From: Catellatospora coxensis
GTDB taxonomy: Bacteria; Actinomycetota; Actinomycetes; Mycobacteriales; Micromonosporaceae
Reading direction: 5' to 3'
NCBI RefSeq assembly: GCF_016862635.1
Contig: NZ_BONI01000002.1
Location: forward strand, 62,001-126,000
Length of the DNA: 64,000 nt
A model generated the notes under the pieces. It was not told the origin of the DNA and made no database searches. It saw nothing but the letters and a program-made list of their open reading frames with translations. The translations under genes and the position numbers were made by a program. Below, piece by piece: positions 1 through 64,000 of the stretch (position 1 is its first letter; every line of letters begins with the position of its first letter).

Positions 1-1
1 A

Positions 2-715
2 CGCCGCCAGACCGCCTGGCTGCTGGAGACCGCCGGCATCCAGGGCCTGCTCATCGCCCCGCCCACCATCGGCGACGAGGCCGCGCGCCTCATCGACTGG
101 CTGGCCGGGCTCGACATCCCGGTGGTGTTCCTCGAACGCACCGCCACCGTCGGCCTGTATCAGGAGCACGTCGAGTCCGTCTCCACCGACCACGCGTTCG
201 GCGCGAGCCTGGCCGTGCGTCACCTGGCCGCGCGCGGCCACCGCCGGGTCGGTTTCCTGGCCTCGGCCAGCAGCCCGCACACCCCCGCCGTACGGCGCGG
301 CTGGCAGCAGACCGTCACCGCGATCGGCCTCGAACCCGACGCCCCCGAGCTGATCAGCCCCGATCACCGCGACCCGCGCTGGGACGACGAGATCGACCGC
401 GGCATCGACGCCTGGCTGGCCAGTGGCACGACCGCGCTGCTGGCGCACTCCGACCGGGAGGCGATCTCGCTGGTCGCCCGCTGCGAGGAGCGCGGCATCC
501 GGGTCCCGGACGACCTCGCCGTCGTGGCGTTCGACGACGAGGTGGCGGGCCTGGCCAACCCGGCGCTGAGCGCGGTCCGGCCGGCGAAGTACACCATCGG
601 CGAGAGCGCGATGCAGCTGCTGTCCAAACGCCTGCAGGACCCGGCGCGGCCGGTGCACCGGGTGCTGATCAGCCCGCAGCTGATCGTGCGCGACTCCAGC
701 GGCCCGCGCGGCTGA
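2..715 (+). CDS. LacI-family transcriptional regulator, C-terminal part (5' end outside window)
   Basis: The frame is open from the first bases of the window, so the N-terminal DNA-binding domain lies upstream. What is visible is the periplasmic-binding-protein-like effector domain of LacI/GalR regulators. It includes the stretch 'HLAARGHRRVGFLA', the segment 'VPDDLAVVAFDDE' that precedes the ligand-pocket region, and the closing 'LISPQLIVRDSS', which is typical of the family's C-terminus. The gene ends 8 bp before a heparinase-like gene on the same strand, so it probably controls that enzyme or a sugar operon extending left of the window. The effector cannot be read from this part. Confidence 0.9.
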   Translation, partial: RRQTAWLLETAGIQGLLIAPPTIGDEAARLIDWLAGLDIPVVFLERTATVGLYQEHVESVSTDHAFGASLAVRHLAARGHRRVGFLASASSPHTPAVRRGWQQTVTAIGLEPDAPELISPDHRDPRWDDEIDRGIDAWLASGTTALLAHSDREAISLVARCEERGIRVPDDLAVVAFDDEVAGLANPALSAVRPAKYTIGESAMQLLSKRLQDPARPVHRVLISPQLIVRDSSGPRG

Positions 716-723
716 CGGCCGCG

Positions 724-2391
724 ATGACCGGCAGCGCCCTTCCCCGCCCGGCGGGCGAGCTGACCTCGCTGCTGCGCGACATCCGCGCCGCGGCCGCCGA
801 CGACACGATGCCCGAACTGGGCTACCGCGCCTACCGCGACTACTTCGACACCGGCAACCGCCTGCGGTACGAGCGGCGCTACTTCCGCCGCCGCGCCCGG
901 CTGGCCGCCCGCGCCGCCCAGGCGCTGCTCGACCCGGACACCGACCTCGGGCCGCTGTCGGACACCCTGTGGTCGGTCTGCGACGAGTACACCTGGGCGC
1001 TGCCCGCGCACGTGCGCCACAGCGCCGACCAGGACCGCGGGCCCGAGCAGTGCCTGGACCTGTTCGCCGCGGAGACCGCGCACACCCTCGCCGAGACCGT
1101 GGCCGCCCTCGACGGCCGCCTCGACCGGCGCGTGGCCGACCGGGTCCGCGCCGAGGTAGAGCGCCGCGTCTTCACCCCCTACACCGACCCGCGGCCGCTG
1201 AACTGGGAGGGCTACGCCAACAACTGGGAGGCGGTGTGCGCGGGCGCGGCCGGCATGGCGGCCCTGGCGCTGCTGCGCGGCTCCCCCGCCGACGCCTCCC
1301 GGCTGGCCGCCATGCTCGACCGCAGCCGTGCGGCGATGGACCGCTACCTGGCCGGGTTCGGCGGCGACGGCGGCTGCGCCGAGGGCGTCGACTACTGGGT
1401 CTACGGCTTCGGCTACTTCGTGTACTTCGCCGAGGCGCTGCGCGAGCACACCGGCGAGGACCTGCTCGACTCGGCGAAGGTGGCCCAGATCGCGGCGTTC
1501 CCGCACCGGGTGGCGCTGGGCGGCGGCGCGTACGCCCCCTTCTCGGACGCCTCCGAGCGGCCGTGGCTGCCGGCGGGGCTGCTCACCCGGCTGGCCGAGC
1601 GGTTCGGCACCCCGCCCGCGCGGGTCGTGCCGTCCCTGCACGACGACCACTGCTACCGGTGGGGGCACCTGTCGCGCACCCTCGCCTGGTTCCGGCCGGC
1701 CCTGCCGGAGAGCGCTGTCGAGGCGACGAGTCTCCTGCCCGACCTGGCCTGGGTCGTCAGCCGGGGCCGGTTCGCGTTCGCCGCCAAGGGCGGCCACAAC
1801 GACGAGCCGCACAACCACAACGACCTGGGCCATTTCGTACTGCACACCCGCGGCCGCAGCGTGCTGGACGACCTCGGCGCGGGCGAGTACACCGCGGGCT
1901 ACTTCGGCCCCGACCGATACGACCACCTGCACCCGTCGGCGCGTGGGCACTCCGTGCCGGTCGTCGACGGGCAGGTCCAGCTGCCGGGCCCGGACCGGGT
2001 CGCGAAGGTGCTGCGCCACCACGACGACGGCGAATCGGTCTGCTTCGACCTCGACCTGACCGCGGCATACGGGGTGGCAGGGCTGCGGTCGCTGATCCGG
2101 CGGTTCCGGTGGTGGCCCGCCGGACGCCTGGAACTCGTCGACGAGATCGACACCGAGCGGGACCTGCCCGTCGAGGAGGTCTTCGTCAGCCGCCTCCAGC
2201 CGTCGCTGTCGCCCGGCTCCGCGGACTGGGACGGGCTGGTCACGCTCACGCACGGCTGCTCGGGGACCGCGGTCGAGGAGGTCGTCGCCACGGACCACCA
2301 CGCCCGGCCCGACCGGGTGTTCCGGCTGACCTGCACCACGACGGCACCGGCCGGACACTCCGCCCACCGGTTCGTGTTCGAGCTCAGGTAG
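724..2391 (+). CDS. heparinase II/III family protein
   Basis: A 555-residue protein with the two-part layout of heparinase II/III-like polysaccharide lyases: an alpha-helical toroid in the first 330 or so residues and a beta-sheet domain after it. The conserved core 'NDEPHNHNDLGHF' followed by 'SVLDDLGAGEYT' and a Tyr-rich turn is the family's signature; the His and Tyr residues there are candidate catalytic or metal-contacting positions. No signal peptide is visible, so it may be cytoplasmic and act on imported oligosaccharides. It directly follows the LacI-type regulator, which suggests sugar-inducible expression. The exact substrate (uronic-acid polymer or other glycan) is not determined. 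Confidence 0.85.
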   Translation: MTGSALPRPAGELTSLLRDIRAAAADDTMPELGYRAYRDYFDTGNRLRYERRYFRRRARLAARAAQALLDPDTDLGPLSDTLWSVCDEYTWALPAHVRHSADQDRGPEQCLDLFAAETAHTLAETVAALDGRLDRRVADRVRAEVERRVFTPYTDPRPLNWEGYANNWEAVCAGAAGMAALALLRGSPADASRLAAMLDRSRAAMDRYLAGFGGDGGCAEGVDYWVYGFGYFVYFAEALREHTGEDLLDSAKVAQIAAFPHRVALGGGAYAPFSDASERPWLPAGLLTRLAERFGTPPARVVPSLHDDHCYRWGHLSRTLAWFRPALPESAVEATSLLPDLAWVVSRGRFAFAAKGGHNDEPHNHNDLGHFVLHTRGRSVLDDLGAGEYTAGYFGPDRYDHLHPSARGHSVPVVDGQVQLPGPDRVAKVLRHHDDGESVCFDLDLTAAYGVAGLRSLIRRFRWWPAGRLELVDEIDTERDLPVEEVFVSRLQPSLSPGSADWDGLVTLTHGCSGTAVEEVVATDHHARPDRVFRLTCTTTAPAGHSAHRFVFELR

Positions 2392-2527
2392 GCGCCGCCG
2401 CGTGGCAGACCAGGCTGCACCGGCCTGCCGCGGTGACGCCGCCCCCGTCCGCATGATCGGATCGGTCCGCCACGATCGGGCGGGGCCAGGGGTGCCTCGG
2501 CCAGGCTTGACGGCGAAGGGAGGCCAC

Positions 2528-3397
2528 ATGATCTCGGCACTCAACCGGCTCGTCGACCTCGTCGAGCAGCACCTCACCGAGGAGCTCGACCTCGGCCGGC
2601 TGGCCGGTTCGCTCGGCACCACCGAGTACCACCTGCGCCGGATGTTCTCGTCGCTGGCGGGCATGCCGCTGTCGGAGTACGTCCGCCGCCGCCGCATGAC
2701 CGTCGCCGCCGCCGACGTGGTGCGCGGCGAGGACGACCTGCTGGGCGTCGCGGTCCGGTACGGGTACGGCTCGACCGAGGCGTTCGGTCGCGCGTTCCGG
2801 GCCGTGCACGGGGCGAGCCCCGGCGACGTCCGCCGCGACGGCGGCCCCCTTCGCACACAACCGCAGCTCAGGTTCCGCCTGACCGTCGAAGGGAGCATCC
2901 CCATGGACACCCGCATCGTCGACCGCCCCGCGTTCCGCCTCATCGGGCACGTGGCCCGGGTTCCGCTGATCCACCACGGCGTCAACCCGCACATCCAGCA
3001 GCACATCGCCGCCCTGCCGATGGCGGAGCACGCCCGGCTGAAGGCCCTCAGCAGCGCCGAACCGGCCGGTCTGCTGCAGGTCACCGACGGCGTCGACCCC
3101 GACGCGGTCGAGGGCACCGAGCTGACCTACCTGCACGGAGTCGCCGCCGCCGCCGACACCCCCGCACCCGGCGACCTCGACGCCATCGAGGTGCCCGCCG
3201 GGCGCTGGGCGGTCTTCAGCACCTCCGGACCGCACCCGCAGGCGCTCCAGACGGCCTGGGCCGCCACCGCCACCGAGTGGTTCCCGTCCAACCCGTGGCG
3301 GCTGCGGCCCGGTCCGTCGATCGTGGCGATCCTCGACCGCGCCGCCGACTTCAGCACCGCGACCTGCGAGCTGTGGCTGCCCGTCGAAGCGGCGTGA
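2528..3397 (+). CDS. AraC-family regulator with GyrI-like effector domain
   Basis: I chose the ATG at 2528 because a GGGAGG-type ribosome binding site lies just upstream; the open frame further upstream does not look like protein. The 289-residue product begins with an AraC/XylS DNA-binding domain (about residues 1-105) containing two helix-turn-helix motifs ('LDLGRLAGSLGTTEYHLRRMF' region, then 'DLLGVAVRYGYGSTEAFGRAF'). A GyrI-like/Bacterial effector-binding domain follows from about residue 130. This architecture is known from Rob- and BmrR-like regulators that sense small hydrophobic ligands. A strong hairpin terminator follows. The target genes are unknown; the neighbouring carboxylesterase is a candidate. 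Confidence 0.88.
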   Translation: MISALNRLVDLVEQHLTEELDLGRLAGSLGTTEYHLRRMFSSLAGMPLSEYVRRRRMTVAAADVVRGEDDLLGVAVRYGYGSTEAFGRAFRAVHGASPGDVRRDGGPLRTQPQLRFRLTVEGSIPMDTRIVDRPAFRLIGHVARVPLIHHGVNPHIQQHIAALPMAEHARLKALSSAEPAGLLQVTDGVDPDAVEGTELTYLHGVAAAADTPAPGDLDAIEVPAGRWAVFSTSGPHPQALQTAWAATATEWFPSNPWRLRPGPSIVAILDRAADFSTATCELWLPVEAA

Positions 3398-3414
3398 CGG
3401 CCGCCGCGACCTGA

Positions 3415-3448
3415 GACGGCGGCCCGGCGAACCCGCCGGGCCGCCGTC
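3415..3448 (+). terminator. perfect 15-bp hairpin terminator after the AraC-type gene
   Basis: Two perfect 15-nt complementary arms (3415-3429 and 3434-3448) flank a 4-nt AACC loop, 18 nt after the AraC-type stop codon. There is no long T-run, which is common for actinobacterial intrinsic terminators. Confidence 0.8.
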
Positions 3449-3610
3449 GTGCCTCCTACGGCCAGGCGCCGGCGACGACCCTGCCGAGCCTGCCGGTGCG
3501 GTGCATCAACGGACGTCTCCGGCATATGGTGGCCTCGTCCCGTCGCGCCGCGGATCTGCCCCACGGCATGCCGTTCGACGCCGATCGCCGAAGGAAGGGC
3601 AAGGTCACCG

Positions 3611-5005
3611 GTGCCGTCTGCCACCCCCGCCCCCCGTAGACAAACGGCTGCCGCCGCAACGGCTCCGCAGGAGGTGCTGGTCGCGGTACGCGGTGGCACG
3701 CTGCGCGGGCGGCAGGAGGACGGGCTGACGGTGCTGCGCGGCGTACGGTATGCCACCGCGCCTCGGTTCTGCCCGCCGGTGCCGGAACCGGCCTGGTCCG
3801 GGGTCCGCGACGCGGTCGAGCACGGCGGGGTCAGCCCGCAGCCGCAGGCCCGGCCCGGTTCCGCCGGTGGCTGGCCCGAGATCGGCGTCCAGTCCGAGGA
3901 CTGCCTGAACCTGACCATCGTCACCCCGGCGGCCGACGGCGCACGCCGGCCGGTGCTCGTCTGGCTGCACGGCGGCTCGTACCGCTCCGGCGCCGGCTCC
4001 TGGGACCGCTACCGCACGGACCGGCTCGCCCGCGAGGGCGACGTGGTCGTGGTCAGCGTCAACTCCCGGCTCGGCGCGCTGGGCTACCTGGCCGCACCGG
4101 GCGTCTCCCCCGGCAACCTGGGCCTGCTGGACCAGCTCGAAGCCCTGCGCTGGGTCCGCGACAACGCCGCCGACCTGGGCGGCGACCCGGACAACGTCAC
4201 GCTGGTCGGGCAGTCCTCGGGCGCGCACTCGATCGCCTGCCTGCTGGGTGTGGCCTCGGCCCGGCCGCTGTTCCGCCGGGTCGTGCTGCAGAGCCCGCCA
4301 CTCGGGCTCGGCCTCGGCGGTGCGGTCGACACCGGACGGCTGGGCGAGCGCTTCCTCGCCCGGCTGGGCGGCGATCCCCAGACGGCGTCACTGGAGCAGG
4401 TGCTCGCGGCACAGCAGGCAGCCGAGCGGGACGTGTCCGGGCGCGGGTTCACCCCGGCGTACGGCCCGATCGCCGGCGCGGAGCCGCTGCCCGACGCCGA
4501 CGGCTGGGCGGCGGCCTGCCGGGCGGGGGCGGTCGACCTCGAAGTCGTCGTCGGCACCACCCGCCGCGAGATGGCGTACTTCCTCGGCGGCGGCCCGCTG
4601 TCGCAGCGGGTGCCGCTGGTCGGCCGGGCCGTCGAGAACGGCCTCATCAGCGTGTTCACCTGGACGGCGTTCACCCGGCCGACGCTGCGGTTCGCCAGGC
4701 TGCTGGCCGGAACCGGCGCGCGGGTCTTCGTGTACGGCATCGACGGCCCCGCTTCGGCGTCGCCCTACCGGGCCGGGCACTGCAGTGACCTGCCGTGGCT
4801 GCTGGGCGACGAGGCCGCCTGGGCACAGGTGCCGATGCTCGCGGGACAGCTCTGGGACGACGTGCACGAGCACGGCCGGCCGCTGCGTTCGGCGTGGCTG
4901 TCGTTCGCCGCCGGCGGTGCGGCCGCGCTGGCCGCCCACGGCTGGGCGCCCTACCAGGGCCGGCGCGCCACCGTGCACCGCTTCGGCGCGGGCCGGGGTC
5001 GCTGA
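3611..5005 (+). CDS. type B carboxylesterase (alpha/beta hydrolase)
   Basis: The start is the GTG at 3611, about 11 nt after an AAGGAAGGG ribosome binding site, giving 464 residues. The protein has the carboxylesterase type B layout: an early 'RGVRYATAPR' segment, 'SEDCLNLTIVTP', the oxyanion-hole motif 'VWLHGGSY', and the nucleophile elbow GQSSG with Ser about residue 202. A likely catalytic His lies in 'AGHCSDLPWL' at about residue 390. The family hydrolyses carboxylic esters, and actinomycete members often act on xenobiotics or secondary metabolites. No signal peptide is evident, so it is probably cytoplasmic. It is a single-gene unit convergent with the M23 gene. Confidence 0.9.
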   Translation: MPSATPAPRRQTAAAATAPQEVLVAVRGGTLRGRQEDGLTVLRGVRYATAPRFCPPVPEPAWSGVRDAVEHGGVSPQPQARPGSAGGWPEIGVQSEDCLNLTIVTPAADGARRPVLVWLHGGSYRSGAGSWDRYRTDRLAREGDVVVVSVNSRLGALGYLAAPGVSPGNLGLLDQLEALRWVRDNAADLGGDPDNVTLVGQSSGAHSIACLLGVASARPLFRRVVLQSPPLGLGLGGAVDTGRLGERFLARLGGDPQTASLEQVLAAQQAAERDVSGRGFTPAYGPIAGAEPLPDADGWAAACRAGAVDLEVVVGTTRREMAYFLGGGPLSQRVPLVGRAVENGLISVFTWTAFTRPTLRFARLLAGTGARVFVYGIDGPASASPYRAGHCSDLPWLLGDEAAWAQVPMLAGQLWDDVHEHGRPLRSAWLSFAAGGAAALAAHGWAPYQGRRATVHRFGAGRGR

Positions 5006-5018
5006 CCTCGCGACTCGG

Positions 5019-5660
5019 CTACGGCTTCGCGCCGGTGCAGTTGTTGCTGGTACGCAGGACGGTGTACTCCCGGTCGTCCTGCGTGATGCCGGACGGCGCG
5101 CCGTCGAACCAGCTCTCCACCGTCTGCAGGCCGCGGCGCTGCTCGTAGTGCAGGTGCGCCGCGCCGGAGTCGCCGGTGCTGCCGACCTTGCCGAGCTGCT
5201 GGCCCTGCTCGACGTCCTGGCCCTCCTCGACCATCGGCGGTTCGAGCAGGTGCATGTACACCGTCGTCCACCGGCCGCCGTGGTCGATCTTCACCCAGTA
5301 GCCTCCGCCGCTGCCCCGCGGGCCCTGCGGGTTGCGCTGCGTCCGCCCGCCCAGCTCGCCGTTGATCCCGGCCTCGACGACCGTGCCGCCGTAGGACGCG
5401 AGCACCGGCCGACCCCAGGACTGCCCGGACATCGGGAACATGTCGACGTCGTCCGCGCCGTGGCCGGGATAGGTGCCCAGCTGCCACTTCTCCCCGCACG
5501 CGACGGGCAGCTGGAACAGCGGGCGGGGCCCGGCCGGCCACAGCCACAGCGCCGCGCCGGCCACGACGGCGATCGCCGCGACGATGCCGAGCGTGCGCAG
5601 CACACGGGTACGTCGGCGGCGGCCGCTGAGGCGTTTGCTGCTGCGGTAGACGGTCGGCAC
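5019..5660 (-). CDS. membrane-anchored M23-family metallopeptidase
   Basis: A 213-residue protein whose start I place at the GTG at 5660, the first start just before the basic N-terminus; the Shine-Dalgarno signal is weak. A positive stretch (RRRRTR) is followed by one hydrophobic segment (about residues 21-40), consistent with a signal anchor and an extracytoplasmic domain. The C-terminal half matches LytM/M23 endopeptidases: 'YPGHGADDVDM' carries the first His/Asp ligands and 'AAHLHYE' the HxH motif. Such enzymes cleave peptidoglycan cross-bridges, although single-domain anchored forms may be regulatory. The gene lies downstream of the GH5 gene but is separated from it by a hairpin. Confidence 0.85.
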   Translation of the reverse strand: MPTVYRSSKRLSGRRRRTRVLRTLGIVAAIAVVAGAALWLWPAGPRPLFQLPVACGEKWQLGTYPGHGADDVDMFPMSGQSWGRPVLASYGGTVVEAGINGELGGRTQRNPQGPRGSGGGYWVKIDHGGRWTTVYMHLLEPPMVEEGQDVEQGQQLGKVGSTGDSGAAHLHYEQRRGLQTVESWFDGAPSGITQDDREYTVLRTSNNCTGAKP

Positions 5661-5755
5661 GCACCGAGCATGCCAGGCCCTGGCAAGGCCGTGTGCCCGG
5701 TCGCGGCCCACCCGGCGGGGCCGATCGGCCTGCGCCGATGCCGCCCGACGGCATG

Positions 5756-5787
5756 GAGCCGGGCCGGGGTGACGCCCGACCCGGCTC
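5756..5787 (-). terminator. hairpin terminator after the GH5 gene
   Basis: A near-perfect GC stem is formed by GAGCCGGGC... and its complement ...CCCGGCTC around a short loop. It lies immediately after the GH5 stop codon (5801) and before the M23 start at 5660. Confidence 0.65.
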
Positions 5788-5800
5788 CAAACGTCGGTGA

Positions 5801-7201
5801 TCAGCTCGCGGTGCAGGTCACCGCGGGAATTCCGTTCGTGCCGTTCCACGAGCCGAGGAAGCCGAAGTTCGTGCTCGCCCCGGCGGACAGGCTGCCGTTG
5901 TAGCTCACGTTGCGGGCGGTCACCGCCGATCCGCTGCTGGTCACCGTGGCGCTCCAGGCCTGGGTGACGGTCTGGCCGTTGGCGTAGGTCCAGGTCACCG
6001 TCCAGCTGGTGATCGCCGACGCGCCGGCGGTCACCTTCACGTCGGCCTGGAAGCCGCCGGGCCACTGGCCCACGACCGAGTACGCGGCGGTGCAGCCGCG
6101 CCCGCTCGGCGACGGCGGCACGCTCGGCGATGGCGAGGTGCTCGGCGAGGCCGACGGGCGCGGCGACGCGGAGGCGCTGGGCGACGCCGACGGGCGCGGG
6201 GACGCCGAGGCGGTCGGCGACGGCGTGCCGCCGAAGATGGTGGCCTCCTTCGCGGTGGCCTTGATGCCGTTGGGGCCGTTGAAGATCCGCAGGCCCCACG
6301 TGGTGAGCTGCGCGGGGTCGAAGTTGACGGTCATGTCCAGGTACGGGTCGTTGTTGCCGGCCCAGGACCAGCCGAGGTAGCCCAGGCCGCGCGCGTTGGC
6401 CTCGGCGATCAGGGTCTGGTCGTCGACGTTGCTGGACGAGCGCTGCCACCCGAACTCGCCGATGACCAGCGGCCAGCCGTTGTTCTGGAACCGGTCGAGG
6501 TAGTCGCGGATCGCGGTGGCGGTGTTGAACACGTCGTACATGTGGATCGACAGCACCGTGTTGCGCTGGGTGTCGGCGTTGAGCACCGTCTGGGCGTTGT
6601 CGCGCATGACGTACTGCCAGTCCTGGCCCCAGTTCGGCGCGTCGACCATCAGCAGGTGCTGGAAGCCGTTGGTGCGCATCTTCTGGATCGCGGCCACCGT
6701 CGCGGCGGTCCACTGGCCGGCGTCGGTGTTGCCGATGGGCTCGTTGCCGATGTTGATGACGACGTAGTCCTCCTGGCCCACCAGCACGCTCTTCTGGCTG
6801 ATCCAGTAGTTGGCGGCCTCGTCGAGCGAGGCGGCCGCGCCGTCCTCGCCGTACCCGGTGGTGTCGTGCACCTCCAGGACGCAGATCATCCGGTTCTGCT
6901 TGCACAGCGAGATCACGTTGGCGACGTCGTTGGACGGGCCCCAGCGCTTGCCGCTGCCCAGCACGACGCGCACGGTGTTGGCGCCGGCGGCCTTGATGTC
7001 GGCGAACGAGCTGGTCTGGCCGGTGAACCAGACGTGCTCGTGGTTGACGCCGCGCATGATGAAGTTCTGGCCGTTGGCCTCGACGATGTTGCGGCCGCTG
7101 ATGTGCAGGCCGACGGCCGCCTCAGCGGGGCTGACGGCGACGAGGATGGATGCGGTGGCCGCCAGCACGGCGACCCCGACGGATGTGAGCAGTCTTTTCA
7201 T
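5801..7201 (-). CDS. secreted GH5 endo-glycanase (mannanase/cellulase type) with CBM2
   Basis: A 466-residue secreted modular enzyme. Residues 1-29 form a signal peptide ending in AEA. Residues 30-325 form a GH5 TIM barrel with acid/base Glu154 in 'NIGNEP' and nucleophile Glu249 in 'IGEFGW'. A Ser/Pro/Ala linker of about 35 residues follows, then a C-terminal cellulose-binding CBM2 (about residues 366-466, 'AYSVVGQWPGGFQADVKV' and conserved Trp residues). The N-terminal 'GLHISGRNIVEANGQNF' resembles actinobacterial GH5 beta-mannanases (GH5_8-like), so mannan or glucomannan is the preferred substrate guess; cellulose is possible. It starts divergently from the VOC gene and ends at a hairpin terminator. 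Confidence 0.9.
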   Translation of the reverse strand: MKRLLTSVGVAVLAATASILVAVSPAEAAVGLHISGRNIVEANGQNFIMRGVNHEHVWFTGQTSSFADIKAAGANTVRVVLGSGKRWGPSNDVANVISLCKQNRMICVLEVHDTTGYGEDGAAASLDEAANYWISQKSVLVGQEDYVVINIGNEPIGNTDAGQWTAATVAAIQKMRTNGFQHLLMVDAPNWGQDWQYVMRDNAQTVLNADTQRNTVLSIHMYDVFNTATAIRDYLDRFQNNGWPLVIGEFGWQRSSSNVDDQTLIAEANARGLGYLGWSWAGNNDPYLDMTVNFDPAQLTTWGLRIFNGPNGIKATAKEATIFGGTPSPTASASPRPSASPSASASPRPSASPSTSPSPSVPPSPSGRGCTAAYSVVGQWPGGFQADVKVTAGASAITSWTVTWTYANGQTVTQAWSATVTSSGSAVTARNVSYNGSLSAGASTNFGFLGSWNGTNGIPAVTCTAS

Positions 7202-7382
7202 GACCTACCTCTGGAGGAGGCCCCAGACAGGGGCGGATCGCGTCATGCCCGCAGGCGTGTATGCCTGATCGCTGATCGCTGCCCTGGCCCATCCGCGCGT
7301 CGGTCAGCGTATGCGCATTCGTCGGTACGTGCAACTAATGCAAGCCGGGCCCGACGGCCCCGCGGCACGCGATGATCGGGGC

Positions 7383-7769
7383 ATGGAGGTTCTCAGCAGC
7401 CGCGTCCTGATCCGCCCGGCCGACCTGGAGTCGTCGCTGCGCTTCTACCGCGACGTGCTCGGACTGGCGGTGTACCGCGAGTTCGGGCCGCCTGACCATC
7501 CCGGCGTGGTGTTCTTCCTCGGGCAGGGGCTGCTGGAGGTGTCAGGCCGGTCCGACATCGGACCCGCCGGGCCGGTCCGGATCTGGCTGCAGGTCCGCGA
7601 CCTGGGTGCGGAGCACGAGCGGCTCGTCGGGCTGGGCGCGGTGATCGTGCGTGAGCCGCGGCGCGAGTTCTGGGGGCTCGACGAGATGTGGATCGAGGAT
7701 CCGGACGGGGTGCCCATCGTGCTCGTCGAGGTGCCCGCCGACCATCCGCTGCGCCGCGACCAGCGCTGA
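7383..7769 (+). CDS. VOC-superfamily (glyoxalase/bleomycin-resistance-like) protein
   Basis: I use the ATG at 7383 (128 residues), since the preceding 24 codons do not resemble the family. The fold is shown by two repeated beta-alpha-beta-beta-beta units, with 'LESSLRFYRDVLGL' at the start and 'WIEDPDGVPIVLVEV' near the end; the terminal Glu of the latter is a usual metal ligand. VOC proteins include glyoxalases, dioxygenases and antibiotic-binding proteins, and the ligand cannot be read here. The PadR gene follows on the same strand but has its own putative promoter. Confidence 0.82.
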   Translation: MEVLSSRVLIRPADLESSLRFYRDVLGLAVYREFGPPDHPGVVFFLGQGLLEVSGRSDIGPAGPVRIWLQVRDLGAEHERLVGLGAVIVREPRREFWGLDEMWIEDPDGVPIVLVEVPADHPLRRDQR

Positions 7770-7802
7770 CGTAGCCACAGGCACCCGTCACATCGACTCT
7801 TC

Positions 7803-7836
7803 TTGCACTAGTACTTTATCTGTTACAGTACTCGAC
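7803..7836 (+). promoter_or_regulatory. putative promoter/operator of the padR-type gene
   Basis: TTGCAC (7803-7808) resembles a -35 box and TACAGT (7824-7829) a -10 box, 15 bp apart. Two identical AGTACT hexamers (7810-7815 and 7827-7832), 17 bp apart, overlap these boxes. That arrangement suits autoregulation by a dimeric PadR protein. The predicted transcription start coincides with the GTG at 7837, implying a leaderless mRNA. Confidence 0.5.
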
Positions 7837-8247
7837 GTGCCCGAGATACCTGACAGCGATACCTTCCTGGCGAGCGACGCGTTCGCCGCCGACCTCCTGC
7901 GAGGGCATACCGACACGATCGTGTTGGCGGTCCTCAGCCAGGGCGAGAGCTACGGCTTCGAGATCTTCAAGACGATCCGCGACGCCACCGGCGGCGCATA
8001 CGAGATCAAGGAAGCCACCCTCTACGCCAGCTACCGCCGCCTGCTCAAGGACGGCCTGGTCGAGGCCTACTGGGGCGACGAGACCCAGGGCGGCCGGCGC
8101 AAGTACTACCGCATCACCGACGCCGGACGCGCCGTGTACCACGACAACGTCAGCGCCTGGGAGATCACCCGAGGCCTCATCGACACCCTGCTCGAACTAG
8201 GCAAAGCCGCCCGCCCCGGCGGCACGCGACCCGGAAGGCGGCCGTGA
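7837..8247 (+). CDS. PadR-family transcriptional regulator
   Basis: The start is the GTG at 7837 (136 residues), immediately after the putative -10 box. The product is a typical winged-helix PadR protein: 'DTIVLAVLSQGESYGFEIFKTI', 'YEIKEATLYASYRRLLKDGLVEAYW' (recognition helix), and the beta-wing 'GGRRKYYRITDAGR'. PadR regulators usually repress an adjacent membrane or efflux gene. Here the next gene overlaps by 4 bp (GTGA) and encodes a membrane protein with the permease-prefix domain often paired with PadR, so both are one translationally coupled unit. Confidence 0.92.
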   Translation: MPEIPDSDTFLASDAFAADLLRGHTDTIVLAVLSQGESYGFEIFKTIRDATGGAYEIKEATLYASYRRLLKDGLVEAYWGDETQGGRRKYYRITDAGRAVYHDNVSAWEITRGLIDTLLELGKAARPGGTRPGRRP

Positions 8248-9143
8248 TGACCGACGACAGCCTGGCGATCCACCGCCTGCTCGACGAGGCGTACGCCGGA
8301 ATCGAGATGACCCCCGAAGTGCGCGACCTCAAGGAGGAGATGCGGGCCAACCTCGTCGCCCGCATGACCGAACTCCAAGGCTCCGGCATCGGCGGCGCCG
8401 ACTCCGCCCGACGTGCCATGGCCGAGCTGGGCGACATCCGCGCCATCGTCACCGAGACCGCCACGGCACCGGCCACGGCGCCCTGGCACGACCAGCGGGT
8501 ACGGCCGCGACCGGCGTACGTCGTCCGGACGCTGCTGCTGTCACTGCCCGCGGCGGCGGCGCTCGCCGTGCTCGTGTGGTCGGTGCTCGACACGGCGGTG
8601 CTCGGCTGGCAGCCGCTCGCCGGCGCGGTGCTGGCCCTGGCCGGCGGTGTCATCGTGGCCGACGCGCTGCGGCAGGAGACCACCTCCAGCTATCCCCTGC
8701 CCACAGGACGCGCGCTCGGCTACGGCGGGGCCGCGACACTGGGCCTGGCAGGGGCCGGCTGCGTGGCGGCCGCCTATCCCGAGTGGCCGGTCGGACCGCT
8801 CGTCGCCGCCGGGGTGCTCGTGATCGCCTCCGCGGTCGTGTTCACCTACCTGGGCGTGACCCAGACCAACCGCCACAAGCCGTGGATGGTCCGGCTGCAG
8901 CGCGAACACCAGGAGATGTCCGACGTGTTCGCGGGCGACCCCGCCGCCGCCGCCCGGTTCGGCATCTACAGCGCGGCCGTCTGGATCGCCGCACTCGGGG
9001 GATTCGTCGTGCTGACCCTCACGGCCGGCTGGGCCTGGTCGTGGCTGGCCCTGCTCGGCGGCACCCTGGCGATGCTGCTCATCATGGCCCGCACCATGTT
9101 CCGCCCGCGCGGCCCGCAGCCGCACAGCCCCGCACAGCGCTGA
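8244..9143 (+). CDS. membrane protein with permease-prefix domain
   Basis: A 299-residue protein coupled to padR by a GTGA overlap; GGAAGG upstream serves GTG 8244 or the adjacent ATG 8247. The first 80 residues ('MTPEVRDLKEEMRANLVARMTELQ...SARRAMAELGDI') match the permease-prefix domain seen in HAAS-like and FtsX-type proteins next to PadR genes. Five to six hydrophobic segments follow, with a cytoplasmic helical loop between the fourth and fifth. The role is probably in membrane stress or a transport-related response controlled by the PadR protein; no catalytic motif is visible. A bidirectional hairpin terminator follows. Confidence 0.8.
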   Translation: MMTDDSLAIHRLLDEAYAGIEMTPEVRDLKEEMRANLVARMTELQGSGIGGADSARRAMAELGDIRAIVTETATAPATAPWHDQRVRPRPAYVVRTLLLSLPAAAALAVLVWSVLDTAVLGWQPLAGAVLALAGGVIVADALRQETTSSYPLPTGRALGYGGAATLGLAGAGCVAAAYPEWPVGPLVAAGVLVIASAVVFTYLGVTQTNRHKPWMVRLQREHQEMSDVFAGDPAAAARFGIYSAAVWIAALGGFVVLTLTAGWAWSWLALLGGTLAMLLIMARTMFRPRGPQPHSPAQR

Positions 9144-9145
9144 CC

Positions 9146-9175
9146 TCCGGCCGGGTGCGATAGCACCCGGCCGGA
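9146..9175. terminator. bidirectional hairpin terminator between convergent genes
   Basis: A perfect 13-bp stem (TCCGGCCGGGTGC and its complement) around a GATA loop lies between the converging ends of the membrane-protein gene (9143) and the hypothetical gene (9197). Confidence 0.8.
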
Positions 9176-9196
9176 CCCCGGCACCGCCCGTGGCCG

Positions 9197-9640
9197 CTAG
9201 GCGATCCGGTACGAGACGTCGCCGGTCATCGGGATGCCCTCGCCGCCCACGACCCTCAGCTCACCGGCCCCCGCCACCAGCGACGGGCTCAGCGTGCGAG
9301 CGTTCCTGACCTGGAAGGTGAATCCCTCCCGGACGGTGTCGTCGCCGCGCGGCTGCGCCACGTAGAACTTCTCGACACCCCCGCGGGCCCAGCGGCCGTC
9401 GGCGGTTCTGGCGTAAAAGTAGACCGTTTCCGTGCCGTTCCTGGGCACCGCGATCGCCACGGTGTGGCTCTGCCCGTCGTACAGGTGCCGCCACCCGACC
9501 GAGCTGGTGTCCCGGCCGCCGCACAGGGCGAGGAACAGCGGGCGGCCGCTGCGGTTGTGCAGGGTCAACTGGCGGTTCGTGTCGGTGACGAGCCATGTTC
9601 CGCCACCGCTGCCGGTTCCCAAGATCGCAAATGGATCCAT
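9197..9640 (-). CDS. hypothetical protein, predicted beta-rich
   Basis: I chose the ATG at 9640 (147 residues) because GGGAAG lies 7-8 nt upstream; an in-frame start at 9706 would add 22 residues of unconvincing composition. The product has alternating hydrophobic/polar strands ('TWLVTDTNRQLTLHNRSGRPLFLAL', 'TVAIAVPRNGTETVYFYART') that suggest a small beta-sandwich. No signal peptide, transmembrane segment or recognised catalytic motif is visible. It stands alone between a terminator and a methyltransferase remnant. I do not recognise the family. Confidence 0.65.
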   Translation of the reverse strand: MDPFAILGTGSGGGTWLVTDTNRQLTLHNRSGRPLFLALCGGRDTSSVGWRHLYDGQSHTVAIAVPRNGTETVYFYARTADGRWARGGVEKFYVAQPRGDDTVREGFTFQVRNARTLSPSLVAGAGELRVVGGEGIPMTGDVSYRIA

Positions 9641-9740
9641 GTGCCGCCGCTTCCCGCAAGGCTTCGAGAACACCGACATGGTATCGACGCGCGTGCGAAC
9701 CGACATGGCCGTGAGGTGAAGAGTGCGCGTCCGGACGGGG

Positions 9741-10214
9741 TCACCCCTGCGATCGGACGACGCCGGGCTTGCGCCCCGACCACACGCCGCTGACCCGGCG
9801 CAGGACGAGGTCCTTCGCGCGCAGCGCCAGCACCCGCTCGTGGAACTCGGCGCGGCGGTCGTCGGGCAGGTCCTCGATGAAGGCGCGGTACCCGTGCGTC
9901 AGCGACCAGCGCCAGAGGGTCTCGGTGTCCGGGAACGCGATGGCGACCTCGGCGAAGTCCTCGCGCAGATCGACGAAACCCGCCGCGGCCAGCAGGTCCG
10001 CCGCGTCGACCGGCGTGCCCATGCTGCCGTTGGGCGGCAGGAAGGCGGCGAACTCCCCGAACAGCTCGTTGAGGCGTACGCCCAGCTCGTCGGCGGCCGA
10101 CACCGACGGCCCGCCCTTGCTCCGCGCGCTGCCGCCGGTGAACGCGAACCGCCCGCCGGGCTTCAGCACCCGGTACGCCTCGGCCACGCCGGCTGCGGGT
10201 TCGTCCAGGACGTG
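9741..10214 (-). pseudogene. SAM-dependent methyltransferase, C-terminal fragment
   Basis: About 158 codons read as the C-terminal half of a class I methyltransferase. The fragment begins at 'AEAYRVLKPGGRFAFTGG', the post-motif-III strand of UbiE-like enzymes, and continues into a normal C-terminal cap. The N-terminal half with the glycine-rich SAM-binding loop is missing. Upstream, the same frame runs into the promoter and antisense of the sigma gene and is not protein-like. This is therefore a truncated remnant in the chromosomal flank. Its loss is independent of the integrated element, whose end is 500 bp away. Confidence 0.7.
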
Positions 10215-10325
10215 GCCGATCCGGCGTCGTGAGGCAACGGGGTTTCGCCCGGACCGGGCGAGAATACCGGTGCGCGAATCCCCAACCCGTGGACGGCGAA
10301 CCGCGTGTTGGTGGGGAGGTGACGG

Positions 10326-10757
10326 ATGGACAGGTACGACGGTTTCCACGACTTCGTCGTCGCGCGTGGTGGTGCGCTGTCGCGCACGGCATACCTGCTC
10401 ACGGGTGAGCACCATGCGGCCGAGGATCTGGTGCAGACCGCGCTGGCCCGGGCGGCGGCCCGGTGGCGGCAGATCCTGGAGCAGGGCGAGCCCGAGGCGT
10501 ACGTACGCCGAATCATGATCAATGAGCGGATCACGTGGTGGCGCAGGCGTCCCGCGCGGCCCGTCGCGCAGGTGCCCGACCGGCCCGGGCCCGACGAACC
10601 GCATCAGATCCTCGACCGGATCTCGCTCGGGCAGGCGCTGGACACCCTGACCCCGCGGCAGCGCACGGTCGTGGTGCTGCGCTTCTACGAGGACATGTCC
10701 GAGGCGGACACCGCTGCCGCCATGGGCTGCTCGATCGGCACAGTTTTGGGTCCATAA
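10326..10757 (+). pseudogene. SigE-family sigma factor, 5' part split by the integrated element
   Basis: A ribosome binding site (GGGGAGG) precedes the ATG. The protein shows sigma region 2 ('YDGFHDFVVARGGALSRTAYLLTGEHHAAEDLVQTAL' region) and most of region 4 ('LDTLTPRQRTVVVLRFYEDMSEADTAAAMGCSIGTV'). It then runs into element sequence and stops after three foreign residues (LGP), so the region 4.2 recognition helix is cut. The missing part resumes in frame at 53085 ('VKSQTSVALGHLRRAL'). As it stands the 143-residue product should not recognise a -35 element. Excision would restore a predicted 541-residue protein. Confidence 0.92.
10740..10741. other. attL crossover dinucleotide (AC)
   Basis: Host sigma-gene sequence ends at ...ATCGGCAC and element sequence begins AGTTTTGGGTC. 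The same AC occurs at 53083-53084, where host sequence resumes CGTCAAGAGC in the correct reading frame. Serine integrases exchange strands at a 2-bp core, consistent with this junction. Confidence 0.8.
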
Positions 10758-10790
10758 CAGCTAAGGTTCGCGGTAGGTGGCCAACGTTTC

Positions 10791-12386
10791 ATGTTTGGGC
10801 AGGTGAGGGCAATGGTAGGGCCGCGTTCGCGCCGCCAGGGGTCGGGTTCGGGTCCGCGTCGGCGGGTGTGGGCGTCGAAGGCCGAGTTGTTGGCCGGTGG
10901 TGATCTTGCATCGGCGTTGACGTACGAACGGGCCAGCAAAGACAAGAAGAAGCAGGGCAAGTCCGTCGGTGATCAGCACAAGCTGAACATTGCCGAGGTC
11001 ACGCGGCACCAGTGGCGGCATGGCGAGTCGTTCTCCGACAACGACGTGTCGGCGTCGCGGCACGCGAAGGTCAAGAAGCGGCAGGGGTTCGAGGACCTGA
11101 TGGACCGCATCCGGTCGGGCACCGATGACGTCCTCGTCGTGTGGGAGATCTCCCGCAAGGAGCGTGATCTGGCGGTGTACGTCATGATCCGCGACTTGTG
11201 CAGCGAGGTGGGGCTGAACTTCTGGCTGGTCGGCGGGCAGTTGTTCGACCTGCGCGACCGCAACGACCGGATGATGCTGGGCTTCCAGGCGGTGCAGGCG
11301 GAGTTCCAGTCCGACTACATCCGCGACAACGTGCAGCGGGGCGTGGACGGCGCGGCGGCCTCGGGCCGCCCGCACGGCAAGCTGACCTACGGCTACGAGC
11401 GGATCTACCACTCGCGTACCAAGGCCCTCGTCGAGCAGCGCGCCGACGAAGAGGTGCACACCGCCACCGGCGCGGACGGGACGGTGACCGAGTACACCAA
11501 GGCGGGCGTGGTCCGGGAGATCTTCGAGAAGGTGGGCGACGGTACGCCGCTGATCCGGATCGAGGAGAGCCTGAACGAGCGCGGCATCCCGGCAGCCCAA
11601 GGCGGACTGTGGCGGCGCGGGATCGTCCGGAAGATCGCGTTGAACATCGCCTACATCGGTAAGCGCTCGCACCACGGCGAGATCACCGACGGCATCTGGG
11701 AGGGTCTGGTCAGCGAGGACACGTACTGGTCGGTGCGCAACATGCTGGAGAACCCCGACCGCACGACGTGGAAACCCGCACGGGCCAGGTACCTGCTGTC
11801 GTACATGGTCAAATGCGGTAAATGCGACGGGCCGCTGTCGGTGGGCAACGTCAACCGGCACGGCTGGAGCGGGCAGGTGTACTCATGCCTGTACAAGCGG
11901 TGTGCGGCGGTGAAGATGCAGTACCTCGACGAGTACGTGGAGCGGATCGTGGTGGCGTGGCTGGCGCGGCCGGAGACGTTCGAGAACCTGCACCGCGTTT
12001 ATGACGGGTCGGCGGCGGCGCAGGCCCGAGGGCTGGCCGAGCAGTTGAAGTCGGAGTTGGAGGAGTGGCGGGTCGAGGCTGACCTCGGGCACGTGACGGC
12101 GGTGTCGTTCGGGCGGGCCGAGATGAGCCTGCTGCGGCGCATCGCCGAGGCGGAGGCCAAGGCGCGGGAGGCGGGTATCCCGCCGGTACTGCGCGGGATG
12201 ATCGGCCCGAACGCCGAGGCGGACTGGGCGGCGCTGGGCGGCGACGTGGCCCGCAAACGCGAGATCATCAAGGAGATCCTAGAGATCAAGCTGTTGCCTG
12301 CGGGCAAGGGCACGCGCAAGTTCAACGGGGATCGGGTTGCCAAGCGGTGGCTTCTTCTCGACGACAACGCGCAGGTGCCCGTCTAG
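10791..12386 (+). CDS. large serine recombinase (integrase)
   Basis: A 531-residue large serine integrase starting 50 bp inside the element, the usual place. The N-terminal catalytic domain has nucleophile Ser49 in 'YERAS' and the following 'GKSVGDQ' and 'SRKERD' segments. A recombinase domain follows ('GRPHGKLTYGYERIY' onward), then a zinc ribbon (about residues 342-375, 'CGKCDGPL...CLYKRC') and a C-terminal coiled-coil region ('EQLKSELEEWRVEADL'). An in-frame ATG at 10812 behind GGTGAGGG is an alternative start. It should catalyse attP x attB recombination into the sigma gene; excision would also need a directionality factor, which I could not identify. Confidence 0.95.
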   Translation: MFGQVRAMVGPRSRRQGSGSGPRRRVWASKAELLAGGDLASALTYERASKDKKKQGKSVGDQHKLNIAEVTRHQWRHGESFSDNDVSASRHAKVKKRQGFEDLMDRIRSGTDDVLVVWEISRKERDLAVYVMIRDLCSEVGLNFWLVGGQLFDLRDRNDRMMLGFQAVQAEFQSDYIRDNVQRGVDGAAASGRPHGKLTYGYERIYHSRTKALVEQRADEEVHTATGADGTVTEYTKAGVVREIFEKVGDGTPLIRIEESLNERGIPAAQGGLWRRGIVRKIALNIAYIGKRSHHGEITDGIWEGLVSEDTYWSVRNMLENPDRTTWKPARARYLLSYMVKCGKCDGPLSVGNVNRHGWSGQVYSCLYKRCAAVKMQYLDEYVERIVVAWLARPETFENLHRVYDGSAAAQARGLAEQLKSELEEWRVEADLGHVTAVSFGRAEMSLLRRIAEAEAKAREAGIPPVLRGMIGPNAEADWAALGGDVARKREIIKEILEIKLLPAGKGTRKFNGDRVAKRWLLLDDNAQVPV

Positions 12387-12469
12387 GTCAGGGCTGTCGC
12401 TCAGGGACAAAGGTGCGCCAGCCTTAACGCCGCGCCGTACGTACTGCTTGATCGTGCCCTCAGCCAACG

Positions 12470-12784
12470 CTAGGCGCCGCCGCCGAGTTCGTTGATCCGG
12501 GCGCGGATGCGTTCCACATGGTCACCCATCGTGAAAAGCAGGAACCGCCGCGGATCGTCGGCGGATGCTCGGGCGAGAACCTTGGCGAGTTGGTCGTATC
12601 GGGACTGCGCATTCTCCAGTTCTGGGACCAGTTCGACCAACTGCTGCTCAGGTGGCATCGCACGGAACTGCCTGCCGAGATCTTCATGGAGTGCGTTCAC
12701 GACCGGGTCGTTGAGCCGAGCGTCCACCACCTCGGGATCGGTGGGATCGAACGCAGAGGGGTCACTATCTGGGCTGTATCTCAT
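12470..12784 (-). CDS. hypothetical protein (helical, 104 aa)
   Basis: A compact acidic-amphipathic protein: 'DPEVVDARLNDPVVNALHEDLGRQF', 'LVELVPELENAQSRYDQLAKVL', ending 'HVERIRARINELGGGA'. The heptad-like spacing suggests a coiled coil. No family is recognised. It lies directly after the convergent integrase, in the position where small regulators or directionality factors often sit, but nothing in the sequence proves such a role. Confidence 0.6.
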   Translation of the reverse strand: MRYSPDSDPSAFDPTDPEVVDARLNDPVVNALHEDLGRQFRAMPPEQQLVELVPELENAQSRYDQLAKVLARASADDPRRFLLFTMGDHVERIRARINELGGGA

Positions 12785-12829
12785 GTCTTCGCTCTTTTCG
12801 ACCGATGCAAGCCTGAGGGCCGGCGAGCC

Positions 12830-13796
12830 TCACGAACCCCCGAGGCGTTCTCCGTACGTCTCCATCCACGGTAGGTAACGATCGGTATCCCAACCTTCAG
12901 ATCGGTAGGTCCTGCGGGTGGGGTAAACGACTCCGGCCATTCCTGCCTCCTCGGCATCTTGCGCAACCCGCCATTGGCCGACAGCTCCATCAACAGGAAG
13001 TAGAGGGCGGCCGTTCAACATCACGTGGATGTGGTCCATAACCCCATCTTCGAATGAGTCGAAGACGACGAGCTCGCCGAAACATGCGCTGTTGGGGTTT
13101 GGAGGATAAGGGTCTTGGACCCGCGCTGGCCCATTCTCCCAGCGTGTGTCCGACGGCCCATTCAAATACAGCTGATTCTCCGGGTCGGAGCAGGTGTTCC
13201 GCGTTGAGTGGCGGCCCGACTGGCGGTGGCACGACAACCTCGACGCCCTGAAGCAGAGGCGACTTGGCTTCAATGAATCGAGATTCGCTAGGAAGTCGGA
13301 CGCGTGCGGAACTTGCCCCTTCGTTGACCAGGACTCCCCGGACTCGAAACCACAGGAGCCATTCCTTCTCCCGGTCGAACACGAAGGCTCGGCCAGGTTC
13401 GGGTTCATACGCACGCTCCACGGAGACCGGATCAAGCAGCCTCAGCTCGCCACCGTTGGGCATGGAGCGCCGGTGCGGGTCGACGACGGGCGGCCACATG
13501 GTCGGCTCAAGGAAGACAACGACACGCGGCGAGCGCTCATCAACGCGCGCCCTGGATGCCTCCCTCGCGGTGCTTGCAGCGTGTTCTGCCGAACCTCGGG
13601 CAAGTTCGACCTGTTCAAAGGCGGCTTTAACTTGGGAGTTGCCGATCTCTACCTGGCGCTTCAGTTCGGGCAGCTGTTGGCCAGCGGTGTTCGCCGAATC
13701 GCGGGCCGCACGAGCGGCGGTCCAACCAGCAACGGCTGCTGCTACAGCCCCCAGGGCGGAAACGATCTGAACGCCGTCGACCAGTGTTAGCTTCAT
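12830..13796 (-). pseudogene. hypothetical anchored protein, apparently frameshifted
   Basis: From the ATG at 13796 the frame reads well: an N-terminal hydrophobic segment ('VQIVSALGAVAAAVAGWTAA'), a helical stretch, then a beta-rich domain as far as 'AVGHTLGEWASA' near 13130. Beyond that the same frame turns into Arg/Pro-rich nonsense, while a frame offset by one base reads sensibly ('DPYPPNPNSACFGELVVFDSFEDG...') to a stop at 12830. A one-base insertion (or two-base deletion) at about 13113-13135 explains both halves and would restore about 322 residues. It is either a real mutation or a sequencing error. Function unknown. Confidence 0.65.
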
Positions 13797-13980
13797 TCAC
13801 ATCCTCCCTTGATCGCTGGCGTCAGGCCCAACGATGATCTCTGGAATGCCCAAATTGGAGTCACCCCGAAACGTGCGGCATCATGCCGTCGCTCCGACGT
13901 GACAACGATCCTAGAGGCCGAACCCGCCCTCGTGCGCATGGCATCATGTATGCGGCAGCATGAGGGCGCTGAGGCGCGCG

Positions 13981-14517
13981 TCAGGCTGCATCGCTCACGC
14001 TCTCAACAATGCCATCCCGAATACCGGGGATCTTCGTCCAATCAAGCTCGAGGTGGCCGTAATCATTCCAGAATATGATCAACATGCGGTCAAATTCAAA
14101 GGGAGTGAGCGCCTTGCGCCGAGTGTCCCTATTGGTGTACGCGCGGATCGTGAACTGCGCGTTCGTGCCTCGCGCGCTTGACCACACAAGCGGCGACCAG
14201 GGCTCAATCTCGACGTCATAGCCCGCCTTGGGCCAATTGTCGGATGCATACCAGATAAGCCACTCGGTGGAGATCCAAGCATCCCGATGGGGTCCGTGAT
14301 CGTAGATCGGCATGTTCGGTGCCCACGGCAGAAGCTGCCAGGTGACGAACCAGCACTGCGGGTCCTTGTCGTGGCTAGGGTCACCAGCGTTGGTGACCAT
14401 AAGTCCGGGCAGAGCGTCAATAAGTCGTGCCGTGGCCAGGACCCCTGGAGCCTTCTCGGCAAGTTCCGCCCAAAACTCCGGGCAGTTGTCCCATGGCGTT
14501 TTGCATGCGTCACACAT
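13981..14517 (-). CDS. hypothetical protein with N-terminal Cys motif (178 aa)
   Basis: The protein opens with 'MCDACKTPWDNCP', three Cys in a possible zinc-knuckle arrangement. A Trp-rich alpha/beta body follows ('CWFVTWQLLPWAPNMPIYDHG', 'DAWISTEWLIWYASDNWPKAGYDVEIEPW'). Its composition and start are convincing for a real gene, but I do not recognise the family. It ends just downstream of an IS630 element and has no obvious operon partner. Confidence 0.7.
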   Translation of the reverse strand: MCDACKTPWDNCPEFWAELAEKAPGVLATARLIDALPGLMVTNAGDPSHDKDPQCWFVTWQLLPWAPNMPIYDHGPHRDAWISTEWLIWYASDNWPKAGYDVEIEPWSPLVWSSARGTNAQFTIRAYTNRDTRRKALTPFEFDRMLIIFWNDYGHLELDWTKIPGIRDGIVESVSDAA

Positions 14518-14545
14518 GGCTCGACCTTAGTGCGTTGGCCGCCTA

Positions 14546-15729
14546 GACACCTTTCGTAGCGGGGGTCTGGTCCAAGTCCACTTTGAGGCTTTCGGGTGAT
14601 CGCGGATGTCGTCGGCGGTCGGGTCTGCTGGTGGCATGCGGTACGGCGATGGTGGCGGAGGTAGACGCGGCTGGCCGGGCCAGGCGTGAGCGCCTGCGCG
14701 GGCGGGCGGCTGAGATGTTTGCGCAGGGTGTCGGCCCGGTTGAGGTCGCCGCAGCGCTGGAGGTGTCGACGAAGTCGGCCTATCAGTGGCGGCGGGCCTG
14801 GGTCGCCGGTGGTGTGCGGGCTCTGGCGTCGCAGGGTCCGTCGGGTCCGGATCCGAAGCTGTCGGATGAGCAACTGGAGCGGTTGCGGGCGCGGCTGGAG
14901 CAGGGCCCGGCGGCGGCCGGGTACAGCCAGGACCAGCGGTGGACCCTGGCGCGGGTGGCCACGTTGATCGGGTCCATGTTCCACGTGCGGGTGGGCCTGA
15001 CCACGACGTGGCAGGCGATGCAGCGCCTGGGCTACACCTCGCAGCTGCCCGTCCACCGGGCCGCCGAGCGTGACGAGCAGGCCGTCGCGCATTGGCGGCG
15101 CTACCGGTGGCCTGGGCTAAAAGAGTCGCGCGTCGGCTGAACGCCTGGATCTGCTTCGCCGACGAGTGCGGGCAGACGCTGAGGCCGGTCAAGGCCGCTA
15201 CCTGGGCTCCGCGTGGCCGCACGCCGGTGGTGTCGGTGACCGCGGCCGGTGGTGTGCGGGTGTCGGTGGCGGGCATGGTCTGTTACCGGCCCGGCGAACG
15301 CAGCCGGTTGATCTACCGGACGATGCTGCACCGCGGCCGCAAGGGTGAGCAGAAAGGGTTTCGCGAGAGGGAGTTCGCTGGCCTGCTGGATGCCACCCAT
15401 CAGCAGCTGGGTGCGCCGATCGTCCTCGTCTGGGATGGGTTGAGCACGCACCGGTCGGCGAAGATGCGGGCGCTGATCGCGTCCCGGCCGTGGCTGCGCG
15501 TCTACGCGCTGCCCGCCTACGCTCCGGAGCTCAACCCGGTCGAGAAGGTCTGGTCGGCGATGAAGCGCGGACTGGGCAACCTGCCTGCCCGAACGGCAGA
15601 GGCCCTGCTCGAGGCAGTGAAGAACCGCCTCAAGCGGATGCAGTACCGAGCGCACCTCATCGACGGCTACTTCGCTGGAACGGGTCTTTCTCCGCCAGCG
15701 CCGACCAGACCCTGACCGCGAAAGGTGTC
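14546..15729. mobile_element. IS630-family insertion sequence
   Basis: A perfect inverted repeat GACACCTTTCG (14546-14556) / CGAAAGGTGTC (15719-15729) bounds 1184 bp. TA lies directly outside both ends (14544-14545 and 15730-15731), the duplicated TA target typical of IS630/Tc1 elements. The single transposase is encoded in two overlapping frames. Confidence 0.92.
14649..15715 (+). CDS. IS630-family transposase, two overlapping frames (likely -1 frameshift)
   Basis: The first frame (14649-15140) encodes the HTH DNA-binding part ('VGPVEVAAALEVSTKSAYQWRRAW'). The second (15092-15715) encodes the DDE domain with Asp in 'WICFADECGQ', Asp in 'VLVWDGLSTH' and Glu in 'APELNPVEKVW'. A -1 shift at the CTAAAAGAG run near 15117-15125 joins '...RYRWPGLK' to 'RVARRLNAW', giving one transposase. 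Such programmed frameshifting is common in IS630-type elements, so the copy may be active. The copy's intact inverted repeats support this. Confidence 0.85.
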
Positions 15730-15847
15730 TAGTCCGATGGCCGCCTGCGCAGGCAGCGCGGGCGGTCATGCTCATACCGGTGCTCTTCGCGATTGCATAG
15801 GGCTCAGCCGGTGACGCGACAGCGACTCCGAGCAGCCAAGTCGCTTA

Positions 15848-16829
15848 GAGCGACCGGCAGTAGGTGTCATTTGAGGCGTCGGGTGGTGGGGCGGGTGTCC
15901 CAGCGGTAGAGGGTTCGGGCGCGGCGGATGAGTTGACGTACGGTGACGAGCGCGGCTGCCAGGTACAGGTAGAAGTCGACGATCTTCGCGTCGCGGTCGG
16001 TGCAGCGGCGGATCTTGCCGTAGCCGTTCATCCACGAGTTCGTGCGCTCCACCACCCAGCGTTTGCCGACCTGGATCGGTGCGGGCACGCCCTTGCGGGC
16101 GATCTCGCCGTGCAGGCCCAGTTCGTCGAGCAGGTCGCGGGTCGGGTTGTTGTCGTAGGCGCGGTCCAGGTGCATGGTCGGGTCGTCGGGCATCGGCCCG
16201 ACCTGCGCCGCCGCTGCTTCGCAGGTCGGGCGCAGCAGCGGCGAGTCGTGCCGGTTGGCCGGCGCGGACACCACGGCCAGGGGGATGCCGTCGCCTTCGA
16301 CCTCGGTGGAGCGCTTCAAGCCGCCTTTGCCCCGGTCCACCGGCGAGCGCCCGGCCCGTTCGCCGCCGCAGGGCGCTTGGTGATCGCGCCGTCCACGCTG
16401 AGGTCCTGCAACGACAGACCGATCATCTGGTCGTAGGCGGCCAGGGCCAGGGCGTGGACCTTCTGGCCGATCCCGTCCGGCGCCCAGAGCTTGAGGCGGC
16501 GGCGGATGGTGCGGTCCGAGCACCCGGTGGTGGCGATGCGTTCGTAGCCTGAGCCGTGGACCAGGGCGTCGATGATGTGCTCGAACACGACCCGGTCGGG
16601 GATGCGGCGGCGGTGGCAGCCCAGCGGATGTGTGGGGTCGAACTCCGGGCGCTGGGGAAGTAGTGCGGCGAACTCGACCCAGATGGGGTTCAACAGCGAT
16701 GATGGCAGGGCGGGCACGGGACTCCTGTCGATGACTGAGCGTAGAGAACTCCGATCATCGATGAATCCCGTGCCCGTTTGCTATCCCTGCCGGTTGTCTG
16801 CCCGAATCGCCGCCTACTGCCGGTCTCTC
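15848..16829. mobile_element. IS5-family insertion sequence
   Basis: 17-bp terminal inverted repeats with one mismatch (15848-15864 and 16813-16829, core GACCGGCAGTAGG) bound 982 bp. TTA is directly repeated outside (15845-15847 and 16830-16832), a 3-bp target duplication as in the IS5 family. Inside the right end, CGGGCACGGGA (16711-16721) and its complement (16766-16776) form a potential hairpin spanning the transposase start. Confidence 0.88.
15867..16717 (-). CDS. IS5-family transposase, two frames
   Basis: From the GTG at 16717 the first frame gives the N-terminal HTH region ('GSGYERIATTGCSDRTIRRRLKLW') and the first part of the DDE domain ('LSVDGAITK'). The continuation 'APCGGERAGRSPVDRGKGG...HLDRAYDNNPTR...WVVERTNSWMNGYGKIRR' is in another frame ending at 15867. 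Re-reading one base at the ACCAAG codons near 16375-16385 restores the IS5 order of motifs. This is either programmed -1 frameshifting, as used by several IS5 members, or decay. Confidence 0.82.
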
Positions 16830-17091
16830 TTACCCGACACAGGGGGAAGTTTTTTTTAAGGGCGTTCGGCGCGACGAACGCCAAGACGAGGGTCAGGTAA
16901 AAGACGATGGTGAGCGCGGTTACCTGAGGAGCGGTGGGCATCTCGTCAAAACCGGCAGCGACCTTGAAGCCTTCGAGGGCGGCCAAGGTGAGCGCGAAGG
17001 CGAGCAGCCGGAACGGAACCTTGGCGACAAGGCTCCTGACCGAATGGCCTACGCGGTGGCGCACGCTGGCATCGTACTCGCGTCCGCCCAC
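16830..17091 (-). pseudogene. small membrane protein interrupted by the IS5 element
   Basis: From the GTG at 17091 about 80 residues read as a two-helix membrane protein ('FRLLAFALTLAALEGFKVA' and 'VTALTIVFYLTLVLAFVAP'). After 'NALKK' and an A8 tract the frame enters the IS5 terminus at 16829, so the original C-terminus is displaced. Without the IS, the frame would continue about 15 codons to a stop near 15803, so the gene was probably short. Function unknown. Confidence 0.6.
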
Positions 17092-17107
17092 GTGTATCGG
17101 GTGCCAA

Positions 17108-17150
17108 CACGCAGAGGGCGTGGCCGCGTCGCGGCCACGCCCTCTGCGTG
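17108..17150 (-). terminator. perfect 21-bp stem-loop terminator
   Basis: Two perfectly complementary 21-nt arms (17108-17128 and 17130-17150) meet around one T. The hairpin abuts the stop codon (17151) of the last gene of the spdB-like pair on the minus strand. It is unusually long and perfect for a terminator, and could also be a recombination or processing site. Confidence 0.7.
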
Positions 17151-17381
17151 TCAGGTGTGGTGGTGGGGTTTGTCGGTGCCGAGCAGCCGTGCGATCTTGG
17201 CTCGCTTGCTCTCGCTCAGCGGTGGTGCGCTGTCGACGAAGGCTTGGATGTCGGCCTCGATGTCGGGATCGGTCAGGTAGCGGACGAGGCTGCCGGTCGG
17301 CGGCGCTGCTGGCTCGGCGTCGTCGGTGTCGTGGTCGGGTTGGCGTTGCCGGGGTGCCGGGCGCGGTCGCGGGGTGTTCAT
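17151..17381 (-). CDS. small conserved-looking protein, partner of the DUF2637 gene
   Basis: A 76-residue protein with a Pro/Arg-rich N-terminus and a helical C-terminal part ('GSLVRYLTDPDIEADIQAFVDSAPPLSESKRAKIARLLG'). It overlaps the preceding DUF2637 gene by 4 bp (ATGA), so the two are translationally coupled and presumably work together in transfer or maintenance. It is immediately followed by the long hairpin. The family is not recognised beyond this context. Confidence 0.7.
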   Translation of the reverse strand: MNTPRPRPAPRQRQPDHDTDDAEPAAPPTGSLVRYLTDPDIEADIQAFVDSAPPLSESKRAKIARLLGTDKPHHHT

Positions 17382-18223
17382 GTTTCGCCTGGTGGTGTGT
17401 GCGTCGTCGGGCGTGGCCGAGCGGCGGCGGTGGTGGGTGTGTTCATCGGTGGCTCCTCGTCTGCGTCCTGGTCGGGCGCGTGGGTGTCGTGGGCGCGGAG
17501 GGCGCGCACGAGTGCGGTTGCGGTCTGGTTGGACAGGTGGTGGCCGTCTCGGCGTAGTTGCCGGGCCAGGGTGGTGCGGGTCAGGCTCACTCCCGCCGTG
17601 GTGATCGTGTTGGCGGCGGTGCGCGCGGCGGGCAGCAGTGCCTGCACGGCGTGGTCCGCGACGGTCGCGGACTGGTCCGCGCCGTCCGGGACCGGTCCGG
17701 GTTCGGGCTGGTCGGGTCCGGGCTCGGCCGGTGTGGGGCCGGGCTCGGCCTCAACGGGTCCGGGCGGCTGGTGAACAGCCCCGACGAGGCTGGGTGGTGT
17801 GGTGGGGTCGGCTCGGCCCATGGCCATCTTGACCATGGCCAGGAAGCCGAGCGCGGGCAGCGCGGCGGCGATCCAGCCGATGACGGAGTCTTCGGCTTCG
17901 ACGACCTGGGCTGCCAGGGACAGCGCCACCGCGCACGTGAGCGTCGCGGCGGGGAACAGCACGGGCTTGCCGTGGCGCTTGCGGCGGCGCATCTCCAGGC
18001 CGGCGGCGATGCTCGCGGCCTCCAAGGTGACCGCGTCGGCCCACGCGAGCCAGCCTGTCTGGCCGTGGGATGCCGCTACGTCGTGGACGTGGCGGAAGGA
18101 GGCCGCCCCGGCGGCGGCTCCGATGGCGAGCATGATGACCGTCTGCACGATCCCCTCGATGCGCTCGCCACGCGGTCGACCGCTTTGCCGTCTGGTGTGG
18201 TCGGCCGGTGTCGGGTCAGTCAT
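17378..18223 (-). CDS. DUF2637/SpdB-like membrane protein, conjugal spread
   Basis: A 281-residue protein with four hydrophobic segments in the first 130 residues ('GIVQTVIMLAIGAAAGAASF', 'WADAVTLEAASIAAGLEMRRRK', 'LFPAATLTCAVALSLAAQVV', 'IGWIAAALPALGFLAMVKMAM'). This is the layout of DUF2637 proteins found on actinomycete plasmids and integrative elements, some named SpdB, which aid mycelial spread of the element. A Pro/Glu-rich linker and a C-terminal helical domain ('SLTRTTLARQLRRDGHHLSNQTATALVRAL', possibly HTH-like) follow. It overlaps the next small gene by ATGA. Confidence 0.8.
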   Translation of the reverse strand: MTDPTPADHTRRQSGRPRGERIEGIVQTVIMLAIGAAAGAASFRHVHDVAASHGQTGWLAWADAVTLEAASIAAGLEMRRRKRHGKPVLFPAATLTCAVALSLAAQVVEAEDSVIGWIAAALPALGFLAMVKMAMGRADPTTPPSLVGAVHQPPGPVEAEPGPTPAEPGPDQPEPGPVPDGADQSATVADHAVQALLPAARTAANTITTAGVSLTRTTLARQLRRDGHHLSNQTATALVRALRAHDTHAPDQDADEEPPMNTPTTAAARPRPTTHTPPGET

Positions 18224-18362
18224 GTGCCTCCTTGACGGGATGGCTCGTGGGCGGTCGGATGGTCGGTCGGGTCAGGTGCATGCGTGCTGCCTTCCGTGTT
18301 GGGTGGCGCTTGGCCCGCAGCGGCGCGGGCCGGGCGTAGTGGTGCGACAACCGGTAATCCGG

Positions 18363-18575
18363 TTTGTCAGCCGAATCGAACGCGCCCATCCGCTGACAAA
18401 CGATCTTGAAAACCTGACGGGGTCTGACAATGCAGGTCAGAGCCTTGATCACGGCTGTGTGAGCTGGGTCTCACCGGCCGAGATCGTCGGCTGACAGAGC
18501 CGTCTGTCAGCGCCCCGCCCCGCTGACAGCGCCGCCTGTCGGCGCTCGTGCCCGCTGACAGGAGCGCCTGTCAGC
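18363..18575. repeat. TGTCAG/CTGACA palindrome cluster with three 32-bp-spaced iterons
   Basis: Three 22-bp palindromes GCTGACAG-N6-CTGTCAGC start at 18490, 18522 and 18554, exactly 32 bp apart (about three helical turns); the second has one mismatch. The third overlaps the stop codon of the replication-relaxation gene. Further copies of the half-site form a wider inverted pair (18363-18371 and 18392-18400), with a lone site at 18424. The cluster fills most of the 18224-18570 gap, which has no convincing gene. Likely roles are a replication origin, oriT or operator bound by an element-encoded protein. Confidence 0.85.
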
Positions 18576-19428
18576 GGGGAAGGTGGCCGGCAAGCTCGGC
18601 CAGCCGCACTCGCTCGCCCGTGGTGGCGGGCTGCCAGACGGCGGCGGCGGGGTGGCCTTCTCCGTCGTTGGTGGCCACCAGAAGCCGCCCGTCCGCGACG
18701 GCGGGGTGGTCGGCCAGCCGGGTGCGGAACGACTTCTCCGCCCTCGGGCTGGACAGGCGGAACAGGATCGCGTCGCGCCGCCCGCTGGCTTGGGCGAACG
18801 CGGCGTAGTCGTCGAGCTTGGCGATGACGCGGTGGGTCTTCTCGGTGCCCTGGTCCTGCTCGAACCAGAACGTGACCCGCCGACCCGCCTCGGTCCAGTC
18901 GCCGTAGCCGTCCGGGCGCACCAGGTCCCCGGTGACCGCGCGACAGGCCGCCTCCGAGCGCCACTCCCGAAGCTCCGCGCCGCTGTTGCGGGCGTGGCCG
19001 ATCAGGTCGACGAACAGATCGTTGACGGCCAGGAGGTGGCCCAGGCGCGGGCTGGCAGCAAGGCGGTTGATCTTGTTGCGGATGGTGGAGAACTTCGGGG
19101 TGGGCTGGTCGTTGCGGGCGGCGAGGTACACCTCGCCGAGTAGGTCGAGGGTCCAGCGCCACTGCTCGCTGCCGGGGCGTACGGCGTCGCGGAAGCGGGC
19201 CAGGATGCCTCGGGAGTTGAGCAGCACGAGGCGGTTGCGGGCGGTGTGGATGTTGTGAAACGCCAGGGTGCAGACCTGCTCGGTGGTGAAGACGCGGTGC
19301 TGGCCGAGCAGGTCGATCAGCCACCGGTCGCGGGGCATGAGGCGGCGCATCTCGTCGGCGCTGTTGGCTCCGCCGGGCGGGGCCATACGCAGACTGTGGA
19401 CTCTGTGTGGCTGGTTTCTTGGGATCAT
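18571..19428 (-). CDS. replication-relaxation family protein
   Basis: A 285-residue protein. The start at 19428 is tentative, with an internal ATG ('MAPPGGANSADEMRRL') as an alternative. The first 100 residues form a winged-helix domain ('PRDRWLIDLLGQHRVFTTEQVCTLAFHNIHTARNRLVLLNSRGILARF') and the rest is a nuclease-like alpha/beta domain ('WFEQDQGTEKTHRVIAKLDDYAAF'). This matches the replication-relaxation family of actinobacterial plasmids, implicated in initiating replication or nicking. It reads into the palindrome cluster at its own 3' end, a natural binding site. Confidence 0.82.
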   Translation of the reverse strand: MIPRNQPHRVHSLRMAPPGGANSADEMRRLMPRDRWLIDLLGQHRVFTTEQVCTLAFHNIHTARNRLVLLNSRGILARFRDAVRPGSEQWRWTLDLLGEVYLAARNDQPTPKFSTIRNKINRLAASPRLGHLLAVNDLFVDLIGHARNSGAELREWRSEAACRAVTGDLVRPDGYGDWTEAGRRVTFWFEQDQGTEKTHRVIAKLDDYAAFAQASGRRDAILFRLSSPRAEKSFRTRLADHPAVADGRLLVATNDGEGHPAAAVWQPATTGERVRLAELAGHLPR

Positions 19429-19552
19429 CCTTATGAGTCCCTTCTCGCAAGGGCGGCTGTTGGGTGCGGCTGACCTGCGCTGTTAGGTGGTGCAGGGGTA
19501 GAGGTTCTGTCGGAGGTTGCCGACCGGGCGAGGCTTGGACTGAGGGTCGGGG

Positions 19553-21019
19553 TCAACGGGCGCTGCCCGGCGGCAGGATCGGCCCCGAGCTGTCCGTGCT
19601 GGACAGATCAGGGCTGGTCGGGTGTTGGGTGGTGTCGGCCTGCTGTTGGGCCAGCGGGCCGAGGCGGCGCGCGTCGGCCAGCCTCCGCCGCTCGGCGGCG
19701 GGTAGGCCGCGGGCGCGTGCGGCTTGGCGCAGGTGTTCGGCGCGGCCTGGCCAGACCGGCGGGGCCGGTCGGGCGCGCAGCGTGAACGGCTCGGCGTTGC
19801 GGCCGGCGATGACCAGGCGGCAGATCATGCCGTAGGCGTCGCGGTGGATGAGGTCTTCAGCGCTGAAGTACGGCTTGACGTGGTGGGCCAGGTCGGCGGC
19901 ATCGGCCGGGGCCAGGGCGAAGAACACCTTCGACCGGGCGTTGGCGTCGATCGCCGCGAACACCGACCTCGACAGCTGTCCCAGGTGCTGATGCGCGAGA
20001 AGCAGCGACAGGCGCAGTCCTCGGGCGTCGGCGAGGGCGTCGTCGAGGCCGATGGGCAGGTTCACGAAGTTGTGGGACTCGTCGATGACCAGCGACGCGT
20101 CCCGCCGCTTGTCCTCCGGTAGCGCGGAGCGGCGTCCGGCGGTGTGCAGCAGCGCCGCCAGCAGCAGACTGCCCGTCAGTCGCACCGTGTCCTCGCCCAT
20201 GGACTTGGGCAGCCGCACGAGCAGGATGCCGCCGTCGAGGACGTCGGACAGCCGGAAGGTGGAGTGAGGAACGCCGAACAGTCCGGCGGCGAAGCGGCGC
20301 GACAGCACCGCCCGCAGCTTGGACAGCAGCGGCCCGGACTGCTGGGCGAGCTGGCCGGGGGTCTGCTCGTCCCACCAGGACCAGAACGCATGCAGGTCCA
20401 CCGTCCACCCGTCGTGCCCGCGCCGGTCGGCGCGCCCCAGCGCCGCCCGCCGCAGGCGCGGATCGGACAGCAGGCGGGGCAGGTCGGCCAGGCTCGCCCC
20501 CGGCAGCCGCATCAACGTCAGCAGCGCATGGCGGGCCAGGTCGTCAGTGCGCGGCCCCCACGTGGAGGCCCAGACCTTCGCCATGACGCCGACGAGCTGA
20601 TCGGCGGTGTCGTAGGGGTCGTCGGCCAGTTCGAGGAGGTTGAGCGCGGCGGGCGCCTGCGTCTCGTCGGGGTCGATGAGCACGAGCCGGCCTGCGGCCT
20701 CGGGCGGGAGCCGGTCGAGTAGGTCGCGTGTGAGGTCTCCTTTCGGGTCGAACACGGCTACGCCGCGTCCGGCGCGTACCTCGCCCAGGGTGTAGTTGAG
20801 CAGCAGCGTGGACTTGCCGGTGCCGGTCGGGCCGAGCACGTGCAGGTGGTAGCGGGAGTCGGCCACGTGCAGGCCGACGATCCTGCCCGAGGCGTCAGCG
20901 TCGGTGACGCCCAGCGCCTTCGGGCGGGCGCGGGCGGGGTTGCCTTCGGGTCGAAGACGAAGGCGGGCCGCAGAGGTCTGCGGCCCGCCGGTGTTGTGCG
21001 ATGGGGTGTCGGCTGTCAT
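19553..21019 (-). CDS. conjugative DNA-transfer ATPase (VirD4/TraD-like coupling protein)
   Basis: A 488-residue P-loop ATPase with Walker A 'GPTGTGKST' (about residues 64-72), 'AVFDPKGDLTRDLL', Walker B 'ASLVIDESHNF' and the motor motif 'LLLAHQHLGQLS'. This is typical of type IV secretion/conjugation coupling proteins with a DUF87/TraG-like core. No N-terminal transmembrane segment is present, but the upstream gene overlaps by ATGA and supplies a membrane protein, so the pair probably forms the DNA pump at the membrane. A Ser/Thr-rich tail follows residue 455. It is probably the main transfer motor of the element. Confidence 0.88.
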   Translation of the reverse strand: MTADTPSHNTGGPQTSAARLRLRPEGNPARARPKALGVTDADASGRIVGLHVADSRYHLHVLGPTGTGKSTLLLNYTLGEVRAGRGVAVFDPKGDLTRDLLDRLPPEAAGRLVLIDPDETQAPAALNLLELADDPYDTADQLVGVMAKVWASTWGPRTDDLARHALLTLMRLPGASLADLPRLLSDPRLRRAALGRADRRGHDGWTVDLHAFWSWWDEQTPGQLAQQSGPLLSKLRAVLSRRFAAGLFGVPHSTFRLSDVLDGGILLVRLPKSMGEDTVRLTGSLLLAALLHTAGRRSALPEDKRRDASLVIDESHNFVNLPIGLDDALADARGLRLSLLLAHQHLGQLSRSVFAAIDANARSKVFFALAPADAADLAHHVKPYFSAEDLIHRDAYGMICRLVIAGRNAEPFTLRARPAPPVWPGRAEHLRQAARARGLPAAERRRLADARRLGPLAQQQADTTQHPTSPDLSSTDSSGPILPPGSAR

Positions 21020-22413
21020 GGGTGGGGTTCTCCGTCGTCGAAGGTGAACGGGTCGTCGGGGTCATCGTCGTCGTCGATGACGGCGAGTCCTTCGGGTGCG
21101 CTCCACCGGCTGTGGGTCCAGCCGGAGGTGTGCGCGGTCGGCGGCTCGGCATCAGGCTGGGCCGCGTCCCTGGGTGACAGGCGGGTGCGGGCGGCCACGT
21201 CGAAGCCGTGGCGGGCCGGGTCGGTCGGGAAGTGCAGCAGCACCGCCAGCTCGTGCGCGGACGCCAGCAGCCACTGCCTGCCGGTGGCGCGACGGGCGGC
21301 CACGGCCTGCCCGGCGCGGCGCAGCAGCCGGGGACGCAGGTTGGCGGCCACGACGAACCCGTGCGCCGTCGATCGCGCCTCCGTACGGGCAACCGAGCGG
21401 GCAGGCCGGACGGACAGGGTGCGGATCGCGACGAGCAGGTGCGACCCGGCGGTCAGCTTCTCGGCCGCGTGACGCATCTCGGCCCGTTGCAGCGCATCCG
21501 GCGGCGAAGCCGTCGACTTCGCCGCGCTGGCCGCCGGGGTGCGCGAGTCGGTCAGCATGTCCAGCGCGAACGTCACCGCCCCGGACACGCCCTTCACCAG
21601 CCCGTCAGCGGCGATGGAGGCGACACCGCGGCGAGCCTCGACCGGCCTGCGCGCCGCCGCCTTCAACCTCCTGATCCGGCGGCCGGGAGCGGGACGCACC
21701 AGCACTTGCAGCACGTTCGGGCCGCCAGGGCTGCGCAGCGCCTCGAACACCGCCCGCAGCGGATCACCCTCCCCGGCCGCGTCCGCCCCGAGGCGGGTGT
21801 CGTCGACCAGCGGCCCGAGATCGGTGCCGGTCGGCACCAGCTCGAACCCGGCAGCGTGCCAGCCCCGGCGGGGTGCGGAAGGGGCGAACTCGCGGGTGAG
21901 CGCGCCCGGCCACGCCAGCCGGACGTCCTTGGCCACGGCCGCAGCGCTGACCCACGGCGGAACCCAAACCGTCAGCGCCAGACGGCCGTCATCAGCGTGG
22001 ACCTCCATGGCCATCGGCGGCTTGGCCAGGCGCAAGCCGCTGTCGGCCCGCGTGGCGAGGTAGGCCAGCAGCTTCCACGCCGCAGCCGACTGCCCGATGC
22101 GGGTCTGTCGCGGCGGTACGACCTCCAGCCACGTGCCCGAGCGCACCGCAGCCAGCCACCGGCGAGCGCGCAGCACGCGCAACGTCGCGGCAGCGGCCAC
22201 GGCCAGCACCAGGACAGCGGTCAGCAGGCCACGGTGGGTGTGGGCCCAGTCTCGGACCACGTCCAGCAGGCTCGGCAGCCAGCCTTGCGTATCGGGTGGG
22301 TGGTCGGCCCACGGCTCCAGCTGCGGCGACGGGGACGGGGACGGCTTGGGCTTGGGCTCGGGGACGGCAGCCAGCAGGACTGCCGCGATGATCAGCGGGT
22401 TCATCATCATCAT
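21016..22413 (-). CDS. membrane-anchored partner of the transfer ATPase
   Basis: The reading frame is open to 22461, but GAAGGAAG lies just before a run of four ATG codons (22413-22402), so translation probably starts there (about 465 residues). A hydrophobic N-terminus ('PLIIAAVLLAAV') is followed by a Pro-Lys-rich loop and a second transmembrane segment ('LLTAVLVLAVAAAATLRVL'). The large cytoplasmic domain carries repeated 'VLQVLVRPAPGRRIRRLKAAARRP' and 'LLVAIRTLSVRPARSVARTEAR'-type strands, and the C-terminus is very acidic. Similar proteins precede conjugation ATPases on actinomycete plasmids. It overlaps the ATPase gene by 4 bp, indicating a stoichiometric complex. Confidence 0.7.
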   Translation of the reverse strand: MMMMNPLIIAAVLLAAVPEPKPKPSPSPSPQLEPWADHPPDTQGWLPSLLDVVRDWAHTHRGLLTAVLVLAVAAAATLRVLRARRWLAAVRSGTWLEVVPPRQTRIGQSAAAWKLLAYLATRADSGLRLAKPPMAMEVHADDGRLALTVWVPPWVSAAAVAKDVRLAWPGALTREFAPSAPRRGWHAAGFELVPTGTDLGPLVDDTRLGADAAGEGDPLRAVFEALRSPGGPNVLQVLVRPAPGRRIRRLKAAARRPVEARRGVASIAADGLVKGVSGAVTFALDMLTDSRTPAASAAKSTASPPDALQRAEMRHAAEKLTAGSHLLVAIRTLSVRPARSVARTEARSTAHGFVVAANLRPRLLRRAGQAVAARRATGRQWLLASAHELAVLLHFPTDPARHGFDVAARTRLSPRDAAQPDAEPPTAHTSGWTHSRWSAPEGLAVIDDDDDPDDPFTFDDGEPHP

Positions 22414-22582
22414 CACTTCCTTCTCGGTGGTAGTGGCAGGTGGCAGGACTCGGTAGGTCATGCGGAACTCCAGGTGAACGGCGCGCAGGCACGCTGTCGT
22501 GCGCTGCGACGAACGGCAAAGCCGCCCCGGCGCGGATGCCGAGGCGGCATGAGCGGAAAGCGCTCATAAGTAAAGAGGAATT

Positions 22583-22607
22583 GATCTTGGGTAGAACTCA
22601 CAAGATC
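22583..22607. promoter_or_regulatory. dyad GATCTTG-N11-CAAGATC in the 22414-22906 intergenic region
   Basis: The 493-bp gap between divergent genes (transfer block on the minus strand, regulator-like gene on the plus strand) has no convincing gene. Its only AT-richer stretch (22565-22640) contains this perfect 7-bp dyad, a plausible operator for divergent promoters, possibly bound by the product of 22907-23881. Confidence 0.4.
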
Positions 22608-22906
22608 GACGAAACTTTCTCGGAAATCCTGATCGGGCCGCGACGTGAGCCGGTGATCTAGGCTTCATGTGGTGGTGACGGCCGGACTGTCCGGATCGTC
22701 GAGGCACCAGGCGCAAGGGCGGCGCGCGGGGGGCGAACAACCGGAGTGCATCCGGGACGCGATCCTCGTACGCTCGTTCGAGCCCCGGCGGACGTCGCAG
22801 CACGCCGGAGCAGACACGGTCACCGCCGACCGGCCACCCTTGCCGCCCACCCTGCCTCCGGCGTGTCCACGACAGCCCGCACGTGTTGCCGCTGGAAGGA
22901 CACGCC

Positions 22907-23881
22907 GTGCCAATCCGTCACGGGCTGCCCGCCCGCCTCGGTCCGGACACGATCCGCGCCGACGACCGCCGGACCACCGACCCCGGCCCGCCCGACCCGC
23001 TCGACGATCACCGCTGGCCCTTCTACCCCATGGATCAGATCCGCTGGCTCGTGCGCCGACTCGATCGGCCCCGCGTGCCGGCCGCCGTTCTCCACGCCGA
23101 CGCGCCGCTGCCCGACCCTGCCGACGAGCAGGCCGAGACAGGGCTGAGCGTGCCCGAGGTGATCGCGGTTGTCGGAGTGAGGTCCGCCCCGCCCGAACTG
23201 GTCGACCGGGTGTGGAGCTACGTCATCGCCGCGACCCGAGCCCACCGCGGCGCCTGGAACCTCTACGCCCTGGGCCTTGCCCGCCCGGGACTGCACCGGC
23301 ACGCAGACGGGGTCACGCTGCGGCGTCCGCCCACCGTCAAGCGCGACGTGCAGCACGTGATGGCCGCCGAGATGCTGGTCGAGATCCACCGCACCGAACC
23401 CGGCGAGCACGACCGCCAGGTGTTCGCCTTCGACGCCGCCAAGCCCTACGTCTTCGCCCGGCTGCTCGACCACTGCCTCTACACGGTCACCGGCAAGCGG
23501 TGGAACCGGCACAACCGCGACCGCCGCAACCTCGACCTGGCCGGGTACGAACTGCTGCACGAGATCCTGCCCGACGCCAATGCCCACTCGCGGCTGTACT
23601 GCCAGCCCGGCCGCACCGACGCGTACGCGACCCTTGCCCGCCTGGTCGCCCAGACCGCCGGGCGGCGCGCCGGAGCGCGCCTGTCACGTCCCGACGCCGC
23701 CCTGATCGCGTTGACCCACGTCATCGGTCACCCCATGGCCGACGCGGCGAGCCTGCTCGGCCTGTCCGAACCGGCCGCGCGGATGCGCGCCCACCGGGCG
23801 GTCAAGCTGATCACTGCGCTGCTGGACCGTGAACGCGCTGACGAACTGGCCGAGCAGCGGCACCGGCCGCCGTCCAGCTGA
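22907..23881 (+). CDS. hypothetical protein with C-terminal sigma-region-4-like HTH
   Basis: The start is the GTG at 22907, 6 nt after GGAAGGA, giving 324 residues. The central part is alpha/beta ('LVDRVWSYVIAATRAHRGAWNLYALGLARPGL', 'HVMAAEMLVEIHRTEPGEHDRQVFAFDA'). The C-terminus ('LSRPDAALIALTHVIGHPMADAASLLGLSEPAARMRAHRAVKLI') has the spacing of a sigma-70 region 4 or LuxR-type HTH. It could be the element's transcriptional regulator, placed divergently from the transfer operon. No exact family is recognised. Confidence 0.65.
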   Translation: MPIRHGLPARLGPDTIRADDRRTTDPGPPDPLDDHRWPFYPMDQIRWLVRRLDRPRVPAAVLHADAPLPDPADEQAETGLSVPEVIAVVGVRSAPPELVDRVWSYVIAATRAHRGAWNLYALGLARPGLHRHADGVTLRRPPTVKRDVQHVMAAEMLVEIHRTEPGEHDRQVFAFDAAKPYVFARLLDHCLYTVTGKRWNRHNRDRRNLDLAGYELLHEILPDANAHSRLYCQPGRTDAYATLARLVAQTAGRRAGARLSRPDAALIALTHVIGHPMADAASLLGLSEPAARMRAHRAVKLITALLDRERADELAEQRHRPPSS

Positions 23882-23893
23882 CCCGCGCGGGTG

Positions 23894-24568
23894 CTACTGG
23901 TCGCCGGAGCCGGAGGCGGCTTCGGCGAACCGGTCCCCGCCGACTGACACCCGCTGCAACTGAAACAGCACGTCGTAGACCATCGTCAACAACTGTGCCT
24001 GCACCTGCGGGTCGGGGTCCTCGTCGACCGCGAGAGCGACCTCGTCCCACTCGTCGCCGCACACCCGGATCGTCACGCCGAACGAGTCGTGCTCGAACAG
24101 CAGACTCCAGTCCGGACCGTGCACCAGCACCACCGCACCCGCGCCGGTGTCGTATACCCGCGTCTCACCCTCGACGGCCGCGACCCGCTCCGCGACGGCC
24201 TCAGCATCGGCGATGACCCGCTGCGCGACCGGTGACGCCGCGACCGGCACGAACTCGCTGCAAGCGCCGAACATGTCCCCGCCGTGGCCGTAGCGGGCCA
24301 CATCCTCACCGGGATAGGCCAAGGTGTCGGCCAGCCGCTCAGCGAACCTGCGCCGCGAGCGCGCATCGGCGCTCAACCCGGCAGGCGGCGCGGCGACGCG
24401 CTGACCGCGCCGCCACACCCGATACCAGCCCAACCCGGCGATATAGCCGTGACCAGCCGGAGCCTGCCCGCCCGCCACGTGGGCTGACGCCGTGGCGTCG
24501 CTCAGGCGCGTCACCGCGTCCTCCGCCGTCCACCCGGCCGAACGTTCGGCCTCAGACATCACACCCAT
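23894..24568 (-). CDS. hypothetical protein (224 aa)
   Basis: I begin at the ATG at 24568 (another ATG lies 3 codons later); the frame upstream is Arg-rich and not protein-like. The N-terminal part reads 'WTAEDAVTRLSDATASAHVAGGQAPAGHGYIAGLGWYRVWRRGQRV'. The second half is beta-strand rich with an acidic segment ('FGVTIRVCGDEWDEVALAVDEDPDPQVQAQLLTMVYDVLFQLQ'). No signal peptide or known motif is visible. It is convergent with the preceding regulator-like gene. Confidence 0.6.
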   Translation of the reverse strand: MGVMSEAERSAGWTAEDAVTRLSDATASAHVAGGQAPAGHGYIAGLGWYRVWRRGQRVAAPPAGLSADARSRRRFAERLADTLAYPGEDVARYGHGGDMFGACSEFVPVAASPVAQRVIADAEAVAERVAAVEGETRVYDTGAGAVVLVHGPDWSLLFEHDSFGVTIRVCGDEWDEVALAVDEDPDPQVQAQLLTMVYDVLFQLQRVSVGGDRFAEAASGSGDQ

Positions 24569-24620
24569 AGCTTGACACCACCACACCGCACGGGCGAGCC
24601 CAACCCGGCCAGCACCGGCC

Positions 24621-24971
24621 TCAGGGCGCGGGCTGGGGCTGCGAACGGAGCCGGCCGATCGCCTCGGAGCTACGGCCGGCGTGGATGTCCTCCTGCTGCG
24701 CGGGAGTGGCCTCCTTGACCAGCTTGCGCACCGAGGCGAACGACCGCGACGACACCTGCACGTTGTAGCCGCCCGACTCCTTGTATGGCGAGTCGTTGGT
24801 GTAGCAGTGCGCGCTGCGGTGCTCCACACTGCCGATCGCGTCTGCAGGATCGTGGCCGTGGGAGTGCCACACGCAGCACCACAGACACCACACCATCAGG
24901 TTCTCGCCGTTGGCAAAGCCCGCGACCAGCGGATAGACCGGGTTGTCATCATCACCGTCATTGATCGCCAT
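24621..24971 (-). CDS. small Cys/His-rich hypothetical protein
   Basis: A 116-residue protein with a dense Cys/Trp/His patch ('MVWCLWCCVWHSHGHDPADAIGSVEHRSAHC') that could bind a metal. The C-terminal half is helical ('SFASVRKLVKEATPAQQEDIHAG'). It lies 52 bp upstream of the previous hypothetical gene on the same strand and may be cotranscribed with it. Not recognised. Confidence 0.6.
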   Translation of the reverse strand: MAINDGDDDNPVYPLVAGFANGENLMVWCLWCCVWHSHGHDPADAIGSVEHRSAHCYTNDSPYKESGGYNVQVSSRSFASVRKLVKEATPAQQEDIHAGRSSEAIGRLRSQPQPAP

Positions 24972-25104
24972 CGGCCGATCTTAGCCGCCCGCCGACACCT
25001 GTGGCGGCCTCCTGCCGCGCCAACCCAGCGCCCTGCCAGCAGATCTGCGGCGCGTGAGGCGTAACGGGAGTGCGCCGCTTGTCCTCACCAGGCAAGATCA
25101 GCGG

Positions 25105-25374
25105 GTGAACGTCGGACACGCGGAGCTGATGCACGTCGCGGCGACCTTCCTGCGAGCCCACCCCGAGCACGTGGCCGACCTGTCGGCGTGGCTGGCCTGG
25201 GCGCTGCCCCGTGGTGTGGACGCCGCCAAGGCCGAGGCGACTGTAGTCGACGAGTTCTGCCAGGTCACCGGCGCGGGCTGCGCCTGGCTGCGGTCGTGGC
25301 GTCGCACCTGCCGCGAACGGCTCGGCATCTCCAATGCCCACCCCGCCGCCGAGGGGTCAAGCCCGGCGCGTTAG
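25105..25374 (+). CDS. small hypothetical protein (89 aa)
   Basis: The GTG at 25105 starts a plausible helical protein ('VNVGHAELMHVAATFLRAHPEHVADLSAWLAWALPRGVDAAKAEATVVDEF...'). The frame is also open for 17 codons upstream, with less convincing composition. No transmembrane segment or known motif is visible. It may be transcribed with the next gene on the same strand, 73 bp away. Confidence 0.5.
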   Translation: MNVGHAELMHVAATFLRAHPEHVADLSAWLAWALPRGVDAAKAEATVVDEFCQVTGAGCAWLRSWRRTCRERLGISNAHPAAEGSSPAR

Positions 25375-25447
25375 CACCACACCATCCACTTGATCTCCGC
25401 CGCGGCCCGAGCGTCCATTGCCTTCCCGCACCAGCCTGGGAGGCACC

Positions 25448-25912
25448 GTGAACAGCCGTATCGACCAGACCTACCGCGACGCCCGCCAACTACTCGACCA
25501 CCACCGCCCCGCACCCGGCGGGCACCGATGCGACCAAACCCGATGCGCCCACGAGACATGGCCGTGCACGGCCGTCGCCACCGCCCGGCGCGTGATGGCC
25601 ACCTACGCCGGTCCACCGGCCGCGCCTACCGCGCCCGACGCCGACCCACCGGCCCCACCCCCGGCCGCGCCCACCGGCCCGCAACGGGCCGACACCGCCC
25701 GCGTGTGGCTGCTGACCACCGCCGCCTACCAGGTGCCCCCGACCGCACCCCTGGCCGCCGACATGGGCAACGTCATGGAACTACTGCACCGCATGGGCAC
25801 CGCCTCCCTGGCACAACTCGCCGTGCGCCTCGGCCGCCCCCGCATGGTGATCGCCCTCATCCTACGGGCGCTGACCTCCTGCGGCTGGGCCACCGACACC
25901 GCAACCGTCTGA
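25448..25912 (+). CDS. hypothetical protein with C-terminal winged-helix-like segment
   Basis: The start is the GTG at 25448 behind GGGAGG, giving 154 residues. The N-terminal third has a Cys/His pattern ('HRCDQTRCAHETWPC'), followed by a Pro/Ala-rich linker. The C-terminal segment 'MGTASLAQLAVRLGRPRMVIALILRALTSCGW' has the helix-turn-helix spacing of DUF742- or MarR-like winged helices. It is probably a small DNA-binding regulator of the element, though this is inferred from pattern only. Confidence 0.55.
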   Translation: MNSRIDQTYRDARQLLDHHRPAPGGHRCDQTRCAHETWPCTAVATARRVMATYAGPPAAPTAPDADPPAPPPAAPTGPQRADTARVWLLTTAAYQVPPTAPLAADMGNVMELLHRMGTASLAQLAVRLGRPRMVIALILRALTSCGWATDTATV

Positions 25913-25982
25913 ACATCACCGGTGCCCGCCTGCACAGCGCAGGCGGGCACCGACCCGGCGACGGCGGCGGCTGCGCGAAGTC

Positions 25983-26462
25983 CTATCGCGCGCTGGCACC
26001 GTCCATCGCCAGCGCCTCCTCCTCAGCCTCGGCCTGCTCCTTGGCGTCGTGGACCTTGACCGGGCCGAGGTGGCTTCGCCACTTCGCTACCCAGCCCGAC
26101 CACTTGGCCCGCACGTCGAAGGGGTCGGCTTCCTCGCTGGCGACCAGGTCCGACAGCCGGTCGCCGCCCAGGTCGCACGCGAACTCCCACGCCTGCCCGA
26201 CCAGGCCCGCAGTCGTGGCCGTCTCGGGCCGCGACAGCGCGAACCCGAGACCGGACGCCATCGTCGCGAACGTCTCGCAGATGATCGCCTCGACGGTGCG
26301 CTGCTTGCCGTCCACGAACACTTCACCGTCCTTGAGCAGGCACTCCAGCTGCATCAGCAGGTTGAAGTACCGCGAGTCGGTGGCCTCGGCCGGGTCGAAA
26401 CGCTGCCGGTAGTCCGGGCGGTCGACGAACCCCCACGACCCGACGTGCGCGCCGTCATGCAC
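25983..26462 (-). CDS. hypothetical protein (159 aa)
   Basis: A convincing helical protein: 'DSRYFNLLMQLECLLKDGEVFVDGKQRTVEAIICETFATMASGLGFALSR', 'GLVGQAWEFACDLGGDRLSDLVASEEADPFD', and a C-terminal charged tail ('AKEQAEAEEEALA'). The start is uncertain because a stop lies just upstream in frame, so the N-terminus could have been clipped by rearrangement near 26463. It lies downstream of the CHAT gene on the same strand, beyond a 53-bp palindrome. Not recognised. Confidence 0.6.
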   Translation of the reverse strand: MHDGAHVGSWGFVDRPDYRQRFDPAEATDSRYFNLLMQLECLLKDGEVFVDGKQRTVEAIICETFATMASGLGFALSRPETATTAGLVGQAWEFACDLGGDRLSDLVASEEADPFDVRAKWSGWVAKWRSHLGPVKVHDAKEQAEAEEEALAMDGASAR

Positions 26463-26597
26463 GAGCAGTTCGGCCTCAGCGTCGGCCTAGACGTGCTCGG
26501 CGGCGCGCATCAGCAGCACCGCGATGAACGCCTGCGGCACTGGGAAGGCGAGAAAGCCCGGCGGCAGGACAGGCGACGCGCACCGTGCGCATTCACC

Positions 26598-26650
26598 GCC
26601 TCGTACGTTCACGTCGGACCCTCTCAGGGTCCGACGTGAACGTACGAGGC
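26598..26650. repeat. 25-bp perfect palindrome over the CHAT stop codon
   Basis: Arms 26598-26622 and 26626-26650 are perfectly complementary around a CTC loop. The TGA stop of the CHAT gene overlaps the loop (26624-26626), so the last eight codons of the protein lie in one arm. It may act as a terminator for the minus-strand CHAT transcript, or mark an inverted duplication at a rearrangement junction. Confidence 0.75.
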
Positions 26651-29600
26651 CCACAGCAGCGGATCCGCATGCTCGTCGTCACGCAGCTGCCGCGCAGCGG
26701 CGTGCAACGCTGCCGCGGCGCGCGAACCCACGGGCGGGCCTGGATAGTCGGTGAGCCTGGCGTAGAAGTGGTCCGCGATGTCCGCCGCGTGCCTGTCGTT
26801 GACGACCCACTGGGTGGCCACGACGTGCGTGAAGCCTGCGAGCTGTAGCGCGCCTGCCATGTGCATGGCTTCGTCGGGCAAGGTGAGCGCTCCCCGTGCA
26901 GTCTCGCAGGCGGACAGGAACGCCAGCTCCGCCTGGTCGAGTCGTAGCCGGGCAATGTCCGCCACGGTGAGCGGCCCAGCGCTTTCATGATCGGCGCAGT
27001 AAAGGGCACCGCTGGCAGCGTCGAGCGGGTTCTGCCCGCCGTGGCCCGCGAAGTGCAGGTAGGTGTGCTCGGGCAGGGCGGTGAGCACGGTCTCGCGGGT
27101 GGCTCCGTCGTCGGTAAGCAGGGTGGTCCCCGGCATCCGGGCGGCCAGTCGGTGCACCTCGGTCAGGGCGTTCGGCAGTGGGGACAGGCCTGGGGTTGCT
27201 GATTGGCCGACGCCCAGCATCCTGGCGGTTTTGGGCGGTCGGGCCCTGGCCTCGGCGAGCGCACGCAGGGTCGGCGTGTAGGAGCAGATCACCCGGTCGA
27301 GCAGCGTGCGCCGCGAACCGGAGCTGTGGTGGCCGGCGGCGTGCAGCGGCAGCAATGTCAGCAGGCCGGTCGGGCACCACCACAGCCGTGCTGTATCGGC
27401 GGGCAACGCGGCGAGGACGGGTTTAGCTATGGTGTCCCACATCCAGCCGAGTACTTGGTTGAGCATCTGCTGGGCCCGCCATGCGTCGGCTGCTGAGTTG
27501 CCCGCGTCGGCCAGGGCGTCGAGCAGTTTGGTCGCGTACTCGCGTACCTGCTCCACCTTGAGCCTGCGCAGCCGCACGGTGCGAAGGCCCGTGGCGGTCA
27601 CGATCAACGCGTCACACCGCCGCCTGTGGGTGTTGACCACCACCACTGGGCCGTCGGTGGCTGCGGCATATAACCGCTCGAGCGGCGCCAGGCGCATGAA
27701 GTCCGCCAGTCCGGGTAGCGTTCGGGCCTGCGTCAGCAGAGTGTCCCATTCGCGCGCTAGCTCCCTTCGCCGGTCGGTGAGCCCTCGCTTGGCGCCATCC
27801 TCGGCAATTTCCGGGGTGACGGCCGTGTCCAGCTCAGCGCGGATAGCTCGCATGCGCTCGGCGAGGTCCGGGTCGGCCGCGGCCAGCTCGCGCAGGTCGC
27901 TCCGGGCGTCCAGCGCCTGCTCGAGCAGCACACCCCGGCCCTGCTCGAGCAGCTGTAGCGCTTGCCCCGGGTCGTTCAGCATGAGTGCAGCGACTGCGGC
28001 GCTGCTGGCGATCCCGGCGAACGCGCTGAGGGTGCTGACCCGGTCCGCACGTTCGAGGCCGTGCCAGGCCAGCAGGGGCAGCAGCTCGATTGCGGTCCGG
28101 TAGCCGGCCACCGCGTCCGCCCAGCGCTTCAGCGCTCTGGCCCACAAGCCCCACGACTGGGCGGCCTGGATTCGCAGCTTGGTCGGCGCGGTCGCGGTGC
28201 AGGCTACGTCCCGGAACAGGCCGATCGCGGTCTCTGCATCGGTCAGCGACCCGGTCCGCTCGGTGCGGTTGATCAGCGCCCAGCCCAGGTGGTGTTGGAC
28301 CTGGCTGCTGAGGGGATGGCTGGCGGGGGCCGTCCGCAGGGCCGCACGGCCCGCCTCGATCACGGCGTCGATGTCGCGGCGCTGCTGGGAATGGAAGTAG
28401 CGGTCGTGCAACGCTGCGGCTAGGTTGCCCAAATACAGCAGACGGTCCGGGTGGTCCTCCGAGGTGAGCTGCACTGCTTCCTCGACGGCGGCCACTGCCG
28501 CGTGCGCGTCCTCGGAGTCTAGGGTTCTGCCATGCCGCAAGTGCAGGGCGGTGCAATATCGGGACAGGTATCGCGGCCGGTCGGCGTGGTCGGCGGGCGT
28601 CGCCTCGACCGCCGAGAGGGCAAGCTCGACCATCTCGTCCATCGTGGCCGGGTCTCCGGTGCGCCGGAACCGGGACATCATTGCGCCGGAGAGGTTGGAC
28701 TGCAGCGGCGGACGTAACGCGTGGCCAGCGGGTATAGCGTCGATCGCACGGTGGAAGGTCTGGATGGCCTCCTCCAGGTCGGAGAGGGCGAAAGTCAGCT
28801 CGTACCGCTCGCTTAGGGCGGCGGCCAGGGTGGACAAGATGGCGGCCCGGTTCATGCTCGTGTCGGAGGTGAGCCGTACCGCCTCGCGGCCGACCGCCAC
28901 CGCGGCCTCAGCGTCCTCCGGTGCTCCGGTCCTGATACACCGGTCGTTGAGAGCACCGGCCAGGCCGGACAGGTGGCCAGGTCGGTCCGGGTGGCCGACC
29001 GGAGTTACCTCCACGGCCCGTCGGCACACCGCGATCGCCCGATCCCCGTCCGCTTGCCGGTCCAGGCGCTTGTACCTGGACCGCAGCGCAGCACCCAGTT
29101 CGGACAGCAAGATCGCTAGGGTCTGCCAATCAGCGTGGACACGCCGCTCGGCGCATTCCAAGAGCCGGATGGCTTCATCGAGATCGGCAAGGGACCCGAT
29201 GCGCTCGAATCGCGCTCGAAGGCTGCTGCCGAGATTGGACTCCGCGGCCGCCCGGCCCTTATCGTCGTCATCAGGGGTCGTCCGCACCGCTTCCCGGCCC
29301 CAGTCGACGGCCGTGCGGAGGTCCGCGGGATCTCCTGCCCGGAAGTACCTCAACCGGTACGCGTTGGCGAGGCTAATCGCGTCGAGCATACGTTGCGGGT
29401 CGTTCGGCCCGGACAGCTCGACGGACCGCTCGCTCGCAGCAATGCCTCTGTCGAGATCGGCTAGCTCGTCGGTGTGCAAGAACCGGTTCGTGTGCGCGGC
29501 ACCCAACTCGAATAGGCATACTGACATTACCGGATGCACGTCGGGAATGGACTTGCTTGCCTCCTCGAGGAGCGCGATGGCCTTGTCGAGGTCATTTGCG

Positions 29601-31075
29601 GACCTAGTGCGTGCGGCTCGCGTACGCAATGCCGCACCGAGGGGGATCATCAGGTCGGACCGCTCGGGCACGTCCGCGCCGTCGCGCAGCGCCTGCCAGC
29701 CGGCATCGACCGCGGCGTCCAGTACGGCGAGCTGCCCGGTGTGCTCGAATAGGTCCACGCGGCTCCGGCACAGGCTGGCCAGGCAACTGGCGTGCGTGGT
29801 AGATCCGTGCGGCGCCACGGAGACGGCCTGCTCGTGCACGCGCACGGCCTCGGTGAGATCGGCGAGGTTGTGCCGGTGTCGTCCGCGGTGCCGCAGGGCG
29901 TCGCCGAGCTTGTCGAGCTGGTTCGCCCGCAGCGGGTGGCCGTCTGGGACCGCTGCGCGCCGGGCGGCGTCCACCGCGGCATCGGCGTCGGCCGGGTTCG
30001 CAGAGTGCGCGAACCGCGTCATGAGTACCTGGCTGAGGTGGACGAGGAAGCGCGCTGCGTCGGGGTGGCCCGGCGGGCACACCCGGACCGCGGCGGTGGC
30101 CCCGCGCACGGCGGCGTCCAGGTCGACCGGATCGCCGAGCCATCGGAACCGTGTGTGCAGGGCGAGCGCGGTGTTGGTCATGAGGGTTGCCCGTAGCGGC
30201 CGGTTGTCGTCCGGCGCCGCGCGTAGGGCGTCCCGGAGCCGATCGATGGCCTCGGCGATGTCGGCGCGGTGGCCGCGCAGTTCGAACCGACGCACGAGCG
30301 TCATGCCGGCGTTGGAAAGGCATGCCGCGCGATACGGTGCGTCCTCGGGCGTGCTCGCCACGGCGGCTCTGGCCAGGTCGATGGCGGCGTCGAGATCCTC
30401 GGTCGATAGTGTCGTGCCGAATCGATCCTGCAGTGCGTAGCTGTAGTTGTGCAGAATGATCGCCCGCTCGGGGTGGTCGGCAGACGGCAGTTCCACCGAG
30501 CGCCGACCCGCCTCGACCGCGCCGTCCAGGTCGGCCAGGTCGCCATGTAGAACGAACCGACCGCGTAGCCCTGTGCACAGGTGGGACAGGAGCATCGGCT
30601 TGTCCGGGTGGCCGTCCGGGACCCCGGTGGCGGCCCAGGACGACAACCTGATCATCACGTCGAGCGCGGCCACGTCGCCGCCGACCTCCCAGCGAGCGAA
30701 GGCGTCGCGGAACTGGGCGAACACACCGGGCAGGTCAACGACCTCCAGCGCGGGAAGCGCCCGCACCCGGTCCCGCAGCGGCGTCGGGACAGCGTCCGGG
30801 GCGACCCGGCTGACCAGGGAGAACAGGAACTCTGCGCGGTCCAGCTCGGACCGGGCATAGTGCCACGTGGCAAGGAGGTGGGTGACGTCCCAATTCACCA
30901 CGAGCGGCGGCCATTCACCGTCCTTCGGTAGGTAAACCCCGAATTGCCGCAGTGCCTCAGCCTGTGTCTCCGCCAGGGGATCTTGTACGGCATTGTCGTC
31001 CCCCGTGCGCATGTGATATTCCAAATGCTCCCGCAGAGCAAGGTAAAGCTGCACATGGTTCGATTGCTTAGGCAA
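26624..31075 (-). CDS. TPR-CHAT caspase-like protease
   Basis: A 1483-residue protein starting at a TTG (31075) 6 nt after AAGGGG. After about 110 N-terminal residues, the region to about residue 1000 is built of tetratricopeptide-like repeats of about 45-50 residues with the recurring pattern 'DLDAAI...RAAV...TP.D.P.RA..LSNLG.AL..RF.RTG'. The C-terminal CHAT domain (about 1130-1483) keeps the catalytic dyad: His1345 in 'HFAGHGG' and Cys1390 in 'FLSACET', so an active caspase-like cysteine protease is predicted. TPR-CHAT proteins act in bacterial conflict systems (for example the protease partner of type III-E CRISPR). No CRISPR genes are nearby. It is divergent from two small genes that probably belong to the same system. 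Confidence 0.93.
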   Translation of the reverse strand: MPKQSNHVQLYLALREHLEYHMRTGDDNAVQDPLAETQAEALRQFGVYLPKDGEWPPLVVNWDVTHLLATWHYARSELDRAEFLFSLVSRVAPDAVPTPLRDRVRALPALEVVDLPGVFAQFRDAFARWEVGGDVAALDVMIRLSSWAATGVPDGHPDKPMLLSHLCTGLRGRFVLHGDLADLDGAVEAGRRSVELPSADHPERAIILHNYSYALQDRFGTTLSTEDLDAAIDLARAAVASTPEDAPYRAACLSNAGMTLVRRFELRGHRADIAEAIDRLRDALRAAPDDNRPLRATLMTNTALALHTRFRWLGDPVDLDAAVRGATAAVRVCPPGHPDAARFLVHLSQVLMTRFAHSANPADADAAVDAARRAAVPDGHPLRANQLDKLGDALRHRGRHRHNLADLTEAVRVHEQAVSVAPHGSTTHASCLASLCRSRVDLFEHTGQLAVLDAAVDAGWQALRDGADVPERSDLMIPLGAALRTRAARTRSANDLDKAIALLEEASKSIPDVHPVMSVCLFELGAAHTNRFLHTDELADLDRGIAASERSVELSGPNDPQRMLDAISLANAYRLRYFRAGDPADLRTAVDWGREAVRTTPDDDDKGRAAAESNLGSSLRARFERIGSLADLDEAIRLLECAERRVHADWQTLAILLSELGAALRSRYKRLDRQADGDRAIAVCRRAVEVTPVGHPDRPGHLSGLAGALNDRCIRTGAPEDAEAAVAVGREAVRLTSDTSMNRAAILSTLAAALSERYELTFALSDLEEAIQTFHRAIDAIPAGHALRPPLQSNLSGAMMSRFRRTGDPATMDEMVELALSAVEATPADHADRPRYLSRYCTALHLRHGRTLDSEDAHAAVAAVEEAVQLTSEDHPDRLLYLGNLAAALHDRYFHSQQRRDIDAVIEAGRAALRTAPASHPLSSQVQHHLGWALINRTERTGSLTDAETAIGLFRDVACTATAPTKLRIQAAQSWGLWARALKRWADAVAGYRTAIELLPLLAWHGLERADRVSTLSAFAGIASSAAVAALMLNDPGQALQLLEQGRGVLLEQALDARSDLRELAAADPDLAERMRAIRAELDTAVTPEIAEDGAKRGLTDRRRELAREWDTLLTQARTLPGLADFMRLAPLERLYAAATDGPVVVVNTHRRRCDALIVTATGLRTVRLRRLKVEQVREYATKLLDALADAGNSAADAWRAQQMLNQVLGWMWDTIAKPVLAALPADTARLWWCPTGLLTLLPLHAAGHHSSGSRRTLLDRVICSYTPTLRALAEARARPPKTARMLGVGQSATPGLSPLPNALTEVHRLAARMPGTTLLTDDGATRETVLTALPEHTYLHFAGHGGQNPLDAASGALYCADHESAGPLTVADIARLRLDQAELAFLSACETARGALTLPDEAMHMAGALQLAGFTHVVATQWVVNDRHAADIADHFYARLTDYPGPPVGSRAAAALHAAARQLRDDEHADPLLWASYVHVGP

Positions 31076-31133
31076 TGGCCGCCCCTTCAGGTCTGCCTAG
31101 TGAAAACCTTAGAACACCACGGAGTGTGCTCTC

Positions 31134-31487
31134 ATGGAGGCATCAACGCTGTTGAGCGTGCTGTGCCGCGAGCTGCCTCGGCTTCGCGCGGTCGCTGACG
31201 ACACAGGTGACCGTGCGGCGCTGGAGCGCGTCGTCAAGGCGGCGCGGCGCGGCAAGCCCGTCCTCGGCCAGCTGCGTGAACTCGGTCTGCTACAGGTGCT
31301 GATGGACTGGCAGACCCGGACCGGAACCGGACATGGCATGGTCGGCGTGCCGGGCGTCGGCAGCGGGCACGTGCCGCGTGGCTCGTTCCAGTGTCCCACC
31401 GGGACGTGCCACCGGGCGGAACTGTCCAGGCCAGGCGACGACCGACCAGTGTGCGCCCTGCACAGCACGCCGCTGCGGTTCGGCTAA
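31134..31487 (+). CDS. small Cys-rich protein beside the CHAT gene
   Basis: A 117-residue protein that starts 58 bp from the divergent CHAT gene and ends 6 bp before the next gene. Its first 60 residues are helical ('LLSVLCRELPRLRAVADDTGDRAALERVVKAARRGKPVLGQLRELGLLQVL'). The C-terminal part has 'CPTGTCHR...PVCALH', a possible zinc ribbon. It could be an adaptor, a sensor or the protease substrate; this is inference from position. No homologous family is recognised. Confidence 0.7.
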   Translation: MEASTLLSVLCRELPRLRAVADDTGDRAALERVVKAARRGKPVLGQLRELGLLQVLMDWQTRTGTGHGMVGVPGVGSGHVPRGSFQCPTGTCHRAELSRPGDDRPVCALHSTPLRFG

Positions 31488-31493
31488 ACGGCG

Positions 31494-32369
31494 ATGAGTA
31501 CCGTCCTGGCCGAGTTGGGCAAGAAGTACGCGGAGCGGTGGGTCAGCCTGCTGGTGCTGCCCGGATTGCTGTTCGTGGCCGCTGTGTTCGCTGCCACCGC
31601 GCTCGGCCATACGCTGGATTTCGGCCGCCTGACAACAACAGTCGAGCGCATGGCCGCCTCGGTGTCGCAGCAGCCGGGGACCCTGGCGGTAGTGGTCATC
31701 GTTGTCCCGGTGCTGTCGGCGGCCGCTGGGCTCGCCGCCGCAGCGGTGGCGAAGCTCGTTTCGCGGCTTTCGTTCGAGCCATGGCCGGCGGCGCTGTTGG
31801 TCAACCGGCGGGTCAGGCGGTGGAAGGCCGCCGCCGACGAGTTCGATGCAGTCCGCGACGACACTGCCGCAGCGTCCGCCCCCGACTACCAGGCTCGTCT
31901 GGATTCCCTTGCCGCCAAACGCAACGCGATCTCGCTAGGCCCACCGGAGCGGGCGACCTGGATGGGCGACCGGCTGCGTTCGGTCAGTACGCGCGTGTGG
32001 TCTTGGTACCGGCTCGACCTGGAATTTGCCTGGCCCCGGTTGTGGCTGCTCCTCGACGGCGACGAGCAGGAGTCCGTGAGGGCTGCACGCGCCCAGTTGG
32101 ACTCGGCGGTCATGCTCGCGGGATGGGGCGCGCTCTACGCAGCGCTGGCGATCTGGTCATGGCCTGCGGCACTCATCGGGGTCGCACTCGCCGCCGTGGC
32201 CCAACGGCAGTCGCGGGCAGCCGTGGACAACCTCGCCCATCTGATCGAAGGATCCTTTGATCTGCATGCAACAGACCTGGCCAGGGCGCTGGGTTTCGAG
32301 GTCGCACCAGGCACCCTGTCGCCCATCGTCGGTGCCGAAGTCACCGCGCACCTACGCAAAAACGTGTGA
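31494..32369 (+). CDS. membrane protein of the CHAT locus
   Basis: A 291-residue protein with two N-terminal hydrophobic segments ('WVSLLVLPGLLFVAAVFAATAL' and 'LAVVVIVVPVLSAAAGLAAAAVAKLV'), a cytoplasmic region of about 110 residues, a hydrophobic stretch near residues 205-235 ('MLAGWGALYAALAIWSWPAALIGVALAAVA') and a soluble tail. It follows the small Cys-rich gene with a 6-bp gap, so the two are cotranscribed. By analogy with systems where a protease releases a membrane effector it could be the effector, but it shows no gasdermin or other known pore-former signature. Confidence 0.75.
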   Translation: MSTVLAELGKKYAERWVSLLVLPGLLFVAAVFAATALGHTLDFGRLTTTVERMAASVSQQPGTLAVVVIVVPVLSAAAGLAAAAVAKLVSRLSFEPWPAALLVNRRVRRWKAAADEFDAVRDDTAAASAPDYQARLDSLAAKRNAISLGPPERATWMGDRLRSVSTRVWSWYRLDLEFAWPRLWLLLDGDEQESVRAARAQLDSAVMLAGWGALYAALAIWSWPAALIGVALAAVAQRQSRAAVDNLAHLIEGSFDLHATDLARALGFEVAPGTLSPIVGAEVTAHLRKNV

Positions 32370-32511
32370 GTGTCGAGGTGCGCACATCGATCAGACCTGG
32401 GAAATGCCCCCGGAGCGCAATCGATCTTCGGCCAGTCATCCCGGCTCAAGTTGACAGACCGGAACGATCACACAGCGGACGACAAACCCGTTCGTTGTAG
32501 ACCGTGCAAGC

Positions 32512-32538
32512 GCGGTGCCTAGCCAAGCGAGGCACCGC
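32512..32538. terminator. stem-loop in the 32370-32718 gap
   Basis: GCGGTGCCT (32512-32520) and AGGCACCGC (32530-32538) form a perfect 9-bp stem with a 9-nt loop. It could end both the plus-strand CHAT-locus transcript and the opposing minus-strand operon. Nothing else in this 349-bp gap is convincing; a short open frame on the minus strand has gene-unlike composition. Confidence 0.5.
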
Positions 32539-32718
32539 GAACCCAATCCAACAGAAATACTCAGCAGCGGCAGTATGAAGCGCCCGTCGGGGTCGGGGCG
32601 AAAGCGCCGGACTGGCCCACGCGCAGGCGCGGGCAGCCCGGACGGGGTCGAGATCTAGACACGCGGCGAACGTGCGCGCCGCGAGGAGCACGTTGCAGGC
32701 GTTGCACGTGGGCTCACG

Positions 32719-33711
32719 TCAGCTCTGCTCACCCAGCAGCAGCCGGAACCGGGCGCGGGCATCCGGGGCCGCGGTTGCCAGGGTCATGTCCAGGGCGGTT
32801 TGCACGGCCAGCCTCGGCACGGCCCCCTCCGCTTGCTCCCAGGCCGCGACGATGTCGGCAGCGGCGTTGAGCCTGCGGGCGAACTCCTTGACCTCAAGCC
32901 GCAGCGCCCGGCGAAGAGCGCGGGCATGCCGACCGGTCCAGGTCGCCACGACCACCGCACACGCGCAAGCGTGGGGACTGGCGCACACCCGTGCGGCGTT
33001 GGCGGCGGCGCGCTGCTGGGCGGTCTGCACCGCGAACGCGTTCTTCAGTTCCATCACCCGGACCGCAGCCTTGACCAGCAGAGCGTCCGCCTGTAGGAGC
33101 CGGTCCGCGCCGCGCCAGAAGTCCAGCGAGGCGACCTGGTGACCGGTCTCCAGGTTCGCCACGGCACTTCGCGAGCACAACAGCCGGCGGGCCAACTCCT
33201 GCTGAGTCAGGCGCGCATCGCGGCGGTATCCCCGAAGCCGGTCACCCAGCTCCCGCATGCACGCGGCGATGTCCTGGGGGGTCACCGGCGGTGCGTGCGA
33301 AGGCTCCCGCCAGTCTTCATGGCCGCACAGATCCGCCAGCCCTGCAGGCTCCGCCTCGGTGATAGGGCGCCGGGCGGCGGGCTCAACAGCGCTCGGCGAG
33401 GCAGGCGGGGCGGTGGCGGGCTCGGTGGTCTGGGAGCGGATGATGAACATCCCCAACTCCGCGTCGGTGGCCGCGCCGAGCACCGCCCGCAGCGCCTTGC
33501 GGTAGCCGACACTCGGCCACCTGAATTCCCCTCGCTCCAGCTTCCCGATGTAGTTCTCGTTCATCGCGGTGCGGATGCCAAGCTCGGTCAGGTGCAGGTT
33601 TGCCAGGTCGGCCAGCTCCTGCCGGGACATGGCCCGCCCCGAGCCTGACGGTGAGGCCAGTCGCAGCCGCGCCTGACGCATCAGGTGGTTCGGCGTGCGC
33701 TTGCCGCTCAC
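32719..33711 (-). CDS. multi-HTH XRE-type regulator at the end of the biosynthetic operon
   Basis: A 330-residue protein with an N-terminal HTH of the actinobacterial type ('MSRQELADLANLHL...NENYIGKLERGEFRWPSVGYRKALRAVLG', about residues 28-80). A second, classical XRE HTH lies at about 153-208 ('LGDRLRGYRRDARLTQQELARRLLCSRSAVANLETG'), and a third HTH-like region at about 270-320. The GTG start overlaps the stop of the upstream kinase gene (GTGA), so it is the last gene of the operon and may provide feedback control. Confidence 0.82.
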   Translation of the reverse strand: MSGKRTPNHLMRQARLRLASPSGSGRAMSRQELADLANLHLTELGIRTAMNENYIGKLERGEFRWPSVGYRKALRAVLGAATDAELGMFIIRSQTTEPATAPPASPSAVEPAARRPITEAEPAGLADLCGHEDWREPSHAPPVTPQDIAACMRELGDRLRGYRRDARLTQQELARRLLCSRSAVANLETGHQVASLDFWRGADRLLQADALLVKAAVRVMELKNAFAVQTAQQRAAANAARVCASPHACACAVVVATWTGRHARALRRALRLEVKEFARRLNAAADIVAAWEQAEGAVPRLAVQTALDMTLATAAPDARARFRLLLGEQS

Positions 33712-34496
33712 GGCAGCCTCCGGGTAGGCGCGTGAAGGCTCGCGATGTCGATGACCGAGCAGAGGTCGATGACGTGTTCGTCGAGTGCTGTCAGCTGCCC
33801 GTATGTGCTGTGCAGCGCGTTCTGGAGGTCGGGTCGCTGTTTCAGGACGCGGGTGGTGATCCTGACGAGGTCACGGGCGGCCAGGTCGTAGCGGGCGTGC
33901 TCGAAGTCGATCAGGCGCAGGATTCCGTCGCGGCCGAGCATGAGGTTGCGTGGCATGAAATCCAGGTGGCAGGGTGTCAGCGCGGGGATGTCGAGGCTGG
34001 CCAGTTGCGTTAGCTTCGTCTGCATCTGTGCTCGTTGCTGCGGAGTGAGGCTGGCGGTGGTGTTGGCGAGCCAGTACGTCCCTCGCTCGGCGAGGTAGGT
34101 ACCGAACCGTGGGTCGTGCTTGCTGGCGCTGGCCGTGTGCAGGTCGCGCAGCAGCGCCCCGGCCTGGGCGAACGCGTCCTGTTCCTGTTGGGCGGTCAGT
34201 CGCAGTTCGGTCAGGGGACTTCCGGTCACGGCGGTGACAGCCATTGCCGGGGGTGTCTCGCAAGTTGCCAGGAGTCGGGGCGTCCGGTCGGCCAGGGCTG
34301 GGGTCCAGGTGCGGTATGCGTGGACTTCCTGCTCGTGGGCTGTCATCGAGCGGTGGATCTTGATGATGACCTCACCGTGGTCGTGGGTGCGTACTCGCAT
34401 GGTCTTGGTCGCGAGGTGTCCGTCGTGCCAGCCGAGCAGTTCGAACCTCCCGAGCATCCGGCGGCCGGCGTCGATGAGGTCGGCGTTGCGGGTCAT
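33708..34496 (-). CDS. aminoglycoside-phosphotransferase-like kinase
   Basis: The start is the ATG at 34496, which overlaps the phosphatase stop codon (ATGA), giving 262 residues. The APH/choline-kinase fold is clear: Lys46 in 'VIIKIHRS', the catalytic loop 'HLDFMPRNLM' (Asp179, Asn184) and metal-binding Asp197 in 'LIDFEHAR'. The family phosphorylates hydroxyls of small molecules such as aminoglycosides, sugars and nucleoside antibiotics. In this operon it may phosphorylate a sugar or nucleoside intermediate, or serve as self-resistance. The substrate is unknown. Confidence 0.88.
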   Translation of the reverse strand: MTRNADLIDAGRRMLGRFELLGWHDGHLATKTMRVRTHDHGEVIIKIHRSMTAHEQEVHAYRTWTPALADRTPRLLATCETPPAMAVTAVTGSPLTELRLTAQQEQDAFAQAGALLRDLHTASASKHDPRFGTYLAERGTYWLANTTASLTPQQRAQMQTKLTQLASLDIPALTPCHLDFMPRNLMLGRDGILRLIDFEHARYDLAARDLVRITTRVLKQRPDLQNALHSTYGQLTALDEHVIDLCSVIDIASLHAPTRRLP

Positions 34497-35146
34497 GAGG
34501 GTTGCTCCGCGAGGTGGCTGGTGTCGTTGTGGGCGTCGAGCAGCCAGGTTGCGCGGCCGTGGCGGTTGATCTGGAGGCGCCAGCGGGCGACGGAGGTGTG
34601 GGCGGTGCTGAACCAGACCCGGATGCTTGCGCCGGTGGGCAGGCCGAGCAGCAGTGTGTGGGCGGCCTCGATGGTTTCGCCGTGTCCGATGATCAGGATG
34701 CGCTGGCCGGTGTGGCGCTGGATGAGCTTTTCGATCGTGGTGGTGGCTCGGGAGAGGTAGCTGTTCCACGAGTCGCCGCCGGGTGCGATCGGTGTGGCGG
34801 GCTGGTGCTGCATCGCACTGCCGAACACTTCCTTGACCTGGCTCCACGGCAGTCCGTCTGCGTCGCCGTGATCTGGTCCGCGCAGGTCGTTGACCACGGT
34901 GTACGGCATCTTCATGAGCCCGGTGACGGCGTCAGCGGTTTGGCGAACACGCAGTCTGGGCGAGCTGTAGACGGTGTGGAAGGGGCGCTGGTCGTGCTCA
35001 GCGGCGAGCCGGGTGGCGAGTCGCGCCGCCTGGTGGTGGCCGCGCTCGGTGAGCCCCGTGCAACCCTTGTCGCCGCCGACGGTGCCGTGGACGTTGCACA
35101 TGGCTTCGCCGTGGCGGGCGATTACCAGTTCGGTGCTGTCAGGCAT
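34493..35146 (-). CDS. histidine phosphatase (phosphoglycerate-mutase-like)
   Basis: A 217-residue member of the histidine phosphatase superfamily. It has the phosphoacceptor motif RHGE (His12), Arg in 'SSPRLRVRQTADAV' and the second catalytic His in 'LIIGHGET'. It overlaps both neighbours (TGATG upstream, ATGA downstream). Related enzymes in biosynthetic pathways dephosphorylate sugar phosphates or nucleotides, e.g. alpha-ribazole phosphatase, so it probably removes a phosphate from a pathway intermediate made by the surrounding kinases. Confidence 0.9.
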   Translation of the reverse strand: MPDSTELVIARHGEAMCNVHGTVGGDKGCTGLTERGHHQAARLATRLAAEHDQRPFHTVYSSPRLRVRQTADAVTGLMKMPYTVVNDLRGPDHGDADGLPWSQVKEVFGSAMQHQPATPIAPGGDSWNSYLSRATTTIEKLIQRHTGQRILIIGHGETIEAAHTLLLGLPTGASIRVWFSTAHTSVARWRLQINRHGRATWLLDAHNDTSHLAEQPS

Positions 35147-35877
35147 CAGCTTCTCCTATCGAGGGGGTCCGGCCACGGCCTCAGCTCGGGCCAGGGGTGT
35201 TGGTAGCCGTTGCGGCCGAGGTGGTCAGCGGTGAGCAGCCAGTTCAGTTCGGCCCAGACCCGCAGGCCGTCGGACGTGCACAGCGGTGGCCCGATCGGGT
35301 CGTGGTAGGCGTCGAGCGCGTCTTGCGCGGCGGCGGCTGGTAGCCGTCCGTGGGTCATCACGATCGAGACGATGAGTTTGGCGAGGTCGTAGCAGTGGGG
35401 GGCGAGGGTCAGGTCGTCGAAGTCGACGACGGCGACTTCACCGCCGGTGATCAGGAAGTTGCGGAGGTTGCTGTCCTTGTAGAGGCCAGCGGGCGAGGGT
35501 GCGGCCGTGGTCAGCGCGTACTCGGCCATGTCTGGCGGCAGGCCGAGCCGTGTGGCGGCCCGCAGCAGCTTGTCCAGCCGGGGTGTGATGAAGTCCGGGA
35601 TGACCATCGCGTCCAGTTGGTGCGGCTGGTCGATGCGCGCAGTGGCCAGGTGCGAGGTGGCCGACGCGTGGATGCGCCCGATGGCCTGCGCGAGCTGGGC
35701 CAGGTCCGCTGCCGTGGCTGGCCGTCCGTCGATGGCCTCGAAGACGAGGCGGTCTTCTGCGGCATCGACTATCGCCGGGATGACGACCGCGCTGGACAGC
35801 GATGTCAGCCAGCGGTGGTTGTCGTGGGCTCGCTGGCGTCGGGCTGGGTCCGCGTAGCGTTTGACGAACAGTGTCAT
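35146..35877 (-). CDS. second APH-like phosphotransferase
   Basis: I use the ATG at 35877, overlapping the methyltransferase stop (ATGA), giving 243 residues. It has a shortened APH-like kinase fold: 'MTLFVKRYADP' contains the likely ATP-binding Lys6, 'GLYKDSNLRNFLI' is the catalytic loop (Asp135, Asn140), and 'VAVVDFDDLTL' supplies the metal-binding Asp (152/154). Part of the N-lobe appears reduced. It is probably a small-molecule kinase in the pathway. It shares little beyond the catalytic motifs with the other kinase, so distinct substrates are likely. Confidence 0.8.
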   Translation of the reverse strand: MTLFVKRYADPARRQRAHDNHRWLTSLSSAVVIPAIVDAAEDRLVFEAIDGRPATAADLAQLAQAIGRIHASATSHLATARIDQPHQLDAMVIPDFITPRLDKLLRAATRLGLPPDMAEYALTTAAPSPAGLYKDSNLRNFLITGGEVAVVDFDDLTLAPHCYDLAKLIVSIVMTHGRLPAAAAQDALDAYHDPIGPPLCTSDGLRVWAELNWLLTADHLGRNGYQHPWPELRPWPDPLDRRS

Positions 35878-36680
35878 CGGCGGACTCCGACGAGGTAGGA
35901 GACCGTGGAACTTGCCGTGACGGGGTGGTCCGGTCGCCATGTGCGCAGGTGGCGTGCGATCTCTGCGGGGTCGGCGGTCGGCAGTTGGTAGCGGGGTGTG
36001 GTGATCAGGTAGCGGGCGAGATGTTCGTAGCTCTCGAATCGGAAGATGTGCCGCTCATGGAGCTGCTGGGCGATGGCCAGATGCGGTTGCGTGAGGGCAG
36101 CCATGTTCGCGCTGTGGAACGCCGTGTAGAGGCTTGGCCGTGAGCCGGCCTCGGGATCGAGGCCGGACGTGGCGGCGAGGTCGTCGAGTTCGGCGTAGCT
36201 GTCGGCGGACTTGGTGACCATGATCGCGGCCTGGCCGGGGCGCAGCGCTCGGGCGAAGCCGGAGATGACAGTGCCGGGGTCGGGCGAGTGGTAAAGGCAG
36301 AACGCCGCGACGATCGCGTCCAGGCTCGCGTCGGCGAACGGCAGTTGGTGGAAGTCACCGACGATGAACTGCGCAGACAGCCTCGCGGCGGCGAACCGGT
36401 TGCGCGCGGCATCCAGCAAGGCCGGGGAGGCGTCGAACGCGACCAGCCTGCGCAGCGGCAGGTGCCTGGCGATGCTCAGGGTCGTGCTGCCGCGCCCGCA
36501 GCCGATGTCGGCCACGATGCCGTCCGGCCCGGCGCGGTGGCGCAGCAGGTCGACGACAGTCTCGGCCACCGCCGCGCCTTTGATCTTTGCCTGGTGCAGG
36601 GCGGAGGTGCGCTGCGTCAGGCGCGCGGGGTCGGTGTAGAGCGTGCCCAGCGTGGCGGGGTCGAGGAACGGGTTGCCCAT
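35874..36680 (-). CDS. SAM-dependent class I methyltransferase
   Basis: A 268-residue Rossmann-fold methyltransferase with motif I 'VADIGCGRGS' (residues 56-65), acidic loop 'LVAFDASPALL', 'IVGDFHQLPFADASLDAIVAAFCLYH' and 'ALRPGQAAIMVTKS'. UbiE-like small-molecule O-, N- or C-methylation is the usual chemistry. It is tied to the next kinase gene by an ATGA overlap. Its acceptor is probably the pathway's nucleoside or sugar product. Confidence 0.9.
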   Translation of the reverse strand: MGNPFLDPATLGTLYTDPARLTQRTSALHQAKIKGAAVAETVVDLLRHRAGPDGIVADIGCGRGSTTLSIARHLPLRRLVAFDASPALLDAARNRFAAARLSAQFIVGDFHQLPFADASLDAIVAAFCLYHSPDPGTVISGFARALRPGQAAIMVTKSADSYAELDDLAATSGLDPEAGSRPSLYTAFHSANMAALTQPHLAIAQQLHERHIFRFESYEHLARYLITTPRYQLPTADPAEIARHLRTWRPDHPVTASSTVSYLVGVRR

Positions 36681-36705
36681 CAGCGGACCTCCCGTACGCC
36701 GACGG

Positions 36706-37215
36706 TCAGGCTGAGGTGGTGACCTCGCTGAGGAACGCGTTGGCCTGCCTGCGGCTGGTGAATGTCAGCAGCCGGGCGTGCGGGGCGTGCTGGGCGGTCA
36801 GCGCGGTGACCTTCGGGCGCATCTGTTTGCGGTAGCCGATGATGTAGCGCACGAAGTTCCAGGTGATCCGGTCGAACACGCCGTCCTTGTGGTGCTGGCC
36901 GCCACGGTAGCGCCAGCGGCGCTGCAAGATCCCCCACAGGCAGGTGGCGGCGGGCAGGTCCAGGAAGATCACGGTGTCGGCGGCGGCGAGCCGGATCGGC
37001 AGGGTGGAGGCGTAGTTGCCCTCGATCAGCCAGCGCTCGCCGGCGACGAGTTTCTCCTGCTGGGCGGCGAACTCCTCCTGGGGCAGCGGCTTCCAGTTCT
37101 CGTCGTAGTACACCGCGTCCAGGTGGGTGACCGGCAGGTCCAGCGTCAGGCCGAGCTGCTTGGCGATGGTCGATTTGCCGCTGCCGCCGCAGCCGATGAT
37201 GGCGATCCGCTCCAT
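36706..37215 (-). CDS. P-loop kinase of the topology-modulation/adenylate-kinase-like family
   Basis: A 169-residue P-loop protein: Walker A 'GCGGSGKST' (residues 8-16), 'PVTHLDAVYYDENWKPLP', 'WLIEGNYASTLPIRLAAADTVIFLDLP' and an Arg-rich lid ('RRWRYRGGQHHKDG'). The family, often annotated as DNA topology modulation protein FlaR, is built like nucleotide kinases. In a cluster with a cytidylate-type hydroxymethylase, it may phosphorylate the modified nucleoside monophosphate. That is an inference. It is separated from its downstream neighbour by 25 bp. Confidence 0.85.
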   Translation of the reverse strand: MERIAIIGCGGSGKSTIAKQLGLTLDLPVTHLDAVYYDENWKPLPQEEFAAQQEKLVAGERWLIEGNYASTLPIRLAAADTVIFLDLPAATCLWGILQRRWRYRGGQHHKDGVFDRITWNFVRYIIGYRKQMRPKVTALTAQHAPHARLLTFTSRRQANAFLSEVTTSA

Positions 37216-37263
37216 AGCGCTCCAGGTTATTCGACGGGTTTGTCTGAGGCAGGTCGAAGGTGG

Positions 37264-38298
37264 TCATGTCGCCGACACCACCCGCTCGTGCAGGATGCGC
37301 TCCAGCGTGAGCAGCTGCTTGGATACCCGAAACATGTCCAGGTACCGGAGGCAGTCGGTGATCAGCTCGGCGTGTTCGCGAGTGCCTTTGATCTCTCTCA
37401 GCCGGTCGCAGATCCGCGCGACGTCGGCGCTGTCGCGTACGTGCAGCTGGTCCGGGGCGAACTTGGCCGCCGAGCGGATGAGCCTCGGGGTGATCGGCAG
37501 GCATCCGGCCAGCACGGACTCAAACAGTCGTTGCGTCATGTGCCCGACCGCGGCGTAGCGGCGGGGAAGCAGCAGCACGGTAGCCAGGCTCGTGGCGTGG
37601 ATTGCCGCGACCGCCTCAAACGGGATCCGGCCGGTGAAGCGCACTTGCGGCCAGGCCGTGGTGTCGGTCCACTTCCCTGCAACGACGTGGGGCCGGGTCG
37701 CGGCGGCGGGGGCGAAGAACTGGTCGAACATGGCGTCGCGGTCGTACTGGTTGCCGACGTAGGCAAGGTCCAGGTGCCGGTCAGTTCGGGCCAGTCGCCA
37801 CGGGTCGGCGGTGTCGAGCGCGTGGTCGCTGACGGGAAAGAGCAGCGACGTCGCTCCAGGGCTCGGGTGCAGCGCGGGCTCACAGACGGCCACGTGGGGC
37901 AGCGTGCGCATCGGGTCGTGGGCGGGCAGCCAGCGGTCCTTGTCCCACAGGATCGTGGGGGTGCGCAGGCGGTGGGTGTAGTGGGCGACGAGGTCGGTCT
38001 GGCGGTGCAGGTCGCAGGTGTGTCCGGGGGCACCGCACCAGGTGTCGTTGCGGCCGGGGATCGGCCAGCGCCACTCCAGCATGAGCGCGTCGATCTCGGG
38101 CAGGCCCGCGTCCCACGTGTAGCGCGGCGGCAGAACGGTGCCGGCCTCGGCGAGGTCGCGGTCGGGCTGGAGGAACACGATGTCGTGGCCTCGGGCGAAC
38201 AGCGCGTCGATGAGGGTTCTGCGGTGGCTGCGCCCGCCGTCGGGGGTATCGGTGACGCCGGGGCCGAGGAAGCCCCAGAAGCTGTATCCGATCTTCAT
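37264..38298 (-). CDS. glycosyltransferase (CgeB-like, family-1 type)
   Basis: The start is the ATG at 38298, overlapping the carbamoyltransferase stop (ATGA), giving 344 residues. It is a GT-B-like protein: N-terminal 'KIGYSFWGFLGPGVTDTPDGGRSH' and 'LFARGHDIVFLQPDRD', and a C-terminal half with 'LDLAYVGNQYDRD', 'VRFTGRIPFEAVAAIHATS', and 'MTQRLFESVLAGCLPITPR', the typical nucleotide-sugar-binding end of CgeB-like and group-1 glycosyltransferases. It probably transfers the sugar made by the epimerase in the same operon. Donor and acceptor are unknown. Confidence 0.82.
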   Translation of the reverse strand: MKIGYSFWGFLGPGVTDTPDGGRSHRRTLIDALFARGHDIVFLQPDRDLAEAGTVLPPRYTWDAGLPEIDALMLEWRWPIPGRNDTWCGAPGHTCDLHRQTDLVAHYTHRLRTPTILWDKDRWLPAHDPMRTLPHVAVCEPALHPSPGATSLLFPVSDHALDTADPWRLARTDRHLDLAYVGNQYDRDAMFDQFFAPAAATRPHVVAGKWTDTTAWPQVRFTGRIPFEAVAAIHATSLATVLLLPRRYAAVGHMTQRLFESVLAGCLPITPRLIRSAAKFAPDQLHVRDSADVARICDRLREIKGTREHAELITDCLRYLDMFRVSKQLLTLERILHERVVSAT

Positions 38299-39998
38299 TT
38301 CGTCACCCACCAACCTTCGATGAGCAGGGCGTCCAGGCCCGATTCGGCAAGGCAGTCCAGCGCCATGCTCGGGGTGCCGCACATCGGCTTGCCTTTGATG
38401 TTCAGGCTCGTGTTGATCAGGACGGGGTGTCCGGTGATGTCGCCGAATGCCTGCAACACCTGGGCGAGGAACGGGTTGGATGCGGCGGTGACGGTCTGCA
38501 CGCGGGCGGTGCCGTTGGCGTGGACGATCGAGGGCAGGTGCTTGCGGGCGTGCGCCGTGGCCGGGACCGCGATCGACATGAACGGTGAGGGCTGATCGAG
38601 GCAGAAGTAGTCGGCCGCGCGGTGCGCCAGCACCATCGGCGCGAACGGCCGGAACGGCTCGCGGAACTTCACTGTGGCGTTGAGCCGGTCGACCACGCCA
38701 GGCTCCAGCGGACTGGCCAGGATCGAGCGGTGACCCAGGGCGCGGGGTCCGGCCTCCAGCGCCCCGGTGAACAGGCCGACGATCTTCCCGTCGGCCAGGT
38801 GCCGGGCCAGCAGCCCGGCAGCCCGGTCGACTTTCACGGCGGTCAGACCGGGCCTGGGATGGGTCGGCAGGTTGAGGTTCGGGAAGGAAGGTCCGAGGTA
38901 GCAGCGGCCTTCGACACCGGTCGGGATCTTCCCGCTGCTGGCGTGCCACGCGTCGGCAGCCGCGCCGATCGCGGTGCCGGAGTCTCCCGGCGCGGCCGGG
39001 ACGTGGACCTCGTCGCAGAACCCGGCCTGGGCGATCTTCCCGATGGACACGCAGTTCATCGCCACGCCGCCGCCGACGCACAGCAGCCGGGACTTGCTCA
39101 TCCGGCGGGTTATCGCGGCGAGGTTGACCATGATCTGCTGGGTGCGTGCCTGCAACGCCGCCGCGAGGTCTGCGTGCACCTGCTCGACCGGGGCGTGCGA
39201 GTCGCGCGGCGGGCACGACTGGGCGGCCAGCCGTTGCGAGACTCGCTGATACCGGCTGGACAGCACCCGCAGCGGCAGCAGGCGCGGATTCAGTGTGAAG
39301 CCCGAATCGTCGCCTGGGATGGCGCGGCGGATGAGCTGCGCGAACCGCTCGGGGTCACCGCCGGCCGCCAGCGCCATGACGGTACCTTCCTCATCGCCGC
39401 GCCGCCAGCCGAGGTGCTCGGTGATCGCGCCGTAGGCGTAGCCGAGCGATGCCGGATCACGCAGCTCGTGCAGGAGCCGCAGCGGCCGGGACGCGCTTGG
39501 CAGCCCGTGCCACAAGGTGGTGGTTTGCGTCTCGCCGAGGCTGTCCACGATCAGCACCCCGGCCTCGTCGAAACCCGACGACAGCAGCGCGGTCCAGGCG
39601 TGCGCCCGATGGTGCAGGACCGGGTGCAGCTTCGCGTTCGGGAACCGCACGGCCAGCTCCGCCAGGCGGGCGCGGGTGCGCCGGGCGACCTTGACGAAGC
39701 TGGCCGCCCGCGGCAGCGCCCGGCCCACGGTGGCCGTGCGCATCAACTGCCCCGGCGTCTGGCGCAGCGCACCCCAGTACCGCTCCGGCCGGAAGTTGTA
39801 CGCGACCGTGGTCACGCTGGCAGCGGTCAGCCCGGCCTGGTTCAGCAGCCAGTCGATCGAGTGCTGCGGAAACGCCTTCGAGTGCTTGATCCCGTCGAGG
39901 CGCTCCTCCTCGCAGAACCCGATCAGCTCCCCGTCGACCAGCAGCGCTGCGGCCGAGTCGTGGGTGTTGGCGCACAACCCGAGAATCACGCTCCTCAT
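38295..39998 (-). CDS. TobZ/NodU-type O-carbamoyltransferase
   Basis: A 567-residue protein with the two-domain carbamoyltransferase layout. The Kae1-like N-terminal domain has 'HDSAAALLVDGELIGFCEEERL' (His13-Asp14), 'HHRAHAW', 'VLIVDSLGE' and 'LCVGGGVAMNC'. The C-terminal YrdC-like-associated region has 'FREPFRPFAPMVLAHRAADYF' and a closing 'PVLINTSLNIKGKPMCGTP'. The family forms carbamoyl adenylate from carbamoyl phosphate and ATP and transfers carbamoyl to a hydroxyl. The adjacent cytidylate-type hydroxymethylase would create such a hydroxyl. It overlaps both neighbours by 4 bp. Confidence 0.93.
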   Translation of the reverse strand: MRSVILGLCANTHDSAAALLVDGELIGFCEEERLDGIKHSKAFPQHSIDWLLNQAGLTAASVTTVAYNFRPERYWGALRQTPGQLMRTATVGRALPRAASFVKVARRTRARLAELAVRFPNAKLHPVLHHRAHAWTALLSSGFDEAGVLIVDSLGETQTTTLWHGLPSASRPLRLLHELRDPASLGYAYGAITEHLGWRRGDEEGTVMALAAGGDPERFAQLIRRAIPGDDSGFTLNPRLLPLRVLSSRYQRVSQRLAAQSCPPRDSHAPVEQVHADLAAALQARTQQIMVNLAAITRRMSKSRLLCVGGGVAMNCVSIGKIAQAGFCDEVHVPAAPGDSGTAIGAAADAWHASSGKIPTGVEGRCYLGPSFPNLNLPTHPRPGLTAVKVDRAAGLLARHLADGKIVGLFTGALEAGPRALGHRSILASPLEPGVVDRLNATVKFREPFRPFAPMVLAHRAADYFCLDQPSPFMSIAVPATAHARKHLPSIVHANGTARVQTVTAASNPFLAQVLQAFGDITGHPVLINTSLNIKGKPMCGTPSMALDCLAESGLDALLIEGWWVTK

Positions 39999-40933
39999 GC
40001 CGGCACCACCGGAGTCAGATGCTCCAGCCAGGCACGCAGGCTCTGACCGAGCGGCCCGCCGACCTGCGCGGCCGTCGCCCGGCCGCCGTCGCGGTCACCG
40101 GCTCGGAAGGCCCGGTAGCACGACATCGTGTTGGCGAAGTCCACCCACAGGCTGCCAGCGGGCAGCGCCTGCACATCCCCACTGATCGTCGCCGCCAGGA
40201 TCGCGTCCAGGCGCGGCCACGGGGTCGAGATCGGCGCCATCGGCTGCGCCTCGGCCTCGGCGGGCACGAGAGTCGCCTGCTCGAAGTGCTCGGCGTACAG
40301 GTGCAGCGAGTCGACCGAGTGCACGTAGTCGCCGAGTTCGACGCCCAGCCAGCCGGCCATCAGCTCCTGGATGAGTGTCGCGGTGAAGATGTCGTAGGGC
40401 AGGCCGAGCCACAGGTCGTTGCTGCGCATCGTCGTGTGCATGTTCAAGCGGCCGTCGCGTAGGAAGAACCGGTATCCCAGCGTGCACGGGATGTCCGAAC
40501 CGCCGCTCAGGTCCCGAGCCGGGTCGAACAACTGCACGACGGCGCGGCGCGAGTCAGGGTCACTGTGCAGCTGCAGGCGCGAGCGGTCGAGCTGGTCGAC
40601 GCCGTGCCAGCGGCGCATCCGAGGGCCGTACGCCCCGCGCAGCACGCCGCCGTCGGCGTAGCGCTCCAGCGTCCGGTTGAACTCGAAGATCCACGGCTCG
40701 TCGGACCCCGAGATGATCCACATGGCCTCCGCGACCGCGAATGCCGCGTTGAGCATCCGCGCCGGAGGAAGGTGGATCAGCCTGCGTCGAGGGTCGGTCA
40801 GGCGCAGCTGCGCCCCAAGGATCTCCCGGGTGACCATGCCGCGAGGCCCGGCCAGGCGACCGTGGCGCAGGATGTGGCTGTTGGCAGCGGTGAACAGGCC
40901 CGCCGCCGACGAGGCACTGAACATCGCCGTCAT
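39995..40933 (-). CDS. thymidylate-synthase-fold enzyme with cytidylate-hydroxymethylase signature
   Basis: The start is the ATG at 40933, overlapping the epimerase stop, giving 312 residues. It keeps the thymidylate-synthase core: catalytic Cys150 ('DIPCTLGY'), the Arg pair in 'DPDSRRAVVQLF', 'MRSNDLWLGLPYD' aligning with the QRSxDxxLGLPFN motif, and His211/Tyr213 in 'SLHLYAEH'. Position 181 is Asp where dUMP enzymes have Asn (Asn177 in E. coli); this replacement is known from T4 dCMP hydroxymethylase and CMP hydroxymethylases such as MilA. The usual PCH His is Thr. 5-Hydroxymethylation of (d)CMP is therefore predicted; ribo versus deoxy is not resolved. Confidence 0.85.
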   Translation of the reverse strand: MTAMFSASSAAGLFTAANSHILRHGRLAGPRGMVTREILGAQLRLTDPRRRLIHLPPARMLNAAFAVAEAMWIISGSDEPWIFEFNRTLERYADGGVLRGAYGPRMRRWHGVDQLDRSRLQLHSDPDSRRAVVQLFDPARDLSGGSDIPCTLGYRFFLRDGRLNMHTTMRSNDLWLGLPYDIFTATLIQELMAGWLGVELGDYVHSVDSLHLYAEHFEQATLVPAEAEAQPMAPISTPWPRLDAILAATISGDVQALPAGSLWVDFANTMSCYRAFRAGDRDGGRATAAQVGGPLGQSLRAWLEHLTPVVPA

Positions 40934-41907
40934 CGCGCACTGCCCGACAGCTCGGTGGTGAACGTGCTCACCAGCTCCGCGGGCAGGCCGCGCAGCCACT
41001 CGGCCTGACGAGCCAGCCCTTCGCGGATGTCCACCGCGGGCTGGTAGCCCAGCAGTTCGCGGGCCAGCGACAGGTCCGCACGAGTCGCCGGGACGTCACC
41101 AGGCTGAGCCGCCACCGCCGTCAGCGGCACCGGACGCCCAGCGACCTCCGAGGCGATGTCGATCGCCTCGATCATCGACACGCTCGCCCCGCCACCGACG
41201 TTGATGATCTCCTCTTGAGCGTCGATCTTCGCGGCGGCCATGGTCGCCGCGACGACGTCGGAGACGTAGGTGAAGTCGCGGCGCTGGGTGCCGTCGCCGT
41301 ACAGGGTCAGCGGAAGACCCGTATAGGCGGCCAGCAGCAGCCTGCCGAAAGCCATGTCGGGCCGCTGGCGCGGGCCGTAGACGGTGAAGTAGCGCAGCGC
41401 CACCACCGACAGCGGGTTGTCGTGCCGCCGCGCGTAAGCCAGGCACAACTGCTCACCGGCGAGCTTGGTCACCCCGTAGGGCGACATGGGCCGACAGTCG
41501 TCGTCCTCGCCGCTGGGTGCCCGCACCGCTCCGTAGACGCTCGACGAGGAGGCGTACACCACGCGCGAGGTGCGGGCACGCCAGCACGCCTCCAGCAGCC
41601 GGTGCGTGCCCAGCACGTTGGCCGTCACATAGTTGCCGAAGTCGTCACCCCAGGAGCCCCGCACACCCGGCTTGGCCGCCAGGTGGAACACGGTGTCGCA
41701 CCCTGCCACCACCGCGTCCAGCGAATCGCTGGTGAGATCCAGATGCACCGGCATGAACAGCGGCGAGCCCATCAGCTCGCCGACCGTGTCCTCAAAGCGT
41801 GGCGGCGCGTAGTCGAGTCCAACCACCTGGACACCATCGCTGACCAGAGCTGACACCAGGTGCGATCCGATGAACCCCGATGCACCGGTGACGAGAACCC
41901 GCTTCAT
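40930..41907 (-). CDS. NAD-dependent nucleotide-sugar epimerase/dehydratase
   Basis: A 325-residue extended SDR: NAD-binding 'GASGFIG' (8-14), 'VFHLAAKPGVRGSW', Ser in 'YASSSSVYG', catalytic Tyr144-Lys148 ('YGVTK'), and 'YGDGTQRRDFTYVSDVV', the sugar-nucleotide contact region. It most resembles UDP-glucose/UDP-glucuronate 4-epimerases. It probably supplies the activated sugar for the glycosyltransferase of the operon. It is linked by ATGA overlaps to the small gene upstream and to the hydroxymethylase downstream. Confidence 0.9.
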   Translation of the reverse strand: MKRVLVTGASGFIGSHLVSALVSDGVQVVGLDYAPPRFEDTVGELMGSPLFMPVHLDLTSDSLDAVVAGCDTVFHLAAKPGVRGSWGDDFGNYVTANVLGTHRLLEACWRARTSRVVYASSSSVYGAVRAPSGEDDDCRPMSPYGVTKLAGEQLCLAYARRHDNPLSVVALRYFTVYGPRQRPDMAFGRLLLAAYTGLPLTLYGDGTQRRDFTYVSDVVAATMAAAKIDAQEEIINVGGGASVSMIEAIDIASEVAGRPVPLTAVAAQPGDVPATRADLSLARELLGYQPAVDIREGLARQAEWLRGLPAELVSTFTTELSGSAR

Positions 41908-42179
41908 CGCACACCCGCCATCGTGCCGCTTGAAGACATCGCAGCGTCGTCGGCGACGTCGGTGTCACGGCCCGACAGCGCGATAACCTTCGGCCGCTGC
42001 CGACCAGCCTGCACCGGTGCGAGACCGCACAGCGAAGAGAACACGGTCCGCGCGGCGGTCATGTCCGCCACCGGCAGCGCCTCCAGCACGCGCTCAGGAG
42101 TAGCGCGCTCATCACGTCGCTGACCGGGATGAAGAAGCGGTCGCACCTCAGTCAGCACGACCATGAACCGCGGGGACAT
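41904..42179 (-). CDS. small first gene of the biosynthetic operon (91 aa)
   Basis: A 91-residue protein overlapping the epimerase start by ATGA, which supports that it is translated. The start 'MSPRFMVVLTEVRPLLHPG' gives way to 'TPERVLEALPVADMTAARTVFSSL' and a Gly/Asp-rich tail. It has no transmembrane or known catalytic motif. As the promoter-proximal gene it may be a leader regulator or a small carrier-like subunit; I do not recognise it. Confidence 0.65.
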   Translation of the reverse strand: MSPRFMVVLTEVRPLLHPGQRRDERATPERVLEALPVADMTAARTVFSSLCGLAPVQAGRQRPKVIALSGRDTDVADDAAMSSSGTMAGVR

Positions 42180-42296
42180 CGAATATCCTTCCGTCGTCGA
42201 ACTTCGATGTCCCGACTATCCGAACCTTCACGCCGCGTGGTAACCGTCGCCACGGGAACCCACGTTGACCAAGACCGCCAGGTGTAAGGGGTGCAT

Positions 42297-42310
42297 CTTG
42301 GGTACCCAAG
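42297..42310. promoter_or_regulatory. palindromic operator candidate between divergent operon and regulator
   Basis: CTTGGGTACCCAAG is a perfect 14-bp palindrome, embedded in a longer imperfect dyad running outwards to GGGG/CCCC on both sides. A second palindrome, CGCATATGCG, lies about 25 bp further right. Both sit in the 267-bp gap between the minus-strand operon (start 42179) and the plus-strand HTH-TPR gene (42447), as expected for a regulator-controlled divergent promoter. Confidence 0.6.
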
Positions 42311-42446
42311 GTGTATTCCCCGGGTCACGAAATGCGCATATGCGGCGCAACTGGCGCGACGCCAAATTCAGTCGGCCGCGACGGTATACAGTGCCTACGC
42401 TCTATGTTTACGCTGCGTGGACTGTTCCTAGCAGGGGGGTGACGGC

Positions 42447-43883
42447 GTGGGGGCGCATATCGATCCCGCCTGGTGGCGTGACCCCGGCATGGCCGAGCGG
42501 CTGCACAGGCAGGACATCGCAGCCGTCTTCCGCGTACTCAAGAAGCACGGGTGGTCCAACACCCGCATCGCCGCAGTCACCGGCCTCGGCACCCCTCGCG
42601 TGGGCGACATCCTCGCCGAGCGGCACCTGGTCCGCACCTACGATGTTCTGGTGCGCATCGCCGACGGACTCGGCATCGAGCGTGGTCTGATGGGGCTCGC
42701 TTATACCGCCGAGACGTCAAACACGCAACAGGCTCCCTCCACAGAGGGGGGTGTCACGGTCGACCCCGCTGTAGCAGCACTAAACGAAGACCGAACCTGG
42801 GGCCTATCCTGGGGCACAGACGTCAGCTCAACGCTGCGTGTGGTCACCGGGATGTGGGGGGCGGACATGAATCGCCGAGACTTCGTCGTCAACACCGCAT
42901 TCGTCGGCGGCGGCTTTGCCGGACCCGCCCGCGACTGGCTGCTCGGCTGGCCTGACGCCGACGTCAGCTCCGTCGGGACCGGCCGCAAAGTCGGACAGAC
43001 CGACGTCGACATGCTCTGGCTGTCATGCCACTCCTTCCAAGAGATCGACCGGCGGATGGGCGGCGGCTACGCACGAGGCAGCCTCGTGCACTTCCTCAAC
43101 AACGTCGTCACCCCACTGCTGCGCGGTGACTTCACCGAAGACGTCGGCCGTCAACTACTCGCCGTGTCCGCTCGGCTGACCGACATCGCCGGATACTCCG
43201 CATACGACGCGCACGAGCAGGGCCTCGCCCAGCGCTACTACATCCAAGCCCTGCGCATGGCACGCTCCGCCGACAACGACGCCCTCGGAGCACACATCTT
43301 CGGAGACATGACCCGCCAGTCGTACTACATCGGCGAACTAGACGAAGCCGTGTCCCTCGCACGCGCAGGACAGCAGGCCGCCCAGCGTGCCAGCTCGTGG
43401 TTCGGTGTGGCGAGGTGTGCATCACTGGAAGCGCGAGCGCTCGCCATGCAAGGCGACCGCACCAGCAGCCAGGCTGCCATGACACGCGCGGAGAAGGCAA
43501 TGGCCAAGGCCAACGCTGACGACGAACCCGCATGGATCAAGTACTTCTCGATGGACCAACTCGAAGCCGAGTTCGCTCATGCCGCAGAGGCGCTCGGTCG
43601 GCCCCGGGAAGTACTCCGATTCGCCGAACCGGCGCTGGCCGCCGACCGACCCCTCGAACGCCGCAACGTACTCGTAGGCACCACCGCCGCACGCGCCCAC
43701 GCCGCCAACGGCGACATTGAGAAAGCGGCGCATCTCGGCATCCAGGTATTGGACATGATCGGCGCGATGTCATCCGAGCGAGCGCTGGATTCGGCGAGGC
43801 AATTGCGGACGGTTCTAGCCCCCCACGCACGGGGAGCCGCAGCAGAGTTTGCCGCGAAGGCACGAGAGGTTCTGCCCGCGTGA
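42447..43883 (+). CDS. HTH-TPR transcriptional regulator divergent from the biosynthetic operon
   Basis: A 478-residue protein with a GTG start behind a G-rich ribosome binding site. The N-terminal HTH ('DIAAVFRVLKKHGWSNTRIAAVTGLGTPRVGDILAERH', about residues 23-70) is followed by a linker with a twin-Arg-like 'MNRRDFVVNTAFVGGGFAG' segment. A long TPR-like helical domain then runs from about residue 190 to the end ('AQRYYIQALRMARSADNDALGAHIFGDM...'). This layout is common in actinobacterial regulators next to secondary-metabolism genes. It most likely controls the divergent nucleotide-modification operon through the palindromes between them. Confidence 0.85.
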   Translation: MGAHIDPAWWRDPGMAERLHRQDIAAVFRVLKKHGWSNTRIAAVTGLGTPRVGDILAERHLVRTYDVLVRIADGLGIERGLMGLAYTAETSNTQQAPSTEGGVTVDPAVAALNEDRTWGLSWGTDVSSTLRVVTGMWGADMNRRDFVVNTAFVGGGFAGPARDWLLGWPDADVSSVGTGRKVGQTDVDMLWLSCHSFQEIDRRMGGGYARGSLVHFLNNVVTPLLRGDFTEDVGRQLLAVSARLTDIAGYSAYDAHEQGLAQRYYIQALRMARSADNDALGAHIFGDMTRQSYYIGELDEAVSLARAGQQAAQRASSWFGVARCASLEARALAMQGDRTSSQAAMTRAEKAMAKANADDEPAWIKYFSMDQLEAEFAHAAEALGRPREVLRFAEPALAADRPLERRNVLVGTTAARAHAANGDIEKAAHLGIQVLDMIGAMSSERALDSARQLRTVLAPHARGAAAEFAAKAREVLPA

Positions 43884-44058
43884 CCACCCGCGCAATTTCG
43901 GCGTCTAAGTGCTCATTACCGTTAATTCGTCGGGGGTCACGCAGCGGCGGGTAGGGGCGCGTGGGTGGCGAGGCGTTTGAGGTGCGCTTCAAGATCCTTC
44001 TTGGTGTATCGCCAGTTGGACGGTCGTGCGCTGTCGCCGCTCCGTGAAGACTGGATCT

Positions 44059-45785
44059 GGATCTGGCCCAGTTTCATTGATCGAAGCTGGCCCTCGTCAG
44101 GATGTCAGGTTGCGAGAAGGACTCGCTTGCGTAGCAAGTCGAAGCTCGCCCGGCCGTACATCTGCCTCTTGAGCATCTTGATCCTGTTCACTCCGCCCTC
44201 CACCGCGCCTGAGCTGTAGGGCAGGGTCAGGCCGTTGAGTACCGCCGCGTGGTCGCGCTTCAGCCCGTTCGCGAACGAGTGCAGGTGGGGCAGGTCGTCA
44301 GACTGGACCTGGATGATCCATTTGTTGAGGCGCTCGCCGTGCAGGCCGGTCATCATCTCGGCGAAGGCGGTCACGTGTGCGGCGGTGGCCGCGAGGTGCG
44401 GGCAGCGGTCGAGCAGTTGTTGGAGCTGCTCGGCCTCGGCCGGTTCGAGGCGTTCGGGTCGGCTCAGCAGCCAGCTGGTGAGCTGCCGGACCTTCGGCAG
44501 TGCTGGCCGGGCGGGTGTGTGCGGCAGGTTTCGTAGCGGCTTGAGGTAGCTGCGCAGCGTCGTTGCGGTTCCGCGGTAGCCGAGCTCGCGGATCTCGGCG
44601 AACAGCGTGGCTGCATTGGTGCAGCCAGCGCCCCATCGCTGGTGCAGGTAGGGCTTGAAATCGTCCAGGATCCTGGGTCGGCCAGCGCGGGTGGTGACCA
44701 GGAGATCCTCGACCTGCTCGGCGCGGACGAAACGGCGCACGGTGCCACGTGCGAGTCCGAGCCGGCGTGCGATGGCCTTTATGCCCACGCCCTGTGCCTG
44801 CAGCTGCTGGATCTGCTCGAAGCGCTTTCGGGTCCGTGGCGCGAGCCTGCCGGTCTCGGCCCACACGGCGGCGGCCTCGCCTGCAGCCTGCAGCAACTCT
44901 GACTCGGGTGCTGACGGAGGGGGCAGCTCGAGCGGGTCGCCCGACAGGCAGCTGTAGTGGCGGGCGACGGTCTTCTCGACGTGTTCGCCGAGGTTACGCC
45001 ACAGATGCCGGCGGTCGGCCACCTCGATGGCCGCCGGTGCGCCTGTGCGGACCGCGTCGGCATAGGCGCTGGCGCGGTCGCGGCAGACGACCTCGATCTC
45101 CGAACGGCCTTCCAGCCACGCGGCCAGGGTGGCCGCCTGCCGATCTGGCAGCAGGTCGACGGGCCGGTGGGTGTCCAGGTCGATGAGCACGGTGCCGTAG
45201 ACGTGTCCCCGACGCAGCGCGAAGTCGTCGACGCCGAGCACCCACACTGCCACCGGTGCAGGATCGGGCAACGCACGTATGAGCCGCAGGAGGCTGCTGC
45301 GGCTGATGCCAAGGCCGAGATGCCCGCACAGCCGGGCGCCGGCACGCCCGGCCAGAGCCAGCCCGATCTTCTCCAGCGCGGCACGCAGTAGCGGGCTTCG
45401 CCTCGCGTACCTACTGGACAGGCCGTCGAGCTGTTCGGCGAAGCGGCGTACCCGGCAATCAGGCTGCTGGCACACGAACAGGCGCACCGTCAGCACGATC
45501 ACGACCTGACGCCCGCCGACTGCGAGGTCGGCCAGGCGCCGTCGGTAGCGGCCGTGCACCCGGGCCGACAGCTGGCCGCACACCGGACACCGTGCCGTCC
45601 GGCCCAGTGGCCTGGCCCGGATCCGCACCTCCGAACCAGCCTGGTCGACACCGTCGACAGAAACGCCAGCCAAGGTACGGCAGCAGAACGTCAAGTCACT
45701 GCTCAACGCACCGGAGCACCGTACACATCGGACGAGAACGTCACACGCCAGGGGCAACCTTCGATCAATGGAACTGGCCAGATCC
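44059..45785. mobile_element. ISL3-family insertion sequence
   Basis: Imperfect terminal repeats GGATCTGGCCCAGTTTCATTGATCGAAG (44059-44086) and their complement (45759-45785) enclose one transposase gene. I see no clear 8-bp target duplication, so the exact outer bases, or a later deletion, remain open. Confidence 0.75.
44105..45757 (-). CDS. ISL3-family transposase
   Basis: The reading frame is 550 codons; the true start is probably somewhat downstream of 45757 since no ribosome binding site fits between the repeat and that codon. The protein has the N-terminal zinc finger ('[26 protein letters not shown]... [15 protein letters not shown]'), the DDE core ('[35 protein letters not shown]'; '[11 protein letters not shown]'; the late Glu in '[21 protein letters not shown]') and an inserted HTH ('[23 protein letters not shown]'). 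All motifs are intact, so it may be active. Confidence 0.9.
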
Positions 45786-46114
45786 CGTTTTCAAGCGCCG
45801 TTGACACGCCTGCGGCCTTTACCTCAACGACCCCACCGCCTGCACCCAACCCCTGACGAATTAACGCCGAGCAGCACTTAGCTACTACTCCGCCGCAGCC
45901 GCGTGCCGGTGCGGGTGTCAAGTAACTGTCTGCATTGCGACAGCATGCGATTACGCAGGGTTGTGCCACGGCGCTGCGCTCGAACTCTTGTGCGAATTCA
46001 GGCCTGGCGCGCGTAACGGTGAGTGCCGCCCAATTTGTGACCTTGACTATCGACGATCATGTTCATAGCCTCTCCCCCAATTGATCTCTGTCTAGCCTTA
46101 GGGGAGGCCAGGTC

Positions 46115-49100
46115 GTGTCCAGACCGACACCGTTGCTGCCACGTGCAGTGATGAGAAGACGTCCATTCTCGCGTACCACGCTACCTATGATCTTGGCTGC
46201 TGTGCTTGTCACGGCAGCCCTTCCATTTATCCCGGAGCCTGCGGCCGCGGTCGCGGCGGGTGAGGGTGCATCGGGCGATCGGTCGGTTCCAGTGTCGGCA
46301 GTGAAGCCGAAGGCGGCGCCGACGGTCAAGATGGAGCCCTTCAGCTCACGGCCGGTGCTCTGGCCGTCAGCCGGCTCGGCTGAGGTGGCGATGCCGCTGT
46401 CGGCCGACGGGACACGGCGTCTGGCTGGCTCTGCGAATCCGGGCGGCCTGCCGGTCAAGGTGACCCCGGTTGACGACACGGGTGATGTGCTGTCGCGACG
46501 TGTGCTGGCTGATATCGATGACCCATCCGACCAGGTCGGTAAGGTCCGGGTCGAGGTGTTGGATCGTGCTACAGCCGATCGTGCCGGGGTCGCGCTAGCC
46601 TTGCGCCTGTCCCGTGCCGACGGTGCTGGCGTCGCCGGCCGGGTCCGGATCGATGTCGACTACACGGCTTTCCGCGACGCGTACGGGGCGGACTGGGACT
46701 CGCGGCTCAAGCTCGTAGCACTACCGGACTGCGCACTGCAAGCGCCAGACTGCGCCGCACCTGTCGATCTTGGCTCGGTGAACAACGCCCGCACCGGTGT
46801 GCTTTCCGCCGAGGTGGCCGTGACGACCAAATCTGTGGCGCCGACCAGTGCTGGCTCCTTGGCCGGCAGTGGTGACATGGTGATCGCGTTGGTCGCAGGT
46901 GAGGCGTCGTCGGACACTGGCGACTTCTCGCAGACGGACCTCAAACCCTCCTACTCGTGGGCAGCAGGCGCGCAGTCGGGTGACTTCACCTGGTCTTATC
47001 CGATCGGTGTTCCGCCTACGCCGGGTGATCTGACCCCAGAGGTTTCGCTGAAGTATGGCTCTGGCATGGTGGACGGGCAGACGGCCGGCACGAACGTGCA
47101 GCCTGGCTGGCTGGGTGAGGGATGGTCGTACTCGCCCGGCTACATCGAGCGCTCGCACCGCGCGTGTAAGCAGGACGATGGGCACACTCACCACTGGGCG
47201 ACGCAGACGGCGTGGGAAGCCGACAAGTGCTGGCGGGTGCAGAATGCTCGGATCATGTGGAACGGCCGCTCGACGGAGCTGATCCCCGGCGCGGACGGGG
47301 TGTGGCGGCTGGCCGACGACGACGCCACCAAGGTCGAGCTGATCTCGGACAGTGGCACGAGCATCACGCAGAACTGGAACAACGAGCGGTGGAAGGTGAC
47401 CACGCTCGACGGCACGCAGTACTTCTTCGGCCAGTCGTTCGTGCCTGGCACCACGACGCGGACGAACTCGGTACAGGGCGAGAAGATCATCGGCAACGAC
47501 ACCGGCGAGCCCTGCTTCTCCACGACATCAGTGGCGGCGTCGACGTGCTCCGTGGCGTACCGGTGGCTGCTGGACTACGTGGTCGACCGGCATGGCAACT
47601 CTTTGCTGTACCACTACACCAAGGAAGGCAACAGGCAGCGGATCGCGGGCTCGACGACAGCTACCGGCCCCTACGACCGCTCGGCGTACCTGAACCGCAT
47701 CGACTACGGCCTGCGGGCCGGCAGCGAGGCCACGACAACGGCCCCGGCACGGGTGCTGTTCACACCCGGTGACCGGTGCTTCACCGCCTCCTGTGCTACG
47801 CACAACAACACCAACTGGCCCGACACGCCATGGGACCTCGACTGCACGGCGGCCCCGTGCGGGCTGGCGAACTTCTGGTCGACCAAGCGGCTGCAGAAGA
47901 TCGAGACGCAGATCTGGACCGGCACGGGCACCACCTACACCACGGTGGACAAGTTCGACCTGGGCGGCTCGTTCCCCACAACGGGTAACGGCACCGACCC
48001 GGTGCTGTGGCTGACCGGCATCACCCGCACGGGCCAGGGCTCCGGTACTCATGTCGAGGGCGGCAACATCGCGCTGCCAACGGTGACGTTCGTTGGGTCG
48101 GCGAAGCTGAACCGGGCCGACTACGACCCGAACGGCACCATGGCGGCGCCGATGAAGTACCGCATCGACCGGATCGACACCGAGACCGGCGGGCAGATCC
48201 TCGTAACCTACGAGGCGACGGACACCGGTTGCCAGTTCGGCTCCGCGTTCCCGGACCCGGACAACAACACCAAGCGCTGCTTCCCTCAGTACTACTACCC
48301 GCAGCAGGCCCCGCCGGGCTGGTCGTGGTGGCACAAGTTCATCGTCAAGAAGGTCGTCGAGAAGGACCTTGTCGGCGGTTCACCCGACGTGGAGCACAAC
48401 TACGCGTACACGACAACAGGCTCGTCGTCGGCGGTGCTGTGGCACCATGACATGGCCGAGGTGTTCTCGGCGACGATCGGCTACCGCACCTGGGGTATGT
48501 GGCGGGGCTACTCCACCGTCACGACGACGACCGGCCCGACCTCAGGCACGCGGTCGCAGACGGTGACCCTGTACGGGCGGGGCATGCACGCCGACCGCAC
48601 CGACGCCGGTAACGGCACCCGCGTGGTGAATGTGACCAACAGCCTCAGCGAGACCCGCGCCGATGATGACTACCTGGCCGGGCGCAAGCTGGAGGAGACC
48701 GTTCTCGACGGGGCAGGTGGCCAGGCCCTGACGCGTACGCTGTGGGACTACGAGGGCACGAAGACCGGCGAGCGCACGTGGAACGTGACCGATCTTGGCG
48801 GGTCTGCTCCGACGCAGTCATGGCGGGCGTTGAACACCCGCCAGCGTGAGCGCACATGGCTTTCTGCATCGGGCACGTGGCGGGAGCGTCCCATCGTCTA
48901 CTCCCACGACGCTTATGGACAGGTCGCAACGGTCGAGGACCAGGGTGACGCTGCCGTTGGCAACGACACGGTGTGCACGAAGACGACCTACGCCTACGAC
49001 ACCACCAAGCACCTGATCGCGTTCCCGATCCGGGAGCAGGCGTTCAAGGTCGGCTGCGCGGCGACACCGTCGTATCCGAGCGACGCGTTGTCGGAGACCC

Positions 49101-52100
49101 GCAATTTCTACGACAACGGGACCACCTATACCACAGCGCCTACCACGGGGAATCTGACGAGGGTGGACGTCGCGAAGTCGTTCACCGGCAGCACTCCCGA
49201 TCTGATCACCACGTCGAAGGCTGGTTACGACTCCTATGGCCGCACGACCTGGGTCAAGGACGGCCTCGATCGGCAGACTACGACCGAATACACGCACACC
49301 AACGGCCTGCTCACCGCCACCAAGGTGATCAACGCGATCTCGCCGGTCGGGCACGACGCCGATACGGTCATCGACGCCCAGCGAGGCCTGCCGATCACGG
49401 TTACCGACCCGAACGACAAGGTCACGACCGGACGCTACGATGCGCTCGGCCGCTTGCGGAAGGTATGGCGCCCAGGCCACCTGACCAGTGGCATGCCTGA
49501 CGCCGAGTACGTGTACTCGGTCACCAAGACCGCGACAACGCACGTGCAGAGCTTGGTGCTGGGACCGAACGGCAACCAGGTCCCGGCTTTCGAAATCTAC
49601 GATGGTCTGCTGCGCAAGCGGCAGTCCCAGACGACCGCACCGAACGATGGCAAGCGGGTCGTCACCGACACTATCTACGACGGCCGGGGTCTCGTGGCGA
49701 AGGCGTCGGTGTACTACAACAGCGCCTCGGCACCGACCTCGACGCTGGTCACGGCCGCAGACACAGCAATCGACGAGCAGACCCGCTACATCTACGACGG
49801 CGCCGAGCGGGAGACCTCAGCCGAGACGTGGTCGCTGAACGTGTACAAGTGGAAAACCACCAACGTCTACCAGGGCGACCGCGTTGCCACCGTCCCGCCG
49901 ACCGGCGGCACGACGGTGCAGGACCGCACCGACGTGCGAGGAAAGGTGGTGGAGAAGCGGCAGTTCCACGTCAACGGTGACCTGTCCGGTGGCTACGACA
50001 GCACCAGCTACGGATACAACCTGCGCGGCGAGCTCGTGGCCGTCACCGATCCGGCGGGCAATGACTGGAGCTACAGCTATAACCTGCTCGGCTGGCAGAA
50101 CCAGTCCGTCGACCCCGACGCGGGCACCACGTACAAGACCTACGACAACGCCGGGCAGCTGACCAGCACCACCGATGCCCGCAACCAGAAGCTGTACTAC
50201 ACCTACGACAACCTCGGCCGCAAGACCGAGGTCCGGCAGGACACCCCGACCGGGACGCTGCGCGCGTCATGGGTGTACGACACGGTGGCCAAGGGTCAGC
50301 TGACAAGTGCCACCCGCCACGACGGCGGCCTGGCCTACATCAGCTCGATCGGCGCATACGACGACGGATACCGGCCGCTGTCGAACACCGTGACCATTCC
50401 CGCTTCGACCGCCAACGGCGCACTGGCCGGCACCTACACCACCACGACCGCGTACAAGACCAACGGCGCGGTCGACACCGTGACTATGCCTGGCATCGGA
50501 GGCCTGCCCGAGGAGACAGTCACTACCACCTACACCGACCAGGGTCTTCCCTCCACCATGATCGGCGACGACTCCTACGTGGCGGCGACGACCTACCGGT
50601 GGAACGGCGCGGTCAAGCAGACCAGGCACGGCGACTATGGCAAGCGCCTACGAATCGACCGATCGTTCGAGGCGTCCACCAGCAGACTGCTCGTCCTTCA
50701 GGTCGACACGGAGACACCGGGCAGCCCTAACACCTACGACGACCGCTACACCACCTCGTTCGGCTACGACCAAGCAGGCAACGTCGCCGCGATCGCGGGC
50801 AAGACCGCTGGCGTGCGTGACCAGGTCGAGTGCTTCCAGTACGACTACCTCCGGCGCATGACCAAGGCATGGACCGAAGCCAGCTGGGCCTGCAACACCC
50901 CTCAGCGCACCGGCGCAGACCCGTACTGGCGCGAATGGACCTTCGACACGGTAGGCAACCGCCTCACTCAGACGGAGAAGGACTCGGTTGGCGGTGACAC
51001 AACCTGGAACTACACCCACCCCACCCCGGGCGGGGCACAGCCGCACACCCTGACGAGCGTCACTGCTAGCGGGCCGCTCGCCAGCACACCGACGAGGTCG
51101 TTCACCTACGACGCCGCGGGTAACACCCTCACCCGCACGGCTGAGACCGGAGATGCGCAGACGCTGACCTGGGACCCCGAAGGACACCTCGCCACCCTCA
51201 CGCAAGGCGCCGACTCCACGTCGTACCTCTACGACGCCGCAGGCAACCGGCTCATTGGCCGCGCGCCCGGTAAGACCACCCTGTACCTCGGCGGAACCGA
51301 ACTCGAACTGCTGACATCCGGCGGCTCACCACTCGGCACCCGTTACTACAGCGCCCATGGACAGACAGTCGCGTCCCGCAGCGCTGCTGGTTTGACCTGG
51401 ACCTGCTCAGACCACCACGGCACCCAACTTGTCCAGATCGACCCCATCACGCTTGCCGCGACTCGGAATCGCACCATGCCCTATGGTGAGACTCGCGGAG
51501 TTCAAGGCGCCTTCGTCGGCTCCAAGGGCTTCATCGGCGGAACGGCGGACGCGTCGGGATTGACCCACCTCGGCGCTCGTGAGTACGACCCCAGCCTTGG
51601 TAGGTTCATTTCGGTTGACCCGATCATGGACCTGAGCGACCCACAACAGTGGAACGCCTACGTATACAGCCACAATAATCCAGCCACATTCAGCGACCCC
51701 ACCGGGTTAATAGAATGTGGCGACGACAAATGTCTCTACACTTCAACTATCTCCCGAGACGGCGAATATCGGATCATTGAGGACAAGCGCTCTCCGGATC
51801 CGAAGAACCATACGAAGACGAAGCAGAAAATCAGTAAACCAGCGTCAAAATCGGGCACCATCAAGCTCGTAGGTAATCCCAGCCCCTCACCGACGCCGCC
51901 GGGTCCGGTCTACAACTGCCACGGGCCTGGAACTTGCACCGGCCCAGGCCAGTCTGGCTCGACTTACAACTGCTATGACGGCGCCTGCGGCGAATCGGGG
52001 GGTGAAACCAAGGAAGAGCCGACGTTTTGGTCAGATATAGCGGAGTTGGGTGCAGGGTTCACCCTGGGATTAGCCATCGGCGGCGTTATCTGCAATGATC

Positions 52101-52258
52101 CAATTGCATGCGTCCTCTTCGGAGTCGAAGGAGCTGCTGCCGTCGCCATCTTTGGCGTGCTGGTTGTCGCAGGTGGGCAAATGTACCGCGATATTTTCGG
52201 GGACGGAGTTACAAACCCGGTGTTAGAGCCTATCAAAGCTATTATGGAGTGGTTCTGA
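46115..52258 (+). CDS. secreted RHS/YD-repeat polymorphic toxin
   Basis: A 2047-residue protein starting at the GTG at 46115 after GGGGAGG. A signal peptide (basic start, hydrophobic core 'MILAAVLVTAALPF', about residues 1-45) precedes beta-rich N-terminal domains. A long array of YD repeats ('YDNAGQLTSTTDARNQKLYYTYDNLGRKTEV', 'YDAAGNRLIG') follows, then the RHS core end 'YDPSLGRFISVDPIMD...DPTGL' near residue 1862. The final 182 residues are variable and of lower GC. They carry a Cys/Gly-rich stretch and two hydrophobic segments (about 1977-1996 and 2003-2021), suggesting a membrane-acting toxin tip. The next gene overlaps and encodes a membrane protein. Confidence 0.92.
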   Translation: MSRPTPLLPRAVMRRRPFSRTTLPMILAAVLVTAALPFIPEPAAAVAAGEGASGDRSVPVSAVKPKAAPTVKMEPFSSRPVLWPSAGSAEVAMPLSADGTRRLAGSANPGGLPVKVTPVDDTGDVLSRRVLADIDDPSDQVGKVRVEVLDRATADRAGVALALRLSRADGAGVAGRVRIDVDYTAFRDAYGADWDSRLKLVALPDCALQAPDCAAPVDLGSVNNARTGVLSAEVAVTTKSVAPTSAGSLAGSGDMVIALVAGEASSDTGDFSQTDLKPSYSWAAGAQSGDFTWSYPIGVPPTPGDLTPEVSLKYGSGMVDGQTAGTNVQPGWLGEGWSYSPGYIERSHRACKQDDGHTHHWATQTAWEADKCWRVQNARIMWNGRSTELIPGADGVWRLADDDATKVELISDSGTSITQNWNNERWKVTTLDGTQYFFGQSFVPGTTTRTNSVQGEKIIGNDTGEPCFSTTSVAASTCSVAYRWLLDYVVDRHGNSLLYHYTKEGNRQRIAGSTTATGPYDRSAYLNRIDYGLRAGSEATTTAPARVLFTPGDRCFTASCATHNNTNWPDTPWDLDCTAAPCGLANFWSTKRLQKIETQIWTGTGTTYTTVDKFDLGGSFPTTGNGTDPVLWLTGITRTGQGSGTHVEGGNIALPTVTFVGSAKLNRADYDPNGTMAAPMKYRIDRIDTETGGQILVTYEATDTGCQFGSAFPDPDNNTKRCFPQYYYPQQAPPGWSWWHKFIVKKVVEKDLVGGSPDVEHNYAYTTTGSSSAVLWHHDMAEVFSATIGYRTWGMWRGYSTVTTTTGPTSGTRSQTVTLYGRGMHADRTDAGNGTRVVNVTNSLSETRADDDYLAGRKLEETVLDGAGGQALTRTLWDYEGTKTGERTWNVTDLGGSAPTQSWRALNTRQRERTWLSASGTWRERPIVYSHDAYGQVATVEDQGDAAVGNDTVCTKTTYAYDTTKHLIAFPIREQAFKVGCAATPSYPSDALSETRNFYDNGTTYTTAPTTGNLTRVDVAKSFTGSTPDLITTSKAGYDSYGRTTWVKDGLDRQTTTEYTHTNGLLTATKVINAISPVGHDADTVIDAQRGLPITVTDPNDKVTTGRYDALGRLRKVWRPGHLTSGMPDAEYVYSVTKTATTHVQSLVLGPNGNQVPAFEIYDGLLRKRQSQTTAPNDGKRVVTDTIYDGRGLVAKASVYYNSASAPTSTLVTAADTAIDEQTRYIYDGAERETSAETWSLNVYKWKTTNVYQGDRVATVPPTGGTTVQDRTDVRGKVVEKRQFHVNGDLSGGYDSTSYGYNLRGELVAVTDPAGNDWSYSYNLLGWQNQSVDPDAGTTYKTYDNAGQLTSTTDARNQKLYYTYDNLGRKTEVRQDTPTGTLRASWVYDTVAKGQLTSATRHDGGLAYISSIGAYDDGYRPLSNTVTIPASTANGALAGTYTTTTAYKTNGAVDTVTMPGIGGLPEETVTTTYTDQGLPSTMIGDDSYVAATTYRWNGAVKQTRHGDYGKRLRIDRSFEASTSRLLVLQVDTETPGSPNTYDDRYTTSFGYDQAGNVAAIAGKTAGVRDQVECFQYDYLRRMTKAWTEASWACNTPQRTGADPYWREWTFDTVGNRLTQTEKDSVGGDTTWNYTHPTPGGAQPHTLTSVTASGPLASTPTRSFTYDAAGNTLTRTAETGDAQTLTWDPEGHLATLTQGADSTSYLYDAAGNRLIGRAPGKTTLYLGGTELELLTSGGSPLGTRYYSAHGQTVASRSAAGLTWTCSDHHGTQLVQIDPITLAATRNRTMPYGETRGVQGAFVGSKGFIGGTADASGLTHLGAREYDPSLGRFISVDPIMDLSDPQQWNAYVYSHNNPATFSDPTGLIECGDDKCLYTSTISRDGEYRIIEDKRSPDPKNHTKTKQKISKPASKSGTIKLVGNPSPSPTPPGPVYNCHGPGTCTGPGQSGSTYNCYDGACGESGGETKEEPTFWSDIAELGAGFTLGLAIGGVICNDPIACVLFGVEGAAAVAIFGVLVVAGGQMYRDIFGDGVTNPVLEPIKAIMEWF

Positions 52259-52641
52259 TGAACCATCCGAGGAGCGGGGCAATCGAGGCGCTGTTGGTGG
52301 TTATCACCGTGTGCCTATTGTTGGCCGCCGGCGTCAGTGGGATCGGCGTGGCCATTGTCGCCATCGCCGTATTTCTCGCCGTCCAGTTCCTTCGGGCGAG
52401 GGGGGGATCTGGTAGGGCACCTAAAGCGTCCGAGTGGATAGCGTTCCTCGCCCGGCTTGTGGTCACTCTGGCTGCGCTTGTCGCGTTCGTGATCGCTGGC
52501 ATGTGGCTTATGAACTCATCCGAAAATTTTCAGATCCTTGTACTGCTAGTACTTTTCTATGTGACCGTAACGCCGCGCCTTCGTCGCCTCTTCGGATCAC
52601 CGGCTGAATCGTCGGCAGGTAAACTGATTGGAGATAAGTAA
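52258..52641 (+). CDS. membrane protein, probable immunity to the RHS toxin
   Basis: The ATG at 52258 overlaps the toxin stop codon (TGATG), so the 127-residue product is made with the toxin. It has about four hydrophobic segments ('EALLVVITVCLLLAAGVSGIGVAIVAIAVFLAVQFL', 'LARLVVTLAALVAFVIAGMWLM', 'QILVLLVLFYVTVTP'). Polymorphic toxins are normally followed by a dedicated immunity gene, and a membrane-embedded immunity protein fits a toxin tip with hydrophobic segments. Direct homology to a named immunity family was not recognised. Confidence 0.7.
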   Translation: MNHPRSGAIEALLVVITVCLLLAAGVSGIGVAIVAIAVFLAVQFLRARGGSGRAPKASEWIAFLARLVVTLAALVAFVIAGMWLMNSSENFQILVLLVLFYVTVTPRLRRLFGSPAESSAGKLIGDK

Positions 52642-52706
52642 GTGGATGTGAAGCGGGCACGGCCGTACTAGCCGGGCATGCGATACCGCGCTGATGAGTG
52701 AATGAC

Positions 52707-52747
52707 GTTGCCCCGGCCCTCACCTTCAAGGTCGGGGCAGGGGCAAC
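52707..52747 (+). terminator. terminator after the toxin-immunity pair
   Basis: GTTGCCCC... (from 52707) pairs with ...GGGGCAAC (ending 52747), followed by TTTAT. The surrounding 52642-53084 stretch (443 bp to the element end) has no convincing gene. Confidence 0.7.
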
Positions 52748-52782
52748 TTTATTCACTTGCTAACGTCTGCCGCAGATGACCA

Positions 52783-52838
52783 GGTATAAGTATGGTATAA
52801 GTACCGGCAGGAGCCCTCGATTCGTTTGGCTCCTGCCG
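52783..52838. repeat. direct repeats and hairpin near the right end of the element
   Basis: GGTATAAGTA occurs twice (52783-52792 and 52794-52803), 11 bp apart. A perfect 11-bp stem follows (52805-52815 with 52828-52838). These lie about 250 bp inside attR and could be binding sites for a directionality factor or a second terminator. Confidence 0.5.
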
Positions 52839-53082
52839 CCGCCTTTGCCAGTCGAGGTCATGCCGAGTACCTCCATCTGTAAGAGCAGCTTGAACATAGG
52901 CTGCAGGCCGCTTTCCTGATGTCAGGGCTACGGCGTTCGGGCCTCTGGGCCTGTCCTCTGACGCTAATGCGATCTCGTTGTAACTGGATAAGCGCCGTCA
53001 ATACATTCCATGGGAACTGCACCGAAGGAGCTGTCTCTCGTGAGGGATATCGCCTACCAACGGCTTTTTTCGACCCTGGACT

Positions 53083-53084
53083 AC
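53083..53084. other. attR crossover dinucleotide (AC)
   Basis: Element sequence ...GACCCTGGACT ends at AC, after which the sigma gene resumes (CGTCAAGAGCCAG) in the frame required by the 5' part at 10326. The element-side half-site mirrors that at attL. Confidence 0.8.
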
Positions 53085-54294
53085 CGTCAAGAGCCAGACC
53101 AGCGTGGCGCTGGGCCACCTGCGCCGCGCGCTGCCGCTGTTCGCCGAACAGGCCGGCCAGTACGCCGACGCGAACGCCGCGGTCGCGACGGCCGGCCGGC
53201 GACGGGCGCGGCGCACGGCCGTGGTCGCGGCGCTGGCACTGGTGCCGCTCGCCCTCGGCCTGGCCGTCTACGCGACGCTCGGCCCGGCGAAGGTCCCGCC
53301 GCCGCTGACCGGCTCGCCCTCGCCGACCCCGTCACCACGCCCGTCGCTGGTCGCGCCGCTCGGCTCACCGGCGCTGCCGACCAGCGTGCCGGCGGCCGGG
53401 GCGGTGCTGCCCGACCTGCCGAAAGATCGCGGGGTGGGGCCCGCCTCGCTGCTTCGCACGAGCTACGCCCGCGGGGTGATGACGGTGCAGATCGCGGCCA
53501 CGTCAGGCTGGTACCGGCTGCTGATAACCAACGACGAGAACGACGTGCCCTCGCTCTGGCTGTCGCCCGACGGCCGCTGGCTGACCTGGACCGAGCCGGA
53601 CGGGCGGACCGTGCTGCGCGACCTGACCGGCACCTCCCAGCGGCGTCTGGCCGGCCGGCCCGTCGCCTGGTCCCGTTCCGGTGACTGGATCATCATCGAT
53701 GTTCCGTACCCGGCGAAGTCCTACGGGCTGCGGCTCGTTCCGCTGGCCGGCGGCAAGGAGCGCGCGCTGGACGGCAACGGCCGGTGGAGCGACGTCAAGG
53801 GCGTGCTCGACACCGGCGAGGTGCTGCGCGGCACCGACGACCAACCCGGCAAGACCGCGTTTTCGCTGTCGCTGACCGATCCGGGCACCGGCCGTTCCCG
53901 CCGCATCGACGTCGACGTCTCCGCCCTGCTGAAACCGGACGACCACGTGCTCGGCCTCGCGGACCTGCCCGTCATCGTGCCCGTCACCGGCAGCACCGCG
54001 GCGGTCCTGGTCTTCACGACCGAAGACCGCGGGCACCGCGCCACCTACGTCGAGTTCTCGCTGCTGGACGGCACGGCGATGCACCGGATCGACCTGTCCG
54101 GGCACCGCGGCTCGGCCGAGATCTCGGCGTTCCCGTGCCTGCAGGGCCGCGATCTGATCTGGAGCGACGGGAAGGTGCTGCGCCACGCCGTGTTCGGGAC
54201 GACGACCGGCGGTGCCGCGCTCGAACTGCCCGCCGACGGTTTCGCCTACCACCTCGCCGGCTGCCGCCGGGAGGCCGGATACCGGAAGGACTGA
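53085..54294 (+). pseudogene. 3' part of the split sigma factor: region 4.2 end, membrane segment and extracytoplasmic domain
   Basis: The frame resumes the interrupted recognition helix ('VKSQTSVALGHLRRALPLFAEQ'). After a basic stretch (GRRRARR) a transmembrane helix follows ('TAVVAALALVPLALGLAVYA'), then a Pro/Ser linker and a C-terminal domain of about 300 residues built of repeated beta strands ('PSLWLSPDGRWLTWTEPDGRTVLRDL', 'GRPVAWSRSGDWIIIDVPYP') resembling a beta-propeller. Joined with 10326-10741 this would be a 541-residue membrane-tethered sigma factor. On its own it has an in-frame GTG at 53104 but no obvious ribosome binding site, so expression is doubtful. Confidence 0.88.
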
Positions 54295-54448
54295 CACCAC
54301 TCCTGCCCTGTGGCGGCACCCGCTGGATGGTGGGTGCCGCCGACGCTTGCGAAGACTCGGCTGCGGGCCCCGCGAATACCGGGACCCGCATGACATAGTG
54401 ACGCCTCCCCGGGCGCGTGTTGATGGGTGACACGAGGGAGGAACCTGA

Positions 54449-54964
54449 ATGGACGAGCTCGCCGAACGGGAGTTCCGGGAGTACGTGGCGATGCGGCAAG
54501 GGGCCCTGTTCCGCGTCGCCTACCTGCTCACCGGGCATCAACAGGACGCCGAGGATCTGCTTCAGGTGACGCTGACGAAGCTGGCGCTGCACTGGCCCAG
54601 AGTGCATCGAACGGGGTCACCCGACGGGTACGTCCGCAAGATCCTGTATCGGCAGCACATCAGCGTCTGGCGGGGCCGCCGGAACCGTCGCGAACACGCG
54701 ATGGAACTGCTGCCCGAGCGGGGAGCGGTCGACGATCCGGCGGGTGAGGCGGTGCTCCGGTTGGCGCTGGCCCGGGTTCTCAACGAGCTGACCCGCAAGC
54801 AGCGGGCCGTGGTGGTCCTGCGCTACTACGAGGACCTGCCCGAGGCCGAGGTGGCCGCACTGATGGGCACCTCGATCGGCACGGTGCGCAGCCAGGTTCA
54901 TCGGACGCTGACCCGCCTTCGTGTGCTGTGTCCGGAGCTGATCTACATCGAGGAGCCAGCATGA
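54449..54964 (+). CDS. SigE-family RNA polymerase sigma factor
   Basis: A 171-residue ECF sigma factor with region 2 ('YVAMRQGALFRVAYLLTGHQQDAEDLLQVTLTKLALHW'), a short linker and region 4 ('LNELTRKQRAVVVLRYYEDLPEAEVAALMGTSIGTVRSQVHRTLTRL'), all complete. It is a paralogue of the split gene at 10326, which before integration lay only about 150 bp upstream. It overlaps the next gene (ATGA), a single-pass membrane protein that is its probable partner or anti-sigma. Confidence 0.93.
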   Translation: MDELAEREFREYVAMRQGALFRVAYLLTGHQQDAEDLLQVTLTKLALHWPRVHRTGSPDGYVRKILYRQHISVWRGRRNRREHAMELLPERGAVDDPAGEAVLRLALARVLNELTRKQRAVVVLRYYEDLPEAEVAALMGTSIGTVRSQVHRTLTRLRVLCPELIYIEEPA

Positions 54965-55806
54965 ATACACCACCCGAACCCGAGCTGAGAGCTGCCATGC
55001 AGCGGCTGTCGGAGGTCGCCGGGCCGGCGGACCTCGCCGATGCGGCGTTGCAGGGCGCGAAGGGCATGCGGCGCAGGCGCGGTGCCCTGACGGCGCTGGC
55101 CGCCGTCGCCGCGGTCGCGGCGCTGACCGTCCCGTTCACGATGCGGGGCACGCCGCCTGCTGCCGCGCCGGGGATCGGCATCGACCTACCGGTCGGGGCT
55201 GCCGCGTCGCCGCCTGTCGCTGGTGAGTGCGAGACCGCGCCCATGGTCAACCCGACGACGAAGGAAGTCGCGGCCGGGGACTGGCCGCAGTATGTGCGAA
55301 CGGTCCTGGACCTGCTGCCCGACCGGGACGACTATGTCGTGCAGAACGCCTATGACCTGTGCAACCCGGGCCAGCCGGACATCTCCAACGCCTACACCGT
55401 GATCAACCTTGGCCACCAGCGCGAGTACGGGCACCTGACCGTGAACCTGTTCGTGCACGAGACCTCCCCGTGGGTGCCGGGCTCCTGCGCAGACCTAAAC
55501 GTGATCGCCGCGGCCGGGCTGCAGCCCCGGGACGTCGTGTTCTGCGAGGACGGCGGCGGCGCGTCGCCCTTGCTCTACGGGCTGTCCTACGCCGGCACCT
55601 CCCTCACCGTCGGAGCCGTGTACGCGGATCACCGTGCGGTGGTCATGGAGCGCGACGCGGCGGCCTCGGTGATCAGCGTCGAGCAGCTGAAGCAGGTGGT
55701 CTCCAGTCAGGAACTGCTGAGCCTCGTCCCGGTGACGGACGGCCCGCTGCCCACCACGGCGGCACGGGGGCCGGAGGTCAAGGCGAGCTCGGCGCCGACG
55801 CGGTGA
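54961..55806 (+). CDS. single-pass membrane protein coupled to the sigma factor
   Basis: The start is the ATG at 54961, overlapping the sigma stop, giving 281 residues. A cytoplasmic N-terminus of about 45 residues ('ELRAAMQRLSEVAGPADLADAALQGAKGMRRRRG') precedes one transmembrane helix ('ALTALAAVAAVAALTVPFTM') and an extracytoplasmic domain of about 210 residues with four Cys. The topology and coupling suggest a regulator of the SigE-type factor. It lacks a recognisable zinc anti-sigma motif (HxxxCxxC). Confidence 0.78.
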   Translation: MNTPPEPELRAAMQRLSEVAGPADLADAALQGAKGMRRRRGALTALAAVAAVAALTVPFTMRGTPPAAAPGIGIDLPVGAAASPPVAGECETAPMVNPTTKEVAAGDWPQYVRTVLDLLPDRDDYVVQNAYDLCNPGQPDISNAYTVINLGHQREYGHLTVNLFVHETSPWVPGSCADLNVIAAAGLQPRDVVFCEDGGGASPLLYGLSYAGTSLTVGAVYADHRAVVMERDAAASVISVEQLKQVVSSQELLSLVPVTDGPLPTTAARGPEVKASSAPTR

Positions 55807-55858
55807 CGGAGGGGGCGATCACCGGCGGGATTCCCGCGGGTGCTCGCCCCTGCGGTCC

Positions 55859-57937
55859 TCAGCGCCGGTGCAGCACGATCAGTTCCGCGTCGTGCTCGGC
55901 GGTCCACTGCGCCGGCAGGCCGACGGCGGTCAGGTGGCTGCCGGAGTACTCCTGGCCGTCCTGGGTGCGGTAGACGTCCCGGCGGCCGAGGCCGCGCAGA
56001 GGCAGGCGCAACGGCCGTGACGGCAGCAGGCCGGGTCCGTCGAGCTTCCCGGTGTGCCAGGCGAGCACGACCACCGTCGCGCCGTCGGGTGCGGTGTACT
56101 GCACGGCGCAGCGTGCCCGGTCCGGACCTCCGATGAGGTGCACCTCGCCGCGTTGGACCACGTCGCGGATCTGCTTGTACCGGGCGATCCACGTCGCCGC
56201 TTCGGCGCGCTGCCCCTCGTCCCAGTGCCGGATGTCCGCGCCGATGCCGAGCACGCCCGCCATGGCGAGCACGAACCGGAACGCCAGCGAGCGGGGCCGC
56301 GGGTCGAACAGGCCGGGCGCGTCGGTGACCCAGGAGCTGAGCAGGTGCGGGGCGTTGGCGTGCAGGAACCCGTGCTGGATGGCGAGGCGGTCGAGCGGGC
56401 CGGTGTTGTCGCTGGGCCAGACCACGTCGGCGCGGGCGGCCATGGCCAGGTCGGTGCGGCCGCCGCCGCCCGCGCAGGCCTCGATGATCACGTCGGGGTG
56501 GTCGTGGCGCAGCTGCTCGTAGATGCGGTGCAGGTTGGCCACGTGCGCGCCGTCGAGGTCGACGGGCGCGGCGGCCCCGTGGCGGCCGGGTTCGGTGCGG
56601 GGGCGGTTGAAGTCCCATTTGAGGTAGCCGATGTCGTGGCGGCGCAGCAGCCCGTCGACGGTGCCGTGCACGAACTCGGCGACCTCGGGCCGGCCGAGGT
56701 CGAGCAGGAGCTGGTTGCGCACCAGGGTCTGCGGGCGGCCGTCGACGGCGTACACCCAGTCGGGGTGTTCGGCGTACAGGCGTGAGGCGGGGCTGACGCA
56801 TTCGGGTTCGACCCACAGGCCGAAGGTGAGTCCCATGGCGCGGATCTCGGCGATGAACGTGTCGAACCCGTCGGGGAACTTGGCCTCGTCGACGGTCCAG
56901 TCGCCGAGCCCGCCGCGGTCGTCGTGGCGGCCGATGAACCAGCCGTCGTCGACGACGAACGCCTCCGCGCCGATGTCGGCGGCGGTGCGCGCCAGGGCGA
57001 GCTGGTTGGCGGCGTCGACGGCGAATCCGGTGGCTTCCCAGGAGTTGTAGAGCACGGGCCGGATCCGGCCGAGCCGGTCGCCGGCGAGTTCGCGCTGGTA
57101 GGTGTGCCAGACGCGGGCGAGGCCGTCGAGTCCTTCGTCGCTGTACGCGCCGGCGGCGACCGGGAGCGTGAGCTTGCCGCCCGGGGGCAGTTCGAGCGGG
57201 CCGTCGGCGAGGTGGCGGCCCGCGGTGACGCGGGTCAGGCCGCCGGTGTCGCGCTGCGCGGCGATCTCCCAGGAGCCGGTCCAGGCCAGGGCGACGCCCC
57301 AGGCGGGGCCGGTCTCGTCGGCGCGGTCGCGGACGGCGAGCCAGGGCACGAACAGGTGTCCGGGCACGCCTTGCGCGCTGCCGACGGTGAACCGGCCCTG
57401 GCCGAGGTCGACGTGGTCGAGCTGGAACTCCTGCGCCCACTGGCCCCACTGGTAGCTGATCCGCGCGCCGTGCGGGGTGGGCATGTTGAAGGCCGCGGAC
57501 GCGGCCTGGACCAGGCGCAGCGTGGTGTCGCCGGGGTTGTGCAGCTCCGTCCACCGCTCGACGACGTCGGTGCCGTCGGCGATGCGGTAGCGGTGCTCGG
57601 CGCGCAGCCCGGTGACCGGGTCGGTGAACAGCACGCGCAGCTGCCGCTCGTCGCCGGTCGCCTCCTGGAAGTCCCAGGACACGCGCCGGTCGCCGGTCGG
57701 CAGCTCGACGACGAGTTCCGCGCCGGCGAAGGGGCGTACGGCGTCGGTGGCGTATTCGACCGGGGCGTAGTCGCCCGCGGTGAGGAACGGCGTCGGCCCG
57801 GTGTAGGCGACCGGTGACGGGCCTTCGCCGACGCCGTGCGGGCCCCAGGCGACCAGCTCCAGCCAGCGGCCGTGCTCGGGCACGGCGACGGTGTACTCGG
57901 TGTGCGCGCCGCGCAGGGTCCACTGCCGGTTGCTCAT
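55859..57937 (-). CDS. GH36 alpha-galactosidase
   Basis: The start is the ATG at 57937 (692 residues), overlapping the permease stop (ATGA). It is a GH36 enzyme: an N-terminal beta-supersandwich, then a catalytic barrel with 'VDDGWF', nucleophile Asp442 in 'YLKWDFNR', and acid/base Asp510 in 'WPSDNTGPLDR'. It releases terminal alpha-galactose from oligosaccharides such as melibiose or raffinose. No signal peptide is present, so it should act on sugars imported by the ABC transporter encoded in the same operon. Confidence 0.93.
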   Translation of the reverse strand: MSNRQWTLRGAHTEYTVAVPEHGRWLELVAWGPHGVGEGPSPVAYTGPTPFLTAGDYAPVEYATDAVRPFAGAELVVELPTGDRRVSWDFQEATGDERQLRVLFTDPVTGLRAEHRYRIADGTDVVERWTELHNPGDTTLRLVQAASAAFNMPTPHGARISYQWGQWAQEFQLDHVDLGQGRFTVGSAQGVPGHLFVPWLAVRDRADETGPAWGVALAWTGSWEIAAQRDTGGLTRVTAGRHLADGPLELPPGGKLTLPVAAGAYSDEGLDGLARVWHTYQRELAGDRLGRIRPVLYNSWEATGFAVDAANQLALARTAADIGAEAFVVDDGWFIGRHDDRGGLGDWTVDEAKFPDGFDTFIAEIRAMGLTFGLWVEPECVSPASRLYAEHPDWVYAVDGRPQTLVRNQLLLDLGRPEVAEFVHGTVDGLLRRHDIGYLKWDFNRPRTEPGRHGAAAPVDLDGAHVANLHRIYEQLRHDHPDVIIEACAGGGGRTDLAMAARADVVWPSDNTGPLDRLAIQHGFLHANAPHLLSSWVTDAPGLFDPRPRSLAFRFVLAMAGVLGIGADIRHWDEGQRAEAATWIARYKQIRDVVQRGEVHLIGGPDRARCAVQYTAPDGATVVVLAWHTGKLDGPGLLPSRPLRLPLRGLGRRDVYRTQDGQEYSGSHLTAVGLPAQWTAEHDAELIVLHRR

Positions 57938-58758
57938 TTGACTGCTCCGATCGCCAGGCCCGAGATGAAGTGGCGCTGGAAGGCGAGGAACACCGCGACG
58001 GTCGGCACGGCGGCGATGACCGTCCCGGCGGCGATCACGCTCCAGGACGACACGAACTGGCCCTGCAGGCCCAGCAGCGCCGGGGTGACGGGCATGGTGG
58101 CCTCGGTGCGGACGACGGTGATCGCCCACAGCAGGTCGTTGAAGATCCAGGTGAACGACAGCGCGCCGAGTGCGGCCAGGGCCGGCCTGGTCAGCGGCAG
58201 GATGACCCGGGTGAAGATCTGCCCGACGCCGGCCCCGTCGATGGTCGCGGCCTCCTGGATCTCGTTGGGCAGGTCGCGCATGAAGCCGTGCAGCACGAAG
58301 GTGTAGAAGCCGAGGCCGAAGCCGACCTGCACGGCGATGAGCGCCCACAGGGTGTCGTACAGGCCGGTCAGCTCGCTGAACTTGCTGACCGGGATGAGCA
58401 CGATCTGCGGTGGGAGCAGGTTGCCGGCGAGCATCAGCAGCAGGATGGTGCGCCGGCCGGGGATGCGGTACCGGCTCAGCGCGAAGGCTCCCATCGCGCC
58501 CAGGCCGAGGCTGAGCAGGACCGCGGGCACGGTGACCAACAGGCTGTTGATGAGGGCCTGCAGCTGGCCGCCGTCGGTCCACGCCTGCCGGTAGGTGTCC
58601 AGGGTGAACGAGTGCGGCAGGCTGCCGACCCCGTTGGCGGCGATGTCGTCGAAGGTGCGGGTGGACAGGACGACGACCCAGATGATCGGGCCGAGCCACA
58701 GCAGCGACACCATGGTCATGGCGGCGTGGTAGCCGCCGGTGCGCAGTCTGCTCATCAT
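57934..58758 (-). CDS. carbohydrate ABC transporter permease (MalG-like)
   Basis: A 274-residue permease with six hydrophobic segments and the EAA loop 'IQEAATIDGAGVGQIFTRVILPLTRPAL'. I chose the first of two ATGs at 58758, which overlaps the preceding permease stop codon. It belongs to the CUT1 family and pairs with the upstream permease. No ATPase gene is in the operon, so it probably uses a shared MsiK-type ATPase, as is usual in actinomycetes. Confidence 0.92.
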   Translation of the reverse strand: MMSRLRTGGYHAAMTMVSLLWLGPIIWVVVLSTRTFDDIAANGVGSLPHSFTLDTYRQAWTDGGQLQALINSLLVTVPAVLLSLGLGAMGAFALSRYRIPGRRTILLLMLAGNLLPPQIVLIPVSKFSELTGLYDTLWALIAVQVGFGLGFYTFVLHGFMRDLPNEIQEAATIDGAGVGQIFTRVILPLTRPALAALGALSFTWIFNDLLWAITVVRTEATMPVTPALLGLQGQFVSSWSVIAAGTVIAAVPTVAVFLAFQRHFISGLAIGAVK

Positions 58759-59663
58759 GACTCCTCCCGGAAGGCGCGGACCAGGTAGCCGATGATGACC
58801 ACGAGCGCGAGCAGGAAGATCACCACGGCGATCGCCGAGCCGTAACCCAGGCGCAGACTCTGGAACGCGGCCGAGTACATGTAGGTGCTCAGCAGTTCCG
58901 AGGAGTGGTACGGGCCGCCGCGGGTCAGCGACCAGACGATGTCGAACGAGCGCAGCGAGTCGATGACGATGACCGACAGGATGACCGCGTTGACGCCCTT
59001 GAGCTGGGGGACGGTGACGTGCCAGAGCCGCTGCCAGCTGTTGGCGCCGTCGACCTTCGCCGCTTCGTGCACGGCCGGGTCGACGGCCTTGAGACCGGCC
59101 AGGTAGAGCACCATGATGTAGCCGATCTGCCGCCACAGCGACGGGATGATCACGGCGTAGAACGCGGTCTCCGGGTCGGCCAGCCAGGGCCGGATGAGGT
59201 GTTCGAGCCCGACCGCGGTCAGCACCTGGTCGACGAGCCCGTCGGGCTGGTAGAAGACCCGCCAGACGAGCGCCGTGACGACCAGCGAGAACACGACCGG
59301 CAGGAACAGCGCGGCGCGGTAGATGCCGACCCCGCGGCGCTCGCGCTGCAGGGCCAGCGCCATGCCGAAGCCGCCGATGACGGACAGGCCGCCGAAGAGC
59401 AGCAGCCACAGGACCGTGTTGCCGAGGGCGCCCCGGAAGACCGGGTCGCCGGCCAGCTCGACGTAGTTGTCGAAGCCGACGGGTGCCGGGGCGGACAACC
59501 CGTCCCACCGCGTGAACGAGAAGAAGACCCCTTGGATCGCGGGCCAGAACACCCAGATGCTCTCGACCACGAACGGCACCAGAACGAAGGTGAGCAGGAG
59601 CGGCGACGGCCGAAACGACCGCCGCCGCCGTGCAGTGCTGTTGGTGGAGCTGACCGCGGTCAC
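58755..59663 (-). CDS. carbohydrate ABC transporter permease (MalF-like)
   Basis: A 302-residue protein with a GTG start. A basic N-terminus is followed by six transmembrane segments and the EAA motif 'VHEAAKVDGANSWQRLWHVTVPQLKGV'. It starts directly after the binding-protein gene (1-bp gap) and overlaps the second permease by 4 bp. Together they form the membrane channel of a CUT1-type importer, probably for alpha-galactosides given the downstream alpha-galactosidase. Confidence 0.92.
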   Translation of the reverse strand: MTAVSSTNSTARRRRSFRPSPLLLTFVLVPFVVESIWVFWPAIQGVFFSFTRWDGLSAPAPVGFDNYVELAGDPVFRGALGNTVLWLLLFGGLSVIGGFGMALALQRERRGVGIYRAALFLPVVFSLVVTALVWRVFYQPDGLVDQVLTAVGLEHLIRPWLADPETAFYAVIIPSLWRQIGYIMVLYLAGLKAVDPAVHEAAKVDGANSWQRLWHVTVPQLKGVNAVILSVIVIDSLRSFDIVWSLTRGGPYHSSELLSTYMYSAAFQSLRLGYGSAIAVVIFLLALVVIIGYLVRAFREES

Positions 59664-59664
59664 G

Positions 59665-60960
59665 TCAGCCCTTGAAGACCTTCTCGGCGTTCTTCTGCCA
59701 CTCGGCGAGGATCGCGTCGATCTGGTCGGGCTTGTCGATGAACCTGGTCAGCGCCGTGTCCGCGGTGGGCTGCAGCGCGTCGCTGGAGTCGCGGTTGAAG
59801 AACTGGGTGAGCTCGGCGGCGCCGGCCAGCATGGCCTTGCCCTTGGCGACCAGCGGCATGTCGGACGCCTTGGCCTTGGGGTGGGCGGGCAGGATGATGC
59901 CGGAGCTGTTGGCGACGTACGCCTCCTGCGCCTCCACGGAGGCCGCGTAGGTCAGCAGCGCCTTGGTGGCGGCCGGGTTGGCGGTCTTGGCGCTGGCGAA
60001 GAGGCCGTCGGTGGGCGCCTCCTCCGCGACCGGCACCGCCGGGTCGATGATCGGGAACTGGAAGAAGTCGAGGTCTTCCACGACGTCCTTGGCTGTCGCG
60101 TCGGCGAGGAAGGTGCCGATGAGGAACATGCCGGTCTTGCCCGCGAGCAGGGCGGTGGTCGCCTCCTGGAACGGGTACGCCTTGCCCTTGGGGTCGAAGT
60201 ACGGCAGGGCCTCGCTCCACTTGGCGAAGACGGCCTTGACCTTGGGGTCGTCGAAGCGCTGCTTGCCGGCGAGCAGTTCGCGGTGGAACGGCGCGCCGTT
60301 GACGCGGATGTTGAGGTAGTCGAACCAGGCCGAGGCGACCCACGGGGTGTCGCCCAGGCCGATGCCGATCGGCGGGATGCCCTTGCTCTTGAGGGTCTGG
60401 CACAGGGTCAGGAACTCCGCCCAGGTCTTCGGCGGCTGCACGCCCCACTTGGCGAAGTTGGACTTGCGGTAGAAGAAGCCCCACCAGTAGTTGTTCATCG
60501 GGACGAAGATCTGCTTGCCGGTCTCGTCGGTGGACACGTTGCGCATCGCCGGGGTGTATTCGCCCAGCCCCTGCCACACGTCGGACACGTCGAGCAGCAG
60601 GTTCTTGCGCGAGTACGCGTTGGCGACCGAGCCCGAGTACCAGGTGTACAGGTCCGGCGGGTTGGCGGAGCTGAGGTAGGTCGGCAGCTGGGTCCGGTAG
60701 ATCTCGGTCGCGACCGTGTTCAGCGTCGCGGTGCCCTTGCCGAGCTTGTTGAAGTCGGCGACGAGCTTCTCGAGACCGGACTTGGCCGCCCCGGTGAGGT
60801 TCGACTGAAGGGTGATGCCGCCACCGGTGGGGGTGCTACCGGTGCCGGCGGAGCTGGCGCAGGCGCTGAGCAGGGGGCCGGCGCCGAGGGCGCCGAGGCC
60901 GGCCAGGCCGAGGCCGAGCAGCCGGCGACGACTGGGATCGAAGTCGCTCACTGAGGACAT
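59665..60960 (-). CDS. extracellular sugar-binding lipoprotein of the ABC importer
   Basis: A 431-residue solute-binding protein. The N-terminus has a twin-arginine-like stretch ('RRRLLGLG') and a lipobox 'LLSAC' with lipid-modified Cys34, so it is exported and anchored. The body is typical of cluster B/family 1 binding proteins ('YTWYSGSVANAYSRKNLLLDVS', 'VPMNNYWWGFFYRKSNFAKWGV', 'GKTGMFLIGTFLADAT'). It is the first gene of the operon and delivers oligosaccharide to the two permeases. It is divergent from the SDR gene. Confidence 0.93.
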   Translation of the reverse strand: MSSVSDFDPSRRRLLGLGLAGLGALGAGPLLSACASSAGTGSTPTGGGITLQSNLTGAAKSGLEKLVADFNKLGKGTATLNTVATEIYRTQLPTYLSSANPPDLYTWYSGSVANAYSRKNLLLDVSDVWQGLGEYTPAMRNVSTDETGKQIFVPMNNYWWGFFYRKSNFAKWGVQPPKTWAEFLTLCQTLKSKGIPPIGIGLGDTPWVASAWFDYLNIRVNGAPFHRELLAGKQRFDDPKVKAVFAKWSEALPYFDPKGKAYPFQEATTALLAGKTGMFLIGTFLADATAKDVVEDLDFFQFPIIDPAVPVAEEAPTDGLFASAKTANPAATKALLTYAASVEAQEAYVANSSGIILPAHPKAKASDMPLVAKGKAMLAGAAELTQFFNRDSSDALQPTADTALTRFIDKPDQIDAILAEWQKNAEKVFKG

Positions 60961-61054
60961 CCTTCCTGAGGGATGCGGGGGTGACTGTGCGTATGTCGAT
61001 CACGTAAATCCTTGTGTCCAACAGGTTGCATCGCGCCTCGGCGGCTGTCAAGAT

Positions 61055-61080
61055 ATCTTCGTAATTAATGATTAGATCTC
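61055..61080. promoter_or_regulatory. AT-rich near-palindromic operator candidate
   Basis: The sequence around GTAATTAATGATTAG is strikingly AT-rich for this genome and nearly symmetric. It lies in the 159-bp gap between the divergent transporter and SDR operons. It is a plausible site for the FCD-type regulator encoded at 61903. Confidence 0.5.
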
Positions 61081-61119
61081 AGGTGGGGATCGTTACTCCG
61101 GCAGATGGGGAGCCAGTCT

Positions 61120-61866
61120 ATGCGCGGCCTGAACGGCAAGAACGCCCTGATCACAGGGGCAGCCGGCGGCATCGGCGCGGCCACCGCCCGTCGGCTCGCC
61201 GCTGAGGGCACCGCCGTCGGCCTGCTCGACATCGCCGAAACGGGAGCGCTCGCCGACGAGATCAACGGCTCCGGCGGCCGCGCACTGTCCGTGACCGTCG
61301 ATGTCTCCGACGAGGTCGGCTGGGAGTCCGCGGCCGCCGCCGTCCGCGAGCGGTTCGGCCCGATCGGCATCCTGGTCAGCAACGCCTACACCGTCGAGGT
61401 CACCCCGGCGCACCTGACCAGCCGCTCATCCTGGGACCACCAGCTCGCCGTCAGCCTCACCGGCACCTTCCTCGGCGTCCGCGCGTGCCTTGCCGACCTG
61501 CGCGCCGAGCACGGCGCGGTCGTGGTCGTCTCCTCGGTCCACGCCCTGGTCGGCCTGCCCGGCCGCCCCGCCTACGCCGCCGCCAAGGGCGGCCTGGTGG
61601 CCCTGGCCCGGCAGCTCGCCGTCGAGTACGGTCCCGAGATCCGCGTCAACACCGTGCTGCCCGGCCCGATCCTCACCGCCGCGTGGGACGACGTGTCCGA
61701 AGCGGACCGGCGGGCCAGCGTGGCCGAGACTGTCGCCAAGCGGTTCGGCGCCCCCGACGAGGTCGCCGCGACGATAGCGTTCCTCGCCTCCGCCGACGCC
61801 GCCTACATCACCGGGACCAGCCTGGTGGTCGACGGCGGCTGGACCGCGACCAAGGCCTCGGCCTGA
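61120..61866 (+). CDS. SDR-family dehydrogenase (probable sugar dehydrogenase)
   Basis: I chose the ATG at 61120 because GGGGAG lies 7 nt upstream; an in-frame ATG at 61105 lacks a ribosome binding site. The 248-residue classical SDR has the nucleotide-binding 'GAAGGIG', 'SNAYTVEV', catalytic Ser in 'VVSSVHALVG', and Tyr-Lys in 'YAAAKGG', ending with 'SLVVDGGW'. In this galactose locus it may oxidise galactose to galactonolactone or act on a related step. Substrate assignment rests on context only. Confidence 0.85.
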   Translation: MRGLNGKNALITGAAGGIGAATARRLAAEGTAVGLLDIAETGALADEINGSGGRALSVTVDVSDEVGWESAAAAVRERFGPIGILVSNAYTVEVTPAHLTSRSSWDHQLAVSLTGTFLGVRACLADLRAEHGAVVVVSSVHALVGLPGRPAYAAAKGGLVALARQLAVEYGPEIRVNTVLPGPILTAAWDDVSEADRRASVAETVAKRFGAPDEVAATIAFLASADAAYITGTSLVVDGGWTATKASA

Positions 61867-61902
61867 CCTGACCGGCACCGACGAGCGAGAAGGCGCGAAG
61901 CA

Positions 61903-62613
61903 TTGGCACAGTACACAGGACGCGGCGTCCACGGGCAGACCGTCGAGATCATCGCCGGGCGCATCCTCGCCGGCGAGATCGCCGAAGGCGCGACGATCAA
62001 CCTCGCCGCGCTGCAGGAGGAACTCGACATCAGCCTCACCGTGATGCGGGAGGCGCTGAAGGTGCTCACCGCCAAGGGCCTGGTCGACGCCCGCCCCAAA
62101 CGCGGCACCTTCGTCCGGCCCCGCGCCGCCTGGAACCTGCTCGACGCCGACGTCATCCGCTGGCAGTTCGCCGGCGGCGCCGACGAGTCGCTGCTCGACC
62201 AGCTGCACGAGGTCCGCGCCATCATGGAGCCCGCGGCCGCTAAACTCGCCGCCGCCCGCGCCACCGACGCCGACCTCGCCGCGCTCGACGCCGCGCTCGC
62301 CGAGATGGCCGACGCCCACGACGACCCCGCCGCCGCGGTCGCCGCCGACCTGAACTTCCACCGCGCCCTGCTGCACGCCGCGCACAACGAGTGGCTGGAG
62401 CGGATGAAGGTCGTCATGGAGACCGGCCTGGCCGAACGCGACAAGCTCGTCCACGGCGCCGAGCACCACGGCGACCCGGTCCCCAGCCACCAGGCCGTGG
62501 TGGCCGCGATCCGCGCCCGCGACGCGGCGGCCGCCGAACGGGCCATGGGCGACCTGCTGGACAAGGCAGCGCAGGACGTCGCCGACGTCCGCAAGCAGAA
62601 GGACACCCGTTGA
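61903..62613 (+). CDS. FadR-subfamily GntR regulator (FCD domain)
   Basis: A 236-residue regulator starting at a TTG (61903) after GAGAAGG. The winged helix ('INLAALQEELDISLTVMREALKVLTAKGLVDARPKRGTFV') is followed by an FCD ligand-binding domain with metal-ligand His residues in 'LNFHRALLHAAHN' and 'VPSHQAV'. DgoR-like regulators of this type respond to galactonate. The stop overlaps the start of the dehydratase gene (TTGA), so it is in the same operon and probably autoregulated. Confidence 0.9.
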   Translation: MAQYTGRGVHGQTVEIIAGRILAGEIAEGATINLAALQEELDISLTVMREALKVLTAKGLVDARPKRGTFVRPRAAWNLLDADVIRWQFAGGADESLLDQLHEVRAIMEPAAAKLAAARATDADLAALDAALAEMADAHDDPAAAVAADLNFHRALLHAAHNEWLERMKVVMETGLAERDKLVHGAEHHGDPVPSHQAVVAAIRARDAAAAERAMGDLLDKAAQDVADVRKQKDTR

Positions 62614-63755
62614 AGATCGACCGAATCGAAACGTTCCTCGTCGCGCCGCGGTGGCTGTTCTGCCGCGTACAGACCGACGACGGGCTGGTCGGCTGGGGCG
62701 AACCTGTCGTCGAGGGCCGCGCCGAAGTCGTGCGCGCCGCCGTCGACACGCTCGCCGAACTCCTCATCGGCGAGGACCCGCTGCGCATCGAGCACCACTG
62801 GCAGGTGCTGACCAAGGGCGGCTTCTACCGCGGCGGCCCCGTGCTGTCCAGCGCCGTCGCCGGACTCGACCAGGCCCTGTGGGACATCGCCGGGCAGGCC
62901 TACGGCGCACCCGTGCACGCCCTGCTCGGCGGACCGGTCCGCGACCGGGTGCGCATCTACGCCTGGATCGGCGGCGACGACCCGTCCGAGATCGGCGAGC
63001 AGGCCGCCGCGCAGGTCGCCGCCGGGATGACCGCGGTAAAGATGAACGCCTCCGGCCGGCTGTCCCCCATCCCGACCTCCGCCGAGGTCGACGCCGTCGT
63101 CAGCCGCGTCGCCGCCGCCCGCGACGCCCTCGGCGAGCACCGCGACATCGCCGTCGACTTCCACGGCCGGGCCGGTTCGGCTGCCGTACGCCGCATCCTG
63201 CCCGAGATCGCGCCCCTGCGGCCGTTCTTCGCCGAGGAGCCGGTGCTGCCCGACCAGGCCCACCGCCTGCACGACATCGTGACCTGCTCCCCCGTGCCGA
63301 TCGCGACCGGCGAACGGCTCTACGGCCGGGCCGAGTTCCTCGCCCCGCTGCAGGCCGGCGTCGCGGTCGTGCAGCCCGACCTGTCCCACGCCGGCGGCAT
63401 CTCCGAGGTGCGGCGCATCGCCGCGCTCGCCGAGACCCACGGCGCGGTGCTCGCCCCGCACTGCCCGCTGGGCCCGATCTCGCTGGCCGCGAGCCTTCAG
63501 GTCGCGCTGGCCACGCCGAACTTCCTGATCCAGGAGCAGAGCATCGGCATCCACTACCACCAGGGCAGCGAGCTGCTCGACTACCTGGTCGACCCGGCCC
63601 CGTTCGCGTTCGTCGACGGCCACATCAACCGCCTGGACGCCCCCGGCCTGGGCATCACCGTCGACGAGGCCGCCGTACGCAAGGCCGACGCGACCGGCCA
63701 CGCCTGGCGCAACCCGGTCTGGCGGCACGACGACGGGTCGTTCGCCGAATGGTGA
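62610..63755 (+). CDS. dgoD: D-galactonate dehydratase (enolase superfamily)
   Basis: The TTG at 62610 overlaps the regulator stop; the product has 381 residues. It carries the mandelate-racemase/galactonate-dehydratase layout: capping domain with 'KGGFYRGGPVLSSAVAGLDQALWDIAGQ', metal-ligand Asp and His in 'AVDFHGRAG', Glu in 'FFAEEPVLPD', Glu in 'IATGERL', and catalytic His in 'LAPHCPLGP'. It converts D-galactonate to 2-keto-3-deoxygalactonate. With the SDR and the regulator it indicates an oxidative galactose pathway; the kinase and aldolase would have to lie beyond the window. Confidence 0.9.
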   Translation: MKIDRIETFLVAPRWLFCRVQTDDGLVGWGEPVVEGRAEVVRAAVDTLAELLIGEDPLRIEHHWQVLTKGGFYRGGPVLSSAVAGLDQALWDIAGQAYGAPVHALLGGPVRDRVRIYAWIGGDDPSEIGEQAAAQVAAGMTAVKMNASGRLSPIPTSAEVDAVVSRVAAARDALGEHRDIAVDFHGRAGSAAVRRILPEIAPLRPFFAEEPVLPDQAHRLHDIVTCSPVPIATGERLYGRAEFLAPLQAGVAVVQPDLSHAGGISEVRRIAALAETHGAVLAPHCPLGPISLAASLQVALATPNFLIQEQSIGIHYHQGSELLDYLVDPAPFAFVDGHINRLDAPGLGITVDEAAVRKADATGHAWRNPVWRHDDGSFAEW

Positions 63756-64000
63756 CCGGCGCACCGGTCGCACTGCGCGCCGAACTGGACCCCGCCCACG
63801 GCGGCCGGTGGACCAGCCTGTCCGGCGGCGACCGCGAATGGCTCTGGCACCGCCCCGGCACCGAACGCGACACGGTCTCCCCCGGTGACGCCTTCGTCGA
63901 CGCGGGCGGCCTGGAGGAATGCCTGCCGACCGTACGCGGCCTGCCCGACCACGGGGACGTCTGGTCCCACCCCTGGCAGCGGAACCCGGACGGCGCGACG
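63752..64000 (+). CDS. aldose 1-epimerase-like protein, N-terminal part (runs off window)
   Basis: The GTG at 63752 overlaps the dehydratase stop (GTGA). The 83 visible residues ('LRAELDPAHGGRWTSLSGGDREWLWHRPG... FVDAGGLEECLPTV') fit the beginning of galactose-mutarotase-like proteins, including the segment leading to the 'GG.ee..P' motif. It would interconvert sugar anomers for the upstream dehydrogenase. The 3' part is outside the window. Confidence 0.75.
   Translation, partial: MTGAPVALRAELDPAHGGRWTSLSGGDREWLWHRPGTERDTVSPGDAFVDAGGLEECLPTVRGLPDHGDVWSHPWQRNPDGAT

Follow-up and report, generated by a model that had tools for sequence, protein, structure and literature searches.

The window, a 64,000-nucleotide stretch of a Catellatospora coxensis contig, carries nine enzyme genes and an HTH gene that form a single operon (32719-41907, minus strand) on a mobile element (Table 1). 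Read 5' to 3', the operon encodes an epimerase, a hydroxymethylase (HM), a carbamoyltransferase (CT), a glycosyltransferase (GT), a P-loop kinase (NK), a methyltransferase, the kinase APH1, a histidine phosphatase, the kinase APH2 and the HTH protein. As read from the sequence, six of the nine junctions from the epimerase to the HTH gene are 4-bp overlaps (epimerase/HM, HM/CT, CT/GT, methyltransferase/APH1, phosphatase/APH2 and APH2/HTH), APH1 and the phosphatase gene overlap by 1 bp, and gaps of 48 and 25 bp separate GT from NK and NK from the methyltransferase gene; the gene set, positions and predominance of 4-bp overlaps described in an earlier note on this DNA thus all stand. For HM, the start at 40933, which gives a 4-bp overlap, is more likely than that at 40999, and the starts of APH1 and APH2 were corrected to 35877 and 34496, respectively. 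Upstream, a 91-aa ORF overlaps the epimerase gene by 4 bp and has relatives, among loci L055-L141, in L055 and L064 only. A promoter scan of the divergent region yielded no match to a sigma-70-like promoter.

Table 1. Features of the operon, its flanks and the element that carries it (window coordinates)
Feature	Coordinates	Strand	Evidence and distribution
HTH_31 protein, last gene	32719..33711	-	no counterpart at this position found in the other loci
APH-type kinase 2	33708..34496	-	Pfam APH 2e-16; 49/75 loci
Histidine phosphatase (CobC/acid-phosphatase-like)	34493..35146	-	matches below NCBIfam cut-offs; 50/75 loci
APH-type kinase 1	35146..35877	-	68/75 loci
SAM methyltransferase	35874..36680	-	66/75 loci
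P-loop kinase NK (adenylate-kinase-like fold), candidate hydroxymethyl-dCMP kinase	36706..37215	-	PRK08118; fold; 71/75 loci
GT-B glycosyltransferase	37264..38298	-	Pfam PF13524 1e-06; model pLDDT 94; Foldseek
O-carbamoyltransferase (GdmN/NovN/TobZ family)	38295..39998	-	Pfam 1e-60 and 1e-34; GdmN 2e-73
Predicted deoxycytidylate-type hydroxymethylase (thymidylate synthase family)	39995..40933	-	Cys150, Asp181, Arg129, Ser171
NDP-sugar epimerase, probably UDP-glucuronate 4-epimerase	40930..41907	-	MoeE5 5e-80
91-aa leader ORF, nearest relatives only	41904..42179	-	L055 49%, L064 44%
Divergent intergenic region	42180..42446	.	sequence
NsdA-family HTH-TPR regulator, divergent	42447..43883	+	NCBIfam NF053720 2.5e-88, 297 bits, cut-off 75
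Integrated element carrying the operon, about 42.3 kb	10745..53082	.	empty site in congeners; ends good to about 5 bp
Serine recombinase, left end of element	10791..12386	+	Pfam Resolvase 7e-23, Recombinase 2e-10
DUF2637 protein	17378..18223	-	Pfam 2e-11; relatives in 8/138 collected loci, some duplicates
Replication-relaxation protein	18571..19428	-	PF13814 1e-38; relatives in 13/138 collected loci
TraD/TrwB-like coupling protein (weak)	19553..21019	-	Pfam 8e-06, NCBIfam SXT_TraD 7e-07
ISL3 transposase	44105..45757	-	Pfam 1e-32

The operon is the cargo of an integrative element with a serine integrase at one end. In both congeners examined (G407 and G373), window position 10744 adjoins 53083 at a site that lacks the element, in agreement with the mobility proposed earlier. 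Candidate conjugation genes found on the element are limited to those for the replication-relaxation and DUF2637 proteins and the weak TraD match.

The comparative search that the earlier note had proposed shows that the gene set recurs. HM relatives with 52-60% identity occur in 7 of 297 other genomes of the order, all with E values of at most 6.3e-101, the next match falling to 1.3e-43; all 7 share the gene order, and 5 of these 7 loci contain all nine enzymes, L039 and L040 being without the methyltransferase. The presence of an HM relative in 7 of the 297 genomes, always in the same gene order, indicates conservation beyond chance; the operon is real and conserved. A scan of genome contigs for HM gave 80 kept loci, partly from the same genomes as in the 297-genome search, 75 of which combine HM, CT and GT, mostly with the other operon enzymes. 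The pathway is found, in a nearly fixed order, in Streptomyces, Micromonospora, Nocardia, Actinomadura and others. In one clade, the epimerase gene leads the operon; in the other, it follows the rest of the core genes (the tree was built from the window and 68 loci, 7 of the 75 having been dropped because their CT or GT matches were short or interrupted). The locus counts of operon genes in Table 1 rest on tblastn and are lowered by loci cut by contig ends; genes within the loci were predicted from GC position by a home-made procedure, which overlooks some of them. A UDP-glucose-6-dehydrogenase-type gene (Ugd) lies downstream in 4/75 loci, and a radical-SAM gene is inserted in 4/75; for the L085 copy, the one tested, the best NCBIfam match is the viperin model, scoring 56 bits where the cut-off is 180. 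An NsdA-type regulator has a tblastn match in 41/75 loci, a raw count, and we claim linkage for the window only.

HM belongs to the thymidylate synthase family (PF00303, 7e-29), and its closest solved relative is MilA. In an alignment of 79 HM sequences (the window and 78 loci), with positions assigned via MilA, the catalytic Cys150, Glu69 and Tyr213 are present in all 79, and His211 and Arg129 in 78 each; Asp181, at the cytosine-reading position (177 in E. coli thymidylate synthase), is found in 77, the two exceptions, both Asn, belonging to L131 and L136, in neither of which a CT or GT was found. Position 171 is occupied by Ser in 52 sequences, including that of the window, and by Gly in 27. 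The account of substrate choice in PMC5175136 pairs Asp with cytosine, Ser and Arg with deoxyribose, and Ala and Lys with ribose, and describes a MilA double mutant that switched to dCMP; Asp181, Arg129 and Ser171 make up the dCMP-hydroxymethylase set given there. From these residues, we strongly infer that HM converts dCMP to 5-hydroxymethyl-dCMP, whereas the proteins with Gly171 may perhaps also accept CMP. The cytidylate-type hydroxymethylase of the earlier note is thus upheld, residue 181 being Asp rather than Asn. Two other assignments were rejected, namely, a MilA-type CMP enzyme, given that Arg129 and Ser171 replace Lys133 and Ala176 of MilA in the window HM, and a housekeeping thymidylate synthase, given Asp181 and the presence of ThyX in the host, where HM is the only PF00303 protein. 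To our knowledge, a dCMP-type hydroxymethylase that is not a thymidylate synthase is unusual in cellular genomes.

The CT shares its two-domain family with GdmN, NovN and TobZ; these O-carbamoyltransferases act on antibiotics, whereas the window CT is a putative carbamoyltransferase assigned at the family level. It matches GdmN over nearly the whole length (2e-73) and PHROG 1601 at 4e-96; identity to the phage CTs is 26-30% in the 30 records listed out of 141, identity in the 15 plasmid records listed out of 310 is 36-38%, and the CT is nearer to GdmN and NovN than to the listed phage CTs. The GT model (m586e8d31d407, pLDDT 94) adopts a GT-B fold, with T4 BGT at ranks 3, 6, 9, 10, 18 and 34 among the first 50 PDB matches in Foldseek (TM 0.61-0.65), although rank 1 is another enzyme with a similar TM-score and GT-B folds resemble one another widely; the alignments used for folding (61 rows for GT, 54 for NK) were chosen by us from the loci. 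At the sequence level, the GT showed no significant similarity to T4 BGT (profile E 0.58) and no match in the phages collection. These two assignments support the carbamoyl and sugar transfer anticipated in the earlier note. Among solved structures, MoeE5 is the nearest to the epimerase (5e-80), and by the reaction of MoeE5, the window enzyme is probably a UDP-glucuronate 4-epimerase; this relationship, along with the Ugd-type genes, lends indirect support to the uronic sugar suggested previously. NK matches NCBIfam PRK08118 at 7e-49, below the cut-off, and its fold resembles those of adenylate and shikimate kinases to about the same degree. PADLOC returned HTH models, a MADS mad2 hit (6e-20) covering the methyltransferase part and two weak hits for APH2 (0.007), and on this basis, we rejected a known defense system.

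Outside the cellular loci, GT alignments recovered viral contigs with a kinase-GT-HM arrangement, namely, kinase-GT-HM-epimerase cassettes in L139/L140 and a kinase-GT-HM-DNA polymerase cassette joined by 4-bp overlaps in L205, the kinases and the polymerase being named by eye; the HM of all these contigs carry Arg, Ser and Asp. Viral contigs scanned with the HM alignment yielded three distant relatives, and those scanned with the CT alignment no match, so that the presence of class I operons, the kind found in the window, in viruses is not supported. A sister group of operons, class II, encodes a related GT and HM with MilA-like residues (Lys in 15/15; Gly in 14, Ala in 1); genes for an NDK-type kinase and an RNase_T-type exonuclease lie close by. 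It appears, from these residue patterns, that there are two parallel versions of the pathway, class I predicted to act on dCMP and class II on CMP, with one common GT family. The HM-GT-kinase core, alike in kind to the viral cytosine-hypermodification cassettes, was probably recruited from one.

In accord with the earlier note, which knew of no described pathway with this gene set, we found no described cluster of this composition in searches of open-access PMC papers. The phage 5hmC carbamoyltransferase system found by MetaGPA, as presented in PMC8670742, similarly combines a thymidylate synthase-family cytidylate hydroxymethylase, with Asp at the base-reading position, and an O-carbamoyltransferase; HM and CT genes are likewise adjacent in the window and 75/80 loci. 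That system comes from phage contigs, and its chemistry has been demonstrated on 5hmdC DNA, RNA and 5hmdCTP in vitro, whereas the window presents a cellular operon that adds the GT, epimerase, kinases, methyltransferase and phosphatase. PMC8670742 also links particular CT residues to the modification of DNA. The T4-type hydroxymethyl-dCMP pathway shares the HM residue set (PMC5175136), a nucleotide-type kinase and a GT-B transferase, T4 BGT being among the nearest folds; the window operon, by contrast, encodes neither a polymerase nor a dCTPase, would add carbamoyl, methyl and phosphate chemistry and lies outside a phage genome.

What the operon makes is, in our view, about evenly poised between one reading and all others: a phage-type cytosine-hypermodification core would have been recruited and extended to yield a glycosylated, O-carbamoylated 2'-deoxycytidine nucleotide or nucleoside. 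After hydroxymethylation of dCMP, the epimerase would provide a UDP-uronic acid or related sugar, which the GT, with viral relatives that adjoin dCMP-type hydroxymethylases, would place on the hydroxymethyl-cytosine nucleotide; the CT would carbamoylate a sugar hydroxyl or the 5-hydroxymethyl group; NK, the two APH kinases, the phosphatase and the methyltransferase would phosphorylate, dephosphorylate and methylate intermediates; and the end product would be a free nucleotide or nucleoside. We lean toward a free molecule over DNA, because the operon includes a phosphatase and two APH kinases, carries further sugar genes in its Streptomyces form and encodes neither a polymerase nor a dCTPase. 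The CT and GT could compete for one hydroxyl, which makes any order of these steps a guess. As to export, none of the 552 genes predicted within 75 loci encodes 5 or more hydrophobic segments according to a home-made gene and segment finder, which did pick up the permease-like gene at 58755 of the window; such genes account for 4/193 within 2 kb of the loci against 10/179 at 4-11 kb. The operon thus indeed lacks a transporter gene, as noted earlier, and an exporter encoded within or next to the gene set, as would mark a nucleoside-antibiotic cluster, was not found. The lack of an exporter runs counter to secretion of a free product, and the viral relatives favor DNA as the target.

Hypermodification of DNA, whereby hydroxymethyl-dCMP would be converted to a triphosphate and polymerized, or the CT and GT would act on DNA itself, protecting the element or the chromosome from restriction with carbamoylated or glycosylated hydroxymethylcytosine, is possible but seems to us rather unlikely. 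It would fit the dCMP-type HM residues, the occurrence of a related GT in viral cassettes, of which one adjoins a DNA polymerase gene, the T4 BGT-like fold, the location on a mobile element, the lack of an exporter and, in the account of PMC8670742, the activity of the known 5hmC carbamoyltransferase on DNA and 5hmdCTP; yet no polymerase or dCTPase family was detected by Pfam among the ten proteins, the phosphatase and the two APH kinases have no evident role in such a scheme, and the CT is closer to GdmN and NovN than to the phage enzymes listed. The lack of an exporter, together with the nucleotide-type kinase in the core, the radical-SAM insertions in 4/75 loci with the below-cut-off viperin match of the L085 copy, the kinase and exonuclease genes near class II loci and the 8 of 40 GT places of the family that are partial or broken, is also compatible with an intracellular antiviral or signaling nucleotide, a modified deoxycytidine triphosphate that would block phage replication as viperin products do. 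We consider this improbable, considering that the PADLOC matches amount to no known system, that a polymerase would not necessarily be halted by carbamoyl or sugar groups at C5 and that 71/75 loci lack the radical-SAM gene. Most doubtful is a mildiomycin-like ribonucleoside antibiotic made from hydroxymethyl-CMP and a cytosyl-uronic acid. The mildiomycin pathway shares with the window the HM family, with MilA the closest solved relative, cytosine recognition by Asp and, possibly, the uronic sugar to which the epimerase points, but both residues through which MilA prefers CMP are absent, and neither a base-freeing hydrolase nor, in the Pfam matches for the ten proteins, an N-glycosidase family was found; the mildiomycin-like logic of the earlier note is not supported.

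A broader scenario, which we offer tentatively, is that a phage-type core was domesticated by actinomycetes and mobile elements, in class I dCMP and class II CMP versions, the sugar- and carbamoyl-bearing deoxycytidine being used in the cell, in DNA or as a phage-poisoning triphosphate. The product of the window operon would represent a new class of modified deoxycytidine and, if polymerized into DNA, a precursor-fed cytosine hypermodification encoded by cellular genomes, of which we know no earlier case. The viral-cassette GT, the CMP-type sister class and the dCMP class render the choice between DNA base, nucleotide effector and antibiotic directly testable, and the contrast of Arg/Ser with Lys/Gly or Ala provides a natural test of how deoxyribose or ribose is chosen in the thymidylate synthase family.

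The ten genes running from the NDP-sugar epimerase to the HTH gene, and the divergent regulator, lie where an earlier note had placed them and belong, by family searches, to the families it had named. The description of these genes as mostly joined by 4-bp overlaps holds for six of the nine junctions and fails for one 1-bp overlap and two gaps, which, read from the sequence, separate the glycosyltransferase (GT) gene from that of the P-loop kinase (NK; 48 bp) and the latter from the methyltransferase (MT) gene (25 bp). A search of the host genome found no second operon copy.

Features of the operon and of the element that carries it (window positions)
Feature	Position	Strand or setting	Basis
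Ten-gene block, epimerase to HTH gene	41907 down to 32719	minus strand	gene calls
Divergent regulator	42447-43883	opposite to operon	gene calls
Gene apparently interrupted by element	10254-10744 + 53083-54283		two-congener comparison
1483-aa TPR-CHAT protein	26624-31075	within same mobile element	
2047-aa YD-repeat protein (RHS-like by eye)	46115-52258	near element's right end	

The comparative search for the same gene set proposed in that note has now been run, and the set recurs. Among 298 genomes of the order, the hydroxymethylase (HM) query matched 150 at E 1e-15; the host and seven others, the latter at 52-60% identity, are well separated from the remaining matches, presumably mostly ordinary thymidylate synthases. 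All seven relatives keep the order epimerase-HM-CT-GT-NK-(MT)-APH1-HisP-APH2 (CT, O-carbamoyltransferase; APH1 and APH2, APH-type kinases; HisP, histidine phosphatase), with MT missing from two. A single profile scan of genome contigs with the eight aligned HMs recovered 84 relatives, of which 80 loci were kept, some in genomes of the order-wide set. As scored by tblastn at 1e-8, with some loci cut by contig ends, HM, CT and GT were all found in 75 of the 80, accompanied by NK in 71, MT in 66, APH1 in 68, HisP in 50, APH2 in 49 and the epimerase in 72; the other five comprise L078 and L086 (HM and epimerase, CT and GT not found) and L131-L133 (distant HM only). Carriers include Streptomyces, Micromonospora, Nocardia, Frankia, Actinomadura, Nonomuraea and Salinispora. 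With the host counted, GT occurs in 11/394 genomes of the class (E 1e-20) and 39/250 of the family (E 1e-10). A radical-SAM gene separates GT from NK in L074, L085, L092 and L129; for the copy tested, that of L085, the top-scoring NCBIfam model is viperin, with a score well short of the cut-off.

According to published work (PMC5175136), Asp at the equivalent of HM position 181 denotes cytosine, and Arg and Ser at the equivalents of 129 and 171 denote deoxyribose. Judged by alignment with MilA, the window HM has this residue set, that of dCMP enzymes. Across 79 sequences (the window and 78 loci), Asp181 is present in 77 and Arg129 in 78, and position 171 is occupied by Ser (52 sequences) or by Gly (27, from Streptomycetaceae and one Glycomyces). 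The two exceptions at position 181, where the base is read, are L131 (Gordonia) and L136 (a virus); both carry Asn there and neither CT nor GT was found at either locus, so that they are probably uracil-type enzymes. The host genome encodes ThyX and no PF00303 protein besides HM, so that HM is not the cell's sole thymidylate route.

The nearest solved structure to the epimerase is MoeE5 (5e-80), which we take to be a UDP-glucuronate 4-epimerase, and a nucleotide-sugar dehydrogenase gene lies downstream in 4/75 loci. CT is a member of the GdmN/NovN/TobZ family, the NK model has an adenylate-kinase-like fold, and HisP resembles alpha-ribazole and acid phosphatases, under the cut-offs of those models. 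The predicted GT structure (pLDDT 94) matched GT-B enzymes; among its first 50 PDB matches, T4 beta-glucosyltransferase (BGT) stands at ranks 3, 6, 9, 10, 18 and 34 and the T4 alpha-glucosyltransferase at ranks 29 and 30, and among predicted viral proteins, two Bacillus phage SP-15 glycosyltransferases stand at ranks 5 and 7. The likeness of the model to BGT is suggestive only, because PDB rank 1 is another GT-B enzyme of similar TM-score and the GT sequence profile matches BGT at E 0.58. Relatives of GT also occur on viral contigs, in the orders kinase-GT(31%)-HM-epimerase (L139 and L140, one IMG/VR lineage) and kinase-GT(28%)-HM-DNA polymerase, with 4-bp overlaps (L205, a 7.6-kb IMG/VR contig), the kinases and polymerases being identified by eye; in L141, GT (29%) and HM are ~5 kb apart. 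All four HMs are of the Arg/Ser/Asp type and, given that viruses use this GT family beside dCMP-type hydroxymethylases, hydroxymethyl-cytosine is the likely GT acceptor.

The family scan yielded 40 GT places in 39 genomes: 17 operons as in the window (class I), 14 loci with GT and HM but neither CT nor NK (class II), one GT that lacks an HM partner, and eight places judged incomplete or disrupted from tblastn coverage (operon or GT copies, L174-L181, with intact ones found elsewhere). Class II HMs carry a MilA-like set, with Lys129 and Asp181 in 15/15 and Gly171 in 14, Ala replacing it in the prophage-like L138. With this set in class II and the dCMP set in class I, one GT family is, as read from these residues, common to CMP-type and dCMP-type pathways. 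Beside GT in 16 class II-type loci, including L138 and the GT-only L173, are an NDK-type kinase (7), an RNase_T-type exonuclease (12) and a CX3CX2C protein (13), the Pfam names being those of the L138 members. The CX3CX2C protein of L138 matched neither Pfam nor NCBIfam models and would be radical-SAM-like by its motif. The class II set of L138 (IMG/VR 2818991273, 2047-11582) has, besides the MilA-like HM, GT and all three of these neighbours, an aldo/keto reductase and NUDIX; a phage minor-tail-type gene follows downstream, and an HTH-TPR regulator is present.

What the operon makes can be read in several ways. We favour a free nucleotide or nucleoside, at about even confidence, in view of the two APH kinases, the phosphatase and the variable accessory sugar genes. 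That the product is destined for DNA, as a hypermodification, seems rather unlikely, yet this reading draws on the dCMP preference predicted from HM residues, the viral relatives of GT and HM, the failure of a home-made finder to detect an exporter among predicted genes inside the 75 loci, and the carbamoyltransferase activity on 5hmdC DNA and 5hmdCTP described in PMC8670742. An intracellular antiviral or signalling nucleotide, to which the radical-SAM gene in 4/75 loci, its tested copy closest to viperin but under the cut-off, and the class II NDK-type kinase and RNase_T-type exonuclease point, is distinctly improbable. In its workings the operon resembles a phage cytosine-hypermodification pathway to which natural-product chemistry has been added, and we liken it to the phage carbamoylated hydroxymethylcytosine (5cmC) system without classing it there. 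The components are known; in the open-access papers searched, no description was found of the set, of its spread or of its probable product, in keeping with the earlier remark that its author knew of no described pathway with this exact set.

In a quick tree built from 69 CT+GT rows, class I separates into two forms: a clade of 30 rows, mostly Streptomycetaceae, in which the epimerase, where found, lies downstream of the other core enzymes, versus one of 39, including the window, in which it is the first gene. The 30-row clade has an unnamed 616-aa-type protein upstream in 24/30 rows, a HAD phosphatase in 23/30, a downstream KdsB-like cytidylyltransferase in 21/30 and, in some rows, NUDIX and an adenosylhomocysteinase-like protein; all Gly171 HMs in the tree fall here, where Ser171 also occurs. 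In Streptomyces-type loci such as L104, L118 and L123, with Gly171 HM, the 616-aa protein is a weak surface-carbohydrate match. On the tree, Bacterial families are interspersed in it, with 3 changes required for Streptomycetaceae and 4 for Streptosporangiaceae, and the two operon copies of Streptomyces tanashiensis fall into different subclades, a pattern that fits transfer, short of proof.

The operon had been called mobile, and this is borne out by a site without the element in both congeners examined, G407 and G373, where window position 10744 adjoins 53083 (alignments overlapping by 5 bp in each), and by a serine recombinase at one end of the intervening 42.3 kb. This comparison calls for some caution: the left flank aligns at 90% identity and the right at 74% and 71%, and right-flank paralogues are numerous in the genus. 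The undisturbed site appears, as read by eye, to be a sigma-factor HTH region. Among 11 genomes of the genus, seven have no GT match, G308 and G410 have fragments only, and G341 has GT without HM. Loci of both classes repeatedly have replication-relaxation and DUF2637 genes nearby (13/138 and 8/138 loci, respectively, duplicates included).
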